From: a virus
IMG/VR virus record: IMGVR_UViG_3300042291_001073
Span: 1 to 64,000 of that record
DNA: 64,000 nt
Reading direction: 5' to 3' (one strand)
The position numbers and the translations under genes are program-made. The notes below the pieces were generated by a model. That model ran no database searches, had not been told where the DNA came from, and was given only the letters and a program-made list of their open reading frames with translations. Of the stretch, positions 1 to 64,000 are shown one piece after another; position 1 is the first letter of the stretch; each line of letters opens with the position of its first letter.

Positions 1-47
1 TCGCAAAATGGGCAGTGGTACTTCGACCACACAATTGCTTTAGTCAT
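1..47 (-). CDS. grx: Glutaredoxin-like protein, N-terminal fragment (cut by window edge)
   Basis: Only the first 15 codons are in the window: MTKAIVWSKYHCPFC. A short beta strand followed by a C-P-F-C dithiol (residues 12-15) is the glutaredoxin active-site pattern. The ATG at 45-47 has a GGAAG ribosome-binding site about 5 nt upstream and lies 10 nt after the nrdB stop, so this is the last gene seen in the nrdA-aldolase-nrdB run. By family knowledge such proteins re-reduce the C-terminal cysteines of class I ribonucleotide reductase, and the position fits that job. Thioredoxin or NrdH cannot be excluded from 15 residues. Confidence 0.75.
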   Translation of the reverse strand, partial: MTKAIVWSKYHCPFC

Positions 48-57
48 TTTTACTTCC

Positions 58-1158
58 TTATAGATCTGGTAGTTCTTCATAGCTAACTGAATCACTCATA
101 ACACCAATAACATAATTGGTGCTTTCGTTTTCTTGTAATGCAGTTTGTTTCTTATTGATATTAACATGCTTGTTAAACCAAGGGATAGGGCTCATCTTTG
201 GATGTTCTGCTAGGTACTTGATGCCAATTTCTTTTAGTCTAGTAAATGCAGTATAGTCAACAAAGTCTTTCAATATGCTGGCGTTCAATCCAATGACCAC
301 ACCTTTCTTGAACAAGTATTCAGCCCAGGCCTTTTCTTCTTGAATGACTTCCATATACATAGCGTATACTTCTGCTTCACACTCTTTTTCAATTTCAATA
401 AAGTCTGGATCGTCTTTGGTTACATTGTTGATCAACCAACCAGTCCACTCTGCGTGAAGTAATTCGTCTTGCAAAATCAAACTGATGATGTTGCCGTTAC
501 CAATGTAGATTTTATTCTCTACCATAGCAAGTGACGTGGCGAAGGATACCATAAAACGTAGAGCTTCGAGTGCGTATGATGCATGTAGGGCCATCCATAT
601 GGCTCGCTTGTGAACGTGTAGTCCAACATCTTCACCCAACTCTTTACGGCTGTTAAGAATATGAAGGTCTTCATAGTAACGACCAACACTAGCAGCCATA
701 CCAGCAATTTCAGCCGTGTCGTGAATCTTGTTAAACTCATCTTTAGGTACTCCGTAGACGTTACGAATAATGTGACTATAGCTCTTGCTGTGAATACTTG
801 TTTCGAAGAAACTCCAAGTAAGTGTTAGTGCTTCAAGTTCTGGAATTGAACAGACTGGTCCAAACACTTGGAAAGGTGCGCGGCCTTGAATACTGTCTAG
901 GGCAGTTTGTCTTAACAGGTTACTGGTAAAGATATGTTTAACAGCATCACTGGCTTCTTTGTGATCCATCTTATCTTTGGTAAGACTAATCTCTTCAGGT
1001 ACCCAGAAAAAGCCACGAGCAAGTTCTTCGTACTTCTGTAGTTTAGGATACTTAACTTCCTCAAAACGTTGCACTGTTACGGGACCAGCAGGGTCTAAGA
1101 ACATAGTTCGTTTAAGGTAATTCGTTTGTTTTGAAAAATTGTATTGTGCTTTTGACAT
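58..1158 (-). CDS. nrdB: Class Ia ribonucleoside-diphosphate reductase, beta subunit
   Basis: This 366-residue protein is the radical-generating subunit that pairs with NrdA to reduce NDPs to dNDPs. Visible di-iron ligands are D88, E119, H123, E198, E232 and H235 (DELLH), and the probable radical tyrosine is Y127 in the segment ETSIHSKSY. The spacing E119-x3-H123 is one residue longer than the E. coli pattern as I recall it (ETIHSRSY), so the exact ligand alignment should be checked. Length is normal for the family. It starts 1 nt after the stop of the small gene upstream, so the cluster is very tight. The conserved core indicates a functional enzyme supplying dNTPs for phage replication. Confidence 0.96.
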   Translation of the reverse strand: MSKAQYNFSKQTNYLKRTMFLDPAGPVTVQRFEEVKYPKLQKYEELARGFFWVPEEISLTKDKMDHKEASDAVKHIFTSNLLRQTALDSIQGRAPFQVFGPVCSIPELEALTLTWSFFETSIHSKSYSHIIRNVYGVPKDEFNKIHDTAEIAGMAASVGRYYEDLHILNSRKELGEDVGLHVHKRAIWMALHASYALEALRFMVSFATSLAMVENKIYIGNGNIISLILQDELLHAEWTGWLINNVTKDDPDFIEIEKECEAEVYAMYMEVIQEEKAWAEYLFKKGVVIGLNASILKDFVDYTAFTRLKEIGIKYLAEHPKMSPIPWFNKHVNINKKQTALQENESTNYVIGVMSDSVSYEELPDL

Positions 1159-1159
1159 A

Positions 1160-1561
1160 TTAAATAACCAATTCCTGCCATGATGCTAAGTCATTGGACC
1201 ATATGTACTTCTTCCCGTCATCAGGTGGAGGTGATGGCGGTTCCCATCCGCATATTGTTTCATTAAATACCCAGCCATTGGGATGGGAAAACTGCATAGC
1301 TTGTGCAATTCTAACCGCACGTTCTTCTGCGGTATATCCTACTAGAGTATGCACATCACGTACTACATCATCGTGGTGTAACTGATATATTGATTCAATT
1401 CTCTCATAAGGTCCTGCAAGCGGCGCAGAGACTCGTTCAAACACTTTTAATGTGTTTGGAAGATTGGCAGGATCAAATTGAGGATTGGCCTGTCTTAGAT
1501 TGTCTTCTAGAATAGGATGATCTACAATCTGTCCGTTGATATATTTTATATATAATTTCAT
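1160..1561 (-). CDS. Unknown small protein in the nrd cluster
   Basis: A 133-residue protein that I do not recognise with certainty. It has a beta-rich N-terminus (KLYIKYINGQIVDHP), a helical middle and a C-terminal proline stretch (WEPPSPPPDDGKKYIW) ending in repeated tryptophans. A W-x-PP-x-W pattern of this kind is seen in small virion or tail-fibre-assembly proteins of T4-like phages, but that is only a resemblance. A strong AAGGAA ribosome-binding site lies about 6 nt before the ATG. It sits between the aldolase and nrdB genes in the same orientation and is probably cotranscribed. No enzymatic motif is visible. Confidence 0.8.
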   Translation of the reverse strand: MKLYIKYINGQIVDHPILEDNLRQANPQFDPANLPNTLKVFERVSAPLAGPYERIESIYQLHHDDVVRDVHTLVGYTAEERAVRIAQAMQFSHPNGWVFNETICGWEPPSPPPDDGKKYIWSNDLASWQELVI

Positions 1562-1579
1562 TGTTATTCCTTTTATAAT

Positions 1580-2215
1580 TTAATACTTACCACTTGCAAG
1601 TACTATTTTGCAAATGTGTTCTAATCGTTCAATATGCTCAAAAGCACGCCATGGACTTGTATCAATGGCAACTACTCCGTGTCCTTTAATACCTACAATG
1701 TCAAAATTAATTGTACCATCTTTTCGAAGCCACAGATTTTCATGACAACGATCAGCAAGCTCTTGACTAATAGGCGGCACATCTCCTACGTTCTTAGCTA
1801 CTTTTGTATAGCGATTTAATTCTGGAAACTCTACACTAACTGTGCTTAGATCAATGCCGGCATGCATGGCCGCAATACAGTAAGTAGGATGAACGTGTAC
1901 AACTACACGAACGTCATTACTATGCTGTCCCATTGCTCGTTGCAAACCAAAATGCAATGGAATTTCTCCACTGGGCTTTAGTTTTTCGCTAATATCAGTA
2001 TAGGGCAGTTCAGTCCAGTTATACCGATTAACTGGTTGATGCAATATGCCAATCTTTTTAAACTGATCCGGCTGTAGTGTTTGCTTACGTACACCACTAG
2101 GTGTGATGTAAAAGTGATCACGGTCGTGATGACGGATACTTACATTGCCATCACGGCTAGTAATCCAATTGCGTTTATACGCATCTAACATCACATCACA
2201 AATTGTTTCCAGCAT
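1580..2215 (-). CDS. Class II aldolase/adducin family protein (FucA-like)
   Basis: A 211-residue protein of the zinc-dependent class II aldolase/adducin family, whose members cleave or epimerise sugar phosphates (fuculose-1-P aldolase, ribulose-5-P epimerase) or act as dehydratases. The family signatures are present in order: DGNVSIR, ITPSG, a catalytic-type Glu in SGEIPLH, the zinc pair HVH in VVHVHPTYC, and the third His in the GHGVVA segment. It is therefore probably catalytic rather than adducin-like; the substrate cannot be told. It lies 15 nt after the nrdA stop and its upstream region overlaps the end of nrdA, so it is embedded in the ribonucleotide reductase cluster. This placement suggests a sugar-phosphate or nucleotide-precursor role, which is inference. 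Confidence 0.85.
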   Translation of the reverse strand: MLETICDVMLDAYKRNWITSRDGNVSIRHHDRDHFYITPSGVRKQTLQPDQFKKIGILHQPVNRYNWTELPYTDISEKLKPSGEIPLHFGLQRAMGQHSNDVRVVVHVHPTYCIAAMHAGIDLSTVSVEFPELNRYTKVAKNVGDVPPISQELADRCHENLWLRKDGTINFDIVGIKGHGVVAIDTSPWRAFEHIERLEHICKIVLASGKY

Positions 2216-2230
2216 TAATATATTCTCAAT

Positions 2231-4555
2231 TTATAACTTACATGCTTCGCAGTCATCGTCTAATTCTTCATAGACTGTTACTGGTGAAAGTGTAATTGCA
2301 CTACTTGTATTTGTCATGTCGGCCTTGGCGCCAACCTTATTAATTAAACTATAGTATATAGTCTTTAGTCCCCATCTGTAAGCCAGCATTAAGTTTTTGG
2401 CAATTACAGTTGCAGGTACTTTGCCTCCTGCATAATTGGCGGGATTATAGAATGTATTTGTTGACAAACTCTGATCAATGTAAACAGCCAATACTGAAGC
2501 TGTCTTCAAATAGTCAACACAATCTTTCTGATCCCACATTAACTGATAACGGTTCTTTAATCTCTTGTATTCTGGTACTACCTGTACAAACGATCCTGCC
2601 TTTGATTCTTTAACACTAATCATTTCCATGGGCATTTCAATTCCGTTAGTACTATTTAATACAACTGAACTAGACTCTACCGGAGCCACAGCCATCAATG
2701 TAGCATTGCGAATACCATACTTCTTCATACGTGCTCGTAACGGTTCCCAATCCATGCTGGGTGTAAAGTCAGTGAGTTCATTAACTCCAGCCTTGCGCCT
2801 TTCCCAGGGAAATACTCCCTTACCGTAGTAAGTGTACTGACTACGTCCGCATGGGCCTCGTTCTTGGGCAAGCTCGACACTGGCTTCAGTAAGGTAGTAG
2901 GCCTGATGTTCCATCCAACGCTTAACTTCTGCTAATGCTTCAGGAGTTCCATATTTGAAACTCTTACGAGCATGCCAGTAAGCAAGATTAGTAATGCCGA
3001 CTCCCAACGGTTCAAAATCTGTATTGGCCAATTTACTTTGTATACTTAGGAAGTCTTGATAGTTTAATAAGTTACTTAAACTACGAACTAGTACACGACA
3101 TGCTTTTCTCATCTCTTGCGGATTTCTGAACGCACCCCAGTTGATTGACCCAAGAGTGCAAAGAGCAATTCGTCCCTCTGGATCTTCAATTCTTTGGAAA
3201 GGTCGGGTGGGTAAAAGTATCTCCTGGCATAGGTTTGATTGATATATTGGGTCCACCGTCGTATCAAAGGGACCCTGGTTGATAACGTTGTCGATGTTGA
3301 CAAGATAAATGCGCCCAGTATCAGTTCTCTCTTTAAGAATTCCATTTTTGAATATCTCATCTGCCGATACAACTTTCTTTTTCTTTGTCTTATCTTGTTC
3401 ATATTGTAGATACAACTTTTCAAATTCTGCGCTGTTACGATAGTAGGCTTCGTATAGGTCTGGAACTTCTGCCGGATCAAATAAACTCATTGTTTCGCCA
3501 CGCTTATAACGATTCCAGAACATGGCATTAACTACTACACTGTAATCCATTTGGCGCACACGAGTTTCGTCTGTTCCTTGATTATTTTTAAGTACAATGA
3601 GATCTTCAAATTGAGCATGCCACACTGGGAATGTAACCGTACAGCTGGCATTGCGTATGCCGCCCTGACTGCATGATCTTAAATCAGCAAACCATTTCTT
3701 TAGGAATGGTATCATACCCGTATGTTTGATTTCACCATTGCGAATTGGGGCGCCTAACGGTCTGATTCTGCCTATTTCGAGACCAATACCGGCTCGTTTT
3801 GAGGCATATTTGGCCATCATTTCGCCTGCGGCGAATATCGAATCAAGGGTATCGTCACTGCTAATAAGCACACAACTACTGAACTGTTTAGTTGTAGTAC
3901 CGAGGCCAGCAAGCACAGGAGTAGCGAGAGTAAAATGACCATCGGACGCACATTCATAATATTCCTTTACTAATTTTAATCTAGTTTCTTTAGGTTCACT
4001 GTGAAACGCAGTTGCGGCGGCAATAGCGTAACGAACCTGTGGGGTTTCATAAATTTGTCCTGTAGCACGATTTTGTACAAGATATTTTTCTGCTAGTTGG
4101 GCAATGGCAGCAAAAGTGTAACCTTCATCTTTATCGTGATCTAAAAATAAATCAATGATCTTCCATTCGTCTTCAGTGTACCAATCTAGTAATTCACTAG
4201 TATACATTCCAGATTTAATGTTCTTCTGTACAATTTCATATAGGGGAGGAGGATCGTATGCACCGTATACTTCTTTGCGTAACATACTAACACGTTGCCT
4301 GCCTGCTACATATTGATAGTTAACATTGTTAATTTCTGGGTTTTCAGTTTCGTCAATTAAATTAACCATGGCCTTGAGCAATAACTCATCTATGGTCTGA
4401 GTAGTCATTCCGTCGTGCAATTCTATTTGTGCTTTAATTTCAATCATTGATGGACTAACTCCATCAATGCCTCTGCAGCCGTGGGCTACCTGTCTCTGTA
4501 TTTTTGCGATATCTAACGGGACACGATGCCCATTACGCTTGACCACTGTGATCAT
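2231..4555 (-). CDS. nrdA: Class Ia ribonucleoside-diphosphate reductase, alpha subunit
   Basis: This 774-residue protein is the catalytic subunit. It begins with an ATP-cone allosteric domain (VVKRNGHRVPLDIAKI at the N-terminus). The barrel has the three active-site cysteine contexts QFSSCVLI, SNLCQEI and IALCTLGSIN, the radical-relay tyrosine pair in KTIYY, and a C-terminal redox pair C769/C772 in CEACKL. All are consistent with a class I enzyme re-reduced by a glutaredoxin or thioredoxin, and a glutaredoxin start lies downstream at 1-47. The ATG follows an AGAGG ribosome-binding site. A late-type box (GGTAAATA, 4587-4594) lies 31 nt upstream, overlapping the previous gene's stop. Confidence 0.97.
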   Translation of the reverse strand: MITVVKRNGHRVPLDIAKIQRQVAHGCRGIDGVSPSMIEIKAQIELHDGMTTQTIDELLLKAMVNLIDETENPEINNVNYQYVAGRQRVSMLRKEVYGAYDPPPLYEIVQKNIKSGMYTSELLDWYTEDEWKIIDLFLDHDKDEGYTFAAIAQLAEKYLVQNRATGQIYETPQVRYAIAAATAFHSEPKETRLKLVKEYYECASDGHFTLATPVLAGLGTTTKQFSSCVLISSDDTLDSIFAAGEMMAKYASKRAGIGLEIGRIRPLGAPIRNGEIKHTGMIPFLKKWFADLRSCSQGGIRNASCTVTFPVWHAQFEDLIVLKNNQGTDETRVRQMDYSVVVNAMFWNRYKRGETMSLFDPAEVPDLYEAYYRNSAEFEKLYLQYEQDKTKKKKVVSADEIFKNGILKERTDTGRIYLVNIDNVINQGPFDTTVDPIYQSNLCQEILLPTRPFQRIEDPEGRIALCTLGSINWGAFRNPQEMRKACRVLVRSLSNLLNYQDFLSIQSKLANTDFEPLGVGITNLAYWHARKSFKYGTPEALAEVKRWMEHQAYYLTEASVELAQERGPCGRSQYTYYGKGVFPWERRKAGVNELTDFTPSMDWEPLRARMKKYGIRNATLMAVAPVESSSVVLNSTNGIEMPMEMISVKESKAGSFVQVVPEYKRLKNRYQLMWDQKDCVDYLKTASVLAVYIDQSLSTNTFYNPANYAGGKVPATVIAKNLMLAYRWGLKTIYYSLINKVGAKADMTNTSSAITLSPVTVYEELDDDCEACKL

Positions 4556-4586
4556 TAAGTAACCTCTTTTTATTGTTCTAAGCTGA

Positions 4587-4594
4587 TATTTACC
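4587..4594 (-). promoter_or_regulatory. T4-type late promoter box upstream of nrdA
   Basis: GGTAAATA on the minus strand, 31 nt before the nrdA ATG, which has its own Shine-Dalgarno. The TAA of the box is also the stop codon (4590-4592) of the upstream gene. It is one of a family of TAAATA-core elements in front of genes across the window, comparable to the TATAAATA box recognised by T4 gp55. Confidence 0.45.
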
Positions 4595-5024
4595 TTGGGG
4601 CGCTAACTTCTATTAGATTTTCTAGTCTAAACGAATCAGGCACTTCGGGTAAAAGAATTGGCCCATTATCACTGTAGTTTATAACCCAATTGTCATCAAT
4701 ATACAGTAAATTATACTGTCTTATTCGATTAGAGTCAACTAATGTTCTCAGTTCAATCTTACTATCTTTAAATTTTTTTGTCAATTTCAAAGTCCAGCCA
4801 ATCATTAGTGCTTTAGTAAAATCATCATATCTATTTTCTACAATAATTTCCCAAGGGCTAGGCCAGCTTTTTTGGTAGTACGGGTCTACACTTTTATTAT
4901 GGGGAGTGAAGGGAGCCAGATGCCAAAAATCCCATACAGTTTGTAAAGGATCTTCAACTTCGTCTAACTTTCTTCTATGATCTGCCCACTCTGTTAATCT
5001 ACTATCTACAGGTTGGTTAAACAT
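4590..5024 (-). CDS. Unknown protein upstream of nrdA
   Basis: A 144-residue protein of unknown function. It is rich in aromatic residues (WDFWHLAPFTPHNKS, SWPSPWEIIVENRYDDF) and appears soluble and alpha/beta; no catalytic motif stands out. Proteins with this kind of aromatic N-terminal half occur as uncharacterised genes in T4-like phages, but I recognise only the general look. The ATG is preceded by AAGGA about 6 nt upstream. It starts 7 nt after the tailspike stop and ends 34 nt before nrdA. It could be cotranscribed with either side. Confidence 0.8.
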   Translation of the reverse strand: MFNQPVDSRLTEWADHRRKLDEVEDPLQTVWDFWHLAPFTPHNKSVDPYYQKSWPSPWEIIVENRYDDFTKALMIGWTLKLTKKFKDSKIELRTLVDSNRIRQYNLLYIDDNWVINYSDNGPILLPEVPDSFRLENLIEVSAPR

Positions 5025-5031
5025 TTTTTCC

Positions 5032-6798
5032 TTACAGCATTAATCTTGTTTGCATTTCTACTCGAACAATCGAAGTTAATGTTGGATTAACACCTAATAA
5101 CTCATAATATTTATAAGTAGGTTCAACAGTAACTCCCCAATATAAGCCGCCGTCAGATCCAGATGCGTTGTAGTCATCGTGTAAGCTAACATCGCTCGGA
5201 GTAGCGCCTGGCCTGATATAAACTTGTAGAACTCCCATTGTATTGATCAAGCCGTCATTTGACGTGCAGTTATATTTTAAATTTAAATATTGTGCTTCGC
5301 TAGTTATAGGCAATCTCATGATCGTTGTTGCAGTATTGGCAATTAAAGTCGATGTAGTTACTGAATTAAGATCTATAGTGGCTCTACCCTCTATTAGTGG
5401 ATAGTATGTATATGTTGTTCCAAAATTTGAATTTTGAAAAAGTTCTCTGCCAAAATAATCATTAACGCTGGCATTGCCTTTAGTTGCAAATTTTATAACA
5501 GAAGTTCCTACGCTGTTGCTGCCTTCGACTATTCCTTGATCCCCAACTCTAATAAAAGAATTATTTTCGCTAACGTGGAAAGTGGCTGCGCCGTTTCTAT
5601 TAGGTCCGACAAAAATTCCTTGATTGTAAATATTTTGAAATTTGTTGTTTACAATTCTAGCATAGGTAGGTCCGTTAGTTGCTACTACGTTGGTAGTAGT
5701 ACTGAATGCGGTGCCGTATGTTGAATAGTTAAAACTATTATTTTGAATTACAATATTGTTAGTATCATAATTTGATCTGACGCCATAATATAGCCCTTCA
5801 AACTGACATTTGTCAATTAGAATGTTTTCAGAGGTACATGCATTGTATCCCCTAATGTCTATTCCTGTGTAGCCTGGTCCAACAGCTGGGTTGAGTAAGG
5901 ACGTATATGTTCCTTGAAATTTTACTTCCCGAATAATTGCATTATCTACACAGTCTAAACTTATAAGAGCTAAGTTCGGATTAGACGGACTAGACACAGT
6001 GTATCGAAGGGTCATGCCTTCAATGTGAATATTCTTAGGTTGGCCTGGACCAGTTATTGACAGTGTTAGACTGCTTGTATTAAGAGCGTCAAACTCTCCG
6101 TGGTCGTAATTATTTTCTGAATGTTCACTTCTTCTGCCCTTCCAGTCAACAGTTTGAAAAATACCACTACCTGCTGTAATATCTTCAATGATAGTTTTGT
6201 CTATGCCTTCACCAATAATAACTGTATCTCTAGGAATCTTTAATGTCTGTCCTATCTTATAGATACCTGCAGGGAAGAATAATTTTTTATTATATCGCAA
6301 CGATACTTCAGTATCGTACTGAGTAGCAGTATTGTAGATATCCATGTCTAGAAATAAATGATCAATAGCTGTTTGTAAGGCAATGCTGCAATCAATAGAA
6401 TCAGTTGCTGTAGTACCAACTACTCCAAAATCTGCAACACTGACAAAATCGTCTAATTTATTCTGTACACTTCTTGTAACTCTATCATTAACGGTTGGTG
6501 CAAATCCTAATATATAAGTTGAGGAAGTAATTGTTTCTGACTGATCAATATTCCAGACATAATTTGTTGTAGTATTGAGCATTCCACTAGATACAAAACT
6601 AGTGAATAAACGAACATCGTTTTCAGTCAATACTCGTATATTAGCATCACGAGCTCCGCCGTCTTCTCTTTTTAAACCAATGTATAAGGTTTCATTATCT
6701 GTTGCCCAAGCAAATTCACCACCTGCTAGCTGCGGAATGCCTGTTTGATTTTCTTGTCCTCTTCGGACTTGTATTTTTGCTATCTCAATAACGGCCAT
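5032..6798 (-). CDS. Tailspike/tail fibre with beta-helix (pectate-lyase-like) domain
   Basis: A 588-residue structural protein. Residues 1 to about 60 form an N-terminal attachment-type module (IAKIQVRRGQ...LAGGEFAWATDNETLYIGL) also found in other fibres of this window. A pectate-lyase/glycoside-hydrolase-28-type parallel beta-helix begins near residue 112 (VADFGVVGTTATDSIDCSIALQTAIDHL) and runs through repeated short Asn-rich turns (NNIVIQNNSFNYST, IVNNKFQNIY). The C-terminal approx. 100 residues look like a beta-sandwich. By family knowledge such tailspikes bind or degrade surface polysaccharide; I cannot assign catalytic residues. A CATAAATA late box lies 21 nt before the ATG, with a weak GGGGA ribosome-binding site. 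Confidence 0.88.
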   Translation of the reverse strand: MAVIEIAKIQVRRGQENQTGIPQLAGGEFAWATDNETLYIGLKREDGGARDANIRVLTENDVRLFTSFVSSGMLNTTTNYVWNIDQSETITSSTYILGFAPTVNDRVTRSVQNKLDDFVSVADFGVVGTTATDSIDCSIALQTAIDHLFLDMDIYNTATQYDTEVSLRYNKKLFFPAGIYKIGQTLKIPRDTVIIGEGIDKTIIEDITAGSGIFQTVDWKGRRSEHSENNYDHGEFDALNTSSLTLSITGPGQPKNIHIEGMTLRYTVSSPSNPNLALISLDCVDNAIIREVKFQGTYTSLLNPAVGPGYTGIDIRGYNACTSENILIDKCQFEGLYYGVRSNYDTNNIVIQNNSFNYSTYGTAFSTTTNVVATNGPTYARIVNNKFQNIYNQGIFVGPNRNGAATFHVSENNSFIRVGDQGIVEGSNSVGTSVIKFATKGNASVNDYFGRELFQNSNFGTTYTYYPLIEGRATIDLNSVTTSTLIANTATTIMRLPITSEAQYLNLKYNCTSNDGLINTMGVLQVYIRPGATPSDVSLHDDYNASGSDGGLYWGVTVEPTYKYYELLGVNPTLTSIVRVEMQTRLML

Positions 6799-6819
6799 GG
6801 AAATATCCCCTGTATGGGA

Positions 6820-6827
6820 TATTTATG
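6820..6827 (-). promoter_or_regulatory. T4-type late promoter box for the tailspike gene
   Basis: CATAAATA followed by TCCC on the minus strand, 21 nt before the tailspike ATG at 6798. It matches seven of eight positions of the T4 late consensus TATAAATA and leaves room for a short leader with a ribosome-binding site. It lies in the 40-nt gap after the exonuclease gene. Confidence 0.6.
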
Positions 6828-6838
6828 CGTTGAGATGC

Positions 6839-7561
6839 TTACTTAGCCAAGGCGTAGTATTCTTCTACTTTAGTAAGCCACATATCCTGATACTTGTTAA
6901 AATCTTCAGATTTTAGATCAAACTGCTGATACACTTCACCGCCTACTTTAATGCTGTCATCCCCACGACTACACATAAAGATAACGCCTCGACGCATATC
7001 AGTACCGTAAACTGCATTATGTGCCATAATGTAAGCCATTAGCTGTAAGTAGTAATCTTCAACCCACTCTGCTTTCTTAGGCTTATTTGTCTGCTTGTGA
7101 TCGCATACAGCAGGAACACCCTCGTATACACCCACTAGGTCAGTAGTTCCACTATATAAACCTGGAAAGTATAAACTTTGTTCCATGGCCCATACTTCAT
7201 CCATTTTGCTTAGGCCGTTAAGGATAATTTGATCTGCCATTGCATTGGCTTTGATATGAACTGGGTTATTACCCGGCTGTCGTTGCTCTCCAATTAGGAA
7301 ACGTTCTAAATTGGCGTGCATTGCTGTTCCAACTCCAGCAGCCTCTGTAGTAATTTGTTGTGCTTTCTCAACACCAACACGTTTCTTCCATTCGTTTAAG
7401 TGTGTCATATCCTTAGTTGCCGAAAGGATAGTAGTAACGCTAGGTAGGCTCTCCCCATCCGGTGTACGATATACACGTTTGCGAGTAACAGGATCATTAA
7501 CCTGTACGCAGTTTTTATATTGGAATCGTTCAACGAACGGAGGGGGAGTATAGATTGTCAT
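6839..7561 (-). CDS. PD-(D/E)XK-family exonuclease (MGME1/T4-like phage exonuclease type)
   Basis: A 240-residue nuclease. The motifs seen in order are LPSVTTILSATKD (residues 39-51), the helix GTAMHANLERF (78-88), E127, the metal-binding YSGTTDLVG with D141, the core D-x-K at D154-K156 (CDHKQ), and the Q-containing helix YYLQLMAYIMAH. This order is typical of RecB-like PD-(D/E)XK exonucleases that occur in T4-like aquatic phages and resemble mitochondrial MGME1. The role is DNA end processing in replication or recombination. It has its own consensus sigma70 promoter directly upstream and no Shine-Dalgarno, so it is probably expressed early, in contrast to the late structural genes around it. 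Confidence 0.87.
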   Translation of the reverse strand: MTIYTPPPFVERFQYKNCVQVNDPVTRKRVYRTPDGESLPSVTTILSATKDMTHLNEWKKRVGVEKAQQITTEAAGVGTAMHANLERFLIGEQRQPGNNPVHIKANAMADQIILNGLSKMDEVWAMEQSLYFPGLYSGTTDLVGVYEGVPAVCDHKQTNKPKKAEWVEDYYLQLMAYIMAHNAVYGTDMRRGVIFMCSRGDDSIKVGGEVYQQFDLKSEDFNKYQDMWLTKVEEYYALAK

Positions 7562-7568
7562 AAACTTA

Positions 7569-7597
7569 ATTATAACAACTTTAACTCAGGATGTCAA
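7569..7597 (-). promoter_or_regulatory. Consensus sigma70 promoter for the exonuclease gene
   Basis: Minus strand: TTGACA at 7592-7597, exactly 17 nt spacer, TATAAT at 7569-7574, then 7 nt to the ATG at 7561. Both hexamers match the bacterial consensus exactly. The TGA stop of the upstream gene (7594-7596) lies inside the -35 hexamer. Transcription is predicted to start at or within a base or two of the A of the ATG, giving an essentially leaderless mRNA. Confidence 0.85.
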
Positions 7598-7938
7598 ATA
7601 TTTGGCTTTAATTGTTTGGCATTGCTAGATGCCATGGCCGATACAGCAGGGCTAGCGCCTACTTCAGCTGGTTGTTCTTTGTCTTGATTGGCTGTTTTGG
7701 TCTTTAGTAAGACAGCGCCATTATCTAATATATCGGCAATAACGTCACCGGCTGGGTCAACTGCATTTTTAAGTGCAATTAATCCATCCGGTGTACTGAT
7801 ACCTAAGCCAAACGGTTTAATCAATTTCATAACAACGGCAAATGGCAAAGTTGAACTTTGCCCTGCCCTGTTTGCTTGACCTTGTAGAACTGCTAGAACA
7901 TCTCTAGCACTGCCTAGGTCTACTTCTAATAATCTCAT
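7594..7938 (-). CDS. Unknown small protein
   Basis: A 114-residue protein with no recognised domain. The first 80 residues are compact and hydrophobic (DVLAVLQGQANRAG, FAVVMKLIKPFGLGIS, DGLIALKNAVDPAGDVIADIL), and the C-terminus is an Ala/Ser/Gln-rich low-complexity tail. The start codon overlaps the stop of the upstream 493-residue gene (ATGA at 7935-7938), so it is probably translated by coupling. Its own stop is inside the exonuclease promoter. It may work with the upstream protein, which is inference from the overlap only. Confidence 0.8.
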   Translation of the reverse strand: MRLLEVDLGSARDVLAVLQGQANRAGQSSTLPFAVVMKLIKPFGLGISTPDGLIALKNAVDPAGDVIADILDNGAVLLKTKTANQDKEQPAEVGASPAVSAMASSNAKQLKPNI

Positions 7939-9416
7939 TTAGCTAATTTAGATAGGATAGAGTGGCTTTCAGCTAGCTTGCGAGCAAACTTGCTTTCACG
8001 CATTTCACGACCAGTTGTGCCCATGCCTGCGGCTGCATCACTGGCACCAAACTCATCAGCTGGCGCATTCATTTCATCAGGAGCTGCCATATCCATACCT
8101 GGCTCTGGAGGCATATCCATACCTGGCTCCATGCCCATTGCGGCATCTGGAGTGGCTTCACCTGCTAGTACAGCAACAGCATTGCTTACTGCTTCACGTT
8201 GTTGTGTTAGTACTTCTAGGGTAGCACTCAGTGCTGGTCCAACTGCTTGCTTGAAAGTTTCTGCTTCTGCTGCTCCGAAGTCAGCTTTGATAGCATCTGC
8301 TAGTTCAATCATTGTCTTGGTCTGATACTGACCAACACGTTGCATCCATGATGTGTAATCATTGACCATATCGCCGGCAGCGGTAATGGCCTTAGCCTTA
8401 CCTTCTTCGTCTTCTTGTAACAAGAAACCAATGCTTTCATTAACAAACCTAACATTGTGTTTGAATTGGCTTTCTTTAACCATATTCTTTTTGCAATCAG
8501 CTACCATTTGTTTTAATTCTTTTTGGTCGCAATCGGGATGCATTTTGCAAATCTCTGCTACGGATTTTCCGTCTTTACACATTTTCTTAACGTGTGTCAT
8601 TGATGGTAATTTGCCGTCAGCTTCTTCCATGCCTTCTTTAACTTTCTTGGCTTTCTTATCGCTGTCAGGTGCCTTAGGAGCATCTTGGCCGCCATAGTTC
8701 TTACCAGCTGTGTGTTTTAGGCCTGTGGCAGTTTTAGTAATCTCGCCGCCTGTGCTAGACTTTTTCTTTTCGCCTTGCTTCATACCAGCTGTACCAGCGG
8801 CTGCTTTCTTGGCATCGTCAACTGTTGGGAAACCTTCTTTAACTTTAGCAAAAGGATTAACGCCTTTCTTAGGACCTTCTTTCTTGCTAGCAACTGCTTT
8901 TTTCATTGGCTCTTTCTTGTCGCCATCTTTGTCCATGTCTAAGAAATCGGGCTTTGCACTTTCTTCAAATGGCTTGCCTGCCTTAGCAGCGGCTTTCTTA
9001 CGACTGCCCATAACTTCAGCTTTAGGGCTTTCTTTCTTGCCGTCGCCATCATAATCTTTAGCGGCTGTGCCGGCAGCGTGAATCTTATACTTAGGTGCTT
9101 TAACACCCTTTTTAGCCTCGCTTAGTTGTGACATTTTGTCACGTAGTTTTTGCATTTGTTCGCCTAGCATTTCTTTAATCCTTGTGTTTAGCAAGGCTAG
9201 CATAGCCTTGTCTTTTTGGTATGTTTCATTGGTTAGCAAATCATTAATACCTGCCTTACCTTCTTGCTGGAACACTCGAGTACGAAGTTTATTTCGCATG
9301 TCTTCTAGTTGTTCTCTAGAATACTTAGTAAAGTTGACATTGACGCCAAACATTTTATTCATATTCTCTTTTAGTTGAGAGCTTGTAGGGTTGTTTCTAA
9401 AATCGCTTGTCTTCAT
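7935..9416 (-). CDS. Lys/Ala-rich protein with two EF-hand-like loops, function unknown
   Basis: A 493-residue protein. Residues 1-100 are strongly helical (EQLEDMRNKLRTRVFQQEG, KAMLALLNTRIKEMLGEQM). Residues 101-260 are a basic, low-complexity region carrying two calcium-loop-like motifs, D121-Y-D-G-D-G-K-K-E129 and D160-M-D-K-D-G-D-K-K-E169. A helical region follows, then a Met/Pro/Asp-rich linker (PGMDMPPEPGMDM) and a short basic C-terminal helix. I do not recognise the family. A disordered, highly charged composition suits a scaffold or DNA-associated protein, but that is speculation. A GATAAATA late box lies 26 nt upstream with GGAA near the ATG. Confidence 0.82.
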   Translation of the reverse strand: MKTSDFRNNPTSSQLKENMNKMFGVNVNFTKYSREQLEDMRNKLRTRVFQQEGKAGINDLLTNETYQKDKAMLALLNTRIKEMLGEQMQKLRDKMSQLSEAKKGVKAPKYKIHAAGTAAKDYDGDGKKESPKAEVMGSRKKAAAKAGKPFEESAKPDFLDMDKDGDKKEPMKKAVASKKEGPKKGVNPFAKVKEGFPTVDDAKKAAAGTAGMKQGEKKKSSTGGEITKTATGLKHTAGKNYGGQDAPKAPDSDKKAKKVKEGMEEADGKLPSMTHVKKMCKDGKSVAEICKMHPDCDQKELKQMVADCKKNMVKESQFKHNVRFVNESIGFLLQEDEEGKAKAITAAGDMVNDYTSWMQRVGQYQTKTMIELADAIKADFGAAEAETFKQAVGPALSATLEVLTQQREAVSNAVAVLAGEATPDAAMGMEPGMDMPPEPGMDMAAPDEMNAPADEFGASDAAAGMGTTGREMRESKFARKLAESHSILSKLAK

Positions 9417-9442
9417 ATATGTTCCAAAAGAATGATTAAATT

Positions 9443-9450
9443 TATTTATC
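9443..9450 (-). promoter_or_regulatory. T4-type late promoter box upstream of the 493-residue gene
   Basis: GATAAATA on the minus strand, 26 nt before the ATG at 9416, which also has a GGAA site. The TAA stop codon of the upstream gene (9446-9448) lies inside the box. It matches seven of eight positions of TATAAATA. Confidence 0.5.
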
Positions 9451-9916
9451 TAAACCGCATCAGTTTGTCAAAGCCATTGAATATAGTCTTTCTATGCTGT
9501 TCTTTTCGGTGTTTTGCAATATTAAATTTAGTAAACATTACATCTGCTCGATCTACGTTGTTGGACTTTAAATTACGTTCTGCTAGGGTTAAATGCAGTT
9601 CTTCTTCAAATAGTGCATGTCCGTATCCACGGTCAGCATCCAATAATTCATCATCTAGATACTTGCCCAATGCTAGTCTATTGGCTAGCATAGCAGCAGT
9701 TTGTGGTAAATTTATAAATTCAACAACTGCTTCATTACTATAGTTTAAAATGCTATAGAAGCCAGTTTTGTTTCTTTTGATTGTATAGTAGCCTACCCGT
9801 ATTAAACCATCAGGTGTTTTAGTAGGGACGACAATCCCCTGGCGCTTTAATTGTTCTTTAACATCAAGGCCAAGTTGCTTAACTTTCTTGTAGATGTCAT
9901 CAGGAGTTTGTTTCAT
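9446..9916 (-). CDS. Unknown protein
   Basis: A 156-residue protein that I do not recognise. The N-terminus is helical and charged (DDIYKKVKQLGLDVKEQLKRQG), followed by a short beta segment (GYYTIKRNKTGFYSILNYSNE) and a long basic helical C-terminus rich in Arg/His/Lys (KFNIAKHRKEQHRKTIFNGF). The start overlaps the end of the upstream small gene by 17 nt, and its stop is inside the late box of the next gene. The basic C-terminus would allow nucleic-acid contact, but no known motif supports this. Confidence 0.78.
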   Translation of the reverse strand: MKQTPDDIYKKVKQLGLDVKEQLKRQGIVVPTKTPDGLIRVGYYTIKRNKTGFYSILNYSNEAVVEFINLPQTAAMLANRLALGKYLDDELLDADRGYGHALFEEELHLTLAERNLKSNNVDRADVMFTKFNIAKHRKEQHRKTIFNGFDKLMRFR

Positions 9917-10109
9917 TTATATTCTTTATCAGCGTTCGGCTATCATTACTTATTGTATATATGCCTTTCCTGACAAGGTTCTGAGCCAACCATTGGTCGT
10001 GTTCGCCTAGACTATTAATAGAAACTTTAGTGCTATGGCTTTCGATGAACTGTTGTTCTTGATTAGTTATAGCGATACTGGTACCCGAAAGTAATTGTGC
10101 TATTTTCAT
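9900..10109 (-). CDS. Unknown 69-residue protein
   Basis: A small soluble protein beginning MKIAQLLSG and ending in a Lys/Asn-rich tail; no known domain. The ATG follows a GGGAG ribosome-binding site about 6 nt upstream, which supports it as a real gene. It starts 1 nt after the stop of the upstream Pro/Ala-rich gene and overlaps the next gene by 17 nt. Its N-terminus loosely resembles the M-R-x-S-x-hydrophobic peptides of two other genes here (10111-10530, 13659-14063) but lacks the acidic cleavage residue. Confidence 0.68.
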   Translation of the reverse strand: MKIAQLLSGTSIAITNQEQQFIESHSTKVSINSLGEHDQWLAQNLVRKGIYTISNDSRTLIKNINETNS

Positions 10110-10110
10110 A

Positions 10111-10530
10111 TTAAACTCCCGGAACTGGAGCTCCGCCAGTAGGCGGTGTACTACCTGCCGGTGCAGCGGCGCCTTCGGGTTTTTTACTCATAATTGTTTT
10201 CATTAGTCCTGCCATCTGTGTAGGCAAGCCTGGTTTGGAAATAGTGGCTTTGGCATAATCGCCAAGTACTTTTTCTTGGTCAGGAGTTAGTTGTTGTTTT
10301 TGTTGTATAGCTGTAAACGCTTTGAGAAAGTCATCTGAGCTGTTTACATTAATTTGATTTTGTTTTAACAGTTGATCTAATTGCTTACTGTTAGGATCTG
10401 TTTCCGGCTGACCTGGAGCAGAAGTAGCCGGCTTTTGAGCTGTACTTTGTACCGGTTGGCTTGTGGGCATTGTAGAGGAACCTGTAGTTCCTATAGGGCC
10501 TTGCTCTGATATGAGGTCTGATATACGCAT
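10111..10530 (-). CDS. Pro/Ala/Gln-rich protein with capsid-targeting-like N-terminus
   Basis: A 139-residue low-complexity protein. It begins MRISDLISE-QGPIG, which resembles the T4 internal-protein targeting peptide (MKTYQEFIAE) including an I-x-E sequence of the type cut by the T4 prohead protease. After it comes a disordered Pro/Thr/Ala/Gln stretch, a short helical segment (SDDFLKAFTAIQQKQQLTPDQEKVLGDYAKA) and a Gly/Pro-rich tail. The start forms a TAATG overlap with the upstream gene stop, so translation is probably coupled. Function is unknown. Packaging into the head is inference from the N-terminal peptide. Confidence 0.75.
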   Translation of the reverse strand: MRISDLISEQGPIGTTGSSTMPTSQPVQSTAQKPATSAPGQPETDPNSKQLDQLLKQNQINVNSSDDFLKAFTAIQQKQQLTPDQEKVLGDYAKATISKPGLPTQMAGLMKTIMSKKPEGAAAPAGSTPPTGGAPVPGV

Positions 10531-10835
10531 TATTTTATAAGTGTTAAAATGGTTTCAGCATGTGCAGATGCCCAACTTACTACCACAGCACCGCCAGCAA
10601 TCATATATACCCACTTTTGCTTCCACTTCTCTAATTCTGTAATTTTAGTTGCAAGTTCGGCATGTTGATTACAAGACGCTGAATACATGTCGTCTAATTT
10701 ACCTATTAGACTATCTCTTGTGTTATCAAGACAATCATGCATCTCTTTAACGTCTGTCTTGAGGTCGTCAAGTTTTCCGTTCAAATTCTCAACTTTGGTT
10801 TCAACTATACCAATTCGTTCTACTGTAGTGGCCAT
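10530..10835 (-). CDS. Coiled-coil protein with one C-terminal membrane helix (XhlA/holin-like)
   Basis: A 101-residue protein. Residues 1-70 form a heptad-type coiled coil (VERIGIVETKVENLNGKL, LATKITELEKWKQK), and residues about 75-95 are a single hydrophobic helix (WVYMIAGGAVVVSWA). A coiled coil followed by K-W and a terminal membrane helix is the arrangement of XhlA-type holin-associated proteins, so a role in lysis or membrane anchoring is possible. No endolysin is visible in the window to support this. The ribosome-binding site AAGGAG is strong. The stop overlaps the next start (TAATG). Confidence 0.75.
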   Translation of the reverse strand: MATTVERIGIVETKVENLNGKLDDLKTDVKEMHDCLDNTRDSLIGKLDDMYSASCNQHAELATKITELEKWKQKWVYMIAGGAVVVSWASAHAETILTLIK

Positions 10836-10880
10836 TTAGGCTATCTCCTTAAGTTGTGTAATACCTACTAATGCGGTGCC

Positions 10881-11309
10881 TTAAATGGTGCCTTGGAGTG
10901 CCTTGATGATTGTGTTTTTAGTTGCAGAATCTTTTAATTCAAAGATCGGCTTGACTATATTTATAGTTTCTGTTAATTTTTGGATAACGGGAACACTGTG
11001 TACGTCTTCAATTAAACTGCCAATGACGTTGCCGTCATCGCTGACATATACACCTGATCGGTCAGGAACAAATCTAAATGTCCATACAGCATGTTTACCT
11101 TTAAACTCTGTGCCAAATCCTAGACCTTTAACATCCTTGACTTCCATCTGCGGGGCAGTGTCGTAGGTTATAATGGATCTGATTTCGACGCATTGTTTAA
11201 GTGTAGTAAAGTTTCTATGTTGATCGTGTTCAAGCTGACTGCCCTGTTTAGGTCTTGCAACCTTAGTGTCGGTGATATCGACTAATGTTTGTATTTCAAT
11301 AACTTGCAT
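10881..11309 (-). CDS. Unknown protein
   Basis: A 142-residue soluble beta-rich protein (MQVIEIQTLVDITDTKVARP, VWTFRFVPDRSGVYVSDDGNVIG) with a helical C-terminus. I do not recognise it. A CATAAATA late box lies 22 nt before the ATG and AGG about 8 nt before it, so it looks like a separately transcribed late gene directly after a terminator hairpin. The 45 nt between it and the coiled-coil gene hold only that gene's ribosome-binding site. Confidence 0.78.
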   Translation of the reverse strand: MQVIEIQTLVDITDTKVARPKQGSQLEHDQHRNFTTLKQCVEIRSIITYDTAPQMEVKDVKGLGFGTEFKGKHAVWTFRFVPDRSGVYVSDDGNVIGSLIEDVHSVPVIQKLTETINIVKPIFELKDSATKNTIIKALQGTI

Positions 11310-11331
11310 AAAGTACCTATATAATTATAGA

Positions 11332-11339
11332 TATTTATG
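11332..11339 (-). promoter_or_regulatory. T4-type late promoter box
   Basis: CATAAATA on the minus strand, 22 nt upstream of the ATG at 11309, directly downstream of the hairpin terminator of the previous gene. The terminator followed by a new promoter makes this a transcription-unit boundary. Confidence 0.6.
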
Positions 11340-11347
11340 TCAAAAGA

Positions 11348-11371
11348 AAAGGCGTATAAAAATACGCCTTT
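11348..11371 (-). terminator. Hairpin terminator after the 130-residue gene
   Basis: A perfect 10-bp stem (AAAGGCGTAT with ATACGCCTTT) around a 4-nt loop, followed on the minus strand by a T-rich run interrupted by one C. It lies 17 nt after the stop at 11389, where transcription of that gene should end. Confidence 0.8.
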
Positions 11372-11388
11372 GTCACTTAATTTAAAAA

Positions 11389-11781
11389 TTAAATGTTTGT
11401 TGCAACACCAGCAACTACTGATGTAGAAGCGTTATCTACGCTTTGTAGGTTACCAGAAGCCTGAACTAGGTCTTCTAAGTGAGCAGCGAAAGTTTCGCTG
11501 TTTGTGCCATCCCAGTAGTCAGTACCGAAGTTGCCACCAAGTGCAACAACACCGATAGAAATTTCTGTGTTGCTGTTCTGTGGGCTACCGATGATTTCGA
11601 TAGAGCAAACTTGAGCAATAGCGTCAAGTGCTGCTACAACTGGTGAACGAACACCAGCGGCTGTTGCACCTAACTTAGCGTTGATAGCGCTTGGAAATGT
11701 CAACGTGAAAAACTGTAGTGTTGGTCCGTTCTTGAAAAGTGGTAATACAACCTTTTCGTTCTTTTTAATTTGTTCTGCCAT
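11389..11781 (-). CDS. Unknown small, probably structural protein
   Basis: A 130-residue Ala/Gly/Ser/Thr-rich protein with low charge (LGATAAGVRSPVVAALDAIAQV, STSVVAGVATNI). It has no catalytic motif and looks like a compact beta/alpha virion-type protein. A very good ribosome-binding site (AAGGAG) lies about 9 nt before the ATG and a strong terminator follows, so it is a well-expressed single-gene unit. A TAAATAAA sequence about 40 nt upstream may be its late promoter. Abundant expression would suit a structural or DNA-binding role, but this is inference. Confidence 0.75.
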   Translation of the reverse strand: MAEQIKKNEKVVLPLFKNGPTLQFFTLTFPSAINAKLGATAAGVRSPVVAALDAIAQVCSIEIIGSPQNSNTEISIGVVALGGNFGTDYWDGTNSETFAAHLEDLVQASGNLQSVDNASTSVVAGVATNI

Positions 11782-11874
11782 TTTAATGGTCTCCTTGATC
11801 TTTTTTTTAAGCTCCCCTATGGAACTTGTATGTTTTTATTTAGTCTTTTTAGAAAAAAATACCTGTTATGGCCA

Positions 11875-12213
11875 TTAATCTTCTTCTTTTACATCGCCTT
11901 CGATAATCTTAAGACTACGAGTAGTTTCTTTTATATCTCGAGCCTTGCGTATGCCTCGAGTAAACTTACTAGGATCACTGCCTTTAATGCTGTTAATAAA
12001 CCTACGTTCTAATTCGTAGGCCTGCTCAGGCGGGAAATTTTCTTTGATTGTTGCCAGAAGATTAATGGCACTATTGATAACATGCGTGGCTCTAGACTCT
12101 ATTACTGCTTCATTGTCTTTTTTGAATGTAATTGAGTTTAGTTCTTCTAGAAGACTTTTTGTGGCTCTTTTCAAGTTAGTATCCTTTGCAATATTTAGCG
12201 AATTTGTAATCAT
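11875..12213 (-). CDS. Unknown helical protein
   Basis: A 112-residue protein counted from the internal ATG at 12211-12213 (MITNSLNIAKDTNLKR). The frame is open to an earlier ATG at 12297, but the extra 28 residues are translated from the divergent promoter region and look non-native (MVSTEYLYIIYCDRTIYKVL), so I prefer the shorter form. The protein is mostly helical and charged (SLLEELNSITFKKDNEAVI, NFPPEQAYELERRFINSIK). Neither start has a Shine-Dalgarno. It is transcribed divergently from the plus-strand genes that begin at 12329. Function unknown. Confidence 0.68.
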   Translation of the reverse strand: MITNSLNIAKDTNLKRATKSLLEELNSITFKKDNEAVIESRATHVINSAINLLATIKENFPPEQAYELERRFINSIKGSDPSKFTRGIRKARDIKETTRSLKIIEGDVKEED

Positions 12214-12244
12214 AGTATAGCATAATGATTGGAGGAATAAAACC

Positions 12245-12282
12245 TTGTAAATTGTGCGGTCGCAATATATAATATATAAATA
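12245..12282 (+). promoter_or_regulatory. Tandem sigma70 and T4-type late promoter
   Basis: TTGTAA (12245-12250), 17-nt spacer, TATAAT (12268-12273), followed one base later by a perfect TATAAATA late box (12275-12282). The downstream gene at 12329 has a Shine-Dalgarno. Both host-type and late-type transcription could start here, giving expression throughout infection. Confidence 0.75.
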
Positions 12283-12328
12283 CTCAGTAGAAACCATGAG
12301 TCTCTACAGTTTAACACACAGGAAAAAT

Positions 12329-12505
12329 ATGAAATACATATCAGATAGAATGTTGGCTATTCTAGAACGTTTAAGTGAAATGTTCCCAGGATCTAGCTAT
12401 CAAAGCCGTTTGGATCAATATCTAAGCACCAAAGGCATTACCGATGCCGCTCAGTTGGAAAACTACATCCGACAATTCAATTCTCAAAAGGAATCTTATC
12501 TATGA
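12329..12505 (+). CDS. 58-residue protein (DUF3563-like look)
   Basis: The start is the ATG at 12329, preceded by CAGGA about 6 nt upstream; an in-frame ATG at 12254 lies inside the promoter and is unlikely. The protein is helical: MKYISDRMLAILERLSEMF, then SYQSRLDQYLSTKGI, then TDAAQLENYIRQF. The pattern of a Tyr-Leu segment followed by D-x-A-x-L-E resembles the short bacterial DUF3563 proteins, but I am not sure of the match. It overlaps the next gene by 4 nt (ATGA). Function unknown. Confidence 0.7.
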   Translation: MKYISDRMLAILERLSEMFPGSSYQSRLDQYLSTKGITDAAQLENYIRQFNSQKESYL

Positions 12506-12624
12506 AAAACTTTTTAAACACATTATACCAATTTAGCCTAAGTATTGGACAGGCAAGAGCTGCGGCCGCAATGGCCCGTGCTGGTATGCATGAAGAAGCT
12601 AAAGCAATTATGATGGCCAAATAA
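12502..12624 (+). CDS. 40-residue Ala-rich peptide
   Basis: A tiny gene whose ATG (12502) overlaps the stop of the upstream gene in an ATGA, with AAGGAA upstream, so coupled translation is likely. The sequence starts MKNFLNTLYQFSLSIGQ and continues with an Ala/Met-rich helix (RAAAAMARAGMHEEAKAIMM). It is amphipathic, without a clear membrane segment or known motif. It and the 58-residue gene form a mini-operon of unknown function that looks conserved in design rather than random. Confidence 0.62.
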   Translation: MKNFLNTLYQFSLSIGQARAAAAMARAGMHEEAKAIMMAK

Positions 12625-12629
12625 GTTCC

Positions 12630-12637
12630 GATAAATA
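12630..12637 (+). promoter_or_regulatory. Late box 5 nt before the hydrolase start
   Basis: GATAAATA at 12630-12637 ends exactly 5 nt before the ATG at 12643, and there is no Shine-Dalgarno. In T4 the late box occupies about -13 to -6, so the predicted transcript starts on the A of the ATG. Confidence 0.6.
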
Positions 12638-12642
12638 TTGGC

Positions 12643-13218
12643 ATGAAATTAGTGTACATACACGGTGCCAATGCCACCAGCGAGAGCTTTAACTATATCA
12701 AGAGTAAACTGGGCACAGGCCTTGACATTAACTATGACAGCCGCAACGGGTTTGAAAATAACCTAAAAGACATGCAGTTGACATTACAGGACCATAAGGA
12801 CCTAGTTTTTGTTGCACATAGTCTAGGTGGTATATACAGTTTGCATTTGTCTAACTCAATGCCCAATGCTGTTAAGGGTGCTGTTACATTGAGTACACCT
12901 TATGGTGGTGCAGAAGTAGCAGATTATGCTCAATACTTCTTACCATTCAGCAGACTAATGCGAGACATTGGTCCTAGTTCGTGGGTTATGAAGCAGGCCA
13001 GCCGCATTAAGATACAGCATCCTTGGACCAACATAGTAACAGTCAAGGGCCAAAGTCCGTTTATGCATGAACCCAACGATGGTGTAGTAACCATTGCCAG
13101 TCAAAAGCATCATGCGGATATGGAATTAGTAGAAGTAGAATGTAATCACTACGAAGTTGTGCTCAGTGATCAAGTTGTTAAACTTGTTAAGGAACGAGTA
13201 AACAAGTTTAAAAAATAA
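12643..13218 (+). CDS. Alpha/beta hydrolase (lipase/esterase-like)
   Basis: A 191-residue alpha/beta-hydrolase. The N-terminal strand and oxyanion motif IHGAN (residues 6-10), the nucleophile elbow A-H-S60-L-G-G, the acid D146 in EPNDGVV and the base H169 in CNHYEVV make a complete Ser-Asp-His triad in the right order. The context resembles small cytoplasmic lipase or thioesterase-type proteins; no signal peptide is seen. It is longer-range isolated from metabolic genes, so the substrate is unknown. Host-lipid or ester hydrolysis is possible. Its ATG lies 5 nt after a late-type box and has no Shine-Dalgarno, which suggests a leaderless mRNA. Confidence 0.88.
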   Translation: MKLVYIHGANATSESFNYIKSKLGTGLDINYDSRNGFENNLKDMQLTLQDHKDLVFVAHSLGGIYSLHLSNSMPNAVKGAVTLSTPYGGAEVADYAQYFLPFSRLMRDIGPSSWVMKQASRIKIQHPWTNIVTVKGQSPFMHEPNDGVVTIASQKHHADMELVEVECNHYEVVLSDQVVKLVKERVNKFKK

Positions 13219-13228
13219 TTCATATCGC

Positions 13229-13262
13229 TTTACATACAGTTAGTAACACTGTATAATAAATA
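13229..13262 (+). promoter_or_regulatory. Hybrid sigma70/late promoter
   Basis: TTTACA (13229-13234), 17-nt spacer, TATAAT (13252-13257), with the last T shared by TAAATA so that the -10 reads TATAATAAATA (13252-13262). It drives the 90-residue gene at 13318, which has a strong GGAG site. The same TATAATAAATA fusion occurs at 62753-62763. Confidence 0.8.
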
Positions 13263-13317
13263 TATACACAGCAATAATGCTGTTTACACATAGACATTAA
13301 ACACACAGGAGATTAAT

Positions 13318-13590
13318 ATGTCAACAAAATTTGAAACCCCTAAGCTACCAGAAGTTAAATTTAACAAGAATGGTTACGAAATCCGTACTGATATTCTTGG
13401 TATGGCAAAAAGCCTAGTACAAGACGACTTTCAATCTAAGTTTGCAGGTTGGGAAATGACTGCTACTCGAGACGAGAAGACTGGTCAAATCGTTAGCACA
13501 GTAGCAATGCCAGCATTTCCAGGATTAGACAAGGTATTGGAAACAGCCGAAAAGATGTACAGCTTTGTTAACGCTGGCGTTAAGAAATAA
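13318..13590 (+). CDS. Small strongly expressed protein, function unknown
   Basis: A 90-residue soluble protein (NGYEIRTDILGMAKSLVQDDF, GWEMTATRDEKTGQIVSTV, FPGLDKVLETAEKMYSFVN). I believe similar proteins are widespread uncharacterised genes in T4-like aquatic phages, from memory only. It has the best expression signals of the window: a sigma70/late promoter, an ACAGGAG ribosome-binding site about 7 nt before the ATG, and a strong terminator. The design suggests an abundant protein needed early and late. No nucleic-acid or enzyme motif is visible. Confidence 0.85.
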   Translation: MSTKFETPKLPEVKFNKNGYEIRTDILGMAKSLVQDDFQSKFAGWEMTATRDEKTGQIVSTVAMPAFPGLDKVLETAEKMYSFVNAGVKK

Positions 13591-13633
13591 TTAATAATAA
13601 TATAGGGCATAGCCCAAATAATATATAGTAAGT

Positions 13634-13660
13634 AAAAAAGGACCTTCGGGTCCTTTTTTT
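13634..13660. terminator. Bidirectional hairpin terminator
   Basis: Stem AAAAAAGGACC / GGTCCTTTTTT with a TTCG tetraloop (13645-13648), A-run before and T-run after. It lies between the convergent 90-residue gene (+) and metallopeptidase gene (-), and can terminate both. The stop codon of the minus-strand gene touches its right end. Confidence 0.93.
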
Positions 13661-14063
13661 ATAGTGGCTTGCTTTTTAAGTATTCCGGATAGCGTTTGTT
13701 AAAGTTACGCATAATAACTCCTGCTATTTCATGTGCTTGATTTTCGTGGGGACTGCCAGTTTCCCCACTGTCTGCATGTAATTCACCATTCATATTCTGT
13801 TTAAAATGCACTAGTTCGTGTGCTACGGTTCTTAGTATATCTACAGGATGACGATTAGACAATGCCACTGCCAGCATGTTGTCGTCCGGAGAATACATGC
13901 CAAAGCTAGGTTGATCGCCTGTATTTAAGTCCGGTGCAAAACGCATCTTAGGAAGACTGTCTACTTCTAGCACTTCCATAGCCAATGGCAGAAACTTTTT
14001 AAACATTTCTACAACATTGGCATTTTCCTGTGCGCCTTCAACAATAAACTGACTTGCTCTCAT
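13659..14063 (-). CDS. Putative zinc metallopeptidase (HExxH) with capsid-targeting-like N-terminus
   Basis: A 134-residue protein with the zinc-peptidase motif HELVH (H82-E83-x-x-H86) in a predicted helix and, 20 residues later, HENQAHEIAG, which supplies candidate third ligands (E107, H111, E112). This is the layout of small SprT- or M78-like peptidases. It begins MRASQFIVE-GAQ, similar to T4 internal-protein targeting peptides with an I-x-E cleavage site, so the enzyme may be packaged in the head and injected (inference). The ATG lies 5 nt after a TAAATA box and has no Shine-Dalgarno. Confidence 0.83.
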   Translation of the reverse strand: MRASQFIVEGAQENANVVEMFKKFLPLAMEVLEVDSLPKMRFAPDLNTGDQPSFGMYSPDDNMLAVALSNRHPVDILRTVAHELVHFKQNMNGELHADSGETGSPHENQAHEIAGVIMRNFNKRYPEYLKSKPL

Positions 14064-14068
14064 AGCAG

Positions 14069-14076
14069 TATTTAGC
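14069..14076 (-). promoter_or_regulatory. Late box 5 nt before the metallopeptidase start
   Basis: GCTAAATA on the minus strand, then CTGCT, then the ATG at 14063. The stop codon of the glycosyltransferase fusion (14072-14074) is the TAA of the box. No Shine-Dalgarno is present. Confidence 0.55.
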
Positions 14077-17000
14077 GTCGGACAAAGTGATAGTCTCCGT
14101 CGGGCCCGTTGTTGCTAAAAATACCCTGACAATCAAAACCTTGTTCATCCATATAGGCAATGACTTCGTCTTTTAACGGGGCGCCTTTATTATACTCTAC
14201 TACCTGTAGTTCTAAGATAACGTGCTTTACGTCTTTAAGTGTTTCTACAGCACCTTTTAGTACATCAAGTTCTGCACCCTGTACATCCATTTTAACAAAG
14301 TCTGGTTTGGGGAATCTTTTAAGATTTGATACTGCATCAACTGTAACTGTTTTTAACTTACGCTTATGCGTGTCGTTGAAATAATTTACAGTATCTGGAT
14401 TAACTACTTCGTTTTCTTTGTAGTAGCTGTTACCACCCGGGTGAATATCGTTTTGATAAAACTCAACTTCTTTGCCGGTTTCATTGCTCAGTACACCTAT
14501 GTGGTATTTCATTCTGCGTTCTTGATACAAGAACTCTGTACTATCCATTGCTTCAAAAGCTACTATCTCTGCGTCAGGCCATATGCGAGCAGCTTCGTTA
14601 GTCCAATGTAGTACACAGGCTCCAATGTCGTAGATTACTTTAGGTTCAAGACCGGCTGTTTTTAATCCAGCAAGATAGTCTACATGACTTCTAGGTATCA
14701 ATCGTTGGCTACCTAGTTCTCGCAGCCTTGTTTGAATGTTAGCTACCGGAGACGTATCGATAGCAGGAATGTTATTATCAACATTAAAAGTAAAACTTCC
14801 TGTGTGCTGGCATTGTATAGTTGTATCGGCCCAAATCTTAAAACCTTTTTCTAAAGCCTTACGACAAAAGTCAACATCTTCCGAAACAGTGTCTTTGTGA
14901 TTGATAGCACTATAATATTTAAACTGTGGATAACCTATGGCCTTGAATACTTCTGATTTAACTAATACACAGCCAAACCCGCAGCCTGCAATTTCAACTA
15001 GTCCCCTGTCTTTAATTTTACCGTAGGGTATATTAGTAACTCCGCCGCGGTCATTTTTTTCATATAGTTCGAGTATATGCAGTCCTGGCTTGCGTTGAAT
15101 ATACAGTCCGCTGACAACATCCTTGTCATGTGCTAGAAGTTTTGATAGTGTGTCTTTAGGGAAAGCAATGTCGCTGTCTACGCTGAATAGATAATCAAAT
15201 CCATTGACTACCCAATCTGCTATCAAGTTGCGAACTTGATCAATGTTGTAGCCATAGAAGAATTGAAACGTAGTTTCGTAGCCTTCTGGTACTTCTAAAT
15301 CATATATGGCCTTGAATGTGTCAGGCTCTATGTTACGGGCTGTAGGGATTCCTATCAGTATCTTTTTTTTTGAAGCATTCATTTTCTTTACAATTATTTG
15401 TGCGTTTTGATTCTGCTCAACAGCGTTAACTTTATAGTCATTGAGCGGATTAATGTCATTATAGTTATACACGACATCTTGTAGGCATTTAACTTTGTTG
15501 GGATCTGCGGCTTCTATCAGAGCGTAGAATACCGATCCATCTCCACCAGCTTTAAACCACTCACCTCGTTCATTTTGAAACAAACTGTCTGCAATATCAT
15601 TGAGCAGATATTTTCTAAATGTACGTAAGTGTGTGTAAGGTAATATCCAATTGAAGTGATGATTCCTATAATCACGAGCTTGTTTAACATGCTCTGGATA
15701 AGGCTGGCTAATCAATGGAATGTTATCAACCATTGACCAGCATGATCCATAGGTAAACTCTGTAGTACCGTCATATAAGGCATTATACTGACTGAAGATA
15801 GTGTTATCGTTGACAAGACTGTCATCACCATCTAACAGCATAATAATAGAGTTGTTATTCATTAGGCTGCGTATGTGTTCAATCTGATTACGCACTGCGC
15901 CACGATTTTCTGTGTTAACAGCAATTTTAAATCTATCCTGCACTTCTTTAGGCAGTGCTGCCACTGTGGCCGTTAACACTTCTACAGTATTGTCAGTAGA
16001 ACAATCGTCAATTAAAATATGCACATAGTTATCGTAGTCCTGTGCGGCTACACTCTGTATACACTTGGCAATGTAGTCAGCACAGTTATAGAACGGACTG
16101 ATAACTACAATAGGTTGTTCGTTGCCTGTTTTATAATTTTCAAGTTCGATAGTGTTATGAAACTTGCGATTCCAAATCTTGTGTACTCTACGATTGATCT
16201 TAGTCACTGCACGATATTCGCTACGAGACAAATATAAGCCTAACTTCTGAACCATCAACTGTTTCCACTGTAGGGCCACTGTGTCCCAACCTGCTAGGTC
16301 CTTGACAATGTTACAGTAGTATTGTTTTTGTTGATGTAGGTACTTGTTGTGATATGCTTGTACAGTCATAGCAACAAACTTCTCAACCTGCTCTGGCACA
16401 TTGATATCAGGAAATAGACCGTTAGGTTCTATAGCATAGTCAATGTGATAGCAAGCACCTTCTAATGCAATTTCTTCTAAGGCGCCAAATCTGCAGGTAA
16501 TAGCAGGTGTGTTATACAGTAGACTCTCTAATGTACTGATACCAAACGTTTCAGGGAATGCTGCCGGATACAACATGAAGTTTGCTAGAGTAAGTATGTC
16601 GGCAATTTCACGTTGTGAAATAACTCCCGTAAACTCTATGCCTAGTTTAGCCAGTTCAGGATCTGCAGCCATGGCCCGCCAATCTTTTTCTTGTTGATCA
16701 GGTTCGCTGCCTGTGCTAAATCTATAATAGCCGCCTATGATCTTTAACTTAGCTGTAGGGATGTGTCTTTTAACGTGTGGCCAAATATACTTAACCAACG
16801 GAATCATGCCCTTGGTCACACTTGCATTGTAGACAAACAAGTTAGGGTCTTTAGCTTTAATGTCTACTTCTGTTTTAAAGTTTCGAGCACCATTACGTGT
16901 GATAAAAAACTTATTCTTTAACACTTCAAAGTTGCGTCTGCGTCCGTGGTGGCAATTAGCCACATAGGTTAAGTGGAAGTCGCTGAGTGTAAAGATATCT

Positions 17001-17440
17001 GTAATGCGATTAGACGTTGCTAGTTCTTCAATTAGATTATCACCGAGACAAAATGTATCGTGCATCCATAGCGCACGAACTCGAGCTTTTGCTATTACTC
17101 TATTATACAGATCCATGTTCTGGAAAGGAGTAGATCTTATGTCGTTTAATTTAGGGTAATCACTAGCGTCTGTAAATGGAATCACGGTACGTGAGCTTAC
17201 AACAATGTCAAACTCATGATCCAGTGCAAGGTCGGTAAGTGGGCGATATGTGACCATATCATAAACACCTGGACGAGCATGATCAATGCCGCAGTTGTTA
17301 AACACAGTCACGGTAAATCCAATTTGAGCAAGTTCTCTGCTCATCAGTGTAACAGCACTTTCGCTGCCCCCTAAACCTTGTTTGTCTACAGTAGTACCAT
17401 CATAGGGTATACCGATAATATCAATAATAGCGATCTTCAT
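14072..17440 (-). CDS. Four-domain glycosyltransferase/methyltransferase fusion (GT4-GT2-GT2-FkbM)
   Basis: A 1122-residue enzyme. Residues 1 to about 410 are a GT-B, GT4-type domain (GLGGSESAV near residue 25 and a C-terminal E-x7-E-like FPETFGISTLE). A GT2 domain starts near residue 439 (PIVVISPFYNCADYI), with ILIDDCSTDNT and the metal-binding LLDGDD near 536. A second GT2-like domain starts near 694 (KKILIGIPTARN) with VDSDIAFP near 757. Residues about 935-1122 are an FkbM-type SAM methyltransferase (IYDIGACV, FVKMDVQGAELDVLKG). It could build and methylate a short glycan on fibres or host surface; the acceptor is unknown. A sigma70 promoter lies directly upstream. Confidence 0.9.
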   Translation of the reverse strand: MKIAIIDIIGIPYDGTTVDKQGLGGSESAVTLMSRELAQIGFTVTVFNNCGIDHARPGVYDMVTYRPLTDLALDHEFDIVVSSRTVIPFTDASDYPKLNDIRSTPFQNMDLYNRVIAKARVRALWMHDTFCLGDNLIEELATSNRITDIFTLSDFHLTYVANCHHGRRRNFEVLKNKFFITRNGARNFKTEVDIKAKDPNLFVYNASVTKGMIPLVKYIWPHVKRHIPTAKLKIIGGYYRFSTGSEPDQQEKDWRAMAADPELAKLGIEFTGVISQREIADILTLANFMLYPAAFPETFGISTLESLLYNTPAITCRFGALEEIALEGACYHIDYAIEPNGLFPDINVPEQVEKFVAMTVQAYHNKYLHQQKQYYCNIVKDLAGWDTVALQWKQLMVQKLGLYLSRSEYRAVTKINRRVHKIWNRKFHNTIELENYKTGNEQPIVVISPFYNCADYIAKCIQSVAAQDYDNYVHILIDDCSTDNTVEVLTATVAALPKEVQDRFKIAVNTENRGAVRNQIEHIRSLMNNNSIIMLLDGDDSLVNDNTIFSQYNALYDGTTEFTYGSCWSMVDNIPLISQPYPEHVKQARDYRNHHFNWILPYTHLRTFRKYLLNDIADSLFQNERGEWFKAGGDGSVFYALIEAADPNKVKCLQDVVYNYNDINPLNDYKVNAVEQNQNAQIIVKKMNASKKKILIGIPTARNIEPDTFKAIYDLEVPEGYETTFQFFYGYNIDQVRNLIADWVVNGFDYLFSVDSDIAFPKDTLSKLLAHDKDVVSGLYIQRKPGLHILELYEKNDRGGVTNIPYGKIKDRGLVEIAGCGFGCVLVKSEVFKAIGYPQFKYYSAINHKDTVSEDVDFCRKALEKGFKIWADTTIQCQHTGSFTFNVDNNIPAIDTSPVANIQTRLRELGSQRLIPRSHVDYLAGLKTAGLEPKVIYDIGACVLHWTNEAARIWPDAEIVAFEAMDSTEFLYQERRMKYHIGVLSNETGKEVEFYQNDIHPGGNSYYKENEVVNPDTVNYFNDTHKRKLKTVTVDAVSNLKRFPKPDFVKMDVQGAELDVLKGAVETLKDVKHVILELQVVEYNKGAPLKDEVIAYMDEQGFDCQGIFSNNGPDGDYHFVRR

Positions 17441-17447
17441 GCTATTA

Positions 17448-17475
17448 ATTATACACTCTTTATCTGGATAGTCAA
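17448..17475 (-). promoter_or_regulatory. Sigma70 promoter for the glycosyltransferase fusion
   Basis: Minus strand: TTGACT (17470-17475), 16-nt spacer, TATAAT (17448-17453), then 7 nt to the ATG at 17440. There is no Shine-Dalgarno, so the mRNA is predicted to be leaderless or nearly so. It sits in the 45-nt gap after the giant adhesin gene and separates this enzyme from the late fibre transcript. Confidence 0.8.
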
Positions 17476-17485
17476 AGATATTGGA

Positions 17486-20400
17486 TTAGAACCAATATGC
17501 TGATAGTACAGTTGCACCGTCTGTACCGGTTCCTGCTACAAAAAAGTTTTCTGAACCTATTAAACTATTGGTAATAGATCTAGAACCTGCTGTAGCAGCA
17601 CTTAAATTCTGGAAAGCAAATATCTTTAATTGAACAGCATCATTGGTTATAGTATCAACTGTTACTATTTGATCGACTCTATCAATACCGATGCTTTCTG
17701 GATAAGGCATTCTATTAGTATATACGTGTGATCCTTCTCTATTGTATGAGGATCCACCAATTGTTGAACTCTTAACAGTTGCAGTTGCTACTGCAATTAC
17801 AGCAGTAACTGCACCGGCGTTTGTAGCTGGAAATGCTCGACCGCTGCCCCAGATAATACGCACGGCACCGACACCGCCCCAACCACCACCGTAGCTGGTA
17901 CCAGATCCGCCGCCACCGCCACCAAATGCACCACCGTTAATGATACGTAGACCGCTTTGTCCCGAACCTTCGCCACCACGGCCTTGTTCGCCACCTGAAC
18001 CACCGCCGCCGCCGAAATAACTAGAACTTCCAACACCATCCGCGCCTTTTCCAAATATGCCAACACCGCCGCCTGCAGGTACACCATATGTACTTGAATA
18101 ATAACCAGATGCTGCACCAGCGCCTGATCCTGCTGGTGGATTGTAGGCCGTAAAATAACCTCCGGCATTATCAGCACCCTGGCCGGCATATCCGCCTGCG
18201 CCAGCGCCGCCCCTATTCCAAGATCCTTCAAATGCTCCATTACCGCCACGTCCACCGCCATCTCCTAAGAAGCCGCCGCCGTAGCCGCCACCGAATGAGG
18301 TAGCACCAGGGCCGCCGCGTCCACCACCATAACCTGCTACTGTAGCAGTTGAGATAAAGTAACTGGTACCGCCTAGGTTCGTTGATAGGTTACTTGCGTT
18401 GCTAGTTGATTCACCACCTTGACCAACTACAACAGTATATGATACTCCGGGAGTAACTGGAATGTTATTCTTCCAACCTAGGCCACCACCACCACCGCCA
18501 CCAGAACTCCAAACATGGCCACCACCGCCTCCGCCGCCTACGGCTACAACACTTACTGATGTAACTCCGCTTGGTGCTGTCCACGAATATGTACCTGTAG
18601 TAACATAAGTCGCATCACCCGCTGTTGGATAGGATCCAGTGCCACCTGTTGGAACCACTCCGCTGATTACACCTAACTTAGGAGTTGATGTTCCTGTAGA
18701 ATAGCAGGTAATTTGATTAATGCTGCCAATAGCCGACACAACAACAGTATTTCCATCGCCGCCATTACCGCCTGATACACTAGAGGTTGTGATAGTTACT
18801 ATTGATCCGGCAGTATAGTTACTAGTACCTTTAAGGCCAATAACTGTAAATGACCAAGATGCAGTTGTTATAGTCGATATAGAACTAATTGTAGGATCTA
18901 ACTCAAGTTCACCAGTTGAGTAAATTGAATTAATCGCTCCTGGAGTAGGAGCTACGCTACCATATGCTAAACAGCTAATACTATAACTGCTGGTATTAAC
19001 CACAGTAATATATACAATATTTCCTTGCCCAAGATTACCAACTCTAGCCTGTGCAGAAAGAATATCTTTAGTAGCAAATCCAACTGTTGAACTCAGTCCT
19101 GTTATATCAAATATCCAAGGACCCGAACCTATTACAGTTCCAATGGTACCTACTGCGCCTGAATCTACACCTATCGAGATCGATGCGCTAAATGTTGCTC
19201 TAGTAGTGGTTGTAATAATCTTTGCATTATCAGCAGTTCTAACATAATTGCCAAGGTGTCCAGCAGCGTTGACTGATACAGTAGCCGCTTGCTGGCCGCC
19301 GTACAAGAATCCTTGATATTCAGGAATAACCCATCTAGACTTACCATAGGCTACTGTAGTATCTCTGGTATAACTACCTACAGGTTCTGTTGCCTGATTA
19401 CCAATTAGATTTCCTTCGGCGTATGGACTATTAGCTGTAATAGTAACTATCATCGAGTCATTACCATTATCACTAGGCAGAGCACTAAATCTTTGTCTAA
19501 TAACCGGAGTTTCAGATGCATTTGCACCTGCAATTAATACAGATGCTGCTGGTCCTGATCTAGCACCGAAGCCGGTATAGATTGTACTAGTTGATATTGG
19601 TGCGTAATTAATAATTGGTAATGCAACTCCGGTTGAATAATCTGTCCCTAGCCATTCAGATTTCTTAATTCTAATATTACTAAAGCCGCCAAAGGTACTG
19701 TTTACAGAATAAAAACTACTATCGAAGTAAACTGTCTGACCTGTTCCTTTAAACACTGAATAGAGTAACTTGCTACCGTTATAATGTTTAATGTAACCAT
19801 CGGTGGTATAAACAATGTAAAACTTATTAGCTGGATTCCAAGATCCACCTTGGTCACCTAAATTTGAACCGTTATGATGAATATTGAAATTGTTAGACTG
19901 GTACGGATATGCAGCCCAGTCTATGGTATCATAACTTGCATTAGCAGTTGGGTCAGCGTTCCAACCTATCATGGCATAGCTAGCACCGTTATCTGTGGCT
20001 GCTGCTTGCTTATAGAATTCCATGGTAACAGGTGCTGTAAATCCCGTTGAAATATATGCTTGATTATCCCAGTTAATTGATCCTGAAGTTTTAAAAACAG
20101 TTACGTCAGTGGTTCCGTTATTTGTTACTGTTAAGTTCCCGGACGCAACTAACGTTATTGTTTCGTAGGGAACAGTTACAGTCGAGAAGGACATTACTGC
20201 ACCAGTTGTAGATACAGTTCCTATTCTACCAGAAGTTGCAGTAGCAGTTGATAAACAAGTGATCTGTTCGCTGTTAAGCACCGACGTTACATACACTGTA
20301 GCTGTGCCTAGACTACCTACCATGTTAGTAGCAGTGATAATTGACCCATATATAAATGCATTAGTGGATGTTAGGCCGGATATAGTAAATGTATATGGTG

Positions 20401-23400
20401 CTATTGTAGTTATAGGTGTAAATGGATTTATCACTGATACTACAGCAGAGGTCTGTGTTATCGTATTATTGTAAGACGAATTATCAATAAACGATGTACT
20501 TTGGCAAGTTAATAAAACTGTGTATGTACCTGTTGAAATAGGTGCAATATTTGTACCACTGATTTGTGTTGTAGCCAAAGTAGATGTGGTAGGTGTAAAA
20601 TTACCGGTGTAAACTGCCAGGCCTTTTACCAGTCTAAAATTAGATAGGTAGCCGTTAAAATATTCTGAATATCCTCTGGCGTTACCAATTAAAAATGGCT
20701 CTGTATTATCTGCACCCATTGAAATAGCCACTGAATACACCAATGAACCGTTTACATATATGTTTAATGTAGAACCAGTGTAGACCCATGCACAGTGACT
20801 CCATACTCCTGCAGTTAATGTATAGCTTGAATTGTATTCAGTTCCATTATAAAAACTGATAACACCTGTGCTGATTCTTAAAAAACCCTCATACGATGTA
20901 GTGCCAGAACTAGTAACACGTTTACAAAAGATAGCACGATATGCAGAGTAATCACCGTCTGGTCTAATCCAGCACTCTGCTGTCCATGCTAGGTTGTTTA
21001 AATTAAAATTAGTAGAGTGAGCAATCTGTAGGAAACTAGTTGATCCATTAAAACTGACACTGTAGGAACTAGTATTAGTTAGAGTCGATACGCCAGTTAC
21101 TGGTCCGATATAATTTCCGATGTCTGGACCGGCGGAATAAATTCCAACAATAGTACCAGTGGTCGGTGCTAAGGTTCCATTTTGAGCTATACAGGTTATG
21201 GACGTACTACTATTAACCTCAGTTACTATTACAGTGTTACCACCGAAACTTCCACCTAATGGTGTTGATCGTACAATAGTACCTGTGGTAAATTGTGCAG
21301 TTGACCTTAGTTGTTGAATGGTCAGTGTCCAAGGATTTGTTCCGGATACTGAAGTAATTAATCCTGGGGTGGTATCTGATGTTACTGATAAGATGTTGGT
21401 CAACGTGCCAACATTATAATCTCTAATAGTAGCACTAGATACTGAAACTACACTTACAAACGCTGATTGCACTCCGAAGTATTTGTTTTCTAATGGAGTT
21501 GGTATTGTTACACCAGAAGATGACCCACTTGCAATTCCAGCTGTGTATATTTCTAAGATTTGAGCGGCTGTTAATTCACCGCTTATAACTTGTATTGCAT
21601 CTAAGGCAGTCGGAGCTTCAGTACCTGCATACGGGTAACCGTTGCCTATGTAACTTGTTCCAGGATAACTTGAGTTAACAGCTATGTTAGTTAGTTCCTT
21701 AACTCCGTTAACGTATGCATCCACCTGATAATTTGATTTAACTACCCAAGCTAGGCAGAACCAATTATTTGTGTTTACTAAAGTTGTTCCAACGTTTTGT
21801 GTTGCATTGGCTACACAAATTTTTCCTGAGCTAATTCCCAGACCCCAGTATATGCTGTTTGCAGGATCACTGAAAATAGGCACACTAGGAGAATATGATC
21901 CGCCGCTGGCAGTTTGAGTTCCTTTGTACCATGCTACATAAGTCTTACTCCAATTACTGGCCACTGTGGTTAATTCGTTGATTCTTAGATAATTACTGGC
22001 CATGTTCCAACCAGTAGCGTGTCCGGTATTTTGAACACCGCCTGTAGTAGGGAATGTTAAACTACCGGTTGTAGTCAATGAATAGGAGCCTGATATAGTA
22101 ATTGCACCACCGTTGAATTGAATACCTAATAATTTCGTAGCACCAGGCGGAGTTAAAAGTTCATTTCCGAGTGAAACACCACTGTAACTAGAACCGGTAT
22201 ACGCCTGTACTGTACCGGCCCATACTAGACGTACAAATCCGTTACCACCGGAGCTGGCTAGGCCAGTTCCACCATCCCAAGAACCACCACCACCACCGCC
22301 AGGAAATCCACCTTCTCCACCCCGCGATCCTGCTGAAGATAATCCGTTGCCTGCACCGCCGTTAGTGCTAGAAACTATAGGAGTATAGGTAGCAGATCCA
22401 CCACCACCGCCACCTGTTACGTTATTTTGTCCAGCACCGCCAGCACCACCACTATATCCACTATTAGAACCTCCTGTGCCTGCTGAGAAACTTGCGGCAC
22501 CGCCACCACCAGCGCCAGCGCCCCCATTAAACCCAGATTGATATAAAGTACCGCTAGGACTGTATGAAGTACTACCGTTTCCGCCCGCACCTCCCAAACC
22601 ACCTGCGCCGCCACCACCACCACCTCCGTCCCAACCAGCGCCGCCTGGGCCACCGGCGTAACCCCCAGTGGTTACCCCGCCTGGAGTATTAGCAAAACTA
22701 GGAGCAGCAGGTGCCGGAGCACCTGGATTAGTGCTGTAAGGCGTACCACCGATACCACCGGGGACAGTCATAGTGAATGAGCCAAACGCAACTGAGCTCA
22801 ATCCACCATCTGGTGCTTTTGTATTTTTTGTCGCAGTGGCTATTCCGCCTAATCCAACAACTATGGTAAGAGTTTGACCCGGAGTCACTGATAGGTTATT
22901 GAAGAATCCAGCCGATCCACCAGAGCCACCACCGCCACCACCGTCACCGCTGTTTCCGTCATCACCTGCGCCACCTGCGCCAACTGCCATTACTGATAAT
23001 GTAGTTGCATTTGAAGGAACAATGAATGTATATGTTCCAGGCGCAGTATAATTTTGATCAGTTTCTACTGGCACTGGTGGCGTATATGTTCCGCCGGGGA
23101 CACTGATAGAGTCGATCAATCCCGCAGTTGGAGCAAGGCTGCCGATTCCACCATAGGCTACAGCAATAATGCTAGTAGGGCTAGTAACTGTAGATACAGT
23201 TACCGTACTTCCTACGCCAAAACTTCCAAGTTTACCCGAACTGGTTGTTGCTGTTATTATCGAAGTAGCTGTTAACGAAGATACAGTACTAGATGAAATA
23301 TTGTAAATTCTAAAGATCCAAGAAGAACTTGTAATTGGAGTAACTCTGTAAACAAAGGTTCCTGTTGTGCTAGGATTAATTTCGGAATTGACTTGAGTTG

Positions 23401-26400
23401 ATATACTAGTGCTAGTTGATGAAGTTGTATAAAATTTAGTAAATGCTAGAGTACCAGTGTTGAATAATCTAGCAGGCGAGTATCCGTAGGTTTCTGATGG
23501 TACATTGACTCTGAGAAAATACCCAGTTTGTAGTATACTCTTTCTTTCTAAGGTTAATCTTCTGGTGTCATAGACCACGCTACCCGTAATGTTAGGAACG
23601 TGATTTTGCTGGAATAATTTTGGAGAATTTTTAATACTCGGAGATCTAAGATCATAAGACGGGCCGCCAACTGTTGAACTCTTAGTAAATGGAGTTACAA
23701 CGGCTGCAACAGCACCAGTTATTTCAGTAACATTACTAGTTGGGAATGCTCTACCTGTACCCCAAATAATACGTACAGCTCCTTGGCCGCCCCACCCACC
23801 ACCATAGCTGGTACCAGAGCCACCGCCACCGCCACCGTATTTTCCGCCATTGATTGTCTTAAAACCGCTTTGTCCCGAACCTTCGCCACCACGGCCTTGT
23901 TCGCCACCCGAACCACCAAATCCACCATAGAATTGTCCGCTAGCGCCACCACTCGATCCTTGACCATATATACCTACACCGCCGCCTGCTGGTACGCCAT
24001 ATGTACTTGAATACCAGCCACCTGTACCGCCGCCGCCGCCTGCAGGAGCGGCATTACCACTGCTACTACCACCATATGAGTCTGCGCCACGGCCTGTATA
24101 TCCTCCAGCACCAGCTCCACCGTAATTCCATGATCCGTCAAAGGCACCATTACCACCTCGTCCACCACCATCACCTTGATAGCCACCACCATAGCCACCA
24201 CCAAACGAAGTAGCATTGGGGCCACCGCGCCCTCCGCCGTATCCTGCTACTGTAGCAGTTGAGATAAAGTAACTGGTACCACCTAGGTTTGTGCTATTGT
24301 TATTTGCATTAGCAGTCGATTCGCCACCTGATCCTACTACAACGGTATAGGTCTGACCAGGTGTAACTGAGATGTTGTTTTTCCATCCCAAACCACCGCC
24401 ACCACCGCCACCTGAACTCCAAGTGCTGCCGCCACCACCACCGCCACCTACTGCTACAACACTCACTGATGTAACTCCTGCTGGAGCGACCCATGAATAT
24501 GTACCTGTGGTAATATAAGTTGCATCGCCAGGCTGTGCCGGTAATGAACCTGTAAGCCCTGTTAGATACGGTCCAACTATTGTTCCTGCAATTGGAGTAG
24601 TTGTTCCCGTAACATAACAGATAATTTGTGTATTGTTAAGAATAGATTTAACTAGTACTGTATTTCCTAGACCAAAACTACCTGTTACTGATGTAGCGGT
24701 AACTACAGCAGCCACAGATAGATAGCCAGTGCCCTTAATACCTATTACATTAAATTCCCACGATGTTGTTGATGTAGCTGTAACTGAAGTAATTGTAGTG
24801 TCAGGTATAATTTCGCCAGTGGCGTATATCGCATTAAGTATTCCAGTAGTAGGAGCTACAGATCCGCCAAATGCAGAAACTGTAATCGATGAAGTTCCAG
24901 TATTGGTAACATATACAACATTTCCTGTACCTAGTGTAGCAGATCTCTCAACTACAGAAATTACAGATTTAGAAGGTAATTCAAGACTTGACGACATTCC
25001 AGTAATTGTAAATGTCCAGGGTCCGACTAATGGTGTTCTAAACGTTGGTAATGATGTACCGGCTGACGCAGAAAATGTAAATGTTACTCCTGTAGCAGTG
25101 AAAGTGTGTATAGTATAAGTACCGGCTGTGGTTACAGTTCCGCCCTGACATCTCTGTGAGCCAGGATATCTAACAATAACAATACCACTGCCGCCAGAGC
25201 CTGATCCACTAGACCAACCACCGTTCGCAGCCCAGTAACTTCCACCACCACCGCCGCCCCCTGTGCCTGCAATAGCGTTAGGTGTTCCGCTACCTGTAGT
25301 AGTAGCATTAACTTCGTTGGTATATACGTTATAATTGTAGTAGGTTGTAGTACCAGCACCGCGTCCGCCGCCTGCAAATCCATCACCTGCTCGTTCACTA
25401 CTGTTACCACCGCCACCGCCCCCGCCTGCATACCATCGCCATGTGCCAGAGATATCAAATGCTTTACCAGCGCCACCATTACCGCCTGGTGCTGAACCTG
25501 ATCCATTTACACCTGCACCACCAGCTCCACCACCACCAGCTCCTGTCCATGTATAGCCAGTTGTACCACCAGCATTACCATAGGCGGCCGCGCCATTTAC
25601 ACTAGTTTGAGTAGCTGAACCACCACCGTTTTGATAAGCGGAACCTCCGCCTGAACCACCGTTCATTTTGCCGCCGTCAAACCCCTGTCCAGTACTTCCG
25701 CCGCCACCGCCACCTTGTGCAATATAAGTTCCAAAAGAAGAGTTTCCGCCCTTGTTGCCGTTGGCGTTTGTTGAGTTAGCAATAGCAACACCACCTGCGC
25801 CTACTATAACATCATATGCACTAGATAATGTTACACCAGTAGCATAAAGAACTCCGCCGCCGCCACCGCCACCGTTACCGTTTGTGGTATTATTGTTACC
25901 ACCCGATCCGCCACCCGCAACAACTAAAATATCGGCAACAATAGACTGTACAGGGGGAGGAGTATAAGTGCCACCTGTAGGTGTAATACCGAGAATTGAT
26001 CCATTGGTGGGAGCAACAGTGGCTGTATTAGCCACTGCAATAATACTGGTACTATTAGTCACAGTATAAACATAGACTGTGCCGTCACCAAAACTTCCAA
26101 AACTGCTTGAATTTGTATTGGCAGAGATTATTGTGCCAAACGTTAGGCCAGATGTCTGTGTTGAGGATAGTTGCTCAATGGCAAATGCATAAGTTGCTGT
26201 GGTTATCAGTTCCACTCCGTAGATATTGGCATTAAGATATACTGGATTAGTAACAGTATTAATAATTCCAACTCCTGCACCATCACGATTAACAGGAATA
26301 CTGATTGAATTAGTGCCTGTTGTGAATAACTTTGTCGAAGTTGAATATCCGTAGACCGTCGACGGAGTTTGGATACGTTGATAATTAAACGAATTGTTTA

Positions 26401-26641
26401 ATGTAATTATCGTAGCTGAAGTTAATAGGCGTGTAGTTGGATATGCAATGACCAGTGGAGTAATAAAACTATTATAGTTTACGCCATCCACTGGTCTATT
26501 GCCAAACTCGTAGGCACGCCCATTGGGATAGTATTGTCTGGCATACTCCCCTCTTACATTGTACTGAGCAATTACAGTAACCGAAGCTCCAACAACTGTG
26601 GTGTTGAAGTTCTTTTTAGATCCGTCAATTACTTGCGGCAT
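17486..26641 (-). CDS. Giant glycine-rich adhesin with LamG-like domains (3051 residues)
   Basis: A very large structural protein. It has four glycine-rich domains at about residues 235-500, 700-990, 1190-1480 and 2680-2940. Each starts with a small strand motif (GTYSWTAPSGVTSVSVVAVGG type), runs into poly-Gly loops and includes TPGQTYTVVVG. LamG/concanavalin-A-like domains lie at about 1500-1690 and 1855-2080 (SFNGSTSFLQIAHS, AWTAECWIRP), with a further beta-sandwich near 2200-2320. Ser/Thr-rich linkers with a repeated ITSV-type pattern join them. Glycine-rich tail proteins bind host receptors in several T-even phages, so host recognition is likely. The start has only a weak ribosome-binding site; the gene begins 15 nt after its neighbour's stop. 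Confidence 0.9.
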   Translation of the reverse strand: MPQVIDGSKKNFNTTVVGASVTVIAQYNVRGEYARQYYPNGRAYEFGNRPVDGVNYNSFITPLVIAYPTTRLLTSATIITLNNSFNYQRIQTPSTVYGYSTSTKLFTTGTNSISIPVNRDGAGVGIINTVTNPVYLNANIYGVELITTATYAFAIEQLSSTQTSGLTFGTIISANTNSSSFGSFGDGTVYVYTVTNSTSIIAVANTATVAPTNGSILGITPTGGTYTPPPVQSIVADILVVAGGGSGGNNNTTNGNGGGGGGGVLYATGVTLSSAYDVIVGAGGVAIANSTNANGNKGGNSSFGTYIAQGGGGGGSTGQGFDGGKMNGGSGGGSAYQNGGGSATQTSVNGAAAYGNAGGTTGYTWTGAGGGGAGGAGVNGSGSAPGGNGGAGKAFDISGTWRWYAGGGGGGGNSSERAGDGFAGGGRGAGTTTYYNYNVYTNEVNATTTGSGTPNAIAGTGGGGGGGSYWAANGGWSSGSGSGGSGIVIVRYPGSQRCQGGTVTTAGTYTIHTFTATGVTFTFSASAGTSLPTFRTPLVGPWTFTITGMSSSLELPSKSVISVVERSATLGTGNVVYVTNTGTSSITVSAFGGSVAPTTGILNAIYATGEIIPDTTITSVTATSTTSWEFNVIGIKGTGYLSVAAVVTATSVTGSFGLGNTVLVKSILNNTQIICYVTGTTTPIAGTIVGPYLTGLTGSLPAQPGDATYITTGTYSWVAPAGVTSVSVVAVGGGGGGGSTWSSGGGGGGGLGWKNNISVTPGQTYTVVVGSGGESTANANNNSTNLGGTSYFISTATVAGYGGGRGGPNATSFGGGYGGGYQGDGGGRGGNGAFDGSWNYGGAGAGGYTGRGADSYGGSSSGNAAPAGGGGGTGGWYSSTYGVPAGGGVGIYGQGSSGGASGQFYGGFGGSGGEQGRGGEGSGQSGFKTINGGKYGGGGGGSGTSYGGGWGGQGAVRIIWGTGRAFPTSNVTEITGAVAAVVTPFTKSSTVGGPSYDLRSPSIKNSPKLFQQNHVPNITGSVVYDTRRLTLERKSILQTGYFLRVNVPSETYGYSPARLFNTGTLAFTKFYTTSSTSTSISTQVNSEINPSTTGTFVYRVTPITSSSWIFRIYNISSSTVSSLTATSIITATTSSGKLGSFGVGSTVTVSTVTSPTSIIAVAYGGIGSLAPTAGLIDSISVPGGTYTPPVPVETDQNYTAPGTYTFIVPSNATTLSVMAVGAGGAGDDGNSGDGGGGGGSGGSAGFFNNLSVTPGQTLTIVVGLGGIATATKNTKAPDGGLSSVAFGSFTMTVPGGIGGTPYSTNPGAPAPAAPSFANTPGGVTTGGYAGGPGGAGWDGGGGGGGAGGLGGAGGNGSTSYSPSGTLYQSGFNGGAGAGGGGAASFSAGTGGSNSGYSGGAGGAGQNNVTGGGGGGSATYTPIVSSTNGGAGNGLSSAGSRGGEGGFPGGGGGGSWDGGTGLASSGGNGFVRLVWAGTVQAYTGSSYSGVSLGNELLTPPGATKLLGIQFNGGAITISGSYSLTTTGSLTFPTTGGVQNTGHATGWNMASNYLRINELTTVASNWSKTYVAWYKGTQTASGGSYSPSVPIFSDPANSIYWGLGISSGKICVANATQNVGTTLVNTNNWFCLAWVVKSNYQVDAYVNGVKELTNIAVNSSYPGTSYIGNGYPYAGTEAPTALDAIQVISGELTAAQILEIYTAGIASGSSSGVTIPTPLENKYFGVQSAFVSVVSVSSATIRDYNVGTLTNILSVTSDTTPGLITSVSGTNPWTLTIQQLRSTAQFTTGTIVRSTPLGGSFGGNTVIVTEVNSSTSITCIAQNGTLAPTTGTIVGIYSAGPDIGNYIGPVTGVSTLTNTSSYSVSFNGSTSFLQIAHSTNFNLNNLAWTAECWIRPDGDYSAYRAIFCKRVTSSGTTSYEGFLRISTGVISFYNGTEYNSSYTLTAGVWSHCAWVYTGSTLNIYVNGSLVYSVAISMGADNTEPFLIGNARGYSEYFNGYLSNFRLVKGLAVYTGNFTPTTSTLATTQISGTNIAPISTGTYTVLLTCQSTSFIDNSSYNNTITQTSAVVSVINPFTPITTIAPYTFTISGLTSTNAFIYGSIITATNMVGSLGTATVYVTSVLNSEQITCLSTATATSGRIGTVSTTGAVMSFSTVTVPYETITLVASGNLTVTNNGTTDVTVFKTSGSINWDNQAYISTGFTAPVTMEFYKQAAATDNGASYAMIGWNADPTANASYDTIDWAAYPYQSNNFNIHHNGSNLGDQGGSWNPANKFYIVYTTDGYIKHYNGSKLLYSVFKGTGQTVYFDSSFYSVNSTFGGFSNIRIKKSEWLGTDYSTGVALPIINYAPISTSTIYTGFGARSGPAASVLIAGANASETPVIRQRFSALPSDNGNDSMIVTITANSPYAEGNLIGNQATEPVGSYTRDTTVAYGKSRWVIPEYQGFLYGGQQAATVSVNAAGHLGNYVRTADNAKIITTTTRATFSASISIGVDSGAVGTIGTVIGSGPWIFDITGLSSTVGFATKDILSAQARVGNLGQGNIVYITVVNTSSYSISCLAYGSVAPTPGAINSIYSTGELELDPTISSISTITTASWSFTVIGLKGTSNYTAGSIVTITTSSVSGGNGGDGNTVVVSAIGSINQITCYSTGTSTPKLGVISGVVPTGGTGSYPTAGDATYVTTGTYSWTAPSGVTSVSVVAVGGGGGGGHVWSSGGGGGGGLGWKNNIPVTPGVSYTVVVGQGGESTSNASNLSTNLGGTSYFISTATVAGYGGGRGGPGATSFGGGYGGGFLGDGGGRGGNGAFEGSWNRGGAGAGGYAGQGADNAGGYFTAYNPPAGSGAGAASGYYSSTYGVPAGGGVGIFGKGADGVGSSSYFGGGGGSGGEQGRGGEGSGQSGLRIINGGAFGGGGGGSGTSYGGGWGGVGAVRIIWGSGRAFPATNAGAVTAVIAVATATVKSSTIGGSSYNREGSHVYTNRMPYPESIGIDRVDQIVTVDTITNDAVQLKIFAFQNLSAATAGSRSITNSLIGSENFFVAGTGTDGATVLSAYWF
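17950..18600 (-). repeat. Glycine-rich domain duplication, copy near the C-terminus
   Basis: This stretch is nearly repeated at about 23860-24520 in the same gene, about 5.9 kb away. Stretches of about 40 identical bases occur (for example starting at 17952 and 23865, and at 18333 and 24243), including third codon positions. This indicates a recent intragenic duplication or gene conversion. Confidence 0.8.
23860..24520 (-). repeat. Glycine-rich domain duplication, second copy
   Basis: Partner of 17950-18600. Both encode the same order of motifs: a beta strand, a poly-Gly loop, LGWKNNI, TPG-x-x-YTVVVG, YFISTATVAGYGGG and GGRGG blocks. The two copies differ mostly in the loop after YGVPAGGGVGI. 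Confidence 0.8.
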
Positions 26642-26656
26642 TAGCTTCTACTACTA

Positions 26657-28384
26657 TTAAATGTCAACGCTGGCAATAATATTATTGACGCCACCACCTG
26701 TAATAGTCAAGTTAACAACTGTACTCGCACTAGCACTTGTAGTAACTGTTAAGTTCTTAGTGCTGTTAGTAGTAAACAACATAGTATTACCATCAATGGC
26801 CAAGTTTACAGATGTTGAAATTCGCAGTCCATCTGAGCCATAAGCATCTACTGTACAGCTTGTAGAAATGTTACTACCAGTAAAGGTAAAGTTAGTACTG
26901 GCCATAACAACGTTGATTGTAACCGGAATAGTAGGAGTAATCATGTGTAATACACCCTGTGCTTTTTCACGGCTGAATCCCCAAATTCTGTTAGTTTGAT
27001 CTAGACCAACCATACGGAATTCATACGGATATGTTCCAGTTGGCGCCCACCCTGTGCTAGAGTTGAAGCTGAAGAACTTCATTTGTAGAGTTACAGGTGC
27101 CATCACCTGTGTGCCTGTTGCATTAATAGGCATAAAGTCTCTAGGAATATCGTTGACAGTTGGGAATGTGTAAGAACTGTGATAAGTCAATACGTCATCT
27201 CCTGTGCCTGAACCAATGGTGTAGGTCATCATTGTACGTTTTTGTGATGTACTCCAACGAGTTGGTCCACTGTTGGTATGTGCAAACTTGTCAGTTAACC
27301 AGAATGTGATGTAGTTTACACCATCAACTGTAAACTGATAAGGCTTCATGTGCCAGCTATAGTAGTTGTAACTACTGGTACCTTCAGTGGTATATCTTGT
27401 CGCGTAAGTAGCATAGGTATTTGCACCTGAATAGGTCATTGTACAGTTAGTAGCTGACACTGAACCATCAGCTGGGTTCCATACATAACGAATTGGTGCT
27501 AGGGCACTGTTAGTATCGTAGTGACTACTGTAAAGTACACGACGAGTCGAACTTGCACGTCTAATGTTACTTGGCCAAGATTTTGGTGAAGTTAATGAAG
27601 TGTTACTTCTATAGCTTGCACTAATTATATCAGTCCTAGCATATGTAGTAGGGTGAATTTTATAAAAATAATACTGACTGTAACTGCTGCTATAATCTGT
27701 TACGCCTACTGCGTGTATGAATCCCTGATCATCTACACCCATGAAGAAGTTCTTGCAGTAAGTACCAGGAGTGTCTACAGTACTAAAACTGGTTGTAACA
27801 GTTTCATATTGATTGACGTATACCCAGTAATCACCTTGTGATCCGCCCATAGCAATACCCCAAAGTCTACCGTTTGATACATCTTCATAGCAGAAATGGG
27901 TTGGCAGGTTAGCAACGTTATTGAAAGATGTTGCCCCCGAGCCAGCAGTTATATCAGTGCTACCATATAAGAAATTATAGTTATTACCTGCCGATCCTTT
28001 GACGTCGCCACCATGGGAGTAATAGGCATTCGCATGTACTTTACCATTAATGGTCTTCCACATTCTTCTTACTGGAAAATAATTCCAGTCAAGGGATACA
28101 TTATAGGTAGATTCCATGTTATTATCATAAGGAGTACTTGTGTCAGAGTTAGCCCAACATTGGATAGTACCTTTTTCCAAGTACATAATACCCCATGCAT
28201 CGTCAGCAAATCCTGTATAATAGAGGTCGTTATAGTTAAACGACCAATTTTTTTGGAATAAAGGAGCTAGGGTAGTAGTATCATGCCCCTGAGTGCTGAT
28301 AAACAATCTATTGTTAGTTAGCACTGGATCTTCTACTAGAACATAATATCCAGCACCTAATCTTTTAACGTGTATTTCAGCCAT
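26657..28384 (-). CDS. Unknown structural protein (beta-rich)
   Basis: A 575-residue protein with many Tyr/Trp/Ser/Thr residues and repeated short strands (NWSFNYNDLYYTGFADDAW, HFCYEDVSNGRLWGIAMGG, FFMGVDDQGFIHAVGV), which suggest a beta-propeller followed by a C-terminal beta-sandwich (VVMASTNFTFTGSNIST, TTSASASTVVNLTITGG). I do not recognise the family. It lies in the fibre cluster, 15 nt before the giant adhesin, so a tail or baseplate appendage role is likely. GAGGAAG precedes the ATG. Confidence 0.82.
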   Translation of the reverse strand: MAEIHVKRLGAGYYVLVEDPVLTNNRLFISTQGHDTTTLAPLFQKNWSFNYNDLYYTGFADDAWGIMYLEKGTIQCWANSDTSTPYDNNMESTYNVSLDWNYFPVRRMWKTINGKVHANAYYSHGGDVKGSAGNNYNFLYGSTDITAGSGATSFNNVANLPTHFCYEDVSNGRLWGIAMGGSQGDYWVYVNQYETVTTSFSTVDTPGTYCKNFFMGVDDQGFIHAVGVTDYSSSYSQYYFYKIHPTTYARTDIISASYRSNTSLTSPKSWPSNIRRASSTRRVLYSSHYDTNSALAPIRYVWNPADGSVSATNCTMTYSGANTYATYATRYTTEGTSSYNYYSWHMKPYQFTVDGVNYITFWLTDKFAHTNSGPTRWSTSQKRTMMTYTIGSGTGDDVLTYHSSYTFPTVNDIPRDFMPINATGTQVMAPVTLQMKFFSFNSSTGWAPTGTYPYEFRMVGLDQTNRIWGFSREKAQGVLHMITPTIPVTINVVMASTNFTFTGSNISTSCTVDAYGSDGLRISTSVNLAIDGNTMLFTTNSTKNLTVTTSASASTVVNLTITGGGVNNIIASVDI

Positions 28385-28386
28385 TT

Positions 28387-28560
28387 TTATTCTTCCTCAG
28401 TTTGTGGTTTAGTAGCTTCCCACCATGCTAATGCTTCTTCTTCGTCGGCCCATAGTTCCTGTGATCCAGTATCAGTGGGTTTAAATGGCTGATGTATCAA
28501 ATGACGTTCTCCGTCAAACACGTCAAGAACTCCATTATTATATACTGTACGTATGCTCAT
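28387..28560 (-). CDS. 57-residue protein between fibre genes
   Basis: A small acidic protein starting MSIRTVYNNGVLDVFDGERH and ending WWEATKPQTEEE. The ATG at 28558-28560 follows the stop of the upstream fibre gene without a gap and has an AAGGAA ribosome-binding site; it ends 2 nt before the next gene. The pattern of an N-terminal beta hairpin with DG and a C-terminal W-A-D-x-E-E-A-x-x-W-W looks like the short proteins that accompany fibre genes in T4-like phages. It could be a chaperone or small virion protein, but this is unproven. Confidence 0.72.
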   Translation of the reverse strand: MSIRTVYNNGVLDVFDGERHLIHQPFKPTDTGSQELWADEEEALAWWEATKPQTEEE

Positions 28561-31500
28561 TTATATATTCCTTGTATATGTAAAAGTAACGGTCAAATCT
28601 GACCCTGCGTTAATGTTTCCAATATTTATCACATCAACAGTGATATAATCATTTGCATTGATATTAATTGTTGATGTGTTCAGGGCAGATACCGTTGTTG
28701 ATGTATTTATAGTCAATGTAGCCGTTGAGTTAGAATTAATATTAACTCTAACATCTACGCCCTGTGAACCCACAGGCGCAACTTCTACTCGAGCTTTCAT
28801 GCTGGTTATTGTGCTGTTTACCGGTACATACCACTTTTCAGTGCCAGGATTCACTGTTAATACGCCCGGTTTTCTATAGTGTCTTTCTAGTACAGTAGCG
28901 CCGCCTGCGCCCCCATCTCCGGGATCACCTTTTTCACCCTTACTACCTGTAAAACCCTGGGCGCCATTGGCACCGTTTGTACCTGCTGAACCAGTATATC
29001 CAATAGGACCAGTATAGCCCATGTCGCCTTTACTACCAGTATATCCAATACTACCTGTAAAACCTGTTGCGCCAGTGGCACCTCCAGTACCGGCAGTACC
29101 TTCCGGGCCTTGGCTACCTGTAAATCCTATTTCACCTTGACTACCTGTAAATCCAGCAGCACCACGACTACCAGTGTAACCAGGACCACCTTGGCTACCA
29201 GTGTAACCTATTTCACCTTGACTACCGTCATAACCTCGAGCACCAACTACTTGGCCATTTTGATATATGTTCCCAGTATAATTAATATCACCTCGAACAT
29301 ACAGACCACCGCCAATTCCCATACCGCCGTAGGCCACTACTGCGGCACTGACAGTTGACGTTGCTGTGGTTACATTAAGGAATAAAAAGGTACTGGTTGT
29401 ACTTGTTGTTAGGCCAGCAGTACCTGTTAGACCAATAGGTCCTGTGGCGCCACGTGGCCCTTGACCACCTTGCTTGCTCATTTCTAGAGCTATATAATCA
29501 ATCCAGGTTCTGTAGCTAATGTTTCCGCCATCGATGTGGTTTAATCTTAGGGTAACTGCGCCACCCGAAACATAAGGGTCAGAATCAATTACGCCTAGTG
29601 CTAATTGATACCAACCTGGCAATCCAGAATAAACTGCAAATGTATTCCAAGCAGAAGTAACATAGTTGTATAGATCGATATTAATTGTATGATCAGAACT
29701 TTGAGTATAGTTAATGTTTAATACAACACGGTTGAATTCTGTAATACCCGTAAAACCAACATAAACAATATATCCAGGACTAGTGACCGCATCATTAATA
29801 CTGTAGAATCCAGAATTTGTTGCGGTGTTGTAGTCGTTGAATGTTCGAATATCCAGTACTGTACCAAAATTGTAACTACCATAGGCAGTGTCTGTCCCTG
29901 CTAGGGTTGGCAAACCTGCAAACTCACTAGGATCATTGGTAATGTAAGCCGCAGGGTAGGTTACTGTTAACAGATCGTTTGAAGTGATCACTGAAGATCC
30001 ACCAACAACTAAAGAACCGCCTACATATAAATTACCACCAATGCCAGCACCACCTGCTACTACTAATGCACCTGTAGTAGTCGATGCAGATGCAGTTGTG
30101 CTGGCTAAAATTGCGGCACCAGTTTTAAATAATCCGTATTCTGTCCCAGTGAATATTCCGCCCACCTCTTCACCGTTGCTGTACCACTCTAAATATCCAC
30201 TAGAGTTATCCAACCCCAAGAATGCATTTTTATCTTGGCCTTTGTAATAGTGATAGACAAAACCAATGTCTTTGCCATCATCTATTGTCCAACTATGTTC
30301 AGTCCCAGTACTGCCTAAAGGAACGTGTACATTAACTAAGTTATCAGTGTAGACTGTGTTAGTAGAATATATGTAGGTACTTGTACCGGCAAATATAACA
30401 TTATTTTGAAAGTATGCGGGACCATCAACATATAAGCTGCCATTAATACCAACTCCACCTGCAACATATAACGAATTGTCTACAAGAGTAGAAGTGCTAG
30501 ATAGCGTAGATAGTATACTAATCCTACCGCCAATGTTTACATCCTGACCTATGCCAACTCCCCCAGGTGTTGTAATAGCACCTGTGGTGGTAGAAGTTGA
30601 ATTAGTTGTAGTGTTTACAAATAAAGTCTGTGATATTTCAGTTTGTCCCAGTGTACTAGATAGTCCACTGGATGTGGTTAATACCTCGGCATTGTTAAGA
30701 TATGCAGTACCTGCAACATATAAATTCTGCCCAATTCGTACATCTAGACCAATGCCAACACCACCTACAACCTGCAATGCACCTGTGGTAGTTGACGTAG
30801 CGTTAGTAGTTGTATTGACAACAAAATCTTGAGTAACCTGTGTTAGACCTTCTACGCTGGTAATTCTAGAAGAAGTAGTTAATACTTCTGCATCATTAAG
30901 ATATGCAGTACCACCAACATACAGATTGCCCTGTATGCCTACACCACCGGCAACTTGCAAGGCTCCAGTTAGTGTTGATATAGCAGTAGTGGTATTGGTT
31001 ATTGTGAATATTTCAGCAAACGGACTACCGCCGCCTTCACCAATGGATGTATCGTAACTAAGTTGACCAGTGGTTGTGTTATAATATACAACAAACGAGG
31101 TACCGGTATTAGCAAGTCCACCTACAAATAATGCCCCGCCAATTCCAACTCCGCCTTGGACCTGCAGAGCACCAGTAGCAGTTGAAGTGGCATTAGTATT
31201 AGTGTTAACCTGGAGGGTCTGATTAATAATAGAACTACCTAGAACACTAGAAAGTCCACTTTGTGTGGTCAATATTTCAGCACCGTTTAGGTAAGCAGTT
31301 CCCCCAACGTGTAGATTTCCTGCAACTACCGCGCCGCCTTGAATTCGCAGGGCATTTGTATTATAGCTGAATCTATCAGACGCTGTTGAAAATATTGTAA
31401 CAACACCAGCTGTACTAACTGTTACCATTTCGGACCAAGTTCTAACGTTAGAAGAAGTTGATCCTATTAATATACTGCCGTCAACAGAAGGCGGTCCTAG

Positions 31501-31605
31501 ATCAGGTTCTGCTTGACTGAGGCTAAGATTATTATATCGATCAACGGTGAGTCTATCACCATAAACCTTTTTTACCTTGCCGGTTAAGAGTCTACTGTTA
31601 CTCAT
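28561..31605 (-). CDS. Tail fibre with tandem beta repeats and a collagen-like C-terminal region
   Basis: A 1014-residue fibre. Residues about 85-430 contain at least five repeats of about 55 residues with the core TGALQV-x-GGVGIGG-x-LYVGGTAYLN and A/N-E-V/I-LTT, likely a trimeric beta shaft. A jelly-roll-like region follows. A collagen-like Gly-x-y tract spans residues about 735-750 and 805-905 (GYDGSQGEIGYTGSQ and similar), then a C-terminal beta domain of about 110 residues. The upstream gene ends 8 nt inside this one. Such proteins form long side fibres or receptor-binding fibres. Confidence 0.88.
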   Translation of the reverse strand: MSNSRLLTGKVKKVYGDRLTVDRYNNLSLSQAEPDLGPPSVDGSILIGSTSSNVRTWSEMVTVSTAGVVTIFSTASDRFSYNTNALRIQGGAVVAGNLHVGGTAYLNGAEILTTQSGLSSVLGSSIINQTLQVNTNTNATSTATGALQVQGGVGIGGALFVGGLANTGTSFVVYYNTTTGQLSYDTSIGEGGGSPFAEIFTITNTTTAISTLTGALQVAGGVGIQGNLYVGGTAYLNDAEVLTTSSRITSVEGLTQVTQDFVVNTTTNATSTTTGALQVVGGVGIGLDVRIGQNLYVAGTAYLNNAEVLTTSSGLSSTLGQTEISQTLFVNTTTNSTSTTTGAITTPGGVGIGQDVNIGGRISILSTLSSTSTLVDNSLYVAGGVGINGSLYVDGPAYFQNNVIFAGTSTYIYSTNTVYTDNLVNVHVPLGSTGTEHSWTIDDGKDIGFVYHYYKGQDKNAFLGLDNSSGYLEWYSNGEEVGGIFTGTEYGLFKTGAAILASTTASASTTTGALVVAGGAGIGGNLYVGGSLVVGGSSVITSNDLLTVTYPAAYITNDPSEFAGLPTLAGTDTAYGSYNFGTVLDIRTFNDYNTATNSGFYSINDAVTSPGYIVYVGFTGITEFNRVVLNINYTQSSDHTINIDLYNYVTSAWNTFAVYSGLPGWYQLALGVIDSDPYVSGGAVTLRLNHIDGGNISYRTWIDYIALEMSKQGGQGPRGATGPIGLTGTAGLTTSTTSTFLFLNVTTATSTVSAAVVAYGGMGIGGGLYVRGDINYTGNIYQNGQVVGARGYDGSQGEIGYTGSQGGPGYTGSRGAAGFTGSQGEIGFTGSQGPEGTAGTGGATGATGFTGSIGYTGSKGDMGYTGPIGYTGSAGTNGANGAQGFTGSKGEKGDPGDGGAGGATVLERHYRKPGVLTVNPGTEKWYVPVNSTITSMKARVEVAPVGSQGVDVRVNINSNSTATLTINTSTTVSALNTSTININANDYITVDVINIGNINAGSDLTVTFTYTRNI

Positions 31606-31939
31606 TGCTTGTTTCTAGAATACTTAGTACTAGGTTAACGCTGGCATTGGCGCCAGCACTGGCTGTAATGGATGCACCTGTTTCAATAACTAATTTTCCA
31701 GTGGTTATTTCGGCAGAGTCGTTTACTGGAATTTCAAAATCTTTCAACATGATAAAATTTGTTTCATTTTTAACCAATGTAAATCTCACTGTCACTGGGT
31801 CATTACCAATATTGGTGGCCTGGGCACCAAGCACAATAGTAGTAAGACCGTCAGGTGTGGTGTAAATTGTTGCAGTAGTAGTAGTTAATTCAACTGCTTT
31901 TGTTTTAAACGAATTTAAGGGTAGGGCTGCGGTTGCCAT
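31598..31939 (-). CDS. Small beta-sandwich virion protein
   Basis: A 113-residue beta-rich protein (AVELTTTTATIYTTPDGLTTIVLGAQATNIGNDPVTVRF type strands). The C-terminal stretch KLVIETGASITASAG...LVLSILET resembles a small structural protein common in aquatic T4-like phages; I recall this only as a pattern. Overlap of 8 nt with the following fibre gene indicates coupled translation. AGGATC lies before the ATG. It may cap or connect a fibre. Confidence 0.8.
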   Translation of the reverse strand: MATAALPLNSFKTKAVELTTTTATIYTTPDGLTTIVLGAQATNIGNDPVTVRFTLVKNETNFIMLKDFEIPVNDSAEITTGKLVIETGASITASAGANASVNLVLSILETSNE

Positions 31940-31942
31940 GTT

Positions 31943-34900
31943 TTATGATCCTATTGCTAATATATACGGTGTCAGAACTGCGAACAAACTCTTAGTGAAC
32001 GTTCTTCCGGAGATCGTTCCTAAATTTCTATTTATGGTTAAATCATTACCAATTCGGAAATCTCCGCGTTGGTCAGTGCCTGTGAAATAAACTTTACCAC
32101 CGTTAATTTCTACTGCTTGATTAGCACTAATGGGTTCGCCACCAAGACTAGGCAATGACGCATTAATATTAACCCCTGCGCCAATCCATTCAAATGAATG
32201 TCCTGATGATGTAATCAAACTGTATTGATGGAAGGTTACCACAGTATTGTCATTGATTATGCTCGGTACAAATTCTTCTACTGTAACAGTACTAGAATAT
32301 CCATTTTCAACAATGCTGGCAACGATGTCTACAAGAGCCTGTGCTATAGCAGATTGTGTAGATGTAGCAGCAGTAGAGGTGGTACTTTGCGGTACCACAA
32401 GTTGTTGCGTTGGGCTTATGACATTATTAACAAGGCAGTCATCTATGATTGTTTTAATAAAATAGTAGGCTGCCACTGTTGCAGGTTTTGTATTTGCAGG
32501 AATTGTAAGCACCGCACCATTATAGTAGGCATCGGCAGCGTTGGCAGTTTGGCTGTTACCCCCATATAATACATCGTAGGTCACAGCATCTATAATATAT
32601 CCTACATCTCGTTTGCAAGTAGAGGTACTGTATACCAGTCCCACAAAACTAGTATTAACGTATGCTATTGTTTCAGCTTGAATAAAACTTCTATTTGCTA
32701 ATAATAGATTAAACGCATTGTTAACTGTAGTGCTAGTATTAGCAGTAAGATTAATAGGAGTCCGAGTAGGTGCTACACTAGGTCCAGTATTAATTATATC
32801 AGTGATCGTAGTTATCAAACTATTAACTAATCCAATCTCTGTTGATCCTGCCGTTCCTGTAGTTATTGCCTGAGCAACTGATGTTTGATATCGATTTGTA
32901 ACAGTGGTACCTGTAATAATCTTAGCCGAAATATCTTTGATAAAATTATATGCCGCAGTAGTTTGCGGTATCTCATTTCTTATTTCAGAACTACTTGCAT
33001 TATATCCATAGTAATATACACCACTCATAATGCTTTGCCTATTGCCGCCATGTAATAGGTCAAATGCCACTGAGTCAATAATATATCCTAGATCTCGATA
33101 GCAGGTTGCAGTGTTATAACTAAATCCAGGATTATTAGCGTTGATCCAATCTATTGTATCAGTTTGTATACTTGCTTTATTAGCCAGTATCGCATTATAT
33201 GCCAATACAATACCGGCATCGGTGCTAACAAAACCGTTAGGCTCTACACGATTACTAACATCACCGGCACCATTGTTAATAATATCTAGTATTATATCAA
33301 AGTGATTAGTCACCGTAGTTGATGCTGTTAAGCCGCCTGCTGTAAATGATATAGTGCCCGCTAATCCCCTTGCATGAATTATTGCGTTAGTAGTTGTTGT
33401 TAATTGTTCAAAAATATTTCCAGTATAATTGCCCTGGCTCCAGTATTGTAATCCTGCAAACGTGCTCTGACTAGTGCCTCCGTACAAAATATCAAATGCT
33501 AGAGAATCAACAATAAATCCAGTATCTCTGTAACACGATGTTGTATTATAAGTAAAATTACTGATATATGCCACTGTTTCTTCAGCAATAAAATTTTTAT
33601 TATTTTGAAGAATAAGGCTGGCATTTACTGTAGCTGTAGTCGCACCAGTTGGAGGAGTAAACAATAACGCAGGTACTACACTTAACCCTGTTTGTAAGAT
33701 GTTTAAAAATACGGTAAACAATCCGACAACTCTAGAATACGGATCAGATGGACCATTAATCAATAATGCAAGTACCTTAGTTCTTAAGAAATTTACAGCA
33801 CTTATTGTTTGAGTTTTCTGAGCTGTAAATATTGTTAAAGTTTCTCTGTAGTAACTAGCAGCTTCATCAATGGTTCTATAATTAGTGTTTAGTACCATGT
33901 CGTAGGCTATTGAATCTAAAATATCTCCAACGTTTCTACTAAAATTAAATTGATTATAATCAAATCCCGGAAATTCTTCTAATACGTGTTTAATTGTTTC
34001 AATCTGTAATTTAGTTTTTTCATCAAGGATAGTCTGTCTTGCATTTCTGTATGTTGCAGATTCGGCAGTTAGACTAGGATATGTTATGTCAGTATTACCA
34101 GTCTTAAATGCTGTACTTGCACTAATAGTATAGTAATCACCATCACCAAAACTTACTGCATCACCAATTCCAGGTTTTTGAGTTAAATTGTCAATTACAA
34201 ATTCGAGACCGTTTGTTGCTCCGTTGACTTTACCTGAATAATTTGCAGAACTTACTCCGTCTGCATAAAGAGCATAATTACCAAAGCTACTATTGCTGTT
34301 AGTAATAGAACAATTACCACCAGACTCACATAAGAAACCTTTGTCACAACAGATAGTAAACACAGAAACTAGCTGTGTATATCCACCATTGAGCATGTGT
34401 ACACCGATACCACCTTGATTGTACTGTGTATACGCATCAACCACCATAGATTTTGTACCCAGTGCGTGACTTCCATCTACACGCATACCAGTTCCGTTGC
34501 TGGTCATTGATGTACAGTTTTGTACGTAAGGGCTGGTTGAAATAACACCAGCACTACCATCTGGATTAAACGCTACAGCAGCAGCTGGACTCACATGGTC
34601 CTTGAATGTCATATGTGCTAGATAACATCCGTTATTAACGTAGAATAAATCTTGAGTAACATTCTGAGGTCTAACTATTACAGATCTTAGATTATCTCCT
34701 ACAACAGATACAAAATCTGGAACAGTCATAGGATTATTTTCTATATAATCTCCGCTCTTAACAAAAATAGTAGTGCCACGTGTAGCTATTGCTAACGCAG
34801 CCCGAATAGTAAGTTTACTTAAATTTAAACTAGTACCCGAGTTACTGTCGTTACCACTTTCACTGACATATAAAACATTGCTAACAGCCATGTTACCGAT

Positions 34901-35095
34901 ACTACCAGCATATCCAGTACTACCCGCAAAGCCTCTTAGGCCGCCATAATCTAATTCGGTCCAGGTGTCAACACCGTTGCCAATTTTAAAAAGATCGGTA
35001 TCTGTTTCGATACCCATTTCCGCGACAGCTAAAACGGGGTCAACAGTTGCCCATTCGTTTGCAGTACCACGTCTAAATTGAATTTGAACAGCCAT
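31943..35095 (-). CDS. Tail fibre/baseplate appendage with beta-helix and C-x-RD repeats
   Basis: A 1050-residue protein. The N-terminus is the attachment-type module (VQIQFRRGTANEWATVDPVLAVAEMG), followed by a very short collagen-like piece (GFAGSTGYAGSIG) and a right-handed beta-helix (TIRAALAIATRGTTIFVKSG, IVRPQNVTQDLFYVNNGCY). Four helical repeats of about 140-160 residues then occur near 375, 512, 655 and 818. The last three share C-[YK]-R-D-x-G-[FY]-I-[VI]-D-[SA]-x-x-[FY]-D-[IVL]-L-[YH]-GG, while the first lacks the Cys. Such repeats occur in structural proteins of aquatic T4-like phages. A perfect TATAAATA box lies 23 nt upstream. Confidence 0.86.
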   Translation of the reverse strand: MAVQIQFRRGTANEWATVDPVLAVAEMGIETDTDLFKIGNGVDTWTELDYGGLRGFAGSTGYAGSIGNMAVSNVLYVSESGNDSNSGTSLNLSKLTIRAALAIATRGTTIFVKSGDYIENNPMTVPDFVSVVGDNLRSVIVRPQNVTQDLFYVNNGCYLAHMTFKDHVSPAAAVAFNPDGSAGVISTSPYVQNCTSMTSNGTGMRVDGSHALGTKSMVVDAYTQYNQGGIGVHMLNGGYTQLVSVFTICCDKGFLCESGGNCSITNSNSSFGNYALYADGVSSANYSGKVNGATNGLEFVIDNLTQKPGIGDAVSFGDGDYYTISASTAFKTGNTDITYPSLTAESATYRNARQTILDEKTKLQIETIKHVLEEFPGFDYNQFNFSRNVGDILDSIAYDMVLNTNYRTIDEAASYYRETLTIFTAQKTQTISAVNFLRTKVLALLINGPSDPYSRVVGLFTVFLNILQTGLSVVPALLFTPPTGATTATVNASLILQNNKNFIAEETVAYISNFTYNTTSCYRDTGFIVDSLAFDILYGGTSQSTFAGLQYWSQGNYTGNIFEQLTTTTNAIIHARGLAGTISFTAGGLTASTTVTNHFDIILDIINNGAGDVSNRVEPNGFVSTDAGIVLAYNAILANKASIQTDTIDWINANNPGFSYNTATCYRDLGYIIDSVAFDLLHGGNRQSIMSGVYYYGYNASSSEIRNEIPQTTAAYNFIKDISAKIITGTTVTNRYQTSVAQAITTGTAGSTEIGLVNSLITTITDIINTGPSVAPTRTPINLTANTSTTVNNAFNLLLANRSFIQAETIAYVNTSFVGLVYSTSTCKRDVGYIIDAVTYDVLYGGNSQTANAADAYYNGAVLTIPANTKPATVAAYYFIKTIIDDCLVNNVISPTQQLVVPQSTTSTAATSTQSAIAQALVDIVASIVENGYSSTVTVEEFVPSIINDNTVVTFHQYSLITSSGHSFEWIGAGVNINASLPSLGGEPISANQAVEINGGKVYFTGTDQRGDFRIGNDLTINRNLGTISGRTFTKSLFAVLTPYILAIGS

Positions 35096-35118
35096 GTTTA
35101 AGTATCTTCTTTATCTCA

Positions 35119-35126
35119 TATTTATA
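35119..35126 (-). promoter_or_regulatory. Perfect T4-type late promoter box
   Basis: TATAAATA on the minus strand, 23 nt before the ATG at 35095. The stop codon (TAA, 35122-35124) of the upstream 3024-residue gene is part of the box. An AAAGAAGA ribosome-binding region follows. Confidence 0.75.
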
Positions 35127-38100
35127 TGACTACGCCGCCACCGTCTATTGGCTCAATTCCACCGTAAATAGTGTTGGGAATTCCGCCATCTAAATTAGGA
35201 CTGCCTCCCGAGCCACCGCTACCTCCCCCACTTCCGGAAAAGCCTGCGCCCGCACTACCTGTATAACCACGAATTTGACCCACATCTAACCAAGTAGGAT
35301 TTATCCAAACGTGTAAGTGGCCGTCATTTGATGTTAGATATCCGTCTCCTGTTGTTCCATTATATGGATTTGGAAGTCCTGCGGCCGACCCTACAAACCC
35401 AACAATATTTAATCCGTTACCAGGAGCACCTTGACTACCTGTAAATCCCGAACCTGCCGAGCCTGTATAACCCTGCGGAATACTGAAATTTAATACCGCA
35501 TCGTATTCAGTGCCTGTGTTAGTTACTGTAGGGATTGAACCAGCGGTTCCAGTTGTTACAACACCAATTGTAATTGTAGAAGTACTACCACGACTACCTG
35601 CATAGCCTAATGCGGCTGCTTCACCTGGAATACCTTGACTACCTGTAAAACCTGTAGCACCTAGAGGTCCTACACTACCCGAATATCCTAAACTTCCTGA
35701 ATATCCTAAACTACCACTAAAACCTATAGGTCCTCTAGACCCTGTGTATCCTATAATACCCTGGAAGCCTTGTTGTCCTGCTGAACCTGTAAAACCTATA
35801 AAACCTTGTTCGCCTACAAAGCCAGTATCACCTTTACTACCTGTAAATCCAGTACTGCCGTCATATCCCTGGCTACCAGTAAAACCTATACTACCTGCAA
35901 ATCCTCGACTTCCAGTGTAACCTTCACTACCTGCAAATCCAGAAAACCCTCGACTACCAGTAAAGCCCGTAATACCAAAGCTACCCGTATAACCCGTTGA
36001 TCCAAAGCTACCAGTAAAGCCTGTAACACCCTGAGATCCAACGTAGCCAGTATCCCCCTGACTACCAGTATAACCAATGACTCCCTGTGATCCAGTAAAG
36101 CCAATAACACCCTGACTGCCAGTAAATCCAACAGCACCTCTGCTACCTGCATAGCCTCTATCACCCTGGTCACCTGTTCTAGCAAAGGTAACAACAACAG
36201 TCATTCCATCTGTGAATGTACCCGATCCTGACAGATATGAAACAGGTACATGGAAATGATTAGCTGATGGTATGCCTTCTTCAGTGTGAGATCCTGTTAT
36301 AGCAAATAGGGCAAAATTACTAGGATCTGCTTTTTCTGCTATTGAGAAGTGACCTTTGATCTGCGAAGTAGAATCATCTATGGTCTGCAGATATGTATAA
36401 ATTGATTCGCCTAGCTTATCATTAAAATTAATGTAGGCTACTGTAGTGCTTCCAGAAAAAGTTAACGTATCAAATTCAATCTCACCACCTAGTGGATCTG
36501 TGCCTATTACATCGGTGCTATACAGGAACTCAAAGGCTGCTCCACCGAATCCACCTTGTTCGCCCTTGCTACCAGTATATCCTAATACGCCTTGGCTACC
36601 TGTGTAACCTATGTCACCTTGTGATCCGGTATAACCTATTTCACCTTGACTGCCTGTGAAACCTATATCGCCTTTGCTACCTGTATATCCTAAACTACCA
36701 GTAAATCCAATATTACCCTGTGATCCAGTATAACCTATATCACCTTTACTACCAGTGTATCCAGCAAAACCTTCCGAACCAGCATCACCTTTCTCACCTT
36801 GACTACCAGTGTAACCCTGACTACCTGAGTAACCTTGGCTACCAGAATAGCCTTGGCTACCAGAATAGCCTTGACTTCCTGTCCATCCTTGAATACCCTG
36901 AATGCCTTGATCACCTTTGTCGCCTTTACTGCCAGTGTATCCTATATCACCTCGACTACCAGCATACCCTTTTTTGTCTTGTATATTAATATAGCCGATC
37001 ATTCCGCTATGGAATACACATTGATATACTATTTGATCCGGAGCATCATATGGTACCCTATATGAAACAAGTATGTTTGTTGCATAATTTCCCGTGGACG
37101 GATTATTATTTTCCATTCCGGGCAAGTTATTAGTGTTTCCACTAGCGTATCTAAATGCCAACGGATGTGAGCTAGTTATATTTTGTAAATCAAAGTATAC
37201 TAAGTCACCTCTTACTATTGTAAGTGTAGGGTAATTACTAGAAAATCCGTCTACAGTGTAATTAAATGCTCCTGCAGGATTATTCATTATGAATAATTGA
37301 CCGCCTTGGCTACCAACATAACCAACACTGCCTGTATATCCTTGACTACCTGAGTAACCTATACTACCTGTGAATCCTAATCCGCCACGACTACCTGTAA
37401 ATCCAAAACTTCCTATGAATCCGGTGTCACCTCGAGATCCTGTAAATCCTCGTGAACCAGTAAAACCTAATGCTCCAGCTGCACCAGCAGTTCCTTGACT
37501 ACCAGTGTAACCACGGCTACCACTAAAACCTGTAGCACCTTGGTCGCCTGTGTTACCTGCACTACCTTGACTGCCCGCATAACCAGAACTACCTACAAAT
37601 CCTGTTTCGCCCCGACTACCACTGTATCCAATTTCACCTTGACTACCTGTATAGCCGCCTGGATCACCTTGTGGACCTATACTACCTGTATAACCAACGC
37701 TACCAGTATAACCCAAGGCAGCGAATGCACCTGGAATACCTGCACTTCCAACAAAGCCTGTAAGACCTCGACTACCATTATAGCCCGCACTACCTGTAAA
37801 ACCTGTAATACCTGCACTGCCAAGAAAACCTCTACTACCTGTAAAGCCTGGTGGAACATCGGCGGAGATTGTTAGTTGTTTAGGAGCGGTGCCTGTATTG
37901 GTTGCTAATATAATATTGTTACCAGCAACTAATTTAATTGTATCTAGGCCTTGCGCTACTAATGTTTCTTGTCCATCTACTTCCCAATACTTGAAAGTAG
38001 AATTCATTCCGATCTTAACTGCACCTGCGCCTAGATCGGTGACATCAAATCCTGCATCACTGTCGAATCTAATAGTGTCAATGTTTGTAATTACATTAGA

Positions 38101-41100
38101 AACTGTAGTAGCATCTATTAAACTAACAGTTAGTTTAGAGGAGCTACCTGTGTAACCTGTCTCGCCTGGTGCGCCAGCACTACCAGTAAATCCTGCGCCT
38201 GCGGAGCCAGTAAATCCAGCTCCGGCACTACCTGTATAACCTATAGCTGCGGCTTCACCAGGAAGACCTTGACTACCTGTAAAACCAGTATCACCACCGG
38301 ATCCAGTGTAACCTGTATCACCATACGAACCTGCATAGCCAACTGAGCCTGTAAATCCAGTAAAACCTGTAAGACCTCGACTACCAGCATAACCAACTGG
38401 TCCTTGGTCACCTTGGCTACCTGCATAACCTTCACTGCCGGTATAGCCCAGACTACCAGTAAATCCTCTTGATCCAGAATAACCAACATCACCTCGACTA
38501 CCTGTATAACCTAAGGCTGCAAATGCACCTGGGATACCTTGGCTTCCAACAAAACCAGTATCGCCTTTATCGCCTTTGTCGCCCTTACTACCTTGGAATC
38601 CGGTGTCACCTTTTGATCCAACAAATCCTGTAAATCCAGTATCACCTTTGCTACCAGTAAAGCCAACAACACCTTGGCTACCAACAAAACCTGTATCGCC
38701 TTTATCACCTTTACTACCAGTATATCCTAAACTGCCAGTAAAGCCAACAATGCCCTGTGAACCAGTATAACCCAAGGCAGCATATTCACCTGCAATACCT
38801 TGACTACCGGTATAACCTAGACTACCTGTATAACCAAGATCGCCTCGACTACCTAAGAAGCCCTGATCGCCTTTGTCACCTTGACTACCAGTGTAACCAA
38901 TACTACCTGTATATCCTAAATCGCCTCGACTACCTTGGAATCCTCTTTCACCTTGGATACCCTGACTACCTGTAAAGCCAAAATCACCCTGTGTACCTTG
39001 GATACCTTGGAAACCACGACTACCAGTAAAGCCAGTTTCGCCTTGACTACCTGCGAATCCTAGGCTACCAGTAAAGCCAATAACACCCTGGCTACCTGTG
39101 TAACCTATGTCGCCTTGACTACCTGAATAACCTATTACACCTTGGCTTCCTGTGAAACCTTGTTCGCCTTGAATACCCTGTTCACCCTGAACACCTTGTG
39201 ATCCAGTATAGCCGCCTGCAGGTCCCGCTGGGCCTTCATCTCCTTTACTACCAGTGAATCCAGTATCACCCTGGAAACCTTGATCACCTTGTGTACCTAA
39301 GCTACCAGTGTAGCCTAATTCACCTATCTCGCCTTGATCACCTCGATCACCTTTACTGCCAGTATATCCACGTGACCCTACAAAACCTAGAGCACCTGTG
39401 TCACCTTGGAAACCTCTACTACCAACAAACCCAGTGCTACCTACAAATCCCGAGAATCCTCTTGATCCAGTAAAGCCAACATCACCTCTTGATCCTACAA
39501 ACCCAACAAGGCCTCTACTACCTGTGTAGCCTTTGCCTTCTGTGAATAAAATGTATCCATAGTTGTTGGGATTTACAATACTTTGATAGACTATGTAGTC
39601 TTGTATTAGAATAGGAATTTCTATGTATATTACTATACCGCTTATAGTTTCCTGAGAACCTGAAGGAAATCCAGGAACTATGTCTGTATCATTGCCCGGT
39701 TCTGTCCTAAAAGCAACTGCGTCACCACCAGTTATTGCAGTTAAGTCAAGATAATAACTCTGGCCTCTAATGAATGTCAGTGTTGGATTTAATTCAGCGA
39801 ATCCTGTTACGTTAAAATTAGCATTAACTGACATGAATTGGTATCGAGTGCCGCCTTGGCTACCACTGTAGCCAATGCTACCTGTAAATCCCTGAATACC
39901 TTGGCTACCAACAAAACCAGTACTGCCTGTAAATCCGGTGCTACCTGTATATCCCTGGCTTCCAGTGTAACCTTGGTCACCTTTGCTACCGGAGTAACCA
40001 AAGTCACCTTTGCTACCGGAGTAACCAAAGTCACCTTTGCTACCGGAGTAACCACTATCTCCTTGGCTTCCTGTAAAACCAATAGCGTCATAAGCACCAC
40101 GACTACCACTAAAACCAATAACACCTTGTGAGCCAGTAAATCCAGTTGATCCACTATATCCAATTGAGCCAACAAAGCCCGCTGACCCTGTGTACCCTTG
40201 GCTTCCAGTAAATCCCTCACTACCTGAGTAACCTTCTGAACCAGTGAAACCTTCTGAACCAGTAAAACCTTTACTTCCTGAGTAGCCGCGACTACCAGTG
40301 TAACCCAACTCACCTTGTGAGCCGTCATACCCAGTTACACCAGCACTACCAGTATAACCAACACTACCAGTATAGGCCCTGCTACCTGTAAAACCTGCAA
40401 TACCCTGACTACCTACAAAGCCCGTACTACCTAAGAAACCTTGACTACCTGTATAACCTTGACTACCTGTATATCCAAAATCACCTGCACTACCTACAAA
40501 TCCAGTGTCGCCACGAGATCCTGCAAATCCTCTTGAACCTGTAAAACCTAGACTACCAGTGTATCCTTTGCTACCAGTGTATCCTTTTCCCTGTGTTATT
40601 GTAGGTTGAATAACAGCTATAGTAAATGCAGCACTGGCAGTTTGTGGTACCTCATCTGTGGCTATAACAGTATATTCTGTAGCAGTAGTAACTGCTGTAG
40701 GTGTGCCTGTTATTTCACCAGTAACCGTGCTGAAAACTAATCCTGCAGGTAATTGAGTTGGTGATATAGCATAGGTGATAGTTCCAAAGCCGCCGCTAGC
40801 ACTAATAGGTGTGAACTCAGTAGGAGTACTGATATCTAAACTGTATGCATTGTTGACTGCTGTGACAATTAATGGGTCAGGAATAAAATCATTAACAGTT
40901 AAATCAAATGTACCTGTTTTACTATTACCATAAGCGTCAGTAGCGGTAACTGTGTACACATCAGTTGTGGCAACAGCGGTAGGAGTCCCAGAAATTTCAC
41001 CGTTACTTGGATTAAAAGTCAATCCACTGGGTAGTGCAGGACTTAACAAATAGGCTATTTGATCACCTGTGGCAGTTACTGGCCTTACTGGACTTATAGC

Positions 41101-44100
41101 ACTGTATTTGATAAAAATCAGTGTAAGATTATTAACTGTTAAAACAACAGGACGAGGTAAAACATTTAAACTAAATGTACTTGTACTCTTTTGCGACAGA
41201 CTATCTGTTGCTGTTATTGAGTAAGTGGCAGTAGATGACGGTACTGAAGGTGTACCTCTAATAGCTGCGGTGCTTACATCAAATAATAATCCAGTTGGTA
41301 GTACAGGACCAATACTAAATGTAACTTGACCGTCACCACCAAATGCAGTCACAGGTGTAAATGAAGCTGCTGTCACTCCAACTGTTAATGTTACTGAAGA
41401 TGTAGTAGCTGTTGTTACTATGGCAGCAGGAAGATTAACAGTTAACTCAAATGACTTGCTGCTTGTGTTATTTTGGTTATCAGTTGCAGTTACAACAAAT
41501 GTTGTAATAGTGATTGCTTCAGACGGAGTACCTGAAATCCCACCTGTTGAAATATTGAATGTTAGTCCAGTAGGTAAACTTGGGCTAATAGAAAAAGTTG
41601 TAGATCCGTTGCCGCCTGCAGAAGTTACAGGAGTAAATGGAGTAATTGGTTTACCGCGAGTTGCGGTGCTTGCAAGAACAACTAACGTTGTAGACAACGG
41701 AGGGTAAGTGATTGTTAGTGCATAAGTTTTACTACTTGTCTGACCTAGACTATCTGTAGCAGTAATAGTATGAATCTGATCACTTAACTGACTGGCAATT
41801 CCAGAAATTCTACCATTAGAAGAGCTAAAGGCCAGCCCGCTTGGTAATGTTGGATTAATAGAGAACGATATCGATCCATAACCGCCTTGAGCACTAACCG
41901 GGCTAACTCCAACTGTATCTACTAGTCTAAAGAATGTGCCACTGGTAACATCTAGAGTAGTTGTTATTGCTGGAGGATTAACGACATTTAAATTAAATGT
42001 ACTTGTGCTACGAACTAATAAAGAATCAGCAACTGTAACTGAATAAGTAGCGGTATTGCTAGTAGTTGTAGCTGTACCTGTGATCTGTCCATTAGATGTA
42101 CTGAAATTTAAACCACTTGGTAAACTTGAACCAATACTAAATGTATATACTTCCGAGCCACCTATAACAGTAACCGGTATGTACGGAGTTATAGGTACGG
42201 CTCTAATAAACGTATTACTACCAACTACGGTAGTTGTGATTAGTGGCTTAGTATTAACTGTTAATAAGAATGTACCAGTACTGACCTGTAGAGCTGTATC
42301 TCGAACTGTTACAGAAAACGTTGTAGCAGTTACTAAGAATCTTGTAGGAGTACCCGACACCTGTCCAGTACTACCTGCAAAGTTTAAACCCAGCGGTAGT
42401 GTGGGACTAATAGTGTATGCTAACGCACCATAACCGCCTGATCCTAGTACGGGTGTAAATGACGTAACTGGATCATACTGTATTAATGTCTTGCTTGGTA
42501 TAGTCTGTATAGTCAGTGCTGGTGGCGCTTCTATAGTTAAAGCAAATGTCTTACTACTATTCTGTGTTGCGACATCGGTAACTGTTACTGTATACGTTGT
42601 TTGAGCACTGTTTACTGTAGCTGTTCCGCTGATACTACCGTTAACTGTACTAAATGTTAAACCAGTTGGTAGACTAGGACTGATAGCATAGGATAGTGTT
42701 CCATCCCCACCACTGGCAGTAACAGGAGTAAATGATCCTATAGCAACATTTTGTATACCAACTTTGCTTGCAATAACTTGTGTGGTTGATAGGACACCCG
42801 GAACTACTTCAATACTAAAACTCTTACTAGTAGTTTGCGTTGCTTGGTCAGCAATAGAAACAGTGTAAGTAACTGGCGAACTTAACGCACTTGGATTACC
42901 GGTTATTTGTCCAGTTGCTGTATTAAATGACAAGCCAGCAGATAGACTCGGCGTAATAGAATATGCGAGTGTACCATACCCGCCCTGACCACTGACTGGA
43001 ATAAAAGAATACGACTGAGAATTTTTAGTCAGCGTCGATGATTCTATTAATAGTGTAGAAGTTAACGACGGTAATTCTGCAACAGTTATACTGAACGACT
43101 TACTGCTAGTCTGTGCAGGAGTATTTGAATCTGAAACTGTTACTGTATAATTAGTTGGAGAAGATACCGCTGTAGCTGGACCAGTAATATTTCCAGTAGA
43201 AGTGTTAAGACTCATTCCAGTTGGCAAAGCTGGACTAATAGAATATGATAATGTTCCAATGCCTCCTGCTCCGCTTACTGGTTTAAATGAAGCAAATGCT
43301 ATTGTTCTGGTAAACGAGTACGAAGACAGTGCTAGTGTTGTAGTAACTAGCGGAGCTTCTACAGTTAAGGTAAATGTCTGGCTACTGGTTGCTAGATTAA
43401 CATCAGTAACCGTTACAGTGTAGACTGTGACTATACTCGAAACACTAGGTGTTCCTGTAATCTGTCCGGTAGATGAGCTAAAACTTAATCCTGTAGGCAA
43501 TGCTGGACTAATGCTGAATACCTTAGCACCATCTCCACCTGTAGCAGTTACTGGAGTAAAGGCTGCGGCCGCAGTGCCCTGTGTTAACGTCTTGGTAGCT
43601 ATTGCTTGTGTAGTTGCTAATGGACTTGAACCGGAATCTATAGTTAAGGTAAAAGTTGTACTGCCTGTGTTTCCTGCCTGATCTGTAAAGGTTAGGGTAA
43701 ACGTTGTTAGAGCAATGCTAGCCGTTGGTGTACCACTTAGTCGTACATCAGCAGCATTATATAAATTCTGTGTAGTATCAGGATTTGTTCTTGTTATTAA
43801 ACCCTGATTCGTTGTTGATAAAGTTAACCCAGCAGGTAATGCAGGACTTACTGAAAGTGTATAACAAGGGCTTACACCTCTAACTGTGTTGCTAGTTCCA
43901 CCTGTAGGAATAATAGCAGTTCCACCATAGGCTGTGGCAATAACTGCGCTGAAAACTTGACTTGTTAATCCACTGTTACTGTTAATTAATGTACTAGCGG
44001 TGATCGTTGGCAATGCTACAGGAGGAACTATACCTGTAGGTTTAGGGTAAAGTATTTTACCAGCAGATAATCCTGTACCAGGTGTAGCCTTAAATATGGC

Positions 44101-44196
44101 TCCGTTCTGGTTAATGTAGTAATCGCCGTTAGAATAGTTGTAATTCGTTGCTGCGGGCGTTGCAACAGGATTGGGGTAATAGTAAATTAATGCCAC
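35122..44196 (-). CDS. Giant fibre: Ig-like array plus long collagen-like region (3024 residues)
   Basis: Residues about 60-1205 hold about twelve Ig-like (putative-Ig/cadherin-like) repeats of about 90 residues with the signature LP-x-GL-x-F-x-x-x-x-G-x-I-x-GTP. Residues about 1205-3000 are a collagen-like Gly-x-y region with very little proline, interrupted by small beta domains. One interruption (about residues 2298-2408) is a cupredoxin-like domain with H2344, C2393, H2396 and M2399. Another (near 1450-1555) is a copy lacking these ligands. The start is GTG, 7 nt after an AATAAATA box, without a Shine-Dalgarno. It is probably a long, flexible host-recognition fibre. Confidence 0.9.
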   Translation of the reverse strand: MALIYYYPNPVATPAATNYNYSNGDYYINQNGAIFKATPGTGLSAGKILYPKPTGIVPPVALPTITASTLINSNSGLTSQVFSAVIATAYGGTAIIPTGGTSNTVRGVSPCYTLSVSPALPAGLTLSTTNQGLITRTNPDTTQNLYNAADVRLSGTPTASIALTTFTLTFTDQAGNTGSTTFTLTIDSGSSPLATTQAIATKTLTQGTAAAAFTPVTATGGDGAKVFSISPALPTGLSFSSSTGQITGTPSVSSIVTVYTVTVTDVNLATSSQTFTLTVEAPLVTTTLALSSYSFTRTIAFASFKPVSGAGGIGTLSYSISPALPTGMSLNTSTGNITGPATAVSSPTNYTVTVSDSNTPAQTSSKSFSITVAELPSLTSTLLIESSTLTKNSQSYSFIPVSGQGGYGTLAYSITPSLSAGLSFNTATGQITGNPSALSSPVTYTVSIADQATQTTSKSFSIEVVPGVLSTTQVIASKVGIQNVAIGSFTPVTASGGDGTLSYAISPSLPTGLTFSTVNGSISGTATVNSAQTTYTVTVTDVATQNSSKTFALTIEAPPALTIQTIPSKTLIQYDPVTSFTPVLGSGGYGALAYTISPTLPLGLNFAGSTGQVSGTPTRFLVTATTFSVTVRDTALQVSTGTFLLTVNTKPLITTTVVGSNTFIRAVPITPYIPVTVIGGSEVYTFSIGSSLPSGLNFSTSNGQITGTATTTSNTATYSVTVADSLLVRSTSTFNLNVVNPPAITTTLDVTSGTFFRLVDTVGVSPVSAQGGYGSISFSINPTLPSGLAFSSSNGRISGIASQLSDQIHTITATDSLGQTSSKTYALTITYPPLSTTLVVLASTATRGKPITPFTPVTSAGGNGSTTFSISPSLPTGLTFNISTGGISGTPSEAITITTFVVTATDNQNNTSSKSFELTVNLPAAIVTTATTSSVTLTVGVTAASFTPVTAFGGDGQVTFSIGPVLPTGLLFDVSTAAIRGTPSVPSSTATYSITATDSLSQKSTSTFSLNVLPRPVVLTVNNLTLIFIKYSAISPVRPVTATGDQIAYLLSPALPSGLTFNPSNGEISGTPTAVATTDVYTVTATDAYGNSKTGTFDLTVNDFIPDPLIVTAVNNAYSLDISTPTEFTPISASGGFGTITYAISPTQLPAGLVFSTVTGEITGTPTAVTTATEYTVIATDEVPQTASAAFTIAVIQPTITQGKGYTGSKGYTGSLGFTGSRGFAGSRGDTGFVGSAGDFGYTGSQGYTGSQGFLGSTGFVGSQGIAGFTGSRAYTGSVGYTGSAGVTGYDGSQGELGYTGSRGYSGSKGFTGSEGFTGSEGYSGSEGFTGSQGYTGSAGFVGSIGYSGSTGFTGSQGVIGFSGSRGAYDAIGFTGSQGDSGYSGSKGDFGYSGSKGDFGYSGSKGDQGYTGSQGYTGSTGFTGSTGFVGSQGIQGFTGSIGYSGSQGGTRYQFMSVNANFNVTGFAELNPTLTFIRGQSYYLDLTAITGGDAVAFRTEPGNDTDIVPGFPSGSQETISGIVIYIEIPILIQDYIVYQSIVNPNNYGYILFTEGKGYTGSRGLVGFVGSRGDVGFTGSRGFSGFVGSTGFVGSRGFQGDTGALGFVGSRGYTGSKGDRGDQGEIGELGYTGSLGTQGDQGFQGDTGFTGSKGDEGPAGPAGGYTGSQGVQGEQGIQGEQGFTGSQGVIGYSGSQGDIGYTGSQGVIGFTGSLGFAGSQGETGFTGSRGFQGIQGTQGDFGFTGSQGIQGERGFQGSRGDLGYTGSIGYTGSQGDKGDQGFLGSRGDLGYTGSLGYTGSQGIAGEYAALGYTGSQGIVGFTGSLGYTGSKGDKGDTGFVGSQGVVGFTGSKGDTGFTGFVGSKGDTGFQGSKGDKGDKGDTGFVGSQGIPGAFAALGYTGSRGDVGYSGSRGFTGSLGYTGSEGYAGSQGDQGPVGYAGSRGLTGFTGFTGSVGYAGSYGDTGYTGSGGDTGFTGSQGLPGEAAAIGYTGSAGAGFTGSAGAGFTGSAGAPGETGYTGSSSKLTVSLIDATTVSNVITNIDTIRFDSDAGFDVTDLGAGAVKIGMNSTFKYWEVDGQETLVAQGLDTIKLVAGNNIILATNTGTAPKQLTISADVPPGFTGSRGFLGSAGITGFTGSAGYNGSRGLTGFVGSAGIPGAFAALGYTGSVGYTGSIGPQGDPGGYTGSQGEIGYSGSRGETGFVGSSGYAGSQGSAGNTGDQGATGFSGSRGYTGSQGTAGAAGALGFTGSRGFTGSRGDTGFIGSFGFTGSRGGLGFTGSIGYSGSQGYTGSVGYVGSQGGQLFIMNNPAGAFNYTVDGFSSNYPTLTIVRGDLVYFDLQNITSSHPLAFRYASGNTNNLPGMENNNPSTGNYATNILVSYRVPYDAPDQIVYQCVFHSGMIGYINIQDKKGYAGSRGDIGYTGSKGDKGDQGIQGIQGWTGSQGYSGSQGYSGSQGYSGSQGYTGSQGEKGDAGSEGFAGYTGSKGDIGYTGSQGNIGFTGSLGYTGSKGDIGFTGSQGEIGYTGSQGDIGYTGSQGVLGYTGSKGEQGGFGGAAFEFLYSTDVIGTDPLGGEIEFDTLTFSGSTTVAYINFNDKLGESIYTYLQTIDDSTSQIKGHFSIAEKADPSNFALFAITGSHTEEGIPSANHFHVPVSYLSGSGTFTDGMTVVVTFARTGDQGDRGYAGSRGAVGFTGSQGVIGFTGSQGVIGYTGSQGDTGYVGSQGVTGFTGSFGSTGYTGSFGITGFTGSRGFSGFAGSEGYTGSRGFAGSIGFTGSQGYDGSTGFTGSKGDTGFVGEQGFIGFTGSAGQQGFQGIIGYTGSRGPIGFSGSLGYSGSLGYSGSVGPLGATGFTGSQGIPGEAAALGYAGSRGSTSTITIGVVTTGTAGSIPTVTNTGTEYDAVLNFSIPQGYTGSAGSGFTGSQGAPGNGLNIVGFVGSAAGLPNPYNGTTGDGYLTSNDGHLHVWINPTWLDVGQIRGYTGSAGAGFSGSGGGSGGSGGSPNLDGGIPNTIYGGIEPIDGGGVVI
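36976..37305 (-). other. Cupredoxin-like domain with intact copper ligands
   Basis: Domain inside the 3024-residue fibre. The ligand set is His (codon 37165-37167, SSHPLAF), then 49 residues on Cys (37018-37020), then His (37009-37011) and Met (37000-37002) in the string QCVFHSGMIGYI. Cys-x2-His-x2-Met matches the amicyanin spacing and the first His-to-Cys distance is close to plastocyanin's. Flanked on both sides by Gly-x-y repeats. Confidence 0.7.
39538..39843 (-). other. Cupredoxin-like domain that lost all copper ligands
   Basis: Paralogue of the domain at 36976-37305 in the same protein: the first His is Asp (GGDAVAFR), Cys is Ser, the second His is Asn and Met is Asn (YQSIVNPNNYGYI). 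The frame and fold-defining residues (YPTL/NPTL-x-F/I-x-RG, GYI) are kept, so it is a structural module without metal. Confidence 0.65.
39976..40053 (-). repeat. 27-bp tandem repeat in collagen-like coding region
   Basis: Three head-to-tail copies of a 27-bp unit (copies start at 39976, 40003 and 40030), identical at the DNA level for 78 bases. Each codes for nine residues, three Gly-x-y triplets (GYSGSKGDF). Third positions do not vary, so the expansion is recent and probably by slippage. Confidence 0.9.
40600..43960 (-). repeat. Array of about twelve Ig-like repeats
   Basis: Coding repeats of about 270 bp in the N-terminal third of the 3024-residue fibre, each with LP-x-GL and G-x-I-x-GTP-type strands and a hydrophobic TVTVTD strand. 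The unit sequences have diverged at the DNA level, so this array is older than the collagen-like part. Confidence 0.85.
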
Positions 44197-44203
44197 GATG
44201 TAG

Positions 44204-44211
44204 TATTTATT
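44204..44211 (-). promoter_or_regulatory. Late box 7 nt before the 3024-residue fibre start
   Basis: AATAAATA followed by CTACATC and the GTG start at 44196. No Shine-Dalgarno is present. It belongs to the close-spaced class of late boxes in this window. Confidence 0.55.
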
Positions 44212-44218
44212 TTAAATA

Positions 44219-47200
44219 TTAGGCTGCTCTCACTGTGAGATCTAATAGACTGTTGTAGCCTAAACCAGTGTCAACCATAATAAAAATACTTTCTGTAACG
44301 TCATCGTAGTAAAAATCTCCCGGTAATAAATCATCAATAGACAGTCCGTTAGCTGCATCAGCATTTGTGTACATCTGCGGCGCTTTTGATCGCTGGATAC
44401 TTCCGTCAGCAAATGTAATAACACCATCTACACCTAATGTTAGATTAGCAAATGTAACACTGCTAGTGGTGTTTAAATCTTGGTCAGCGCCCGGTCCGGC
44501 ACTACCCGTGTATCCTAAATCTCCAGCGCTACCGGTATATCCATCTACACCTATTATACCGTCTTGACCCGCACTACCCGTATATCCTAAGTCACCCTGG
44601 CTACCCGTGTATCCTAAATCTCCAGCACTACCGGTATATCCATCTACACCAGCACTACCAACATAACCAACATCACCCTGTGAACCTACATAGCCAACAT
44701 TACCTTGACTACCTGCATATCCAGTGTCGCCTTTCTCGCCTACACTACCTACATAGCCAACATCACCTTGACTACCTACATAGCCAACATCACCTTGAGA
44801 TCCTGCGTAGCCAGTATCGCCCTTGTCGCCCTGTGAGCCTACATAGCCAACATCACCCCGAGAGCCCACATAGCCAAGTTCGCCCTGTGAGCCAGTGTAT
44901 CCATCTACACCTTGACTACCTGTAAAACCTGTACTGCCAGTATAACCTAGATCACCCTGGGGTCCTACAATTGTACCAACATCTGACCAGGTTACTCCTA
45001 CCCAAATGTTTAAGTGTCCATTGTCTGAAGTGATATATCCGTCACCTATATCTCCAGTATATGATCCGGGTAGAGCTGCGTATGTAGATGTACTTCCTAT
45101 AATCTTTACGCTAGTACCATCAGTACCTTTGCTACCAGTATAACCTATGTCGCCCTGTGATCCAGTGTAACCAATGTCACCTTGACTGCCAGTGTAACCT
45201 TGACTTCCTGTGAAGCCTAGGTCGCCTTGACTGCCTGTAAAGCCCTGTACACCCTGACTACCGGTAAATCCTTGACTACCTGAATAGCCCTGACTTCCAG
45301 TAAATCCTAGGTCGCCCTGACTTCCAGTAAATCCTAGGTCGCCCTGCGAACCGGTGTAACCTTCTGATCCAGCATAGCCCTTACTTCCTGTAAAGCCTAG
45401 ATCTCCTTGACTACCAGTGAATCCAGTTATACCTTGGCTTCCACTGTAGCCCTGTGAACCAGTATAACCTTCTGATCCAGTATAACCTTCTGATCCAGTA
45501 TAACCTTCACTGCCTGTGTAACCTTGACTTCCACTGTAGCCCTGCGATCCGGTGTAACCTTCTGATCCGACGTATCCTGTATCACCTTGTGAACCGCTAA
45601 AACCTAGGCTACCACTAAAGCCAATAAATCCAGAGCTACCAGTGAAACCTATAATGCCACGTGAACCAGAGTATCCCTGACTACCTGTAAATCCTTCTGA
45701 TCCGGTATAACCTTCTGATCCGGTATAACCTTCACTGCCAGTATATCCAATGTCCCCTTGAGATCCGGTGTAACCTATATCACCTTGACTACCCGTAAAT
45801 CCAGTATCACCCTGTGATCCAGTATAGCCCTCTGATCCAGTATAACCTAGACTACCAGTATATCCACGACTACCGCTATAGCCTGCACTACCTGTAAATC
45901 CTTCTGATCCAGTATAACCTTCGCTGCCAGTGTAACCCTGACTGCCGGTGTAACCACGACTACCTGAAAAACCAATACTTCCTGTAAATCCCTTGCTGCC
46001 TGAATATCCAAGTGAGCCAGTGTAACCTACTGAACCAGTATAGCCTTCACTGCCTGTAAATCCTATGCTGCCAGTATAACCTTGGCTACCTGTCCATCCT
46101 GTTAATCCCTGTGGTCCAACAATCTGTCCGGCACTGTACCAACTGGTGCCATCCCATACATAGATGTCACCATTATCTTCAACAATGTACGAATCATTTA
46201 TTGTGTTACTAGTGATTGTCTCGGCAACTATGTTAATAGTTCCAATCATACTGCTATGATAACGGCATTGGTACACTATACTATTTGGTGCATCCGATGG
46301 TACTGTATAGGTTACGGTTGCCCCGGAACCGTAGACTCCATTAACTGAGTCATTCCCTTGTGCTCCCGGCACACTACTAGTATTACCATCTGATAACCTT
46401 AGTGCTATAGGGTGTCCGCTTGTTACTGCTGTAAAATTAAAGACGTAAGTTCTGCCGCGAATTAAACTTAATGTAGGATAATTTCCTCCATATCCGTCAA
46501 CTGTGTATGCAAATCCAGGATTTTGAAATACAAATGTTTCTGCGGTTCCTGTTGGTGGTCCTAGAGGAAGATCCTGAACTGTAGCAACAGCTCCTAATAA
46601 CGTAATAGGAAGTCCCTGGTCACCCTTGTCTCCCTTACTACCTGTATAACCAAAGCTACCTATGTATCCAGTACTGCCTACAAAACCTACACTACCTGTA
46701 TATCCTATGCTGCCAGTAAATCCCTGACTACCAGCAAATCCAACACTGCCAGTATAACCTTGACTACCGGAGTATCCTAAACTTCCTGTATAGCCCCGAC
46801 TACCTGCGTAACCTTCACTTCCACTATAGCCCTGACTACCTGCATATCCAATTGAACCAGTGAATCCCAGTTCGCCTCGGTCGCCTTTGCTGCCAGTATA
46901 TCCCTGACTACCAGTATATCCCTGACTACCTGTCCATCCTGTTATACCTTGTGACCCAGTATAACCTTGACTACCTGAATAACCTTGACTGCCGGTATAA
47001 CCTAGGCTACCTGTGTAGCCAATAACACCTTGGCTACCTACAAAGCCACGAGATCCGCTGTAACCTTGACTACCATTGTAACCTACTATTCTACCTACCT
47101 GATGCCAGGCATTTTGGTACCAAGACCATAGAACTCCAGTTTCGACTACTACGAAACTATCACCTGGCGTTCCTGTGTAGGAATTAGGGTAACCAGGAAG

Positions 47201-47782
47201 ATCAGTATAGGTTTGGACATTTCCTAAAATTATACTTGAAAAACCTTGACTACCTGTGTAGCCAAGAACACCTTGACTGCCTATATAACCTTGACTACCT
47301 ATATATCCAGAATCTCCGCGACTACCAGTGTACCCTCTAGGACCCTTCACTTCGCCAACATTAATCCACGCTGCTCCGTCCCATACCCATAGATTTCCTG
47401 TGGGTTTTTCAATATATCCGGCACCAATTGATCCTGTATACCCTACTATAAGATCAGTGTTTGTATTAACAGACCCAAGGATAGTAACGCCACCACTTAT
47501 GCCGCCTCCAGCCCCGCCACCACTTACTGGAACCCAATTGGTATTGTCGTGGATGTAGAATACTTGATCAACGGTATTGTACCATATAGTATTTGCACTA
47601 GGGTATGGTGCAACATCGCTCTGTATTATTGTGCCGCCAATAACTCGGCCGCCTGGGGTAACTCCGTCACCTAATCTTAATTCAGCAATTGTGCCATCAT
47701 ACCAGATTACACCGCGGTCACCAACCCATGTTGAGGACTCAACAGTTATTATTCTACCGGCTTGGACTTTATAGATTGGCAT
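44219..47782 (-). CDS. Collagen-like fibre with cupredoxin-like domain (1187 residues)
   Basis: Begins with an attachment-type module (MPIYKVQAGRIITVESSTW, LRLGDGVTPGGRVIGG). Long Gly-x-y tracts based on GYTGSQG/GFTGSQG follow, with a small beta-sandwich insertion at about residues 55-140 and another near 195-225. A cupredoxin-like domain lies at about residues 416-524 with H457, C506, H509 and M512 (YQCRYHSSMIGTI). The C-terminal 90 residues are a beta domain. The ATG lies 5 nt after a GGTAAATA box, without a Shine-Dalgarno. It is likely a fibre that pairs with the 3024-residue protein. Confidence 0.89.
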   Translation of the reverse strand: MPIYKVQAGRIITVESSTWVGDRGVIWYDGTIAELRLGDGVTPGGRVIGGTIIQSDVAPYPSANTIWYNTVDQVFYIHDNTNWVPVSGGGAGGGISGGVTILGSVNTNTDLIVGYTGSIGAGYIEKPTGNLWVWDGAAWINVGEVKGPRGYTGSRGDSGYIGSQGYIGSQGVLGYTGSQGFSSIILGNVQTYTDLPGYPNSYTGTPGDSFVVVETGVLWSWYQNAWHQVGRIVGYNGSQGYSGSRGFVGSQGVIGYTGSLGYTGSQGYSGSQGYTGSQGITGWTGSQGYTGSQGYTGSKGDRGELGFTGSIGYAGSQGYSGSEGYAGSRGYTGSLGYSGSQGYTGSVGFAGSQGFTGSIGYTGSVGFVGSTGYIGSFGYTGSKGDKGDQGLPITLLGAVATVQDLPLGPPTGTAETFVFQNPGFAYTVDGYGGNYPTLSLIRGRTYVFNFTAVTSGHPIALRLSDGNTSSVPGAQGNDSVNGVYGSGATVTYTVPSDAPNSIVYQCRYHSSMIGTINIVAETITSNTINDSYIVEDNGDIYVWDGTSWYSAGQIVGPQGLTGWTGSQGYTGSIGFTGSEGYTGSVGYTGSLGYSGSKGFTGSIGFSGSRGYTGSQGYTGSEGYTGSEGFTGSAGYSGSRGYTGSLGYTGSEGYTGSQGDTGFTGSQGDIGYTGSQGDIGYTGSEGYTGSEGYTGSEGFTGSQGYSGSRGIIGFTGSSGFIGFSGSLGFSGSQGDTGYVGSEGYTGSQGYSGSQGYTGSEGYTGSEGYTGSEGYTGSQGYSGSQGITGFTGSQGDLGFTGSKGYAGSEGYTGSQGDLGFTGSQGDLGFTGSQGYSGSQGFTGSQGVQGFTGSQGDLGFTGSQGYTGSQGDIGYTGSQGDIGYTGSKGTDGTSVKIIGSTSTYAALPGSYTGDIGDGYITSDNGHLNIWVGVTWSDVGTIVGPQGDLGYTGSTGFTGSQGVDGYTGSQGELGYVGSRGDVGYVGSQGDKGDTGYAGSQGDVGYVGSQGDVGYVGSVGEKGDTGYAGSQGNVGYVGSQGDVGYVGSAGVDGYTGSAGDLGYTGSQGDLGYTGSAGQDGIIGVDGYTGSAGDLGYTGSAGPGADQDLNTTSSVTFANLTLGVDGVITFADGSIQRSKAPQMYTNADAANGLSIDDLLPGDFYYDDVTESIFIMVDTGLGYNSLLDLTVRAA
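45453..45506 (-). repeat. 18-bp tandem repeat in collagen-like coding region
   Basis: Three 18-bp units (the last two identical, 45471-45488 and 45489-45506; the first diverged) coding for GYTGSE, two Gly-x-y triplets. A related pair occurs near 45685-45730. Confidence 0.85.
46210..46535 (-). other. Cupredoxin-like domain with intact copper ligands (second gene)
   Basis: In the 1187-residue fibre. First His codon 46412-46414 (TSGHPIALR), Cys 46265-46267, His 46256-46258, Met 46247-46249. The first His and Cys are 49 residues apart, exactly as in the other intact copy. Flanked by Gly-x-y repeats. Confidence 0.7.
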
Positions 47783-47787
47783 ACCAG

Positions 47788-47795
47788 TATTTACC
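47788..47795 (-). promoter_or_regulatory. Late box 5 nt before the 1187-residue fibre start
   Basis: GGTAAATA, then CTGGT, then the ATG at 47782. No Shine-Dalgarno. Confidence 0.6.
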
Positions 47796-47803
47796 GTATA
47801 CCG

Positions 47804-48091
47804 TTATCTTGACATTAATGCTCTTAGTTGTTGTATAATGTCGTTCTGTTCAGGAGGCTCTTCCCCTACTGTTTCTTGACCCGTTAGTTTGTCTATAACA
47901 GGACTATCTTTGCCTGCGTTGGCTTTGGCAAGTTCTAACTCTTGTTGTTGCGGGCTGATCATAACAGGATTTAGCTGTAGTTCAGTATCGTCTTCTGGGG
48001 GTGTTTGCCCAGCAGCATTAACTACAGGATCTTCATCACCATTAATTGTAATGGTAATGGGTACATTAATGGTGAATTCTTTTGCTCTCAT
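47804..48091 (-). CDS. Unknown 95-residue protein
   Basis: An acidic protein: beta-like N-terminus MRAKEFTINVPITITINGD, a disordered Pro/Glu/Gln-rich middle and a C-terminal helix (QNDIIQQLRALMSR). Its first residues MRAKEF loosely resemble the targeting peptides of 10111-10530 and 13659-14063 but without the I-x-E. The ATG lies 4 nt after a CATAAATA box and has no Shine-Dalgarno. The 100 nt between it and the thermonuclease stop hold this box and an imperfect inverted repeat (CCGGTTGA / TCAACGG) but no gene. Confidence 0.73.
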   Translation of the reverse strand: MRAKEFTINVPITITINGDEDPVVNAAGQTPPEDDTELQLNPVMISPQQQELELAKANAGKDSPVIDKLTGQETVGEEPPEQNDIIQQLRALMSR

Positions 48092-48095
48092 GAAG

Positions 48096-48103
48096 TATTT
48101 ATG
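48096..48103 (-). promoter_or_regulatory. Late box 4 nt before a small gene
   Basis: CATAAATA, then CTTC, then the ATG at 48091. No Shine-Dalgarno. It starts a new transcription unit after the thermonuclease gene. Confidence 0.6.
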
Positions 48104-48191
48104 CCGCTTACTTTATACGGCACTCACTACGCGGAGCAGTTCAATTGCGCGGACGCCTATTACCGTTGACATCAACCGGCCCTAAGGTGGG

Positions 48192-48644
48192 TTAGTTACA
48201 CCAACTTTGTTTGGCTTCGCCGTAGTATTCACGGGCAAAACCGTTGGCAATTAGGCCAGCACGTAGGCTCTGACCATTGATTAAAATATCACCTAGCACA
48301 CGACCGCCAAACTTGTCCCAGCCGTACATTGTGACTTGAAACTTGCCGCCTTGGGCTGCTGCCTGTGCAATGGCATTTTTGGTAAAAGCAGAGGCTGCTT
48401 CGCCTCGTTGTGCTTCACTAGGACATTGAGCACGGAATCCTTTTTCGGGAGTGTCTACACCAAACACACGAATAGCTAATTCTGGCTTGATTGGAGGTGG
48501 TAGGAATGGGGCTGCAATAACAACTGTGTCACCATCAGTAATTCGTAGAATTTGTGCGTCATAGGTTACGCCCTTGGGTGTTTTTTGTGCTAGAGCAGGA
48601 ATTGCTGCCACTGCTAGTAATAGGGATAGTAATAGTTTTTTCAT
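48192..48644 (-). CDS. Secreted staphylococcal-nuclease-like thermonuclease
   Basis: A 150-residue SNase-fold nuclease. Residues 1-19 are a Sec signal peptide (MKKLLLSLLL, cleavage likely after ALA at 17-19). The mature domain has DGDT (37-40), R59, D64 and E67 in RVFGVDTPE and R115 in KFGGRVLGD, corresponding to the catalytic Arg35, Asp40, Glu43 and Arg87 of Staphylococcus nuclease. C74 and C149 could form a disulphide. By family it degrades DNA or RNA in a calcium-dependent manner. With an export signal it would act in the periplasm or outside. Its start lies 5 nt after TATAAGTA with no Shine-Dalgarno. Confidence 0.92.
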   Translation of the reverse strand: MKKLLLSLLLAVAAIPALAQKTPKGVTYDAQILRITDGDTVVIAAPFLPPPIKPELAIRVFGVDTPEKGFRAQCPSEAQRGEAASAFTKNAIAQAAAQGGKFQVTMYGWDKFGGRVLGDILINGQSLRAGLIANGFAREYYGEAKQSWCN

Positions 48645-48649
48645 ATATG

Positions 48650-48657
48650 TACTTATA
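48650..48657 (-). promoter_or_regulatory. Late-like box 5 nt before the thermonuclease start
   Basis: TATAAGTA (one mismatch to TATAAATA), then CATAT, then the ATG at 48644. No Shine-Dalgarno. The spacing equals the other close-spaced boxes, which supports the weaker match. Confidence 0.45.
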
Positions 48658-48664
48658 GTTATTT

Positions 48665-50032
48665 TTAAGGTACCGTTGGGTAGTTAGTTGTCTTTACGTA
48701 TGTGCTGGTTACTTTAGCGGCTGTATATGAACCAGTCCAAGTGGCTTGCCAAGGATATTGACCCAGGCCACCGCCGGTGGCAATTACGCCTGTTAAGTTT
48801 TCATAAACCCACACTGTACCATCAAAGCGTACAGTTTCACTACCGTAAGTATAAGTGTCAGCCGGATATGGCGGAGATGCCGACCACGGGGAGTATCCAA
48901 TCGGAGCTAACTTGCGCCAACTTTGGCCGGCGTAGAAACCGTACTCATCACCATACGGGCCATCCATCAGCACCCAAGCAGTGGCTTCGGGCTCTGCGAT
49001 ATTGGCAGGATCATCCATACCAAGAACTGGTGGCCACGGGCGACCGATAGATAATGTGCTAGTAGTTCCTATAGTGCTAGTAGGACTGGTATACTTGTCT
49101 GCTAGTAAATCTATGTTGTAGACGTTGCGAATTCTATAAAAAGTAGCAGTAGTAATCCCGCCTGCTTGTCTGCGTAACTGTGCTAGTTCCAACTTGGCTA
49201 GTTGTCTAGTTGCTTTATCTGCTTGGCCAGCGGCCGCTGGTGCTATGGTCCATTGTGTTGTGGTTGTTTTAGCAACTCTTTGCCAAACAGATCCATCATA
49301 GATGCGCCAGTCTTGTTCAAGATATTCAGGATACTCACCACTTGTTCCAGAAGTCGTTACATCGTAAGCATCTCCCAAGGTGCCGGCGCCGTCCGTCAGC
49401 GTAGGAGTATCACTAAAAGCGTTCCATGTACCTTTGTATGTTGCAGCAGTTATTATAGTGTTAGACAATGAACCACAAACCGCCGCGGCTTTTGCCATAT
49501 AATTGTCTATTGTGGTATTGCCTTTAATGATGCCAATGCTGTTTCCGTATTCATCATACAAGAAGTTGCCTGCTGTTACTGCATAATCACCTGTTTGATG
49601 GCTAGTCAATGTGACAGCAGATCCTATTCCCAACGATGTTACATATAATTTGTATGAGACATCATTTGTTGCTCCCAAAGCACCTACATAATTTAGACTC
49701 CAAATAGCTGAGAAAGGAGCCACAATCTCAACATTAGAATGTGGTGGATTAACATTTTTTGTGAGAGTGGTTCCACTTGCTATTGCCAGTGTTGAAATAC
49801 TGTTACTACTGTAAATTGTAGTAGCAGTAGTAATACCATAAGATCCTAATGTACCACTAACTAACGCTGTAGAAGTCGTGGAAGGATTTACTATGTAAAA
49901 CTGCATAGTAGATGTGCTAACACCTTCTAAGACATTTACCAATGTTTTTAATTGTGCAACTGTGGTTGCTGTAGTAGCAGTGGTAGACAACTTTGTAGCA
50001 CTGTTGAGGAAACTTTGAACTAGGATAGGCAT
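48665..50032 (-). CDS. Unknown structural protein
   Basis: A 455-residue protein. The first 100 residues are Thr/Ser/Ala-rich (SATKLSTTATTATTVAQLKTL), then beta-rich domains and, in the last 150 residues, Trp/Tyr/Pro-rich segments (GRPWPPVLGMDD, FYAGQSWRKLAPIGYSPW, YPWQATWTG). No family recognised. Position and composition suit a baseplate or fibre component. The ATG lies 6 nt after a GTTAAATA box without a Shine-Dalgarno. Confidence 0.8.
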   Translation of the reverse strand: MPILVQSFLNSATKLSTTATTATTVAQLKTLVNVLEGVSTSTMQFYIVNPSTTSTALVSGTLGSYGITTATTIYSSNSISTLAIASGTTLTKNVNPPHSNVEIVAPFSAIWSLNYVGALGATNDVSYKLYVTSLGIGSAVTLTSHQTGDYAVTAGNFLYDEYGNSIGIIKGNTTIDNYMAKAAAVCGSLSNTIITAATYKGTWNAFSDTPTLTDGAGTLGDAYDVTTSGTSGEYPEYLEQDWRIYDGSVWQRVAKTTTTQWTIAPAAAGQADKATRQLAKLELAQLRRQAGGITTATFYRIRNVYNIDLLADKYTSPTSTIGTTSTLSIGRPWPPVLGMDDPANIAEPEATAWVLMDGPYGDEYGFYAGQSWRKLAPIGYSPWSASPPYPADTYTYGSETVRFDGTVWVYENLTGVIATGGGLGQYPWQATWTGSYTAAKVTSTYVKTTNYPTVP

Positions 50033-50038
50033 AGTATA

Positions 50039-50046
50039 TATTTAAC
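50039..50046 (-). promoter_or_regulatory. Late box 6 nt before a structural gene start
   Basis: GTTAAATA, then TATACT, then the ATG at 50032. The TAA stop of the desaturase gene (50042-50044) lies in the box. No Shine-Dalgarno. Confidence 0.5.
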
Positions 50047-50746
50047 TCTTTAACTTGGCTAAACCTAAAAACTCTAGCCCTTTAATGTACATCCAACCTA
50101 TGTCAAATTCCCACCACTTCTGACTAAACTTAGGATTTGCGATATCTGCATGGTGATTGTTGTGCAATTCTTCCCCGCCTATCCATATGCCCCACGGCAT
50201 TAGATTTTTACTCTTATCTTTAGTGTCAGTGTTGCGATAGCCCCACCAATGGCCCATTCCGTTGATAAAACCAGCAGCCCAGAATGGTATCCATATCATC
50301 TGAACACCCCACACTAGAAATCCCCACCAGCCAAACAATAGCAAGTCTATGGCCAACATTACAAGAATGCCCAGTCGATGGTGAGGTGTATAAAGTTTAC
50401 GTTCAATCCAGTCTTTGGGAGTGCCCATGCCGTATTTCATAACCATGTCAGCATCACTGCCTGCTCGGTTGTAATACTTAACACCACCAAATACCAAGTT
50501 CCATATGCCGTATACATGTGGACTATGCGGGTCGCCTTCAACGTCTGTATTCTGATGATGCTTGCGATGGATGGCCACCCATTGCTTAGTAGTCATACCT
50601 GTAGTGAGCCATAGCCAAAAACGCATAGCGTGTGCTAATACTGGGTGAAACTCAACACCCCTATGACTTTGACTGCGATGTAGATACAGTGTTACTGACA
50701 CTATGGTAATGTGTGTTGCTATGAGTATGAATAAGGTTTCCGTCAT
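50042..50746 (-). CDS. Membrane fatty-acid desaturase (acyl-CoA delta-9 type)
   Basis: A 234-residue integral membrane di-iron desaturase. The three histidine boxes are complete: HRSQSH (23-28), HRKHH (60-64) and HNNHH (195-199), with an additional conserved His in NGMGHWWGY (H166). Hydrophobic helices lie at about 3-22, 38-55, 126-150 and 150-165. This is the stearoyl-CoA/bacterial delta-9 desaturase arrangement, but it is shorter than typical bacterial enzymes (about 280-400 residues). It should insert a double bond in host acyl chains during infection. The stop of the Calx-beta-like gene overlaps it by 4 nt on the other side, so it is cotranscribed with structural genes. Confidence 0.93.
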   Translation of the reverse strand: MTETLFILIATHITIVSVTLYLHRSQSHRGVEFHPVLAHAMRFWLWLTTGMTTKQWVAIHRKHHQNTDVEGDPHSPHVYGIWNLVFGGVKYYNRAGSDADMVMKYGMGTPKDWIERKLYTPHHRLGILVMLAIDLLLFGWWGFLVWGVQMIWIPFWAAGFINGMGHWWGYRNTDTKDKSKNLMPWGIWIGGEELHNNHHADIANPKFSQKWWEFDIGWMYIKGLEFLGLAKLKS

Positions 50747-51102
50747 GTTAGACTTGTGTCATTGATAGTGATTGTCTCGCTTGCTAGCACTGTGCCAGTA
50801 ATACTACCTGAACGTAGATAAACTATAAATGTCTCACTACCTTCTGTGGTAGCGTCAGCAGTGGGTGTTACTGAGAATGTTCCACTATTACTTGTAATAG
50901 TAAACGAACCACTTGTCGTGCTAACATCACCTGAACCTGCATCCACAGACCAGTAGTAGGTGCCATTGACAATATTAGTACCGCCCACTGTAAAAGTTAA
51001 ACTACTGCCTTCATTGACGTTGAAGGCTGCTGGGGTTAGTGTATAGGTCGTCGAACTACCACTGCTGGCAATGGCTCCTATTAATGCTTGAACAATGCTC
51101 AT
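50743..51102 (-). CDS. Small Calx-beta-like virion protein
   Basis: A 119-residue protein: a short hydrophobic N-terminus (MSIVQALIGAIASSG), then one Calx-beta-type domain (FNVNEGSSLTFTV, TADATTEGSETFIVYLRSG, ETITINDTS). Calx-beta domains occur in adhesins and in phage fibre proteins. The stop overlaps the desaturase start (ATGA at 50743-50746), so the two are translationally coupled. AAGGA precedes the ATG. Confidence 0.82.
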   Translation of the reverse strand: MSIVQALIGAIASSGSSTTYTLTPAAFNVNEGSSLTFTVGGTNIVNGTYYWSVDAGSGDVSTTSGSFTITSNSGTFSVTPTADATTEGSETFIVYLRSGSITGTVLASETITINDTSLT

Positions 51103-51111
51103 GGTTAGTCC

Positions 51112-54100
51112 TTAATCGTCGTTGTAAATGTCAGCACCGGCAACCATCCAGATATCACCGTGGTTGTCAGCATCGTCTGATTCAGTGCCTTCTTTGATCT
51201 TGATCAGTGTAACCATCTGACCCGAACCGTTGTCGTTGATGCCAATATAAGCAGTTTTGTCATCACCGCCCGAGAACCACATTTGACCTCGAAGGTTGTC
51301 ACTTGATTCACAGGTCACATAAGCATCACTGTTACTGATGTTGACCAAAGTCACTGTGTAGCCCACTGGTAGTGAGACTCGTTGCCAGTTGGGAATAATC
51401 ACAGCATAGTTGCTGTCTTCAATAAGAATATGTCTGCCACTATCTTCTGGGCGTAGTGTATAACCACCAGCACTGATCCTTACCTGTGGCACAATGGCTG
51501 TGCTAAATGTCTGACGACTACCATCAGCAAACTCAATGGCACCACCCTCATTGCTTAGGATTGTATGTGGATAGAATGTGAATTCTTCGTTAGGATAGTC
51601 AGTGTAGTAATGTTTGATGTTGTCCACCGCAGTAATACTGCTAGACTGAACTGTGGCAGTAAATGTGGTTGCTGTGTTACCACTTAGACGCCAAACTTTG
51701 ATTCTGTCATCGTTGGGTTCCACATACTTCCATATGCCCTGTTCACCAACGCCTGTGCCGTCTAATGGCAGTGTAACTATAAACGCATTGTTCGTGTCAT
51801 TATCTGGAGCATCAGTGTAGCCTACCAAGGTAAACTGATCACCGTGTATACTCAAAGCCTTGTTGCCCCAACCCTCATAGCACATTCTAGTGTCGCTTTC
51901 GTGAACACCCCACATACGCTTCCATACAACTTCGCCATCAGTGTCCAACTTGACAATCGCAACGACATCGTCATAAAAGATATCAACGTTGTAGGACTCC
52001 CAAGCAAGTAGGATTTCATCTGTGGCAGGATCAACTGCTACACTGATTTCGCTGTCTACACCACTCCAACTGCCATCACCGTCTTCAACACCAATAAACT
52101 GTTGCCATATGATGTTTAGACTAGAATCTAACTTGGTCACCAATACTTCATCAGTCTCATCTCTTCCATCGTTATACATTTCATGAACTACTACGATTGA
52201 ATCATTGGCCATTAGAGCCACTGCACCTTTGTAGGCGTTGTTCTCACCCATGTTGTTGTTGACGAACTTGCTGGCCACGATTGTGCCTGTGCTGGAAAAC
52301 TTGACTACTAGGGCTTGGTCATAGTTGACTTCATATTGTCCTTGACCCACAGCATACAAGTGTGTGCCAGCGGCATTCCACGCTACTCCACTGAATTGGT
52401 CATTGCTTGCGCCGCCAATAACTGGCGTCATGTCTGGTGTCCAAACAAATGCCTCACCACCCAAGTTCTGTTTGATGGCAAATGTTGTGCCGGTTGCAGC
52501 ATAGTCAACAGTATCATTAGTTGCTATCTGTAGGTGTGTTGTTGAATGTGTACCACTAAAGTTTAAAGTCTCTAATGCTGTACCGCTCACAGAACTGGCT
52601 GTAACAATGAGGTTGTTGGTAGATGTTGTTCCACCAGCAAAATTTGTTCCCAGAATAGTAATGACATCACCCACTACATAGTTTGTTCCAGCACTAGACC
52701 AACTGCCGGTATCAACGGCGCCGGTAGTAGCATCAAAGTATATAAAAAATACTGCTCCACTACCTGTATTGTAGTTTGTGCCTGATACCGCAGTAGCAGT
52801 AGCACTAGAGATTCCAGTGGCTGTTCCTACATTGCTTACACTGCTAATAACACCTGCTTCTACAGCATCTACTGTAATGATGATGTCGTTAGCAGGTGTT
52901 GCTCCACTAGCGTAAGTACCATCGCTTAGGGTAATACTGTCAATGTTGTAACCGCTAGAGCCAAAGAAACTAAGATCACCAACTTCATACAGTGCGTTCC
53001 CTTCAAATTCTCCAACAGTAACCACACTAGTTGATGTAGTCGCACCACCGACTGTAAGTGTAAGCGTTGTTCCTGTGGTTATTAACGATGTAATACTTGT
53101 AAGTGTGGAGTTAACGCCTACATACCAAGGAGCAAAAATACCACCGGTACCAGCAAAAGACACATCTCCAGCTGTGTATTCAGCACCCGCAGTAAATGTG
53201 GTAGTATTCTCAGCACCTGTTAAACTTGTACCTAAAATCTTAATCTTGTGTCCTGGTAGATAGTTAGTACCGCTATTAACAATACCAGCGGAGTAAGTTC
53301 CATTACCGTTGTTGATGATGTTAAACGTAGCACCACTACCTTGTTGTAATGTGCCAGTTAGACCTTCATAATAGTTTACACTCGTAACCTGTGCTTGGTC
53401 AGTGATACCAGTGCCGGTAATCCACCAGTCACCCTCACTGCTGCCGCCCGGAATACTTTCGCCTGGGAAGTGTTCAGTGTCGATGTCTGCCTTGGTAACC
53501 CATAGTTTATCTACCGCACTGCCCGCTAATGGAGTAATTGCGCCGTATTCTGCGTATTCGTTAAACTTTTCACCAACTACAGCAATCTTACCAGTTGAAC
53601 TGATGTCAATATCATAAGCGTAGATATCTCCCTCGTCTTGCAAGGTAGTTGTGCTGACCACTGTGCCTGACCCTGAATCAATGGTCAGTATCACTGTTTC
53701 TGTCCAGCCACTGTCAAGACTATCACCCATTGACGTTGGAGTTGTAACAACCACAACAATGTTGCCAGACACAGGATTGTAGGCCATTGACCTTATTTCG
53801 CACTCTGCGTTGTCATCAAAGTCTTGAACGGAGGTAGTAGTTGAAAGGCCGGTCGCACCTACACCGCTCACAATGGTAACTGTGTCCACTTCTCCAACAT
53901 AGTTAGTGCCATTGAGTATAGAGGCCACTTCTAACACTAATGTATTGCTAGCATTGCCTCCAAGATTGTCTCCGTCAATGAGTATCCTGTCACCTACTTT
54001 ATAGCCATTGCCGCCGTTGGTCACTGTGGGGGTAGCATAAGTACCGGTAGTGACAACAACAGTAAACTGTGCCCCGTCGCCACTAAATAGTTCTCGCTGC

Positions 54101-56028
54101 CATACTACTGCACCTTCTGGTGTGAATTTGTAAATGTGAGCACGATTGCCTTCCCAGTCGTCACTGCCTATAACATAGGCGAATCCTTCTGCGTCGTGAC
54201 ATACACTTTCAAACCAAATGTCACTTTCATCGTTGGGGAACAAGCCATACATTGTGGCATAACCCAACTGACGTTGTTGCAGGCGAATGTCAGCATCTGC
54301 TGGTGCTGTAAATGTGCCGTCTTTGCCAAATGTCCAAGTGTTAACCTTGCTGGATGTGCGTCTTACGCTGATACCCACTGCCTGTGTGACAATGCCAGCT
54401 GAGCCTTCTTCGGTCATGGTAATATCAGTTTGTAATGCTGTTGGACCGTTAACTGCCACTAACGTGTTGGTCAATCTACCTGGAATACGGCTTGTTGACA
54501 GTGACCAACCTTCTGCTGACCACGCTGTGGCCGCAGTATCAAACTGTGCTACAAAGCCTTGAGTAAAATAATCTTCATCGGTGTTGGGTGTGCCGTCCTC
54601 TAGGTCTGGGCCACTTGCTCCCAGTCTAACCGCGCCACCAATAAGTATCTTGTCTCCCTGCACTGATATATTATCGGCCACACCGTCAGTCCAAGGAGCA
54701 TCATTGACATCACCTGGAATTTCTTGTGAGTTGGGATTGTCAAAATAACTCTGCCATACCACAGCACCTGTGGTTTTGTTGTATCGGGCTAGAGCCAATG
54801 TGGCATTCCAATATCCTAAACTTGAATCTGCTTGACCTGCTGATTTTCTTTGATAAGTGCTGGCCAACAGGTATAAGTCGCCATCGTCACCTACCGCTGT
54901 GCTGACACCTACCCAATCACATTGTCCCGGACCAACTCTACGATCCCACACTATCGCACCCAGTGTGGTCATTTTGAATAAGAAAACAGCATTGCTTTTC
55001 TTGGAGTTGGGGCCGCCACCGCTGAAACTATCTGATTCTGCGTTGTCAACATAGTAGGTGCCAGTAACATAACTGTTGCCCACGCTGTCAAGGCTGACAT
55101 TAAAAGCACCGCCTTGAGGTGTTTCGCTGTCAAGTCTCACTGACTTTTGCCAACCTGATCCGCCTGATGCAGTGATTTTTGCCACTAATATTTCTGAATC
55201 AGTTTCTGTAGCACCGTTGACTGTGTGTTCAACTTCTGCGCCACCTACCGCAATGATGTCGTTGTTAAAATCAACTGCCACTGAAGCAATGGCTGAATAG
55301 CCGCTGTCAACAGTCAAGGACTTTTGCCAAGTGATGTCAGTGGCAGTGGGGTTCAATTTGGCCACAAACCCTGTGGTCTCGCCGCTGCTAGGAAAGAAAA
55401 AATCACCACCAATGATGATGTTGTTGTTGCTGTCAACTGCCATAGCTCTAATATTGAAATCTTCAGTAAACGCTAATTCTTCACTGAATATAACAGCGCC
55501 GGTACTACCATTGATTTTGACAATATTTTTAAGTTGTGTATCATCTGGATTCACTGCCAGTAAGATATTGTCATCACTGTCGATCACAGCATTGCTTTCT
55601 GGATAGCGGCTATTGTCAACAGCACCTATGCTCTTCTTCCAAACTAATTCGCCTGCGGATGTGAACTTGGCAACTACTACTCCATCATCGCTATAGAGTT
55701 CAATTCGACCAACAACAATGGCATTGCCCTCACTGTCGTAGTTGGTGCTGTAAACAGTTACACCCTTAAAACCTGGATCAACTTCATCGTCTTCTCTGCG
55801 TAGACGAACAAACCAACGATCCGCATCGCCCGTTTCTATTTCGATACTGCTGGTAGAAGTCAGTGATCCGCCACCACTATAGTCCAACACATTCCAACGG
55901 CTAACACCGTCACCGTATTTGGTCTGGCCAGTGTCTGTTTCTAGACCTGGTTCACCTGCGGCTAGAATTGGATTTGTTGTTGTCCAGTTTGTTGCTGTAT
56001 CTCTACGTAGTTTGATTCTTGTTGTCAT
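51112..56028 (-). CDS. Large fibre/appendage with beta-propeller (SBBP-type) repeats
   Basis: About 1638 residues from the ATG at 56026-56028, which follows a GGAGGCGGAG ribosome-binding site; the frame also holds an upstream ATG at 56049 inside the previous gene, which I consider unused. The N-terminus is the attachment module (RIKLRRDTATNWTTTNPILAAGEPGLETD). The bulk is formed of repeats with W-K/Q-x-x-[IL] and VGG/VTG strands, including an A-V-D-x-x-N-N-I-I-x-G-G pattern, as in SBBP-type beta-propellers. Two Gly/Thr-rich linker domains with GT-x-Y-x-x-GD motifs and a C-terminal beta domain follow. Probably a receptor-binding appendage. Confidence 0.86.
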   Translation of the reverse strand: MTTRIKLRRDTATNWTTTNPILAAGEPGLETDTGQTKYGDGVSRWNVLDYSGGGSLTSTSSIEIETGDADRWFVRLRREDDEVDPGFKGVTVYSTNYDSEGNAIVVGRIELYSDDGVVVAKFTSAGELVWKKSIGAVDNSRYPESNAVIDSDDNILLAVNPDDTQLKNIVKINGSTGAVIFSEELAFTEDFNIRAMAVDSNNNIIIGGDFFFPSSGETTGFVAKLNPTATDITWQKSLTVDSGYSAIASVAVDFNNDIIAVGGAEVEHTVNGATETDSEILVAKITASGGSGWQKSVRLDSETPQGGAFNVSLDSVGNSYVTGTYYVDNAESDSFSGGGPNSKKSNAVFLFKMTTLGAIVWDRRVGPGQCDWVGVSTAVGDDGDLYLLASTYQRKSAGQADSSLGYWNATLALARYNKTTGAVVWQSYFDNPNSQEIPGDVNDAPWTDGVADNISVQGDKILIGGAVRLGASGPDLEDGTPNTDEDYFTQGFVAQFDTAATAWSAEGWSLSTSRIPGRLTNTLVAVNGPTALQTDITMTEEGSAGIVTQAVGISVRRTSSKVNTWTFGKDGTFTAPADADIRLQQRQLGYATMYGLFPNDESDIWFESVCHDAEGFAYVIGSDDWEGNRAHIYKFTPEGAVVWQRELFSGDGAQFTVVVTTGTYATPTVTNGGNGYKVGDRILIDGDNLGGNASNTLVLEVASILNGTNYVGEVDTVTIVSGVGATGLSTTTSVQDFDDNAECEIRSMAYNPVSGNIVVVVTTPTSMGDSLDSGWTETVILTIDSGSGTVVSTTTLQDEGDIYAYDIDISSTGKIAVVGEKFNEYAEYGAITPLAGSAVDKLWVTKADIDTEHFPGESIPGGSSEGDWWITGTGITDQAQVTSVNYYEGLTGTLQQGSGATFNIINNGNGTYSAGIVNSGTNYLPGHKIKILGTSLTGAENTTTFTAGAEYTAGDVSFAGTGGIFAPWYVGVNSTLTSITSLITTGTTLTLTVGGATTSTSVVTVGEFEGNALYEVGDLSFFGSSGYNIDSITLSDGTYASGATPANDIIITVDAVEAGVISSVSNVGTATGISSATATAVSGTNYNTGSGAVFFIYFDATTGAVDTGSWSSAGTNYVVGDVITILGTNFAGGTTSTNNLIVTASSVSGTALETLNFSGTHSTTHLQIATNDTVDYAATGTTFAIKQNLGGEAFVWTPDMTPVIGGASNDQFSGVAWNAAGTHLYAVGQGQYEVNYDQALVVKFSSTGTIVASKFVNNNMGENNAYKGAVALMANDSIVVVHEMYNDGRDETDEVLVTKLDSSLNIIWQQFIGVEDGDGSWSGVDSEISVAVDPATDEILLAWESYNVDIFYDDVVAIVKLDTDGEVVWKRMWGVHESDTRMCYEGWGNKALSIHGDQFTLVGYTDAPDNDTNNAFIVTLPLDGTGVGEQGIWKYVEPNDDRIKVWRLSGNTATTFTATVQSSSITAVDNIKHYYTDYPNEEFTFYPHTILSNEGGAIEFADGSRQTFSTAIVPQVRISAGGYTLRPEDSGRHILIEDSNYAVIIPNWQRVSLPVGYTVTLVNISNSDAYVTCESSDNLRGQMWFSGGDDKTAYIGINDNGSGQMVTLIKIKEGTESDDADNHGDIWMVAGADIYNDD

Positions 56029-56029
56029 T

Positions 56030-56236
56030 TTATGCTCCGCCTCCACCAATGGTGTTATCTGTTAGTTCGTTGTAAACTGTAGTAGAGGAACCGCCCTCTG
56101 CCACTGAATTTGCTTGTCCTTGTATCACAGGCTGTGCTGTGCTCCATCTGTTCCCAAGCCAGACATAAACTGCTGCGTTATTGGGAATGTATTCCTGCCC
56201 CGTTGTGGGGTTTGTGGGAAATGTTATTGCTGTCAT
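56030..56236 (-). CDS. 68-residue small structural protein
   Basis: Start chosen at the ATG 56234-56236 (MTAITFPTNPTTGQEY); an upstream ATG at 56284 adds 16 residues overlapping the previous gene and lacks support. The sequence has the pattern FPTNP-x-x-G-x-x-Y...YVWLGNRW, as in small phage virion proteins, and ends in a Gly tail. The ATG lies 5 nt after a GGTAAATA box. It overlaps nothing after this start correction and ends 1 nt before the next start. Confidence 0.72.
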   Translation of the reverse strand: MTAITFPTNPTTGQEYIPNNAAVYVWLGNRWSTAQPVIQGQANSVAEGGSSTTVYNELTDNTIGGGGA

Positions 56237-56241
56237 ATCTG

Positions 56242-56249
56242 TATTTACC
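56242..56249 (-). promoter_or_regulatory. Late box 5 nt before the 68-residue gene
   Basis: GGTAAATA, then CAGAT, then the ATG at 56236. It lies over the end of the PA14/LamG gene. No Shine-Dalgarno. Confidence 0.55.
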
Positions 56250-56252
56250 CTA

Positions 56253-57470
56253 TCATAGTCCGAACCTTGCTCGTAGAGCCGCATAGTTCTGTAGTTGTTC
56301 TGCTTCAGTTAGCACTCTATTGTATAGTAGGATAACGGCAAGTTTGCCTTTGAATCCTCTACTAAAGTAACCTTTCCCCCATACATAAGGAGTAGATCCC
56401 CATGATTGATTGGTTCTGGCGGCTCCTAGTATATTCCAACCTGTGACCAAATTCCCTGCTCCTGGAATAACAGTACCGTTTAAGTAATAGTTAGTTGCTG
56501 TTGTATATGCCCAATCAGCATTGTTGCCTGGATTTTGTATACTCCATGGACTTGATCCGTCGGCATTACCAAATCGCATGGTACGGTCCGCATCAACACC
56601 TAGTCCATATGCTAGATTAGCATCACCTACATTGTAACTGAAATCAGGTTGAAATATCAGTGTACAATCTTGATAGTTCTGTGATAGGCTTGATGTTATA
56701 CAATTTGCCGAGTCGCCATCAAATATAAAGTAACTGGAAGTACCGCTGTTAGCAAATCCCACGGTCCCATTTAATGAAGCATCAGCACCTTGACCACTTA
56801 TATCAAACCATGTGGCAGATTGCGGGCTTGGATAACTGTTTATATTGCCAGCATCTAGATGAGCGATAAGGCCGTCTGTGACAATAGGTGGAGGTGGCGT
56901 ATGACCTCTCAGTGTAACACCCCCACTAGGAACAAAAAATCCCGTGGTGCTATCTACATCACGATATAAATGCGGAGTAATATCATTCCAAGTAGATCCA
57001 CTATCAGTGCTGTATTCAATCAATAGGTCGGCACCGCCACCCTCATTGCCCCATTGTACTCTTAAGGGATGATCTGTGCCCGCAGTTAATGCGATAGGAT
57101 TGCTAGTGTCGGGTATTTGATAATATGCCTTAATTAGATAATTTGGACTAGCCGATTCATCGCCCACAAATCCTTCTACAGCAAGTGAACCTAACCAAAC
57201 TAGGAGATGGTCATCAGGACTGCCTCGAATTAAATATGTGCCAGTGGTAGGTGCTCGGAAGTAGCCTAGATACTGGGCACTACACGCTGTAACATCAAAC
57301 AGACTATTAGAATTCCATCCAGATACAACACTAGTGCTAGTTGCAGTATTTGCGGCAAACCAAGTGGCATCGTAACTAAAAATACCTGTGTAAAAAGTTT
57401 GGACAAGACCTGCTACTAGACTTGGTTGCCTAGTTCTGATAGTCTGTGCTGATCTAATAGTTATTGACAT
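56253..57470 (-). CDS. PA14/GLEYA-like plus LamG-like adhesin
   Basis: A 405-residue protein. Residues 20-170 resemble PA14/GLEYA carbohydrate-binding domains (GLVQTFYTGIFSYDATWF, YLGYFRAPTTGTYLIRGSPDDHLLVWLG, NYLIKAYYQIPDT). Residues about 200-405 are a LamG/concanavalin-like sandwich (GLIAHLDAGNINSYPS, KGKLAVILLYNRVLTEAEQLQNYAALRARF). The domain pair binds glycans in other adhesins, so a sugar-binding fibre tip is likely. The ATG lies after a TAAAATA-type sequence 5 nt upstream. Confidence 0.86.
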   Translation of the reverse strand: MSITIRSAQTIRTRQPSLVAGLVQTFYTGIFSYDATWFAANTATSTSVVSGWNSNSLFDVTACSAQYLGYFRAPTTGTYLIRGSPDDHLLVWLGSLAVEGFVGDESASPNYLIKAYYQIPDTSNPIALTAGTDHPLRVQWGNEGGGADLLIEYSTDSGSTWNDITPHLYRDVDSTTGFFVPSGGVTLRGHTPPPPIVTDGLIAHLDAGNINSYPSPQSATWFDISGQGADASLNGTVGFANSGTSSYFIFDGDSANCITSSLSQNYQDCTLIFQPDFSYNVGDANLAYGLGVDADRTMRFGNADGSSPWSIQNPGNNADWAYTTATNYYLNGTVIPGAGNLVTGWNILGAARTNQSWGSTPYVWGKGYFSRGFKGKLAVILLYNRVLTEAEQLQNYAALRARFGL

Positions 57471-57487
57471 ACTTTTATTTTACCGTT

Positions 57488-60400
57488 TTAAGTAACAAGA
57501 GTTGTTCCATACAGAGGCCACCAAGATGTAACGCCGGCACCAACAAGATAAATTAATTCTGCTGTTCCCTCAGGAGCAACAGTTACCGCACCGTCAATGG
57601 CCCCATCTACAGTTAATGTACAAAGACTGGAAATACTGACAATAACTAATCGTTGTCCCGCCGTTCCGGGAGGCAATAAAACAGTATGACCATCACTGCC
57701 ACTATAACCACCAGCCATTGTACAGAACAGTAAGTTGAATGTAACATTAGTAATCGTTAGCGTAGTATTAACACCATCAAACTCGTAGGTTTCTTGTCCT
57801 GTAACTACTGTTAACACTGAAGTACCAGAACTATTTTTAATATCGCCACCTGCTGGCAATGTTAAACTACCATCTGCGGCAAAGGTCCACAACTGTGAAG
57901 TAGCACTAGTATTAACATTTGGCACATTTATGTATATTTGATCATCTGCGGCCACTTTGACATACTTGTCATCGTTGCCCAAGAATATGCTGGTCTGTGC
58001 CATATTCTCACTGATCAAATGTATGTGTCCGCTTTCACTGCCTTCAGTGGTACCGTCTGCTATATTAACATTAAGATAATTGGATCCAGAACCTGGAGCA
58101 TAAGTTCCGGTAGTAACAATAGTGACAGTAAATGTTTCTTCACCTTCGACTATGGCGTCGTCGGCTATCATTAGCATGTTGGTATTGGTATAATTAAAAC
58201 CGCCACCATCTAAAGTCCAATTAGCAGCCGCAAATGTTCCTGTTAGTACAGCAGGTGTAAAGTCTGCGGCTGTGATACCTGTACCAGTAATTATATACTC
58301 TACATCTCCTTGAAGATATTGAGAACCATTACTATCCCATAATGTTATAGAAATAACAGTACCTTCTGTGCCAGTGCTCACATAAGGGTCAGGATATGTC
58401 ACTGGATCAAGTTCGTGTAAATATTGCTGATAACCTTGATCAGTGGGGTAGTCAGCAGTCATATACGAATTATATGTCGAACGCAGAACTAGGCTAGTTG
58501 CCTGTCCCGGGCTGTTTGGAGTCAATACCAATGTACTTGTTGTATCTACAATGGTAGCACCGTTTGGCAATGTTAACCCACCGTCAGCGGCAAATGTCCA
58601 AGTATTAATTGCTGTTGATGTGCTGGCAGTTTCAATGTAGACATTAGGATCACTGTTGTTGCCTAGGATTGTACTTGCGGTGCTTAATGTTAAGACGCCA
58701 TCTGTACCAAAGGTCCAAGTGCTGGTTGTAGCAGTTGAATAAGTTCCAACAACTACGGTACCGCTGTGATCAACTTTGACAAACTGGTCATCATTGCCTA
58801 GATATAGATCAGTGTCGCCGCCGCCTGATGTCAAGTGTATGTGATTACCATCCTGGACTGTGGGATAAATCAGCAATGCTTGAGTAGAACTAGATGCACC
58901 TGCGGGTTCAAGTCTAATGGCTTCCATGCCGTCTGATATGGTGCTATTGTTTGGCAGTGTGAATGTACCGTCGCCTTTGAACTCCCACTTGTTCTCATCA
59001 CCGTCATCAAATGCTGTGATAGACACGCCAGTTCTTGCGGAGTCTTGCCACTCGACACTAATTTGTGCTCGTTCAACATCATCTGGGGTTTCTGTGTCAC
59101 CAGTATAAGCACGAATTAATTCTACTGTTTGATCTTCAGGAATTCTGGTCCAACGTATTGAAGTTGTGCCATCGTTACAGTCTTGTACAAATCTACCACC
59201 GTTGACGCCTGTTTTAATATCACCATCTGCGGTTAAGTTTCCGCTGGCATCTAATACAACTTCGTAAACACCGTTGACTAATCTATCACCTAGTGCGGCA
59301 CTACCAGTGACTTCTGCACCGTTGATCAACAATGTACCAGTGTTGCTGATAGTCAATGTATTGTCGTTGATGTTAATGGTGCTACCATCAATGGTGATTT
59401 CGTCTAGGTATGTGCTAGGCTGCGGAACAACTACAGGACTAGCATCAACCCATTGACCGTTGTACTTAATGTATGTGCGGCCGTCTATGCTGTTGTACCA
59501 TAGTTGTCCGTCGACTCTTGTAGGTGCTGTGCTGGTAGTTGCTATACGGATAACAGAACCGTTGATATCTTGTATGTCGTCTGGAACTGTTAGGTTACCA
59601 TCTGTGCCAAATTCCCAAACGTTCTCTGCTGTTGGCCCGGCAACTATCCCTGTCACTATTTGTACGGTGCCAGAGGTTGCCGCAATTGGACTGTTGACCA
59701 CTATTGCCGCAATAAATGTTGCGTCTTCAGGATCGTCTATCCATTGTATACCAGCGTACCCACCTTGGCCTTGACTACTAACAGCTACACTTGTACCAGT
59801 GCTTCCTACAATACCATCTGTACCTAAAATATTTCCAATACGAGTATTACCACTTGGCAATGTTAACGTACCATCTGCGCCAAACGTCCAACCGTGAGCA
59901 GTCTCACCACTGTAGGTATATATTTGAACATCTTTGTCAACAGCACCGTCTATGAGAAATGCATCTGTTCCGTCAGCGGTGGCAATTGTGGTGCCTTGTG
60001 GGAATGTTAATGCACCACTGTTGTTAAATGTCCATGTGTTTGCATTAGTGACTACTGTGATATCACTGTTATTGCTAACAGATATCTGAGAAGCAGTGAA
60101 TACAAAGTTAGCTGTGTTGGCATTTCCACCTGCTTCACCGCGTTCACCTTGACTACCTGTATAACCAGTATTGCCTAGGCTACCAGAATAACCTGCTTCG
60201 CCTTGACTACCAGTATAACCTGCACCTGCACTACCTGTATAACCTAGGCTACCAGAATAACCTGCTTCGCCTTGACTGCCAGTGTATCCTTGGAAACCTC
60301 GGCTACCGGTACTACCCACATAACCAACATCGCCTTGTGATCCTGTGTAGCCTAGTTCGCCTTGTGATCCAGAATAGCCAATATCACCTTGACTTCCAAC

Positions 60401-62095
60401 ATAACCAAGATCGCCTTGTGATCCTGTGTAGCCTAGTTCGCCCTGTGATCCAGAATAGCCAATATCACCTTGGCTACCTACATAACCAAGATCGCCTTGA
60501 CTACCTGTGTAACCTAATTCACCCTGTGATCCAACATATCCAATTTCACCTTGACTTCCGTCATATCCATTGGCACCTTGACTACCCGTAAAGCCAGGAT
60601 CTCCAGTTAGTCCAATATTACCTTGATCACCTTTGCTACCTGTATAGCCTAGATCACCTTGCGGGCCAACAATAGGTCCGATGTTTTCCCACAATTGTGT
60701 TCCAGTGTTCCAGAAATAAACATCACCGTCTGTGGTATTAATCCAGCCTTGTCCTGCTGTGCCTAATCCAACTGTTGATGTTGTTACAGTAGTTGTACTA
60801 CCAACTAAAACTATATTAATACCTTGAGCACCTGTCTGTCCTTGCAGACCCGGAGTACCTTGTAGGCCCTCACTACCGGTGTAACCTCTGTTACCTTGTT
60901 GTCCCGGTGTACCTTCACTGCCTACGTAACCAATATCGCCCTGTGATCCTACATATCCCGTGTCACCACGACTACCAACATAACCTAAGTCGCCTTGACT
61001 ACCTACGTAACCAATATCGCCCTGTGATCCTACATAGCCTGTGTCACCTCTACTGCCATTATATCCTCGTAACCCTTGGCTACCTGTAAAACCAATACTT
61101 CCTTGAGTACCGGTTGATCCTGCATCGCCACGACTACCAGTATAACCTAAGTTACCGCGACTACCTGAGTAGCCAGGTGTGCCTAATACGCTACTACCAT
61201 TGACTAACAGTGTTCCTTGATCATCAATGGTCAGCGGTGTTCTGTTAATATAAACAGTGCTACTACTTACATACAAACTACGCCATTGACGGTCAGCACT
61301 ACCTAAATCATGAGTGACGTCAGTGGCTGGAACTAAACTTGTAGATACTGATATAGATGTTGTAGTACTTCCAATTGCACCAAGTTTATACATTCTAACT
61401 GTGCCAGTGGATGTAATAATCATGTGCGATAAAACTTGACCAGCATTGTTATTTCCAGCAAACGTTAATCTCATTGGTTGCTGACCGCCTACGGGAACTT
61501 GATCGATAGAGGCTGTAATGTTAAACCCGTAGGTTGCTGTAGTACCGTTATGCCCTAAAAAGTTAATATCTACTATTTCGTCGCCAGATTGTGTTGCGGT
61601 TGGTGCTAAAGAAGTACCCCTACTTCTGTAAAAAGTAAAATTATTAGATTCGGCAACTCCAAGGTGATTTGCATAAGTAAATCCTCTGCCAAACCCTTCA
61701 GCTGATAAATTATTTTCAATATATAAACCTGATAGGAATCCTGGAGAATTTTTATCTCCGATGAATAAGACTCCGCCATTAGCTTTAATTCTAGGAACAC
61801 GACTAATTGTGCTTGTAGTTAGATAAAATGCCAATGCGTTAACTTCTGATTCAGGTTGAATTTCAATGTTAACATTAGATATGCCCGCGCTACCTGTGTA
61901 ACCTATATTGCCCTGATTCCCAGCACTACCAGTATAGCCAACAATACCCTGACTACCAGTGTATCCGTTTCCGGCGCCGCCGCTAGCGGTACTTAGGTAG
62001 GCAAAATTATTATTAACTTTAACAAATGCAGATCGTAAACTGTCGCCATTGCCTGCATTTGCACTAGATCCAGTATTAATATATTGAATAGCCAT
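57488..62095 (-). CDS. Collagen-like fibre with Calx-beta and beta repeats (1535 residues)
   Basis: N-terminus QYINTGSSANAGNGDSLRSAFVKVNNNFAYL is a module common at the start of fibre proteins in T4-like aquatic phages. Gly-x-y tracts lie at residues about 43-72, 307-430, 480-690, built from GYTGSQG and GYVGSQGDI units. Between and after them are repeated beta units with W-T/K-F-x-x-D-G-x-[LF]-T-[LF]-P, and a Calx-beta-like domain near 1225-1370. The C-terminal 150 residues form a beta domain (LPAGGDIKNSSGT, DGHTVLLPPGTAGQRLVIVS). AGGAA precedes the ATG, which overlaps the upstream gene stop (TAATG). Confidence 0.88.
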   Translation of the reverse strand: MAIQYINTGSSANAGNGDSLRSAFVKVNNNFAYLSTASGGAGNGYTGSQGIVGYTGSAGNQGNIGYTGSAGISNVNIEIQPESEVNALAFYLTTSTISRVPRIKANGGVLFIGDKNSPGFLSGLYIENNLSAEGFGRGFTYANHLGVAESNNFTFYRSRGTSLAPTATQSGDEIVDINFLGHNGTTATYGFNITASIDQVPVGGQQPMRLTFAGNNNAGQVLSHMIITSTGTVRMYKLGAIGSTTTSISVSTSLVPATDVTHDLGSADRQWRSLYVSSSTVYINRTPLTIDDQGTLLVNGSSVLGTPGYSGSRGNLGYTGSRGDAGSTGTQGSIGFTGSQGLRGYNGSRGDTGYVGSQGDIGYVGSQGDLGYVGSRGDTGYVGSQGDIGYVGSEGTPGQQGNRGYTGSEGLQGTPGLQGQTGAQGINIVLVGSTTTVTTSTVGLGTAGQGWINTTDGDVYFWNTGTQLWENIGPIVGPQGDLGYTGSKGDQGNIGLTGDPGFTGSQGANGYDGSQGEIGYVGSQGELGYTGSQGDLGYVGSQGDIGYSGSQGELGYTGSQGDLGYVGSQGDIGYSGSQGELGYTGSQGDVGYVGSTGSRGFQGYTGSQGEAGYSGSLGYTGSAGAGYTGSQGEAGYSGSLGNTGYTGSQGERGEAGGNANTANFVFTASQISVSNNSDITVVTNANTWTFNNSGALTFPQGTTIATADGTDAFLIDGAVDKDVQIYTYSGETAHGWTFGADGTLTLPSGNTRIGNILGTDGIVGSTGTSVAVSSQGQGGYAGIQWIDDPEDATFIAAIVVNSPIAATSGTVQIVTGIVAGPTAENVWEFGTDGNLTVPDDIQDINGSVIRIATTSTAPTRVDGQLWYNSIDGRTYIKYNGQWVDASPVVVPQPSTYLDEITIDGSTININDNTLTISNTGTLLINGAEVTGSAALGDRLVNGVYEVVLDASGNLTADGDIKTGVNGGRFVQDCNDGTTSIRWTRIPEDQTVELIRAYTGDTETPDDVERAQISVEWQDSARTGVSITAFDDGDENKWEFKGDGTFTLPNNSTISDGMEAIRLEPAGASSSTQALLIYPTVQDGNHIHLTSGGGDTDLYLGNDDQFVKVDHSGTVVVGTYSTATTSTWTFGTDGVLTLSTASTILGNNSDPNVYIETASTSTAINTWTFAADGGLTLPNGATIVDTTSTLVLTPNSPGQATSLVLRSTYNSYMTADYPTDQGYQQYLHELDPVTYPDPYVSTGTEGTVISITLWDSNGSQYLQGDVEYIITGTGITAADFTPAVLTGTFAAANWTLDGGGFNYTNTNMLMIADDAIVEGEETFTVTIVTTGTYAPGSGSNYLNVNIADGTTEGSESGHIHLISENMAQTSIFLGNDDKYVKVAADDQIYINVPNVNTSATSQLWTFAADGSLTLPAGGDIKNSSGTSVLTVVTGQETYEFDGVNTTLTITNVTFNLLFCTMAGGYSGSDGHTVLLPPGTAGQRLVIVSISSLCTLTVDGAIDGAVTVAPEGTAELIYLVGAGVTSWWPLYGTTLVT
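60339..60500 (-). repeat. 81-bp tandem repeat in collagen-like coding region
   Basis: Two near-identical 81-bp units (starts at 60339 and 60420) and a diverged third to about 60560; each codes for 27 residues, nine Gly-x-y triplets. A second pair with the same 81-bp period starts at 60921 and 61002. The same period in two places suggests a preferred 27-residue structural unit. Confidence 0.85.
60921..61083 (-). repeat. Second 81-bp repeat pair in the same gene
   Basis: Units starting at 60921 and 61002 are nearly identical over most of their length; both code for 27-residue collagen-like blocks (GDTGYVGSQGDIGYVG type). Confidence 0.8.
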
Positions 62096-62394
62096 TATTT
62101 GATTCCTGCTAATTTTTTAATTGATTCGAGCTCAGCAGTTTGTCCTGCGTATTCACTAGCAATCTTATCGTATTGATCCATACTGAGTATGCCTAAATTC
62201 TTAACGCCGAGTATTCGTTCAACTAGATCGTGTAGATCTTGGTCTGTTTTAACATCTTCTCGAACCAGTTCAAATAAACGTATTAATAATGGAATATCCA
62301 TTGATACATAGTCTTGTTGATCTTGCATTTCTTTGATGTTTTGTGCTTTAGCCGGGTTTACCAAGCTGGAATGGATTATAGAAGAGTGGCTCAT
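62095..62394 (-). CDS. Unknown 99-residue helical protein
   Basis: A helical protein with a short Ser/His-rich N-terminus (MSHSSIIHSSLVNPAKAQ) and charged helices (LLIRLFELVREDVKTDQDLHDLVERIL, YDKIASEYAGQTAELESIKKL). Not recognised. The ATG lies 5 nt after an ACTAAATA box, no Shine-Dalgarno; the stop forms a TAATG overlap with the fibre start, so the fibre is probably translated by coupling as well. It may be a fibre assembly helper, which is inference from position. Confidence 0.78.
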   Translation of the reverse strand: MSHSSIIHSSLVNPAKAQNIKEMQDQQDYVSMDIPLLIRLFELVREDVKTDQDLHDLVERILGVKNLGILSMDQYDKIASEYAGQTAELESIKKLAGIK

Positions 62395-62399
62395 GGCAA

Positions 62400-62407
62400 T
62401 ATTTAGT
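62400..62407 (-). promoter_or_regulatory. Late box 5 nt before the 99-residue gene
   Basis: ACTAAATA, then TTGCC, then the ATG at 62394. It faces the plus-strand box at 62428-62435, so the two late units diverge from here. Confidence 0.6.
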
Positions 62408-62427
62408 TTGAATTTTTATAATCCAAA

Positions 62428-62435
62428 CGTAAATA
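62428..62435 (+). promoter_or_regulatory. Late box 4 nt before the zinc-ribbon gene
   Basis: CGTAAATA, then CTTA, then an ATG at 62440. No Shine-Dalgarno. Confidence 0.55.
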
Positions 62436-62439
62436 CTTA

Positions 62440-62727
62440 ATGTTCCTATCAACAAAAAAGATTGTCATGCATTACATCAGGAAAAGTCGATTGGGCATAG
62501 AGCATTCTTACTCAAGAACAAAAACTATGTCTGTACTCAAATGTGATGGATGTAACGACATATTTGAAAGAGAACAAGGCAAGATGGATTATCGTAGGGC
62601 CAGTACTGGTTATCAACATGTTTGTACAAACTGTGATCAAAAGCAATTTGCACAATCTAAAGGTGCAGAAAGTCGTAGATTATGGAATTTGCCCGTAGAC
62701 AGTGATATAAAAATAAACAAATTATGA
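62440..62727 (+). CDS. Small zinc-ribbon protein
   Basis: Up to 95 residues with two Cys pairs, C35-x2-C38 and C62-x2-C65, forming a zinc-ribbon (SVLKCDGCNDIFE, VCTNCDQKQF). The start is uncertain. The ATG at 62440 follows a late box by 4 nt, as in the other close-spaced genes. The ATG at 62527 (MSVLKCDGC) would give a 66-residue protein that looks like a natural N-terminus but has no ribosome-binding site. Zinc ribbons of this size bind nucleic acids or proteins; the target is unknown. Confidence 0.7.
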   Translation: MFLSTKKIVMHYIRKSRLGIEHSYSRTKTMSVLKCDGCNDIFEREQGKMDYRRASTGYQHVCTNCDQKQFAQSKGAESRRLWNLPVDSDIKINKL

Positions 62728-62729
62728 TA

Positions 62730-62763
62730 TTGACTTTTTCGTTGTTATATGCTATAATAAATA
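62730..62763 (+). promoter_or_regulatory. Hybrid sigma70/late promoter for the HNH gene
   Basis: TTGACT (62730-62735), 17-nt spacer, TATAAT (62753-62758) fused to TAAATA, reading TATAATAAATACT. It uses the same fusion as 13252-13262. The HNH gene starts 27 nt downstream of the box; the first ATG after it (62766) opens only a 3-codon frame. Confidence 0.78.
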
Positions 62764-62790
62764 CTATGGAACAATAACCAGTAGTACAAA

Positions 62791-63300
62791 ATGTCAACAC
62801 TAATGTTAAATGCAGACGGAAGCCCAATTTCCTATCTGCCACTGTCAGTAATTCCCTGGGAAGACGCTATCAAGTATCTAGTACTTGATAAAGCCACCGT
62901 CTTGGAGTATCACGAAGATTGGATCGTTCACAGTGAAAACTGGGAAACGCAGGTCCCATCAGTAATGATTCTAAAGGATTACGAAAAACGCAAGACCACA
63001 ATTCGTTTCTCCAAGCATAATGTGTTTCTTCGTGACGGCTATGTGTGTCAATACTGTGCTGACGATGTTACTCGCAAGGCTGCTACTCTAGACCACGTGT
63101 TGCCGGTTAGTCACGGCGGCAAGACCACCTTTGAAAACTGCTGTACTGCCTGTGCCACCTGTAACGCTAACAAGGGTAACAACAAGAAGATTGTTCCTAA
63201 AGTTAAGCCTTACAAGCCAACTTACTTTCAGTTGGTTGACAAGCGTAAGAAGCTACAATGGGATCTACAATACCCAGCGTGGGCCAACTACCTAGCATAA
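62791..63300 (+). CDS. HNH endonuclease
   Basis: A 169-residue HNH nuclease. The C-terminal half has the core: C86-Q-Y-C89, D101-H102 (LDHVLPVSHGG), N116 and C121-x2-C124-N125 (CATCNANKGN). It is a Cys4-type HNH domain as in phage and bacterial HNH families of the 5-methylcytosine or RecB-like type. The N-terminal 70 residues (NADGSPISYLPLSVIPWEDAIKYL) are typical of a stand-alone bacterial and phage HNH family. It may be a homing-type nuclease or act on host or competitor DNA. No intron or split gene is visible next to it. It is followed by a strong hairpin terminator. Confidence 0.92.
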   Translation: MSTLMLNADGSPISYLPLSVIPWEDAIKYLVLDKATVLEYHEDWIVHSENWETQVPSVMILKDYEKRKTTIRFSKHNVFLRDGYVCQYCADDVTRKAATLDHVLPVSHGGKTTFENCCTACATCNANKGNNKKIVPKVKPYKPTYFQLVDKRKKLQWDLQYPAWANYLA

Positions 63301-63301
63301 G

Positions 63302-63326
63302 AAAAGCGCACCTGGTGCGCTTTTTT
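63302..63326. terminator. Bidirectional hairpin terminator
   Basis: Stem AAAAGCGCAC / GTGCGCTTTT with a 3-nt loop and T-run, between the convergent HNH gene (+, ends 63300) and IF-1 gene (-, ends 63339). Confidence 0.93.
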
Positions 63327-63338
63327 ATTGGCTAAACA

Positions 63339-63557
63339 TTATTTTGTGCGGTATACAATACGACATTTGGTTAAGTCGTATGGGCTCATTTCTACTTTAA
63401 CTTTATCCCCTTGCAGGATTGTAATTCTATTTTGACGCATCTTTCCCGAGATATGTCCTAAAACTGTAGAGCCTTGCTCTAACAATACCCTAAACATTGC
63501 GTTGGGTAGCACTTCTTCAACCCTGCCTTCTAAGCTGATCACATCTTCTTTAGCCAC
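63339..63557 (-). CDS. infA: Translation initiation factor IF-1 homologue
   Basis: A 72-residue protein of exactly the bacterial IF-1 length. It keeps the OB-fold pattern: MAKED, the strand LPNAMFRV, the basic loop [18 protein letters not shown] and [12 protein letters not shown]. The usual Gly in the S-K-G-R-I motif is Cys here. IF-1 binds the A site of the 30S subunit and works with IF2 and IF3 in start-codon selection. The start is GTG at 63555-63557 with an AAGGAG ribosome-binding site about 11 nt upstream, and it begins directly after the previous gene's stop. Because it lies between phage genes and is compact like them, it is part of the phage and not host contamination. Confidence 0.94.
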
Positions 63558-63800
63558 TTAAACAGTTTCTCCTTTTAATCCTTTAATGACCATATCTTTT
63601 GCCCGTTTGTTAAGGGCAGCTTCTTCTGCTTTATAGATATTCACTGACATCTGGCGAATAAATTCAGCTACTATACTTTCGCCTTGATCTCGGAATTTAC
63701 AATATTCAGGGCCAACCTCGCTGTACCTAAAATATTTTTCATTATGGACAAGCTCATTGAGCCCGCCATATAGCATATCTTTAACTGCTTGCTTATCCAT
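63558..63800 (-). CDS. Unknown 80-residue helical protein
   Basis: Counted from the ATG at 63798-63800 (MDKQAVKDMLYGGLNELVHN), which lies one base after the ligase stop (63802-63804). The reading frame is open upstream to 63980, but that part is the shadow of the DNA ligase C-terminus in another frame. The protein is helical and charged, with repeated Glu/Lys (KYFRYSEVGPEYCKFRDQG, YKAEEAALNKRAKDMVIKGL). It sits between the ligase and IF-1 genes in one transcription unit. Function unknown. Confidence 0.77.
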   Translation of the reverse strand: MDKQAVKDMLYGGLNELVHNEKYFRYSEVGPEYCKFRDQGESIVAEFIRQMSVNIYKAEEAALNKRAKDMVIKGLKGETV

Positions 63801-63801
63801 A

Positions 63802-64000
63802 TTAAATTTTCTCGCCTGCTTTAAAACCCCTGAATCGAAGTGCCCTTGGGAACCGTAGACTGTATACGTCTTCACTATCTTGACTCCTAGTGATTGCATC
63901 TGCACGGACTTCCAAGACTTGACCAATGACTTCATCAGTAATTTCGGACCGTTGATCATCTGTCCAACCTGAGCCAACATTGACTCGAATAAACTTGCCG
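63802..64000 (-). CDS. ATP-dependent DNA ligase, C-terminal fragment (cut by window edge)
   Basis: The frame read from 63999 to the stop at 63802-63804 encodes GKFIRVNVGSGWTDDQRSE, then VIGQVLEVRADAIT and YSLRFPRALRFRGFKAGEK. This is the end of the OB-fold domain of ATP-dependent DNA ligases (V-G-S-G-x-[ST]-D-x-Q-R...G-x-V-x-E-V...SLRFPR-x-x-x-x-R). Only the last 65 residues are visible, so the catalytic Lys motif is outside the window. It seals nicks in replication. It is overlapped in another frame by a longer open frame that I reject. Confidence 0.85.
   Translation of the reverse strand, partial: GKFIRVNVGSGWTDDQRSEITDEVIGQVLEVRADAITRSQDSEDVYSLRFPRALRFRGFKAGEKI

Follow-up and report, generated by a model that had tools for sequence, protein, structure and literature searches.

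Two domains with the predicted fold and the four ligand residues of type-1 copper proteins are embedded in collagen-like fibre proteins of the virus analysed here. The DNA examined, referred to as the window, comprises bases 1-64,000 of an IMG/VR virus record that measures 70,871 bases in full. Both domains (D1 and D2) are members of a large phage domain family that, to our knowledge, has no name. They are probably beta-sandwich knobs placed between collagen-like tail-fibre arms; in T4-like cyanophages, another member of the family makes up the gp9 C-terminus. The reading that we favour, with some reserve, is that of a knob module with type-1 copper within the adsorption structures of phages, accompanied by recurrent structural paralogues that lack the ligands. 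One such paralogue, D3, is also found in the window.

Three homologous domains in two adjacent fibre genes

The genes P0001 and P0002 (Table 1) lie next to each other on the minus strand and house all three domains, D1 and D3 in P0001 and D2 in P0002. The preliminary description had placed D1 and D2 in different collagen-like fibre genes, and the Pfam collagen family PF01391 indeed matches both proteins, the bulk of which consists of Gly-x-y/GxxGS collagen-like repeats. P0001 has about twelve Ig-like He_PIG domains (Pfam) on its N-terminal side and also contains many collagen-like arms, D3, and D1, the latter two being flanked directly by collagen arms. By eye, D2 is apparently inserted in a small W-containing module, which is uninterrupted elsewhere in P0002 and in P0001. 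Translated from the plus strand, the domain regions are riddled with stop codons. The long open frames, together with the profile and fold support described below, rule out chance or a mis-read frame. A cyanophage origin of the window is not established, its NrdA being nearest to those of Xanthomonas and Stenotrophomonas phages.

Each domain is about 110 amino acids long. In a three-way alignment, the domains align throughout, and with D2 and D3 being 46% and 34% identical to D1, respectively, all of them are homologous. Read from the minus strand, D1 and D2 share the arrangement His...Cys-x2-His-x2-Met that had been pointed out beforehand; a small correction is that the offset of 49 between His and Cys corresponds to 48 residues between them. 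D3, also in line with the preliminary description, keeps the predicted fold and carries Asp1492, Ser1539, Asn1542, and Asn1545 at the ligand places. A search of the whole 70,871-base record yielded no fourth copy of the domain.

Table 1. Fibre genes, cupredoxin-like domains, and ligand codons, with positions in the window
Feature	Position	Strand	Basis
Gene P0001, 3024-aa fibre protein	35122..44196	minus	open frame; Pfam He_PIG (E 6.5e-94) and collagen (E 2.4e-152)
Gene P0002, 1187-aa collagen-like fibre protein with D2	44219..47782	minus	open frame; Pfam collagen (E 5.3e-99)
D1, cupredoxin-like, full ligand set, P0001 residues 2298-2407	36976..37305	minus	PHROG 677 C-terminal part (4.3e-14); 49% identity to D2 at 2.2e-32
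D1 ligand His2344 codon	37165..37167	minus	three-way domain alignment
D1 Cys2393-x2-His2396-x2-Met2399	37000..37020	minus	three-way domain alignment
D2, cupredoxin-like, full ligand set, P0002 residues ~413-524	46210..46546	minus	AlphaFold pLDDT 95.3; cupredoxin PDB fold matches; PHROG 677 (2.8e-21)
D2 ligand His457 codon	46412..46414	minus	invariant column in the profile of relatives
D2 Cys506-x2-His509-x2-Met512	46247..46267	minus	invariant columns in the profile of relatives
D3, ligand-less homologue, P0001 residues ~1450-1553	39538..39849	minus	match to D2 (5.5e-10); AlphaFold pLDDT 87; cupredoxins are best PDB fold matches

Kinship with cupredoxins and spread of the family

A model of D2 was predicted by AlphaFold2 with an alignment of 47 relatives and reached a mean pLDDT of 95.3. 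In this model, the conserved His lies just ahead of strand 48-51, the Cys closes strand 90-95, and the second His and the Met are found in the loop preceding strand 102-108. The type-1 ligands of cupredoxins sit at those same places of the fold. When the model was compared with the PDB using Foldseek, the matches listed were cupredoxins almost throughout (best E 3.6e-4, TM about 0.5-0.6), including copper nitrite reductase, plastocyanin, rusticyanin, laccases, and amicyanin. For the predicted model of D3 (pLDDT 87.1), cupredoxins are likewise the best PDB fold matches, although weaker than those of D2 (best E 5.5e-3). By these predicted models, D2 and D3 are Greek-key beta-sandwiches of the cupredoxin superfamily, as had been proposed for the fold, and the type-1 ligand order His...Cys-x2-4-His-xn-Met occurs at the right fold places in D1 and D2 and is absent from D3.

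Kinship to known cupredoxins is also seen in sequence with a profile, for which single sequences are insufficient. The profile of the 47 relatives had blue copper proteins as its best matches among the PDB sequences, including copper nitrite reductase (1.9e-5), plastocyanin (1.7e-3), and amicyanin (0.05), with no phage protein among the matches, and all four ligand columns coincide with the copper ligands of plastocyanin. Profiles were needed here: single-sequence phmmer searches of the PDB gave marginal matches at most (best 0.13), and a single-sequence scan of viral sequences found no relatives.

Existing family models recognize the domain poorly. Neither D1 nor D2 has a match in Pfam, D2 has none in NCBIfam either, and PF00127 (Copper-bind) is unmatched by D1, D2, and D3 even at an E-value of 1. 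Among the 47 relatives, weak matches were obtained to PF00127 in nine (best E 0.013), to the amicyanin model TIGR02657 in nine (best E 0.0016), and to PF25489 (At5g54830-like domain) in 13 (best E 8.4e-5). PF25489 is unmatched by D1 and D2 themselves, and the bacterial protein L097 (see below) scores 21.6 bits against it, which is under the curated cut-off of 27 bits. The label 'amicyanin-like' given beforehand holds for the spacing of the Cys-x2-His-x2-Met loop, and family models do not support it beyond that. Positions 315-410 of the 412-position profile of PHROG 677 (gp9) match D1 (4e-14) and D2 (3e-21) with H, C, H, and M kept. D3 reaches only an E-value of 0.1 against this profile and belongs to the family via its homology to D1 and D2.

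The domain makes up the C-terminal end of gp9, the connector between baseplate wedge and tail fibre; this copy is present in hundreds of cyanophages, cultured phages of Synechococcus and Prochlorococcus among them. A tblastn search with D2 returned 316 phage records, all from Synechococcus or Prochlorococcus phages, cyanophages, or marine viruses, and among the matches listed the annotated feature was gp9 in nearly all. Matches of D1 further include a protein of the podovirus P-SCSP2, a long tail fibre of the proximal kind in S-SCSM1, and large P-HM2 and S-BM3 proteins. The domain recurs in podovirus and collagen-like fibres and is further found in the gene after gp9 and in a few putative bacterial lipoproteins. 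A scan of viral contigs with patterns containing Cys and His gave at least 564 confirmed relatives. Twelve contigs from bacterial assemblies carry the domain, part of which may be phage sequence binned with bacteria (e.g., L092, which is collagen-like); L097, from Mesohalobacter halotolerans, and L093, a short protein, both look like lipoproteins, the former carrying a CHRD domain as well. In a comparison with viral structure models, a proximal tail fibre of P-SSM2 ranked first (TM 0.80), and giant-virus 'beta-sandwich proteins' match as well. An interpretation as a metabolic copper enzyme, for example one like viral nirK (PMC8115048), is rejected for the window since the domain is embedded in fibre proteins.

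Conservation and loss of the four ligand residues

In the profile of the 47 relatives, the four ligands and one Tyr are the only invariant columns, but the rows had been chosen for having the four residues, so that ligand-blind counts are the fair test. The first viral scan, whose patterns contained Cys and His, gives biased ligand counts for the same reason, and two ligand-blind scans were added. The first was seeded with the N-terminus of gp9, and its set also takes in gp9 proteins from the earlier, biased scan. It was observed that 119 of 121 gp9 domain copies carry HCHM (one has HCYM and one is gapped), and that His, Cys, His, and Met are invariant across 38 clusters (<85% identity). In the gene after gp9, the four residues are present in 91 of the 96 copies that start before residue 520 (two have HCHQ and three are gapped); later copies in this gene nearly all lack them, in sequences that are highly divergent and whose alignment at the site is uncertain. 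An alignment containing D3 was too divergent to serve as seed. The second scan took its seed from the collagen-fibre type, using the N-terminal half that precedes the first His. Here, 46 of 59 copies carry HCHM, one is cut off, and 12 are without the site (DSDQ, DSSQ, NSSF, NSSY, FTSY, and HTSF). In other phages, the ligands thus do not vary freely.

The counts were pooled in clusters of 80% identity, with recognizable late copies removed and the first, biased scan included. Four ligands were found in 88 clusters, none in 20, and an intermediate number in 3, compared with 47, 0.2, and 64 expected under independent sites, a contrast that is inflated because the sequences share one tree and the biased scan was pooled. 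About half of the 20 clusters without ligands are remaining late copies of the gene after gp9. At the level of sequence, the four residues behave as one unit that is mostly kept whole where it is kept, as would be anticipated for a metal site but not for residues involved in packing.

Complete loss of the ligands recurs across the family, in a DSDQ/DSSQ clade, in copies with ASSA, NSSF, NSSY, or FTSY, and in the late copies of the protein after gp9. On a tree computed without the ligand columns, the ligand-less state requires five changes, two of which are forced by well-supported branches, and D3 is placed near D2, apart from the DSDQ clade and on a very long branch. Several viruses have full copies alongside ligand-less ones: one protein (L026) contains both, and in the records G012, G014, and G015 the fibre copy has DSDQ or DSSQ while a full-ligand copy terminates a short collagen fibre. 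Since ligand-less copies persist beside full ones, the metal is not needed for the knob as such, and D3 represents a paralogue from which the site has disappeared in full, leaving a plain knob. The earlier statement that only one site tolerates the loss of its ligands was therefore wrong; D3 is real as the kind of internal control that had been suggested, but it is not unique. D3 and its like also show a knob stable enough to persist without the site, an observation that counts against the copper-knob reading.

The same copies bear on the alternative of a purely structural knob, in which His, Cys, His, and Met would descend from an ancestral copper protein and be retained because they serve packing or folding, while the virion would hold little metal or none. 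The predicted fold is retained by ligand-less copies that coexist with full ones, as this alternative would have it; packing residues, however, would drift singly, whereas these four stay or disappear jointly, are invariant in the ligand-blind gp9 set, and are kept in 91 of 96 copies of the next-gene set. We consider a purely structural knob unlikely.

The proposed copper site and its relation to known systems

Under the favoured type-1-copper reading, the four conserved residues would most likely hold one copper ion in type-1 geometry, with a His where a middle strand begins, the Cys where the penultimate strand ends, and the second His and the Met in the loop before the last strand. By homology and conservation, the site is quite likely to bind copper. 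Collagen-like fibres are usually trimers, and a trimeric fibre would carry three ions per knob level. The cytoplasm in which virions are put together contains very little free copper; the copper occupancy of the virion is for this reason not assured, and loading would most likely take place after lysis. The virion would then be built with empty sites in the copper-poor cytoplasm and filled after lysis, upon which the metal could pin the Cys-His-Met loop and so fix the shape of a surface for fibre attachment or host contact. Loading after lysis with such a loop-pinning role is a tentative proposal. Rigidity, redox sensing, and receptor binding, as put forward beforehand, would likewise be putative roles of the metal. 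A more far-reaching version, which we think unlikely, is that type-1 copper is present in the baseplate and fibres of a large proportion of aquatic tailed phages, that the site takes up copper only once it has left the cytoplasm and serves as a maturation or environment switch setting fibre attachment or deployment, and that the ligand-less paralogues are metal-independent counterparts. In the open-access literature searched, no functional data for the gp9 domain were found.

It could also be proposed that the copper site is a contact point that binds a host surface ligand or a copper-handling protein, which would make the domain receptor-binding and let its copper status set adsorption. The full-ligand copies of G012, G014, and G015 are located at the extreme C-terminus of short collagen-like fibres, the place expected of a tip, and the idea of iron in fibre tips, itself a hypothesis, offers a precedent (PMC11705849). 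The domains in the window, on the other hand, are internal, between collagen arms, and gp9 is a baseplate connector and not a fibre tip; its domain is strongly conserved, whereas typical receptor-binding tips vary. A contact point appears distinctly improbable to us. Least probable is another metal, most likely zinc, as a structural staple, for although Cys/His sites can generally bind zinc and the cytoplasm, as the site of assembly, offers more zinc than copper, a conserved Met (invariant in 38 of 38 gp9 clusters) in this order and spacing within a cupredoxin fold is known as the type-1 copper arrangement and is unusual for structural zinc.

The analysis suggests that copper is carried in the attachment machinery of many aquatic phages. 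If the sites are indeed copper-loaded, the particles of cyanophages and of many further aquatic phages would carry this metal, a copper counterpart of the iron-in-fibres idea with possible effects on phage stability, adsorption, and marine copper chemistry. Important to note here is that the family goes unrecognized by Pfam and that, in screens of virus contigs for genes of host origin, its members could pass for metabolic copper proteins.

The fold and the ligand set are known, and the widespread phage structural setting and its conservation appear to be new. A search of open-access full texts brought up no paper on cupredoxin domains in gp9 or in the fibres of phages; with its scope limited to that literature, this absence is weak evidence. 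Plastocyanin, amicyanin, and other small type-1 cupredoxins (PF00127; TIGR02657) have the same predicted fold, ligand order, and ligand positions, and amicyanin additionally shares the Cys-x2-His-x2-Met loop with D1 and D2. The small cupredoxins are free electron carriers, whereas the phage domain is part of fibre or baseplate proteins and shows, across the family, a His-Cys offset of 41-59 and a variable loop. Closest in setting is gp9 of PHROG 677, the last ~95 profile positions of which align with D1 and D2 and have the same four residues; gp9, however, carries one C-terminal copy after its N-terminal part, whereas P0001 and P0002 lack that part and carry their copies between collagen-like arms. 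For the tips of T4-type long tail fibres, iron-binding HxH sites have been described in the Ferrojan horse hypothesis (PMC11705849), which likewise proposes a metal in the adsorption apparatus and conserved metal-binding residues in fibre proteins. In those tips, iron is held octahedrally by His-x-His pairs, whereas D1 and D2 are each predicted to have a single type-1 copper site in a cupredoxin fold.

Full-ligand copies in other viruses and in cells

Domains that keep the four putative type-1 copper ligands recur outside the window (see table). In the viral records G012, G014 and G015, the ligands are lost in the copy carried by the collagen fibre, and a second, full-ligand copy ends a short collagen-like fibre. 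One fibre protein of G009 carries a tandem of three near-identical full-ligand copies spaced ~200 residues apart. Among cellular proteins, full-ligand domains occur in lipoprotein-like proteins, one of which (L097) has an adjoining CHRD domain, and such proteins are a possible source of the phage domain. The fold of D2, the full-ligand domain of the collagen-like fibre protein P0002, is also matched by the viral structure models A0A481Z6J5, A0A481Z7Q7, and A0A481YVH3 (BFVD), which are short "beta-sandwich proteins" from Pithovirus and Marseillevirus metagenome genomes.

Coordinates of domains, modules and genes
Feature	Location	Strand	Remark
Full-ligand domain, lipoprotein-like protein	L097 6001-6276		Mesohalobacter halotolerans
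Full-ligand domain, lipoprotein-like protein	L093 1966-2271		Bacteroidetes MAG
Full-ligand copy, short collagen-like fibre	G012:C1:2685-3002 (L225)		extreme C-terminus
Full-ligand copy, short collagen-like fibre	G014:C1:4221-4553 (L223)		extreme C-terminus
Full-ligand copy, short collagen-like fibre	G015:C1:4385-4717 (L224)		extreme C-terminus
Three full-ligand copies, one fibre protein	G009:C1:28376-29944 (L229)
Small W-containing fibre module (by eye)	P0002 (window 44219-47782) residues ~395-556	(-)	D2 apparently nested within
Small W-containing fibre module (by eye)	P0002 residues ~88-147, ~890-940; P0001 ~2925-2977	(-)	unbroken
P0005, fibre protein	window 31943-35095	(-)	Mtd_N start
NrdA	window 2231-4555	(-)

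Setting of D2 and the host

Judged by eye, D2 appears to lie within a small W-containing module that is unbroken elsewhere in P0002 and P0001, a pattern suggestive of insertion of the cupredoxin domain. The fibre protein P0005 contains repeats of the type TCYRDxGYIIDxVxxDxLxGGN and scores 29.9 bits against Pfam Phycobilisome (cut-off 22.2), yet no single stretch exceeds the cut-off; the match is probably a chance resemblance of the repeats. NrdA shares 54-60% identity with its nearest relatives, which come from phages of Xanthomonas and Stenotrophomonas, and the host therefore need not be a cyanobacterium.

His-x-His motifs

The collagen-like fibre protein P0001 also contains two His-x-His motifs (residues 2647/2649 and 2960/2962), which are of the same kind as those proposed for iron binding in fibre tips.
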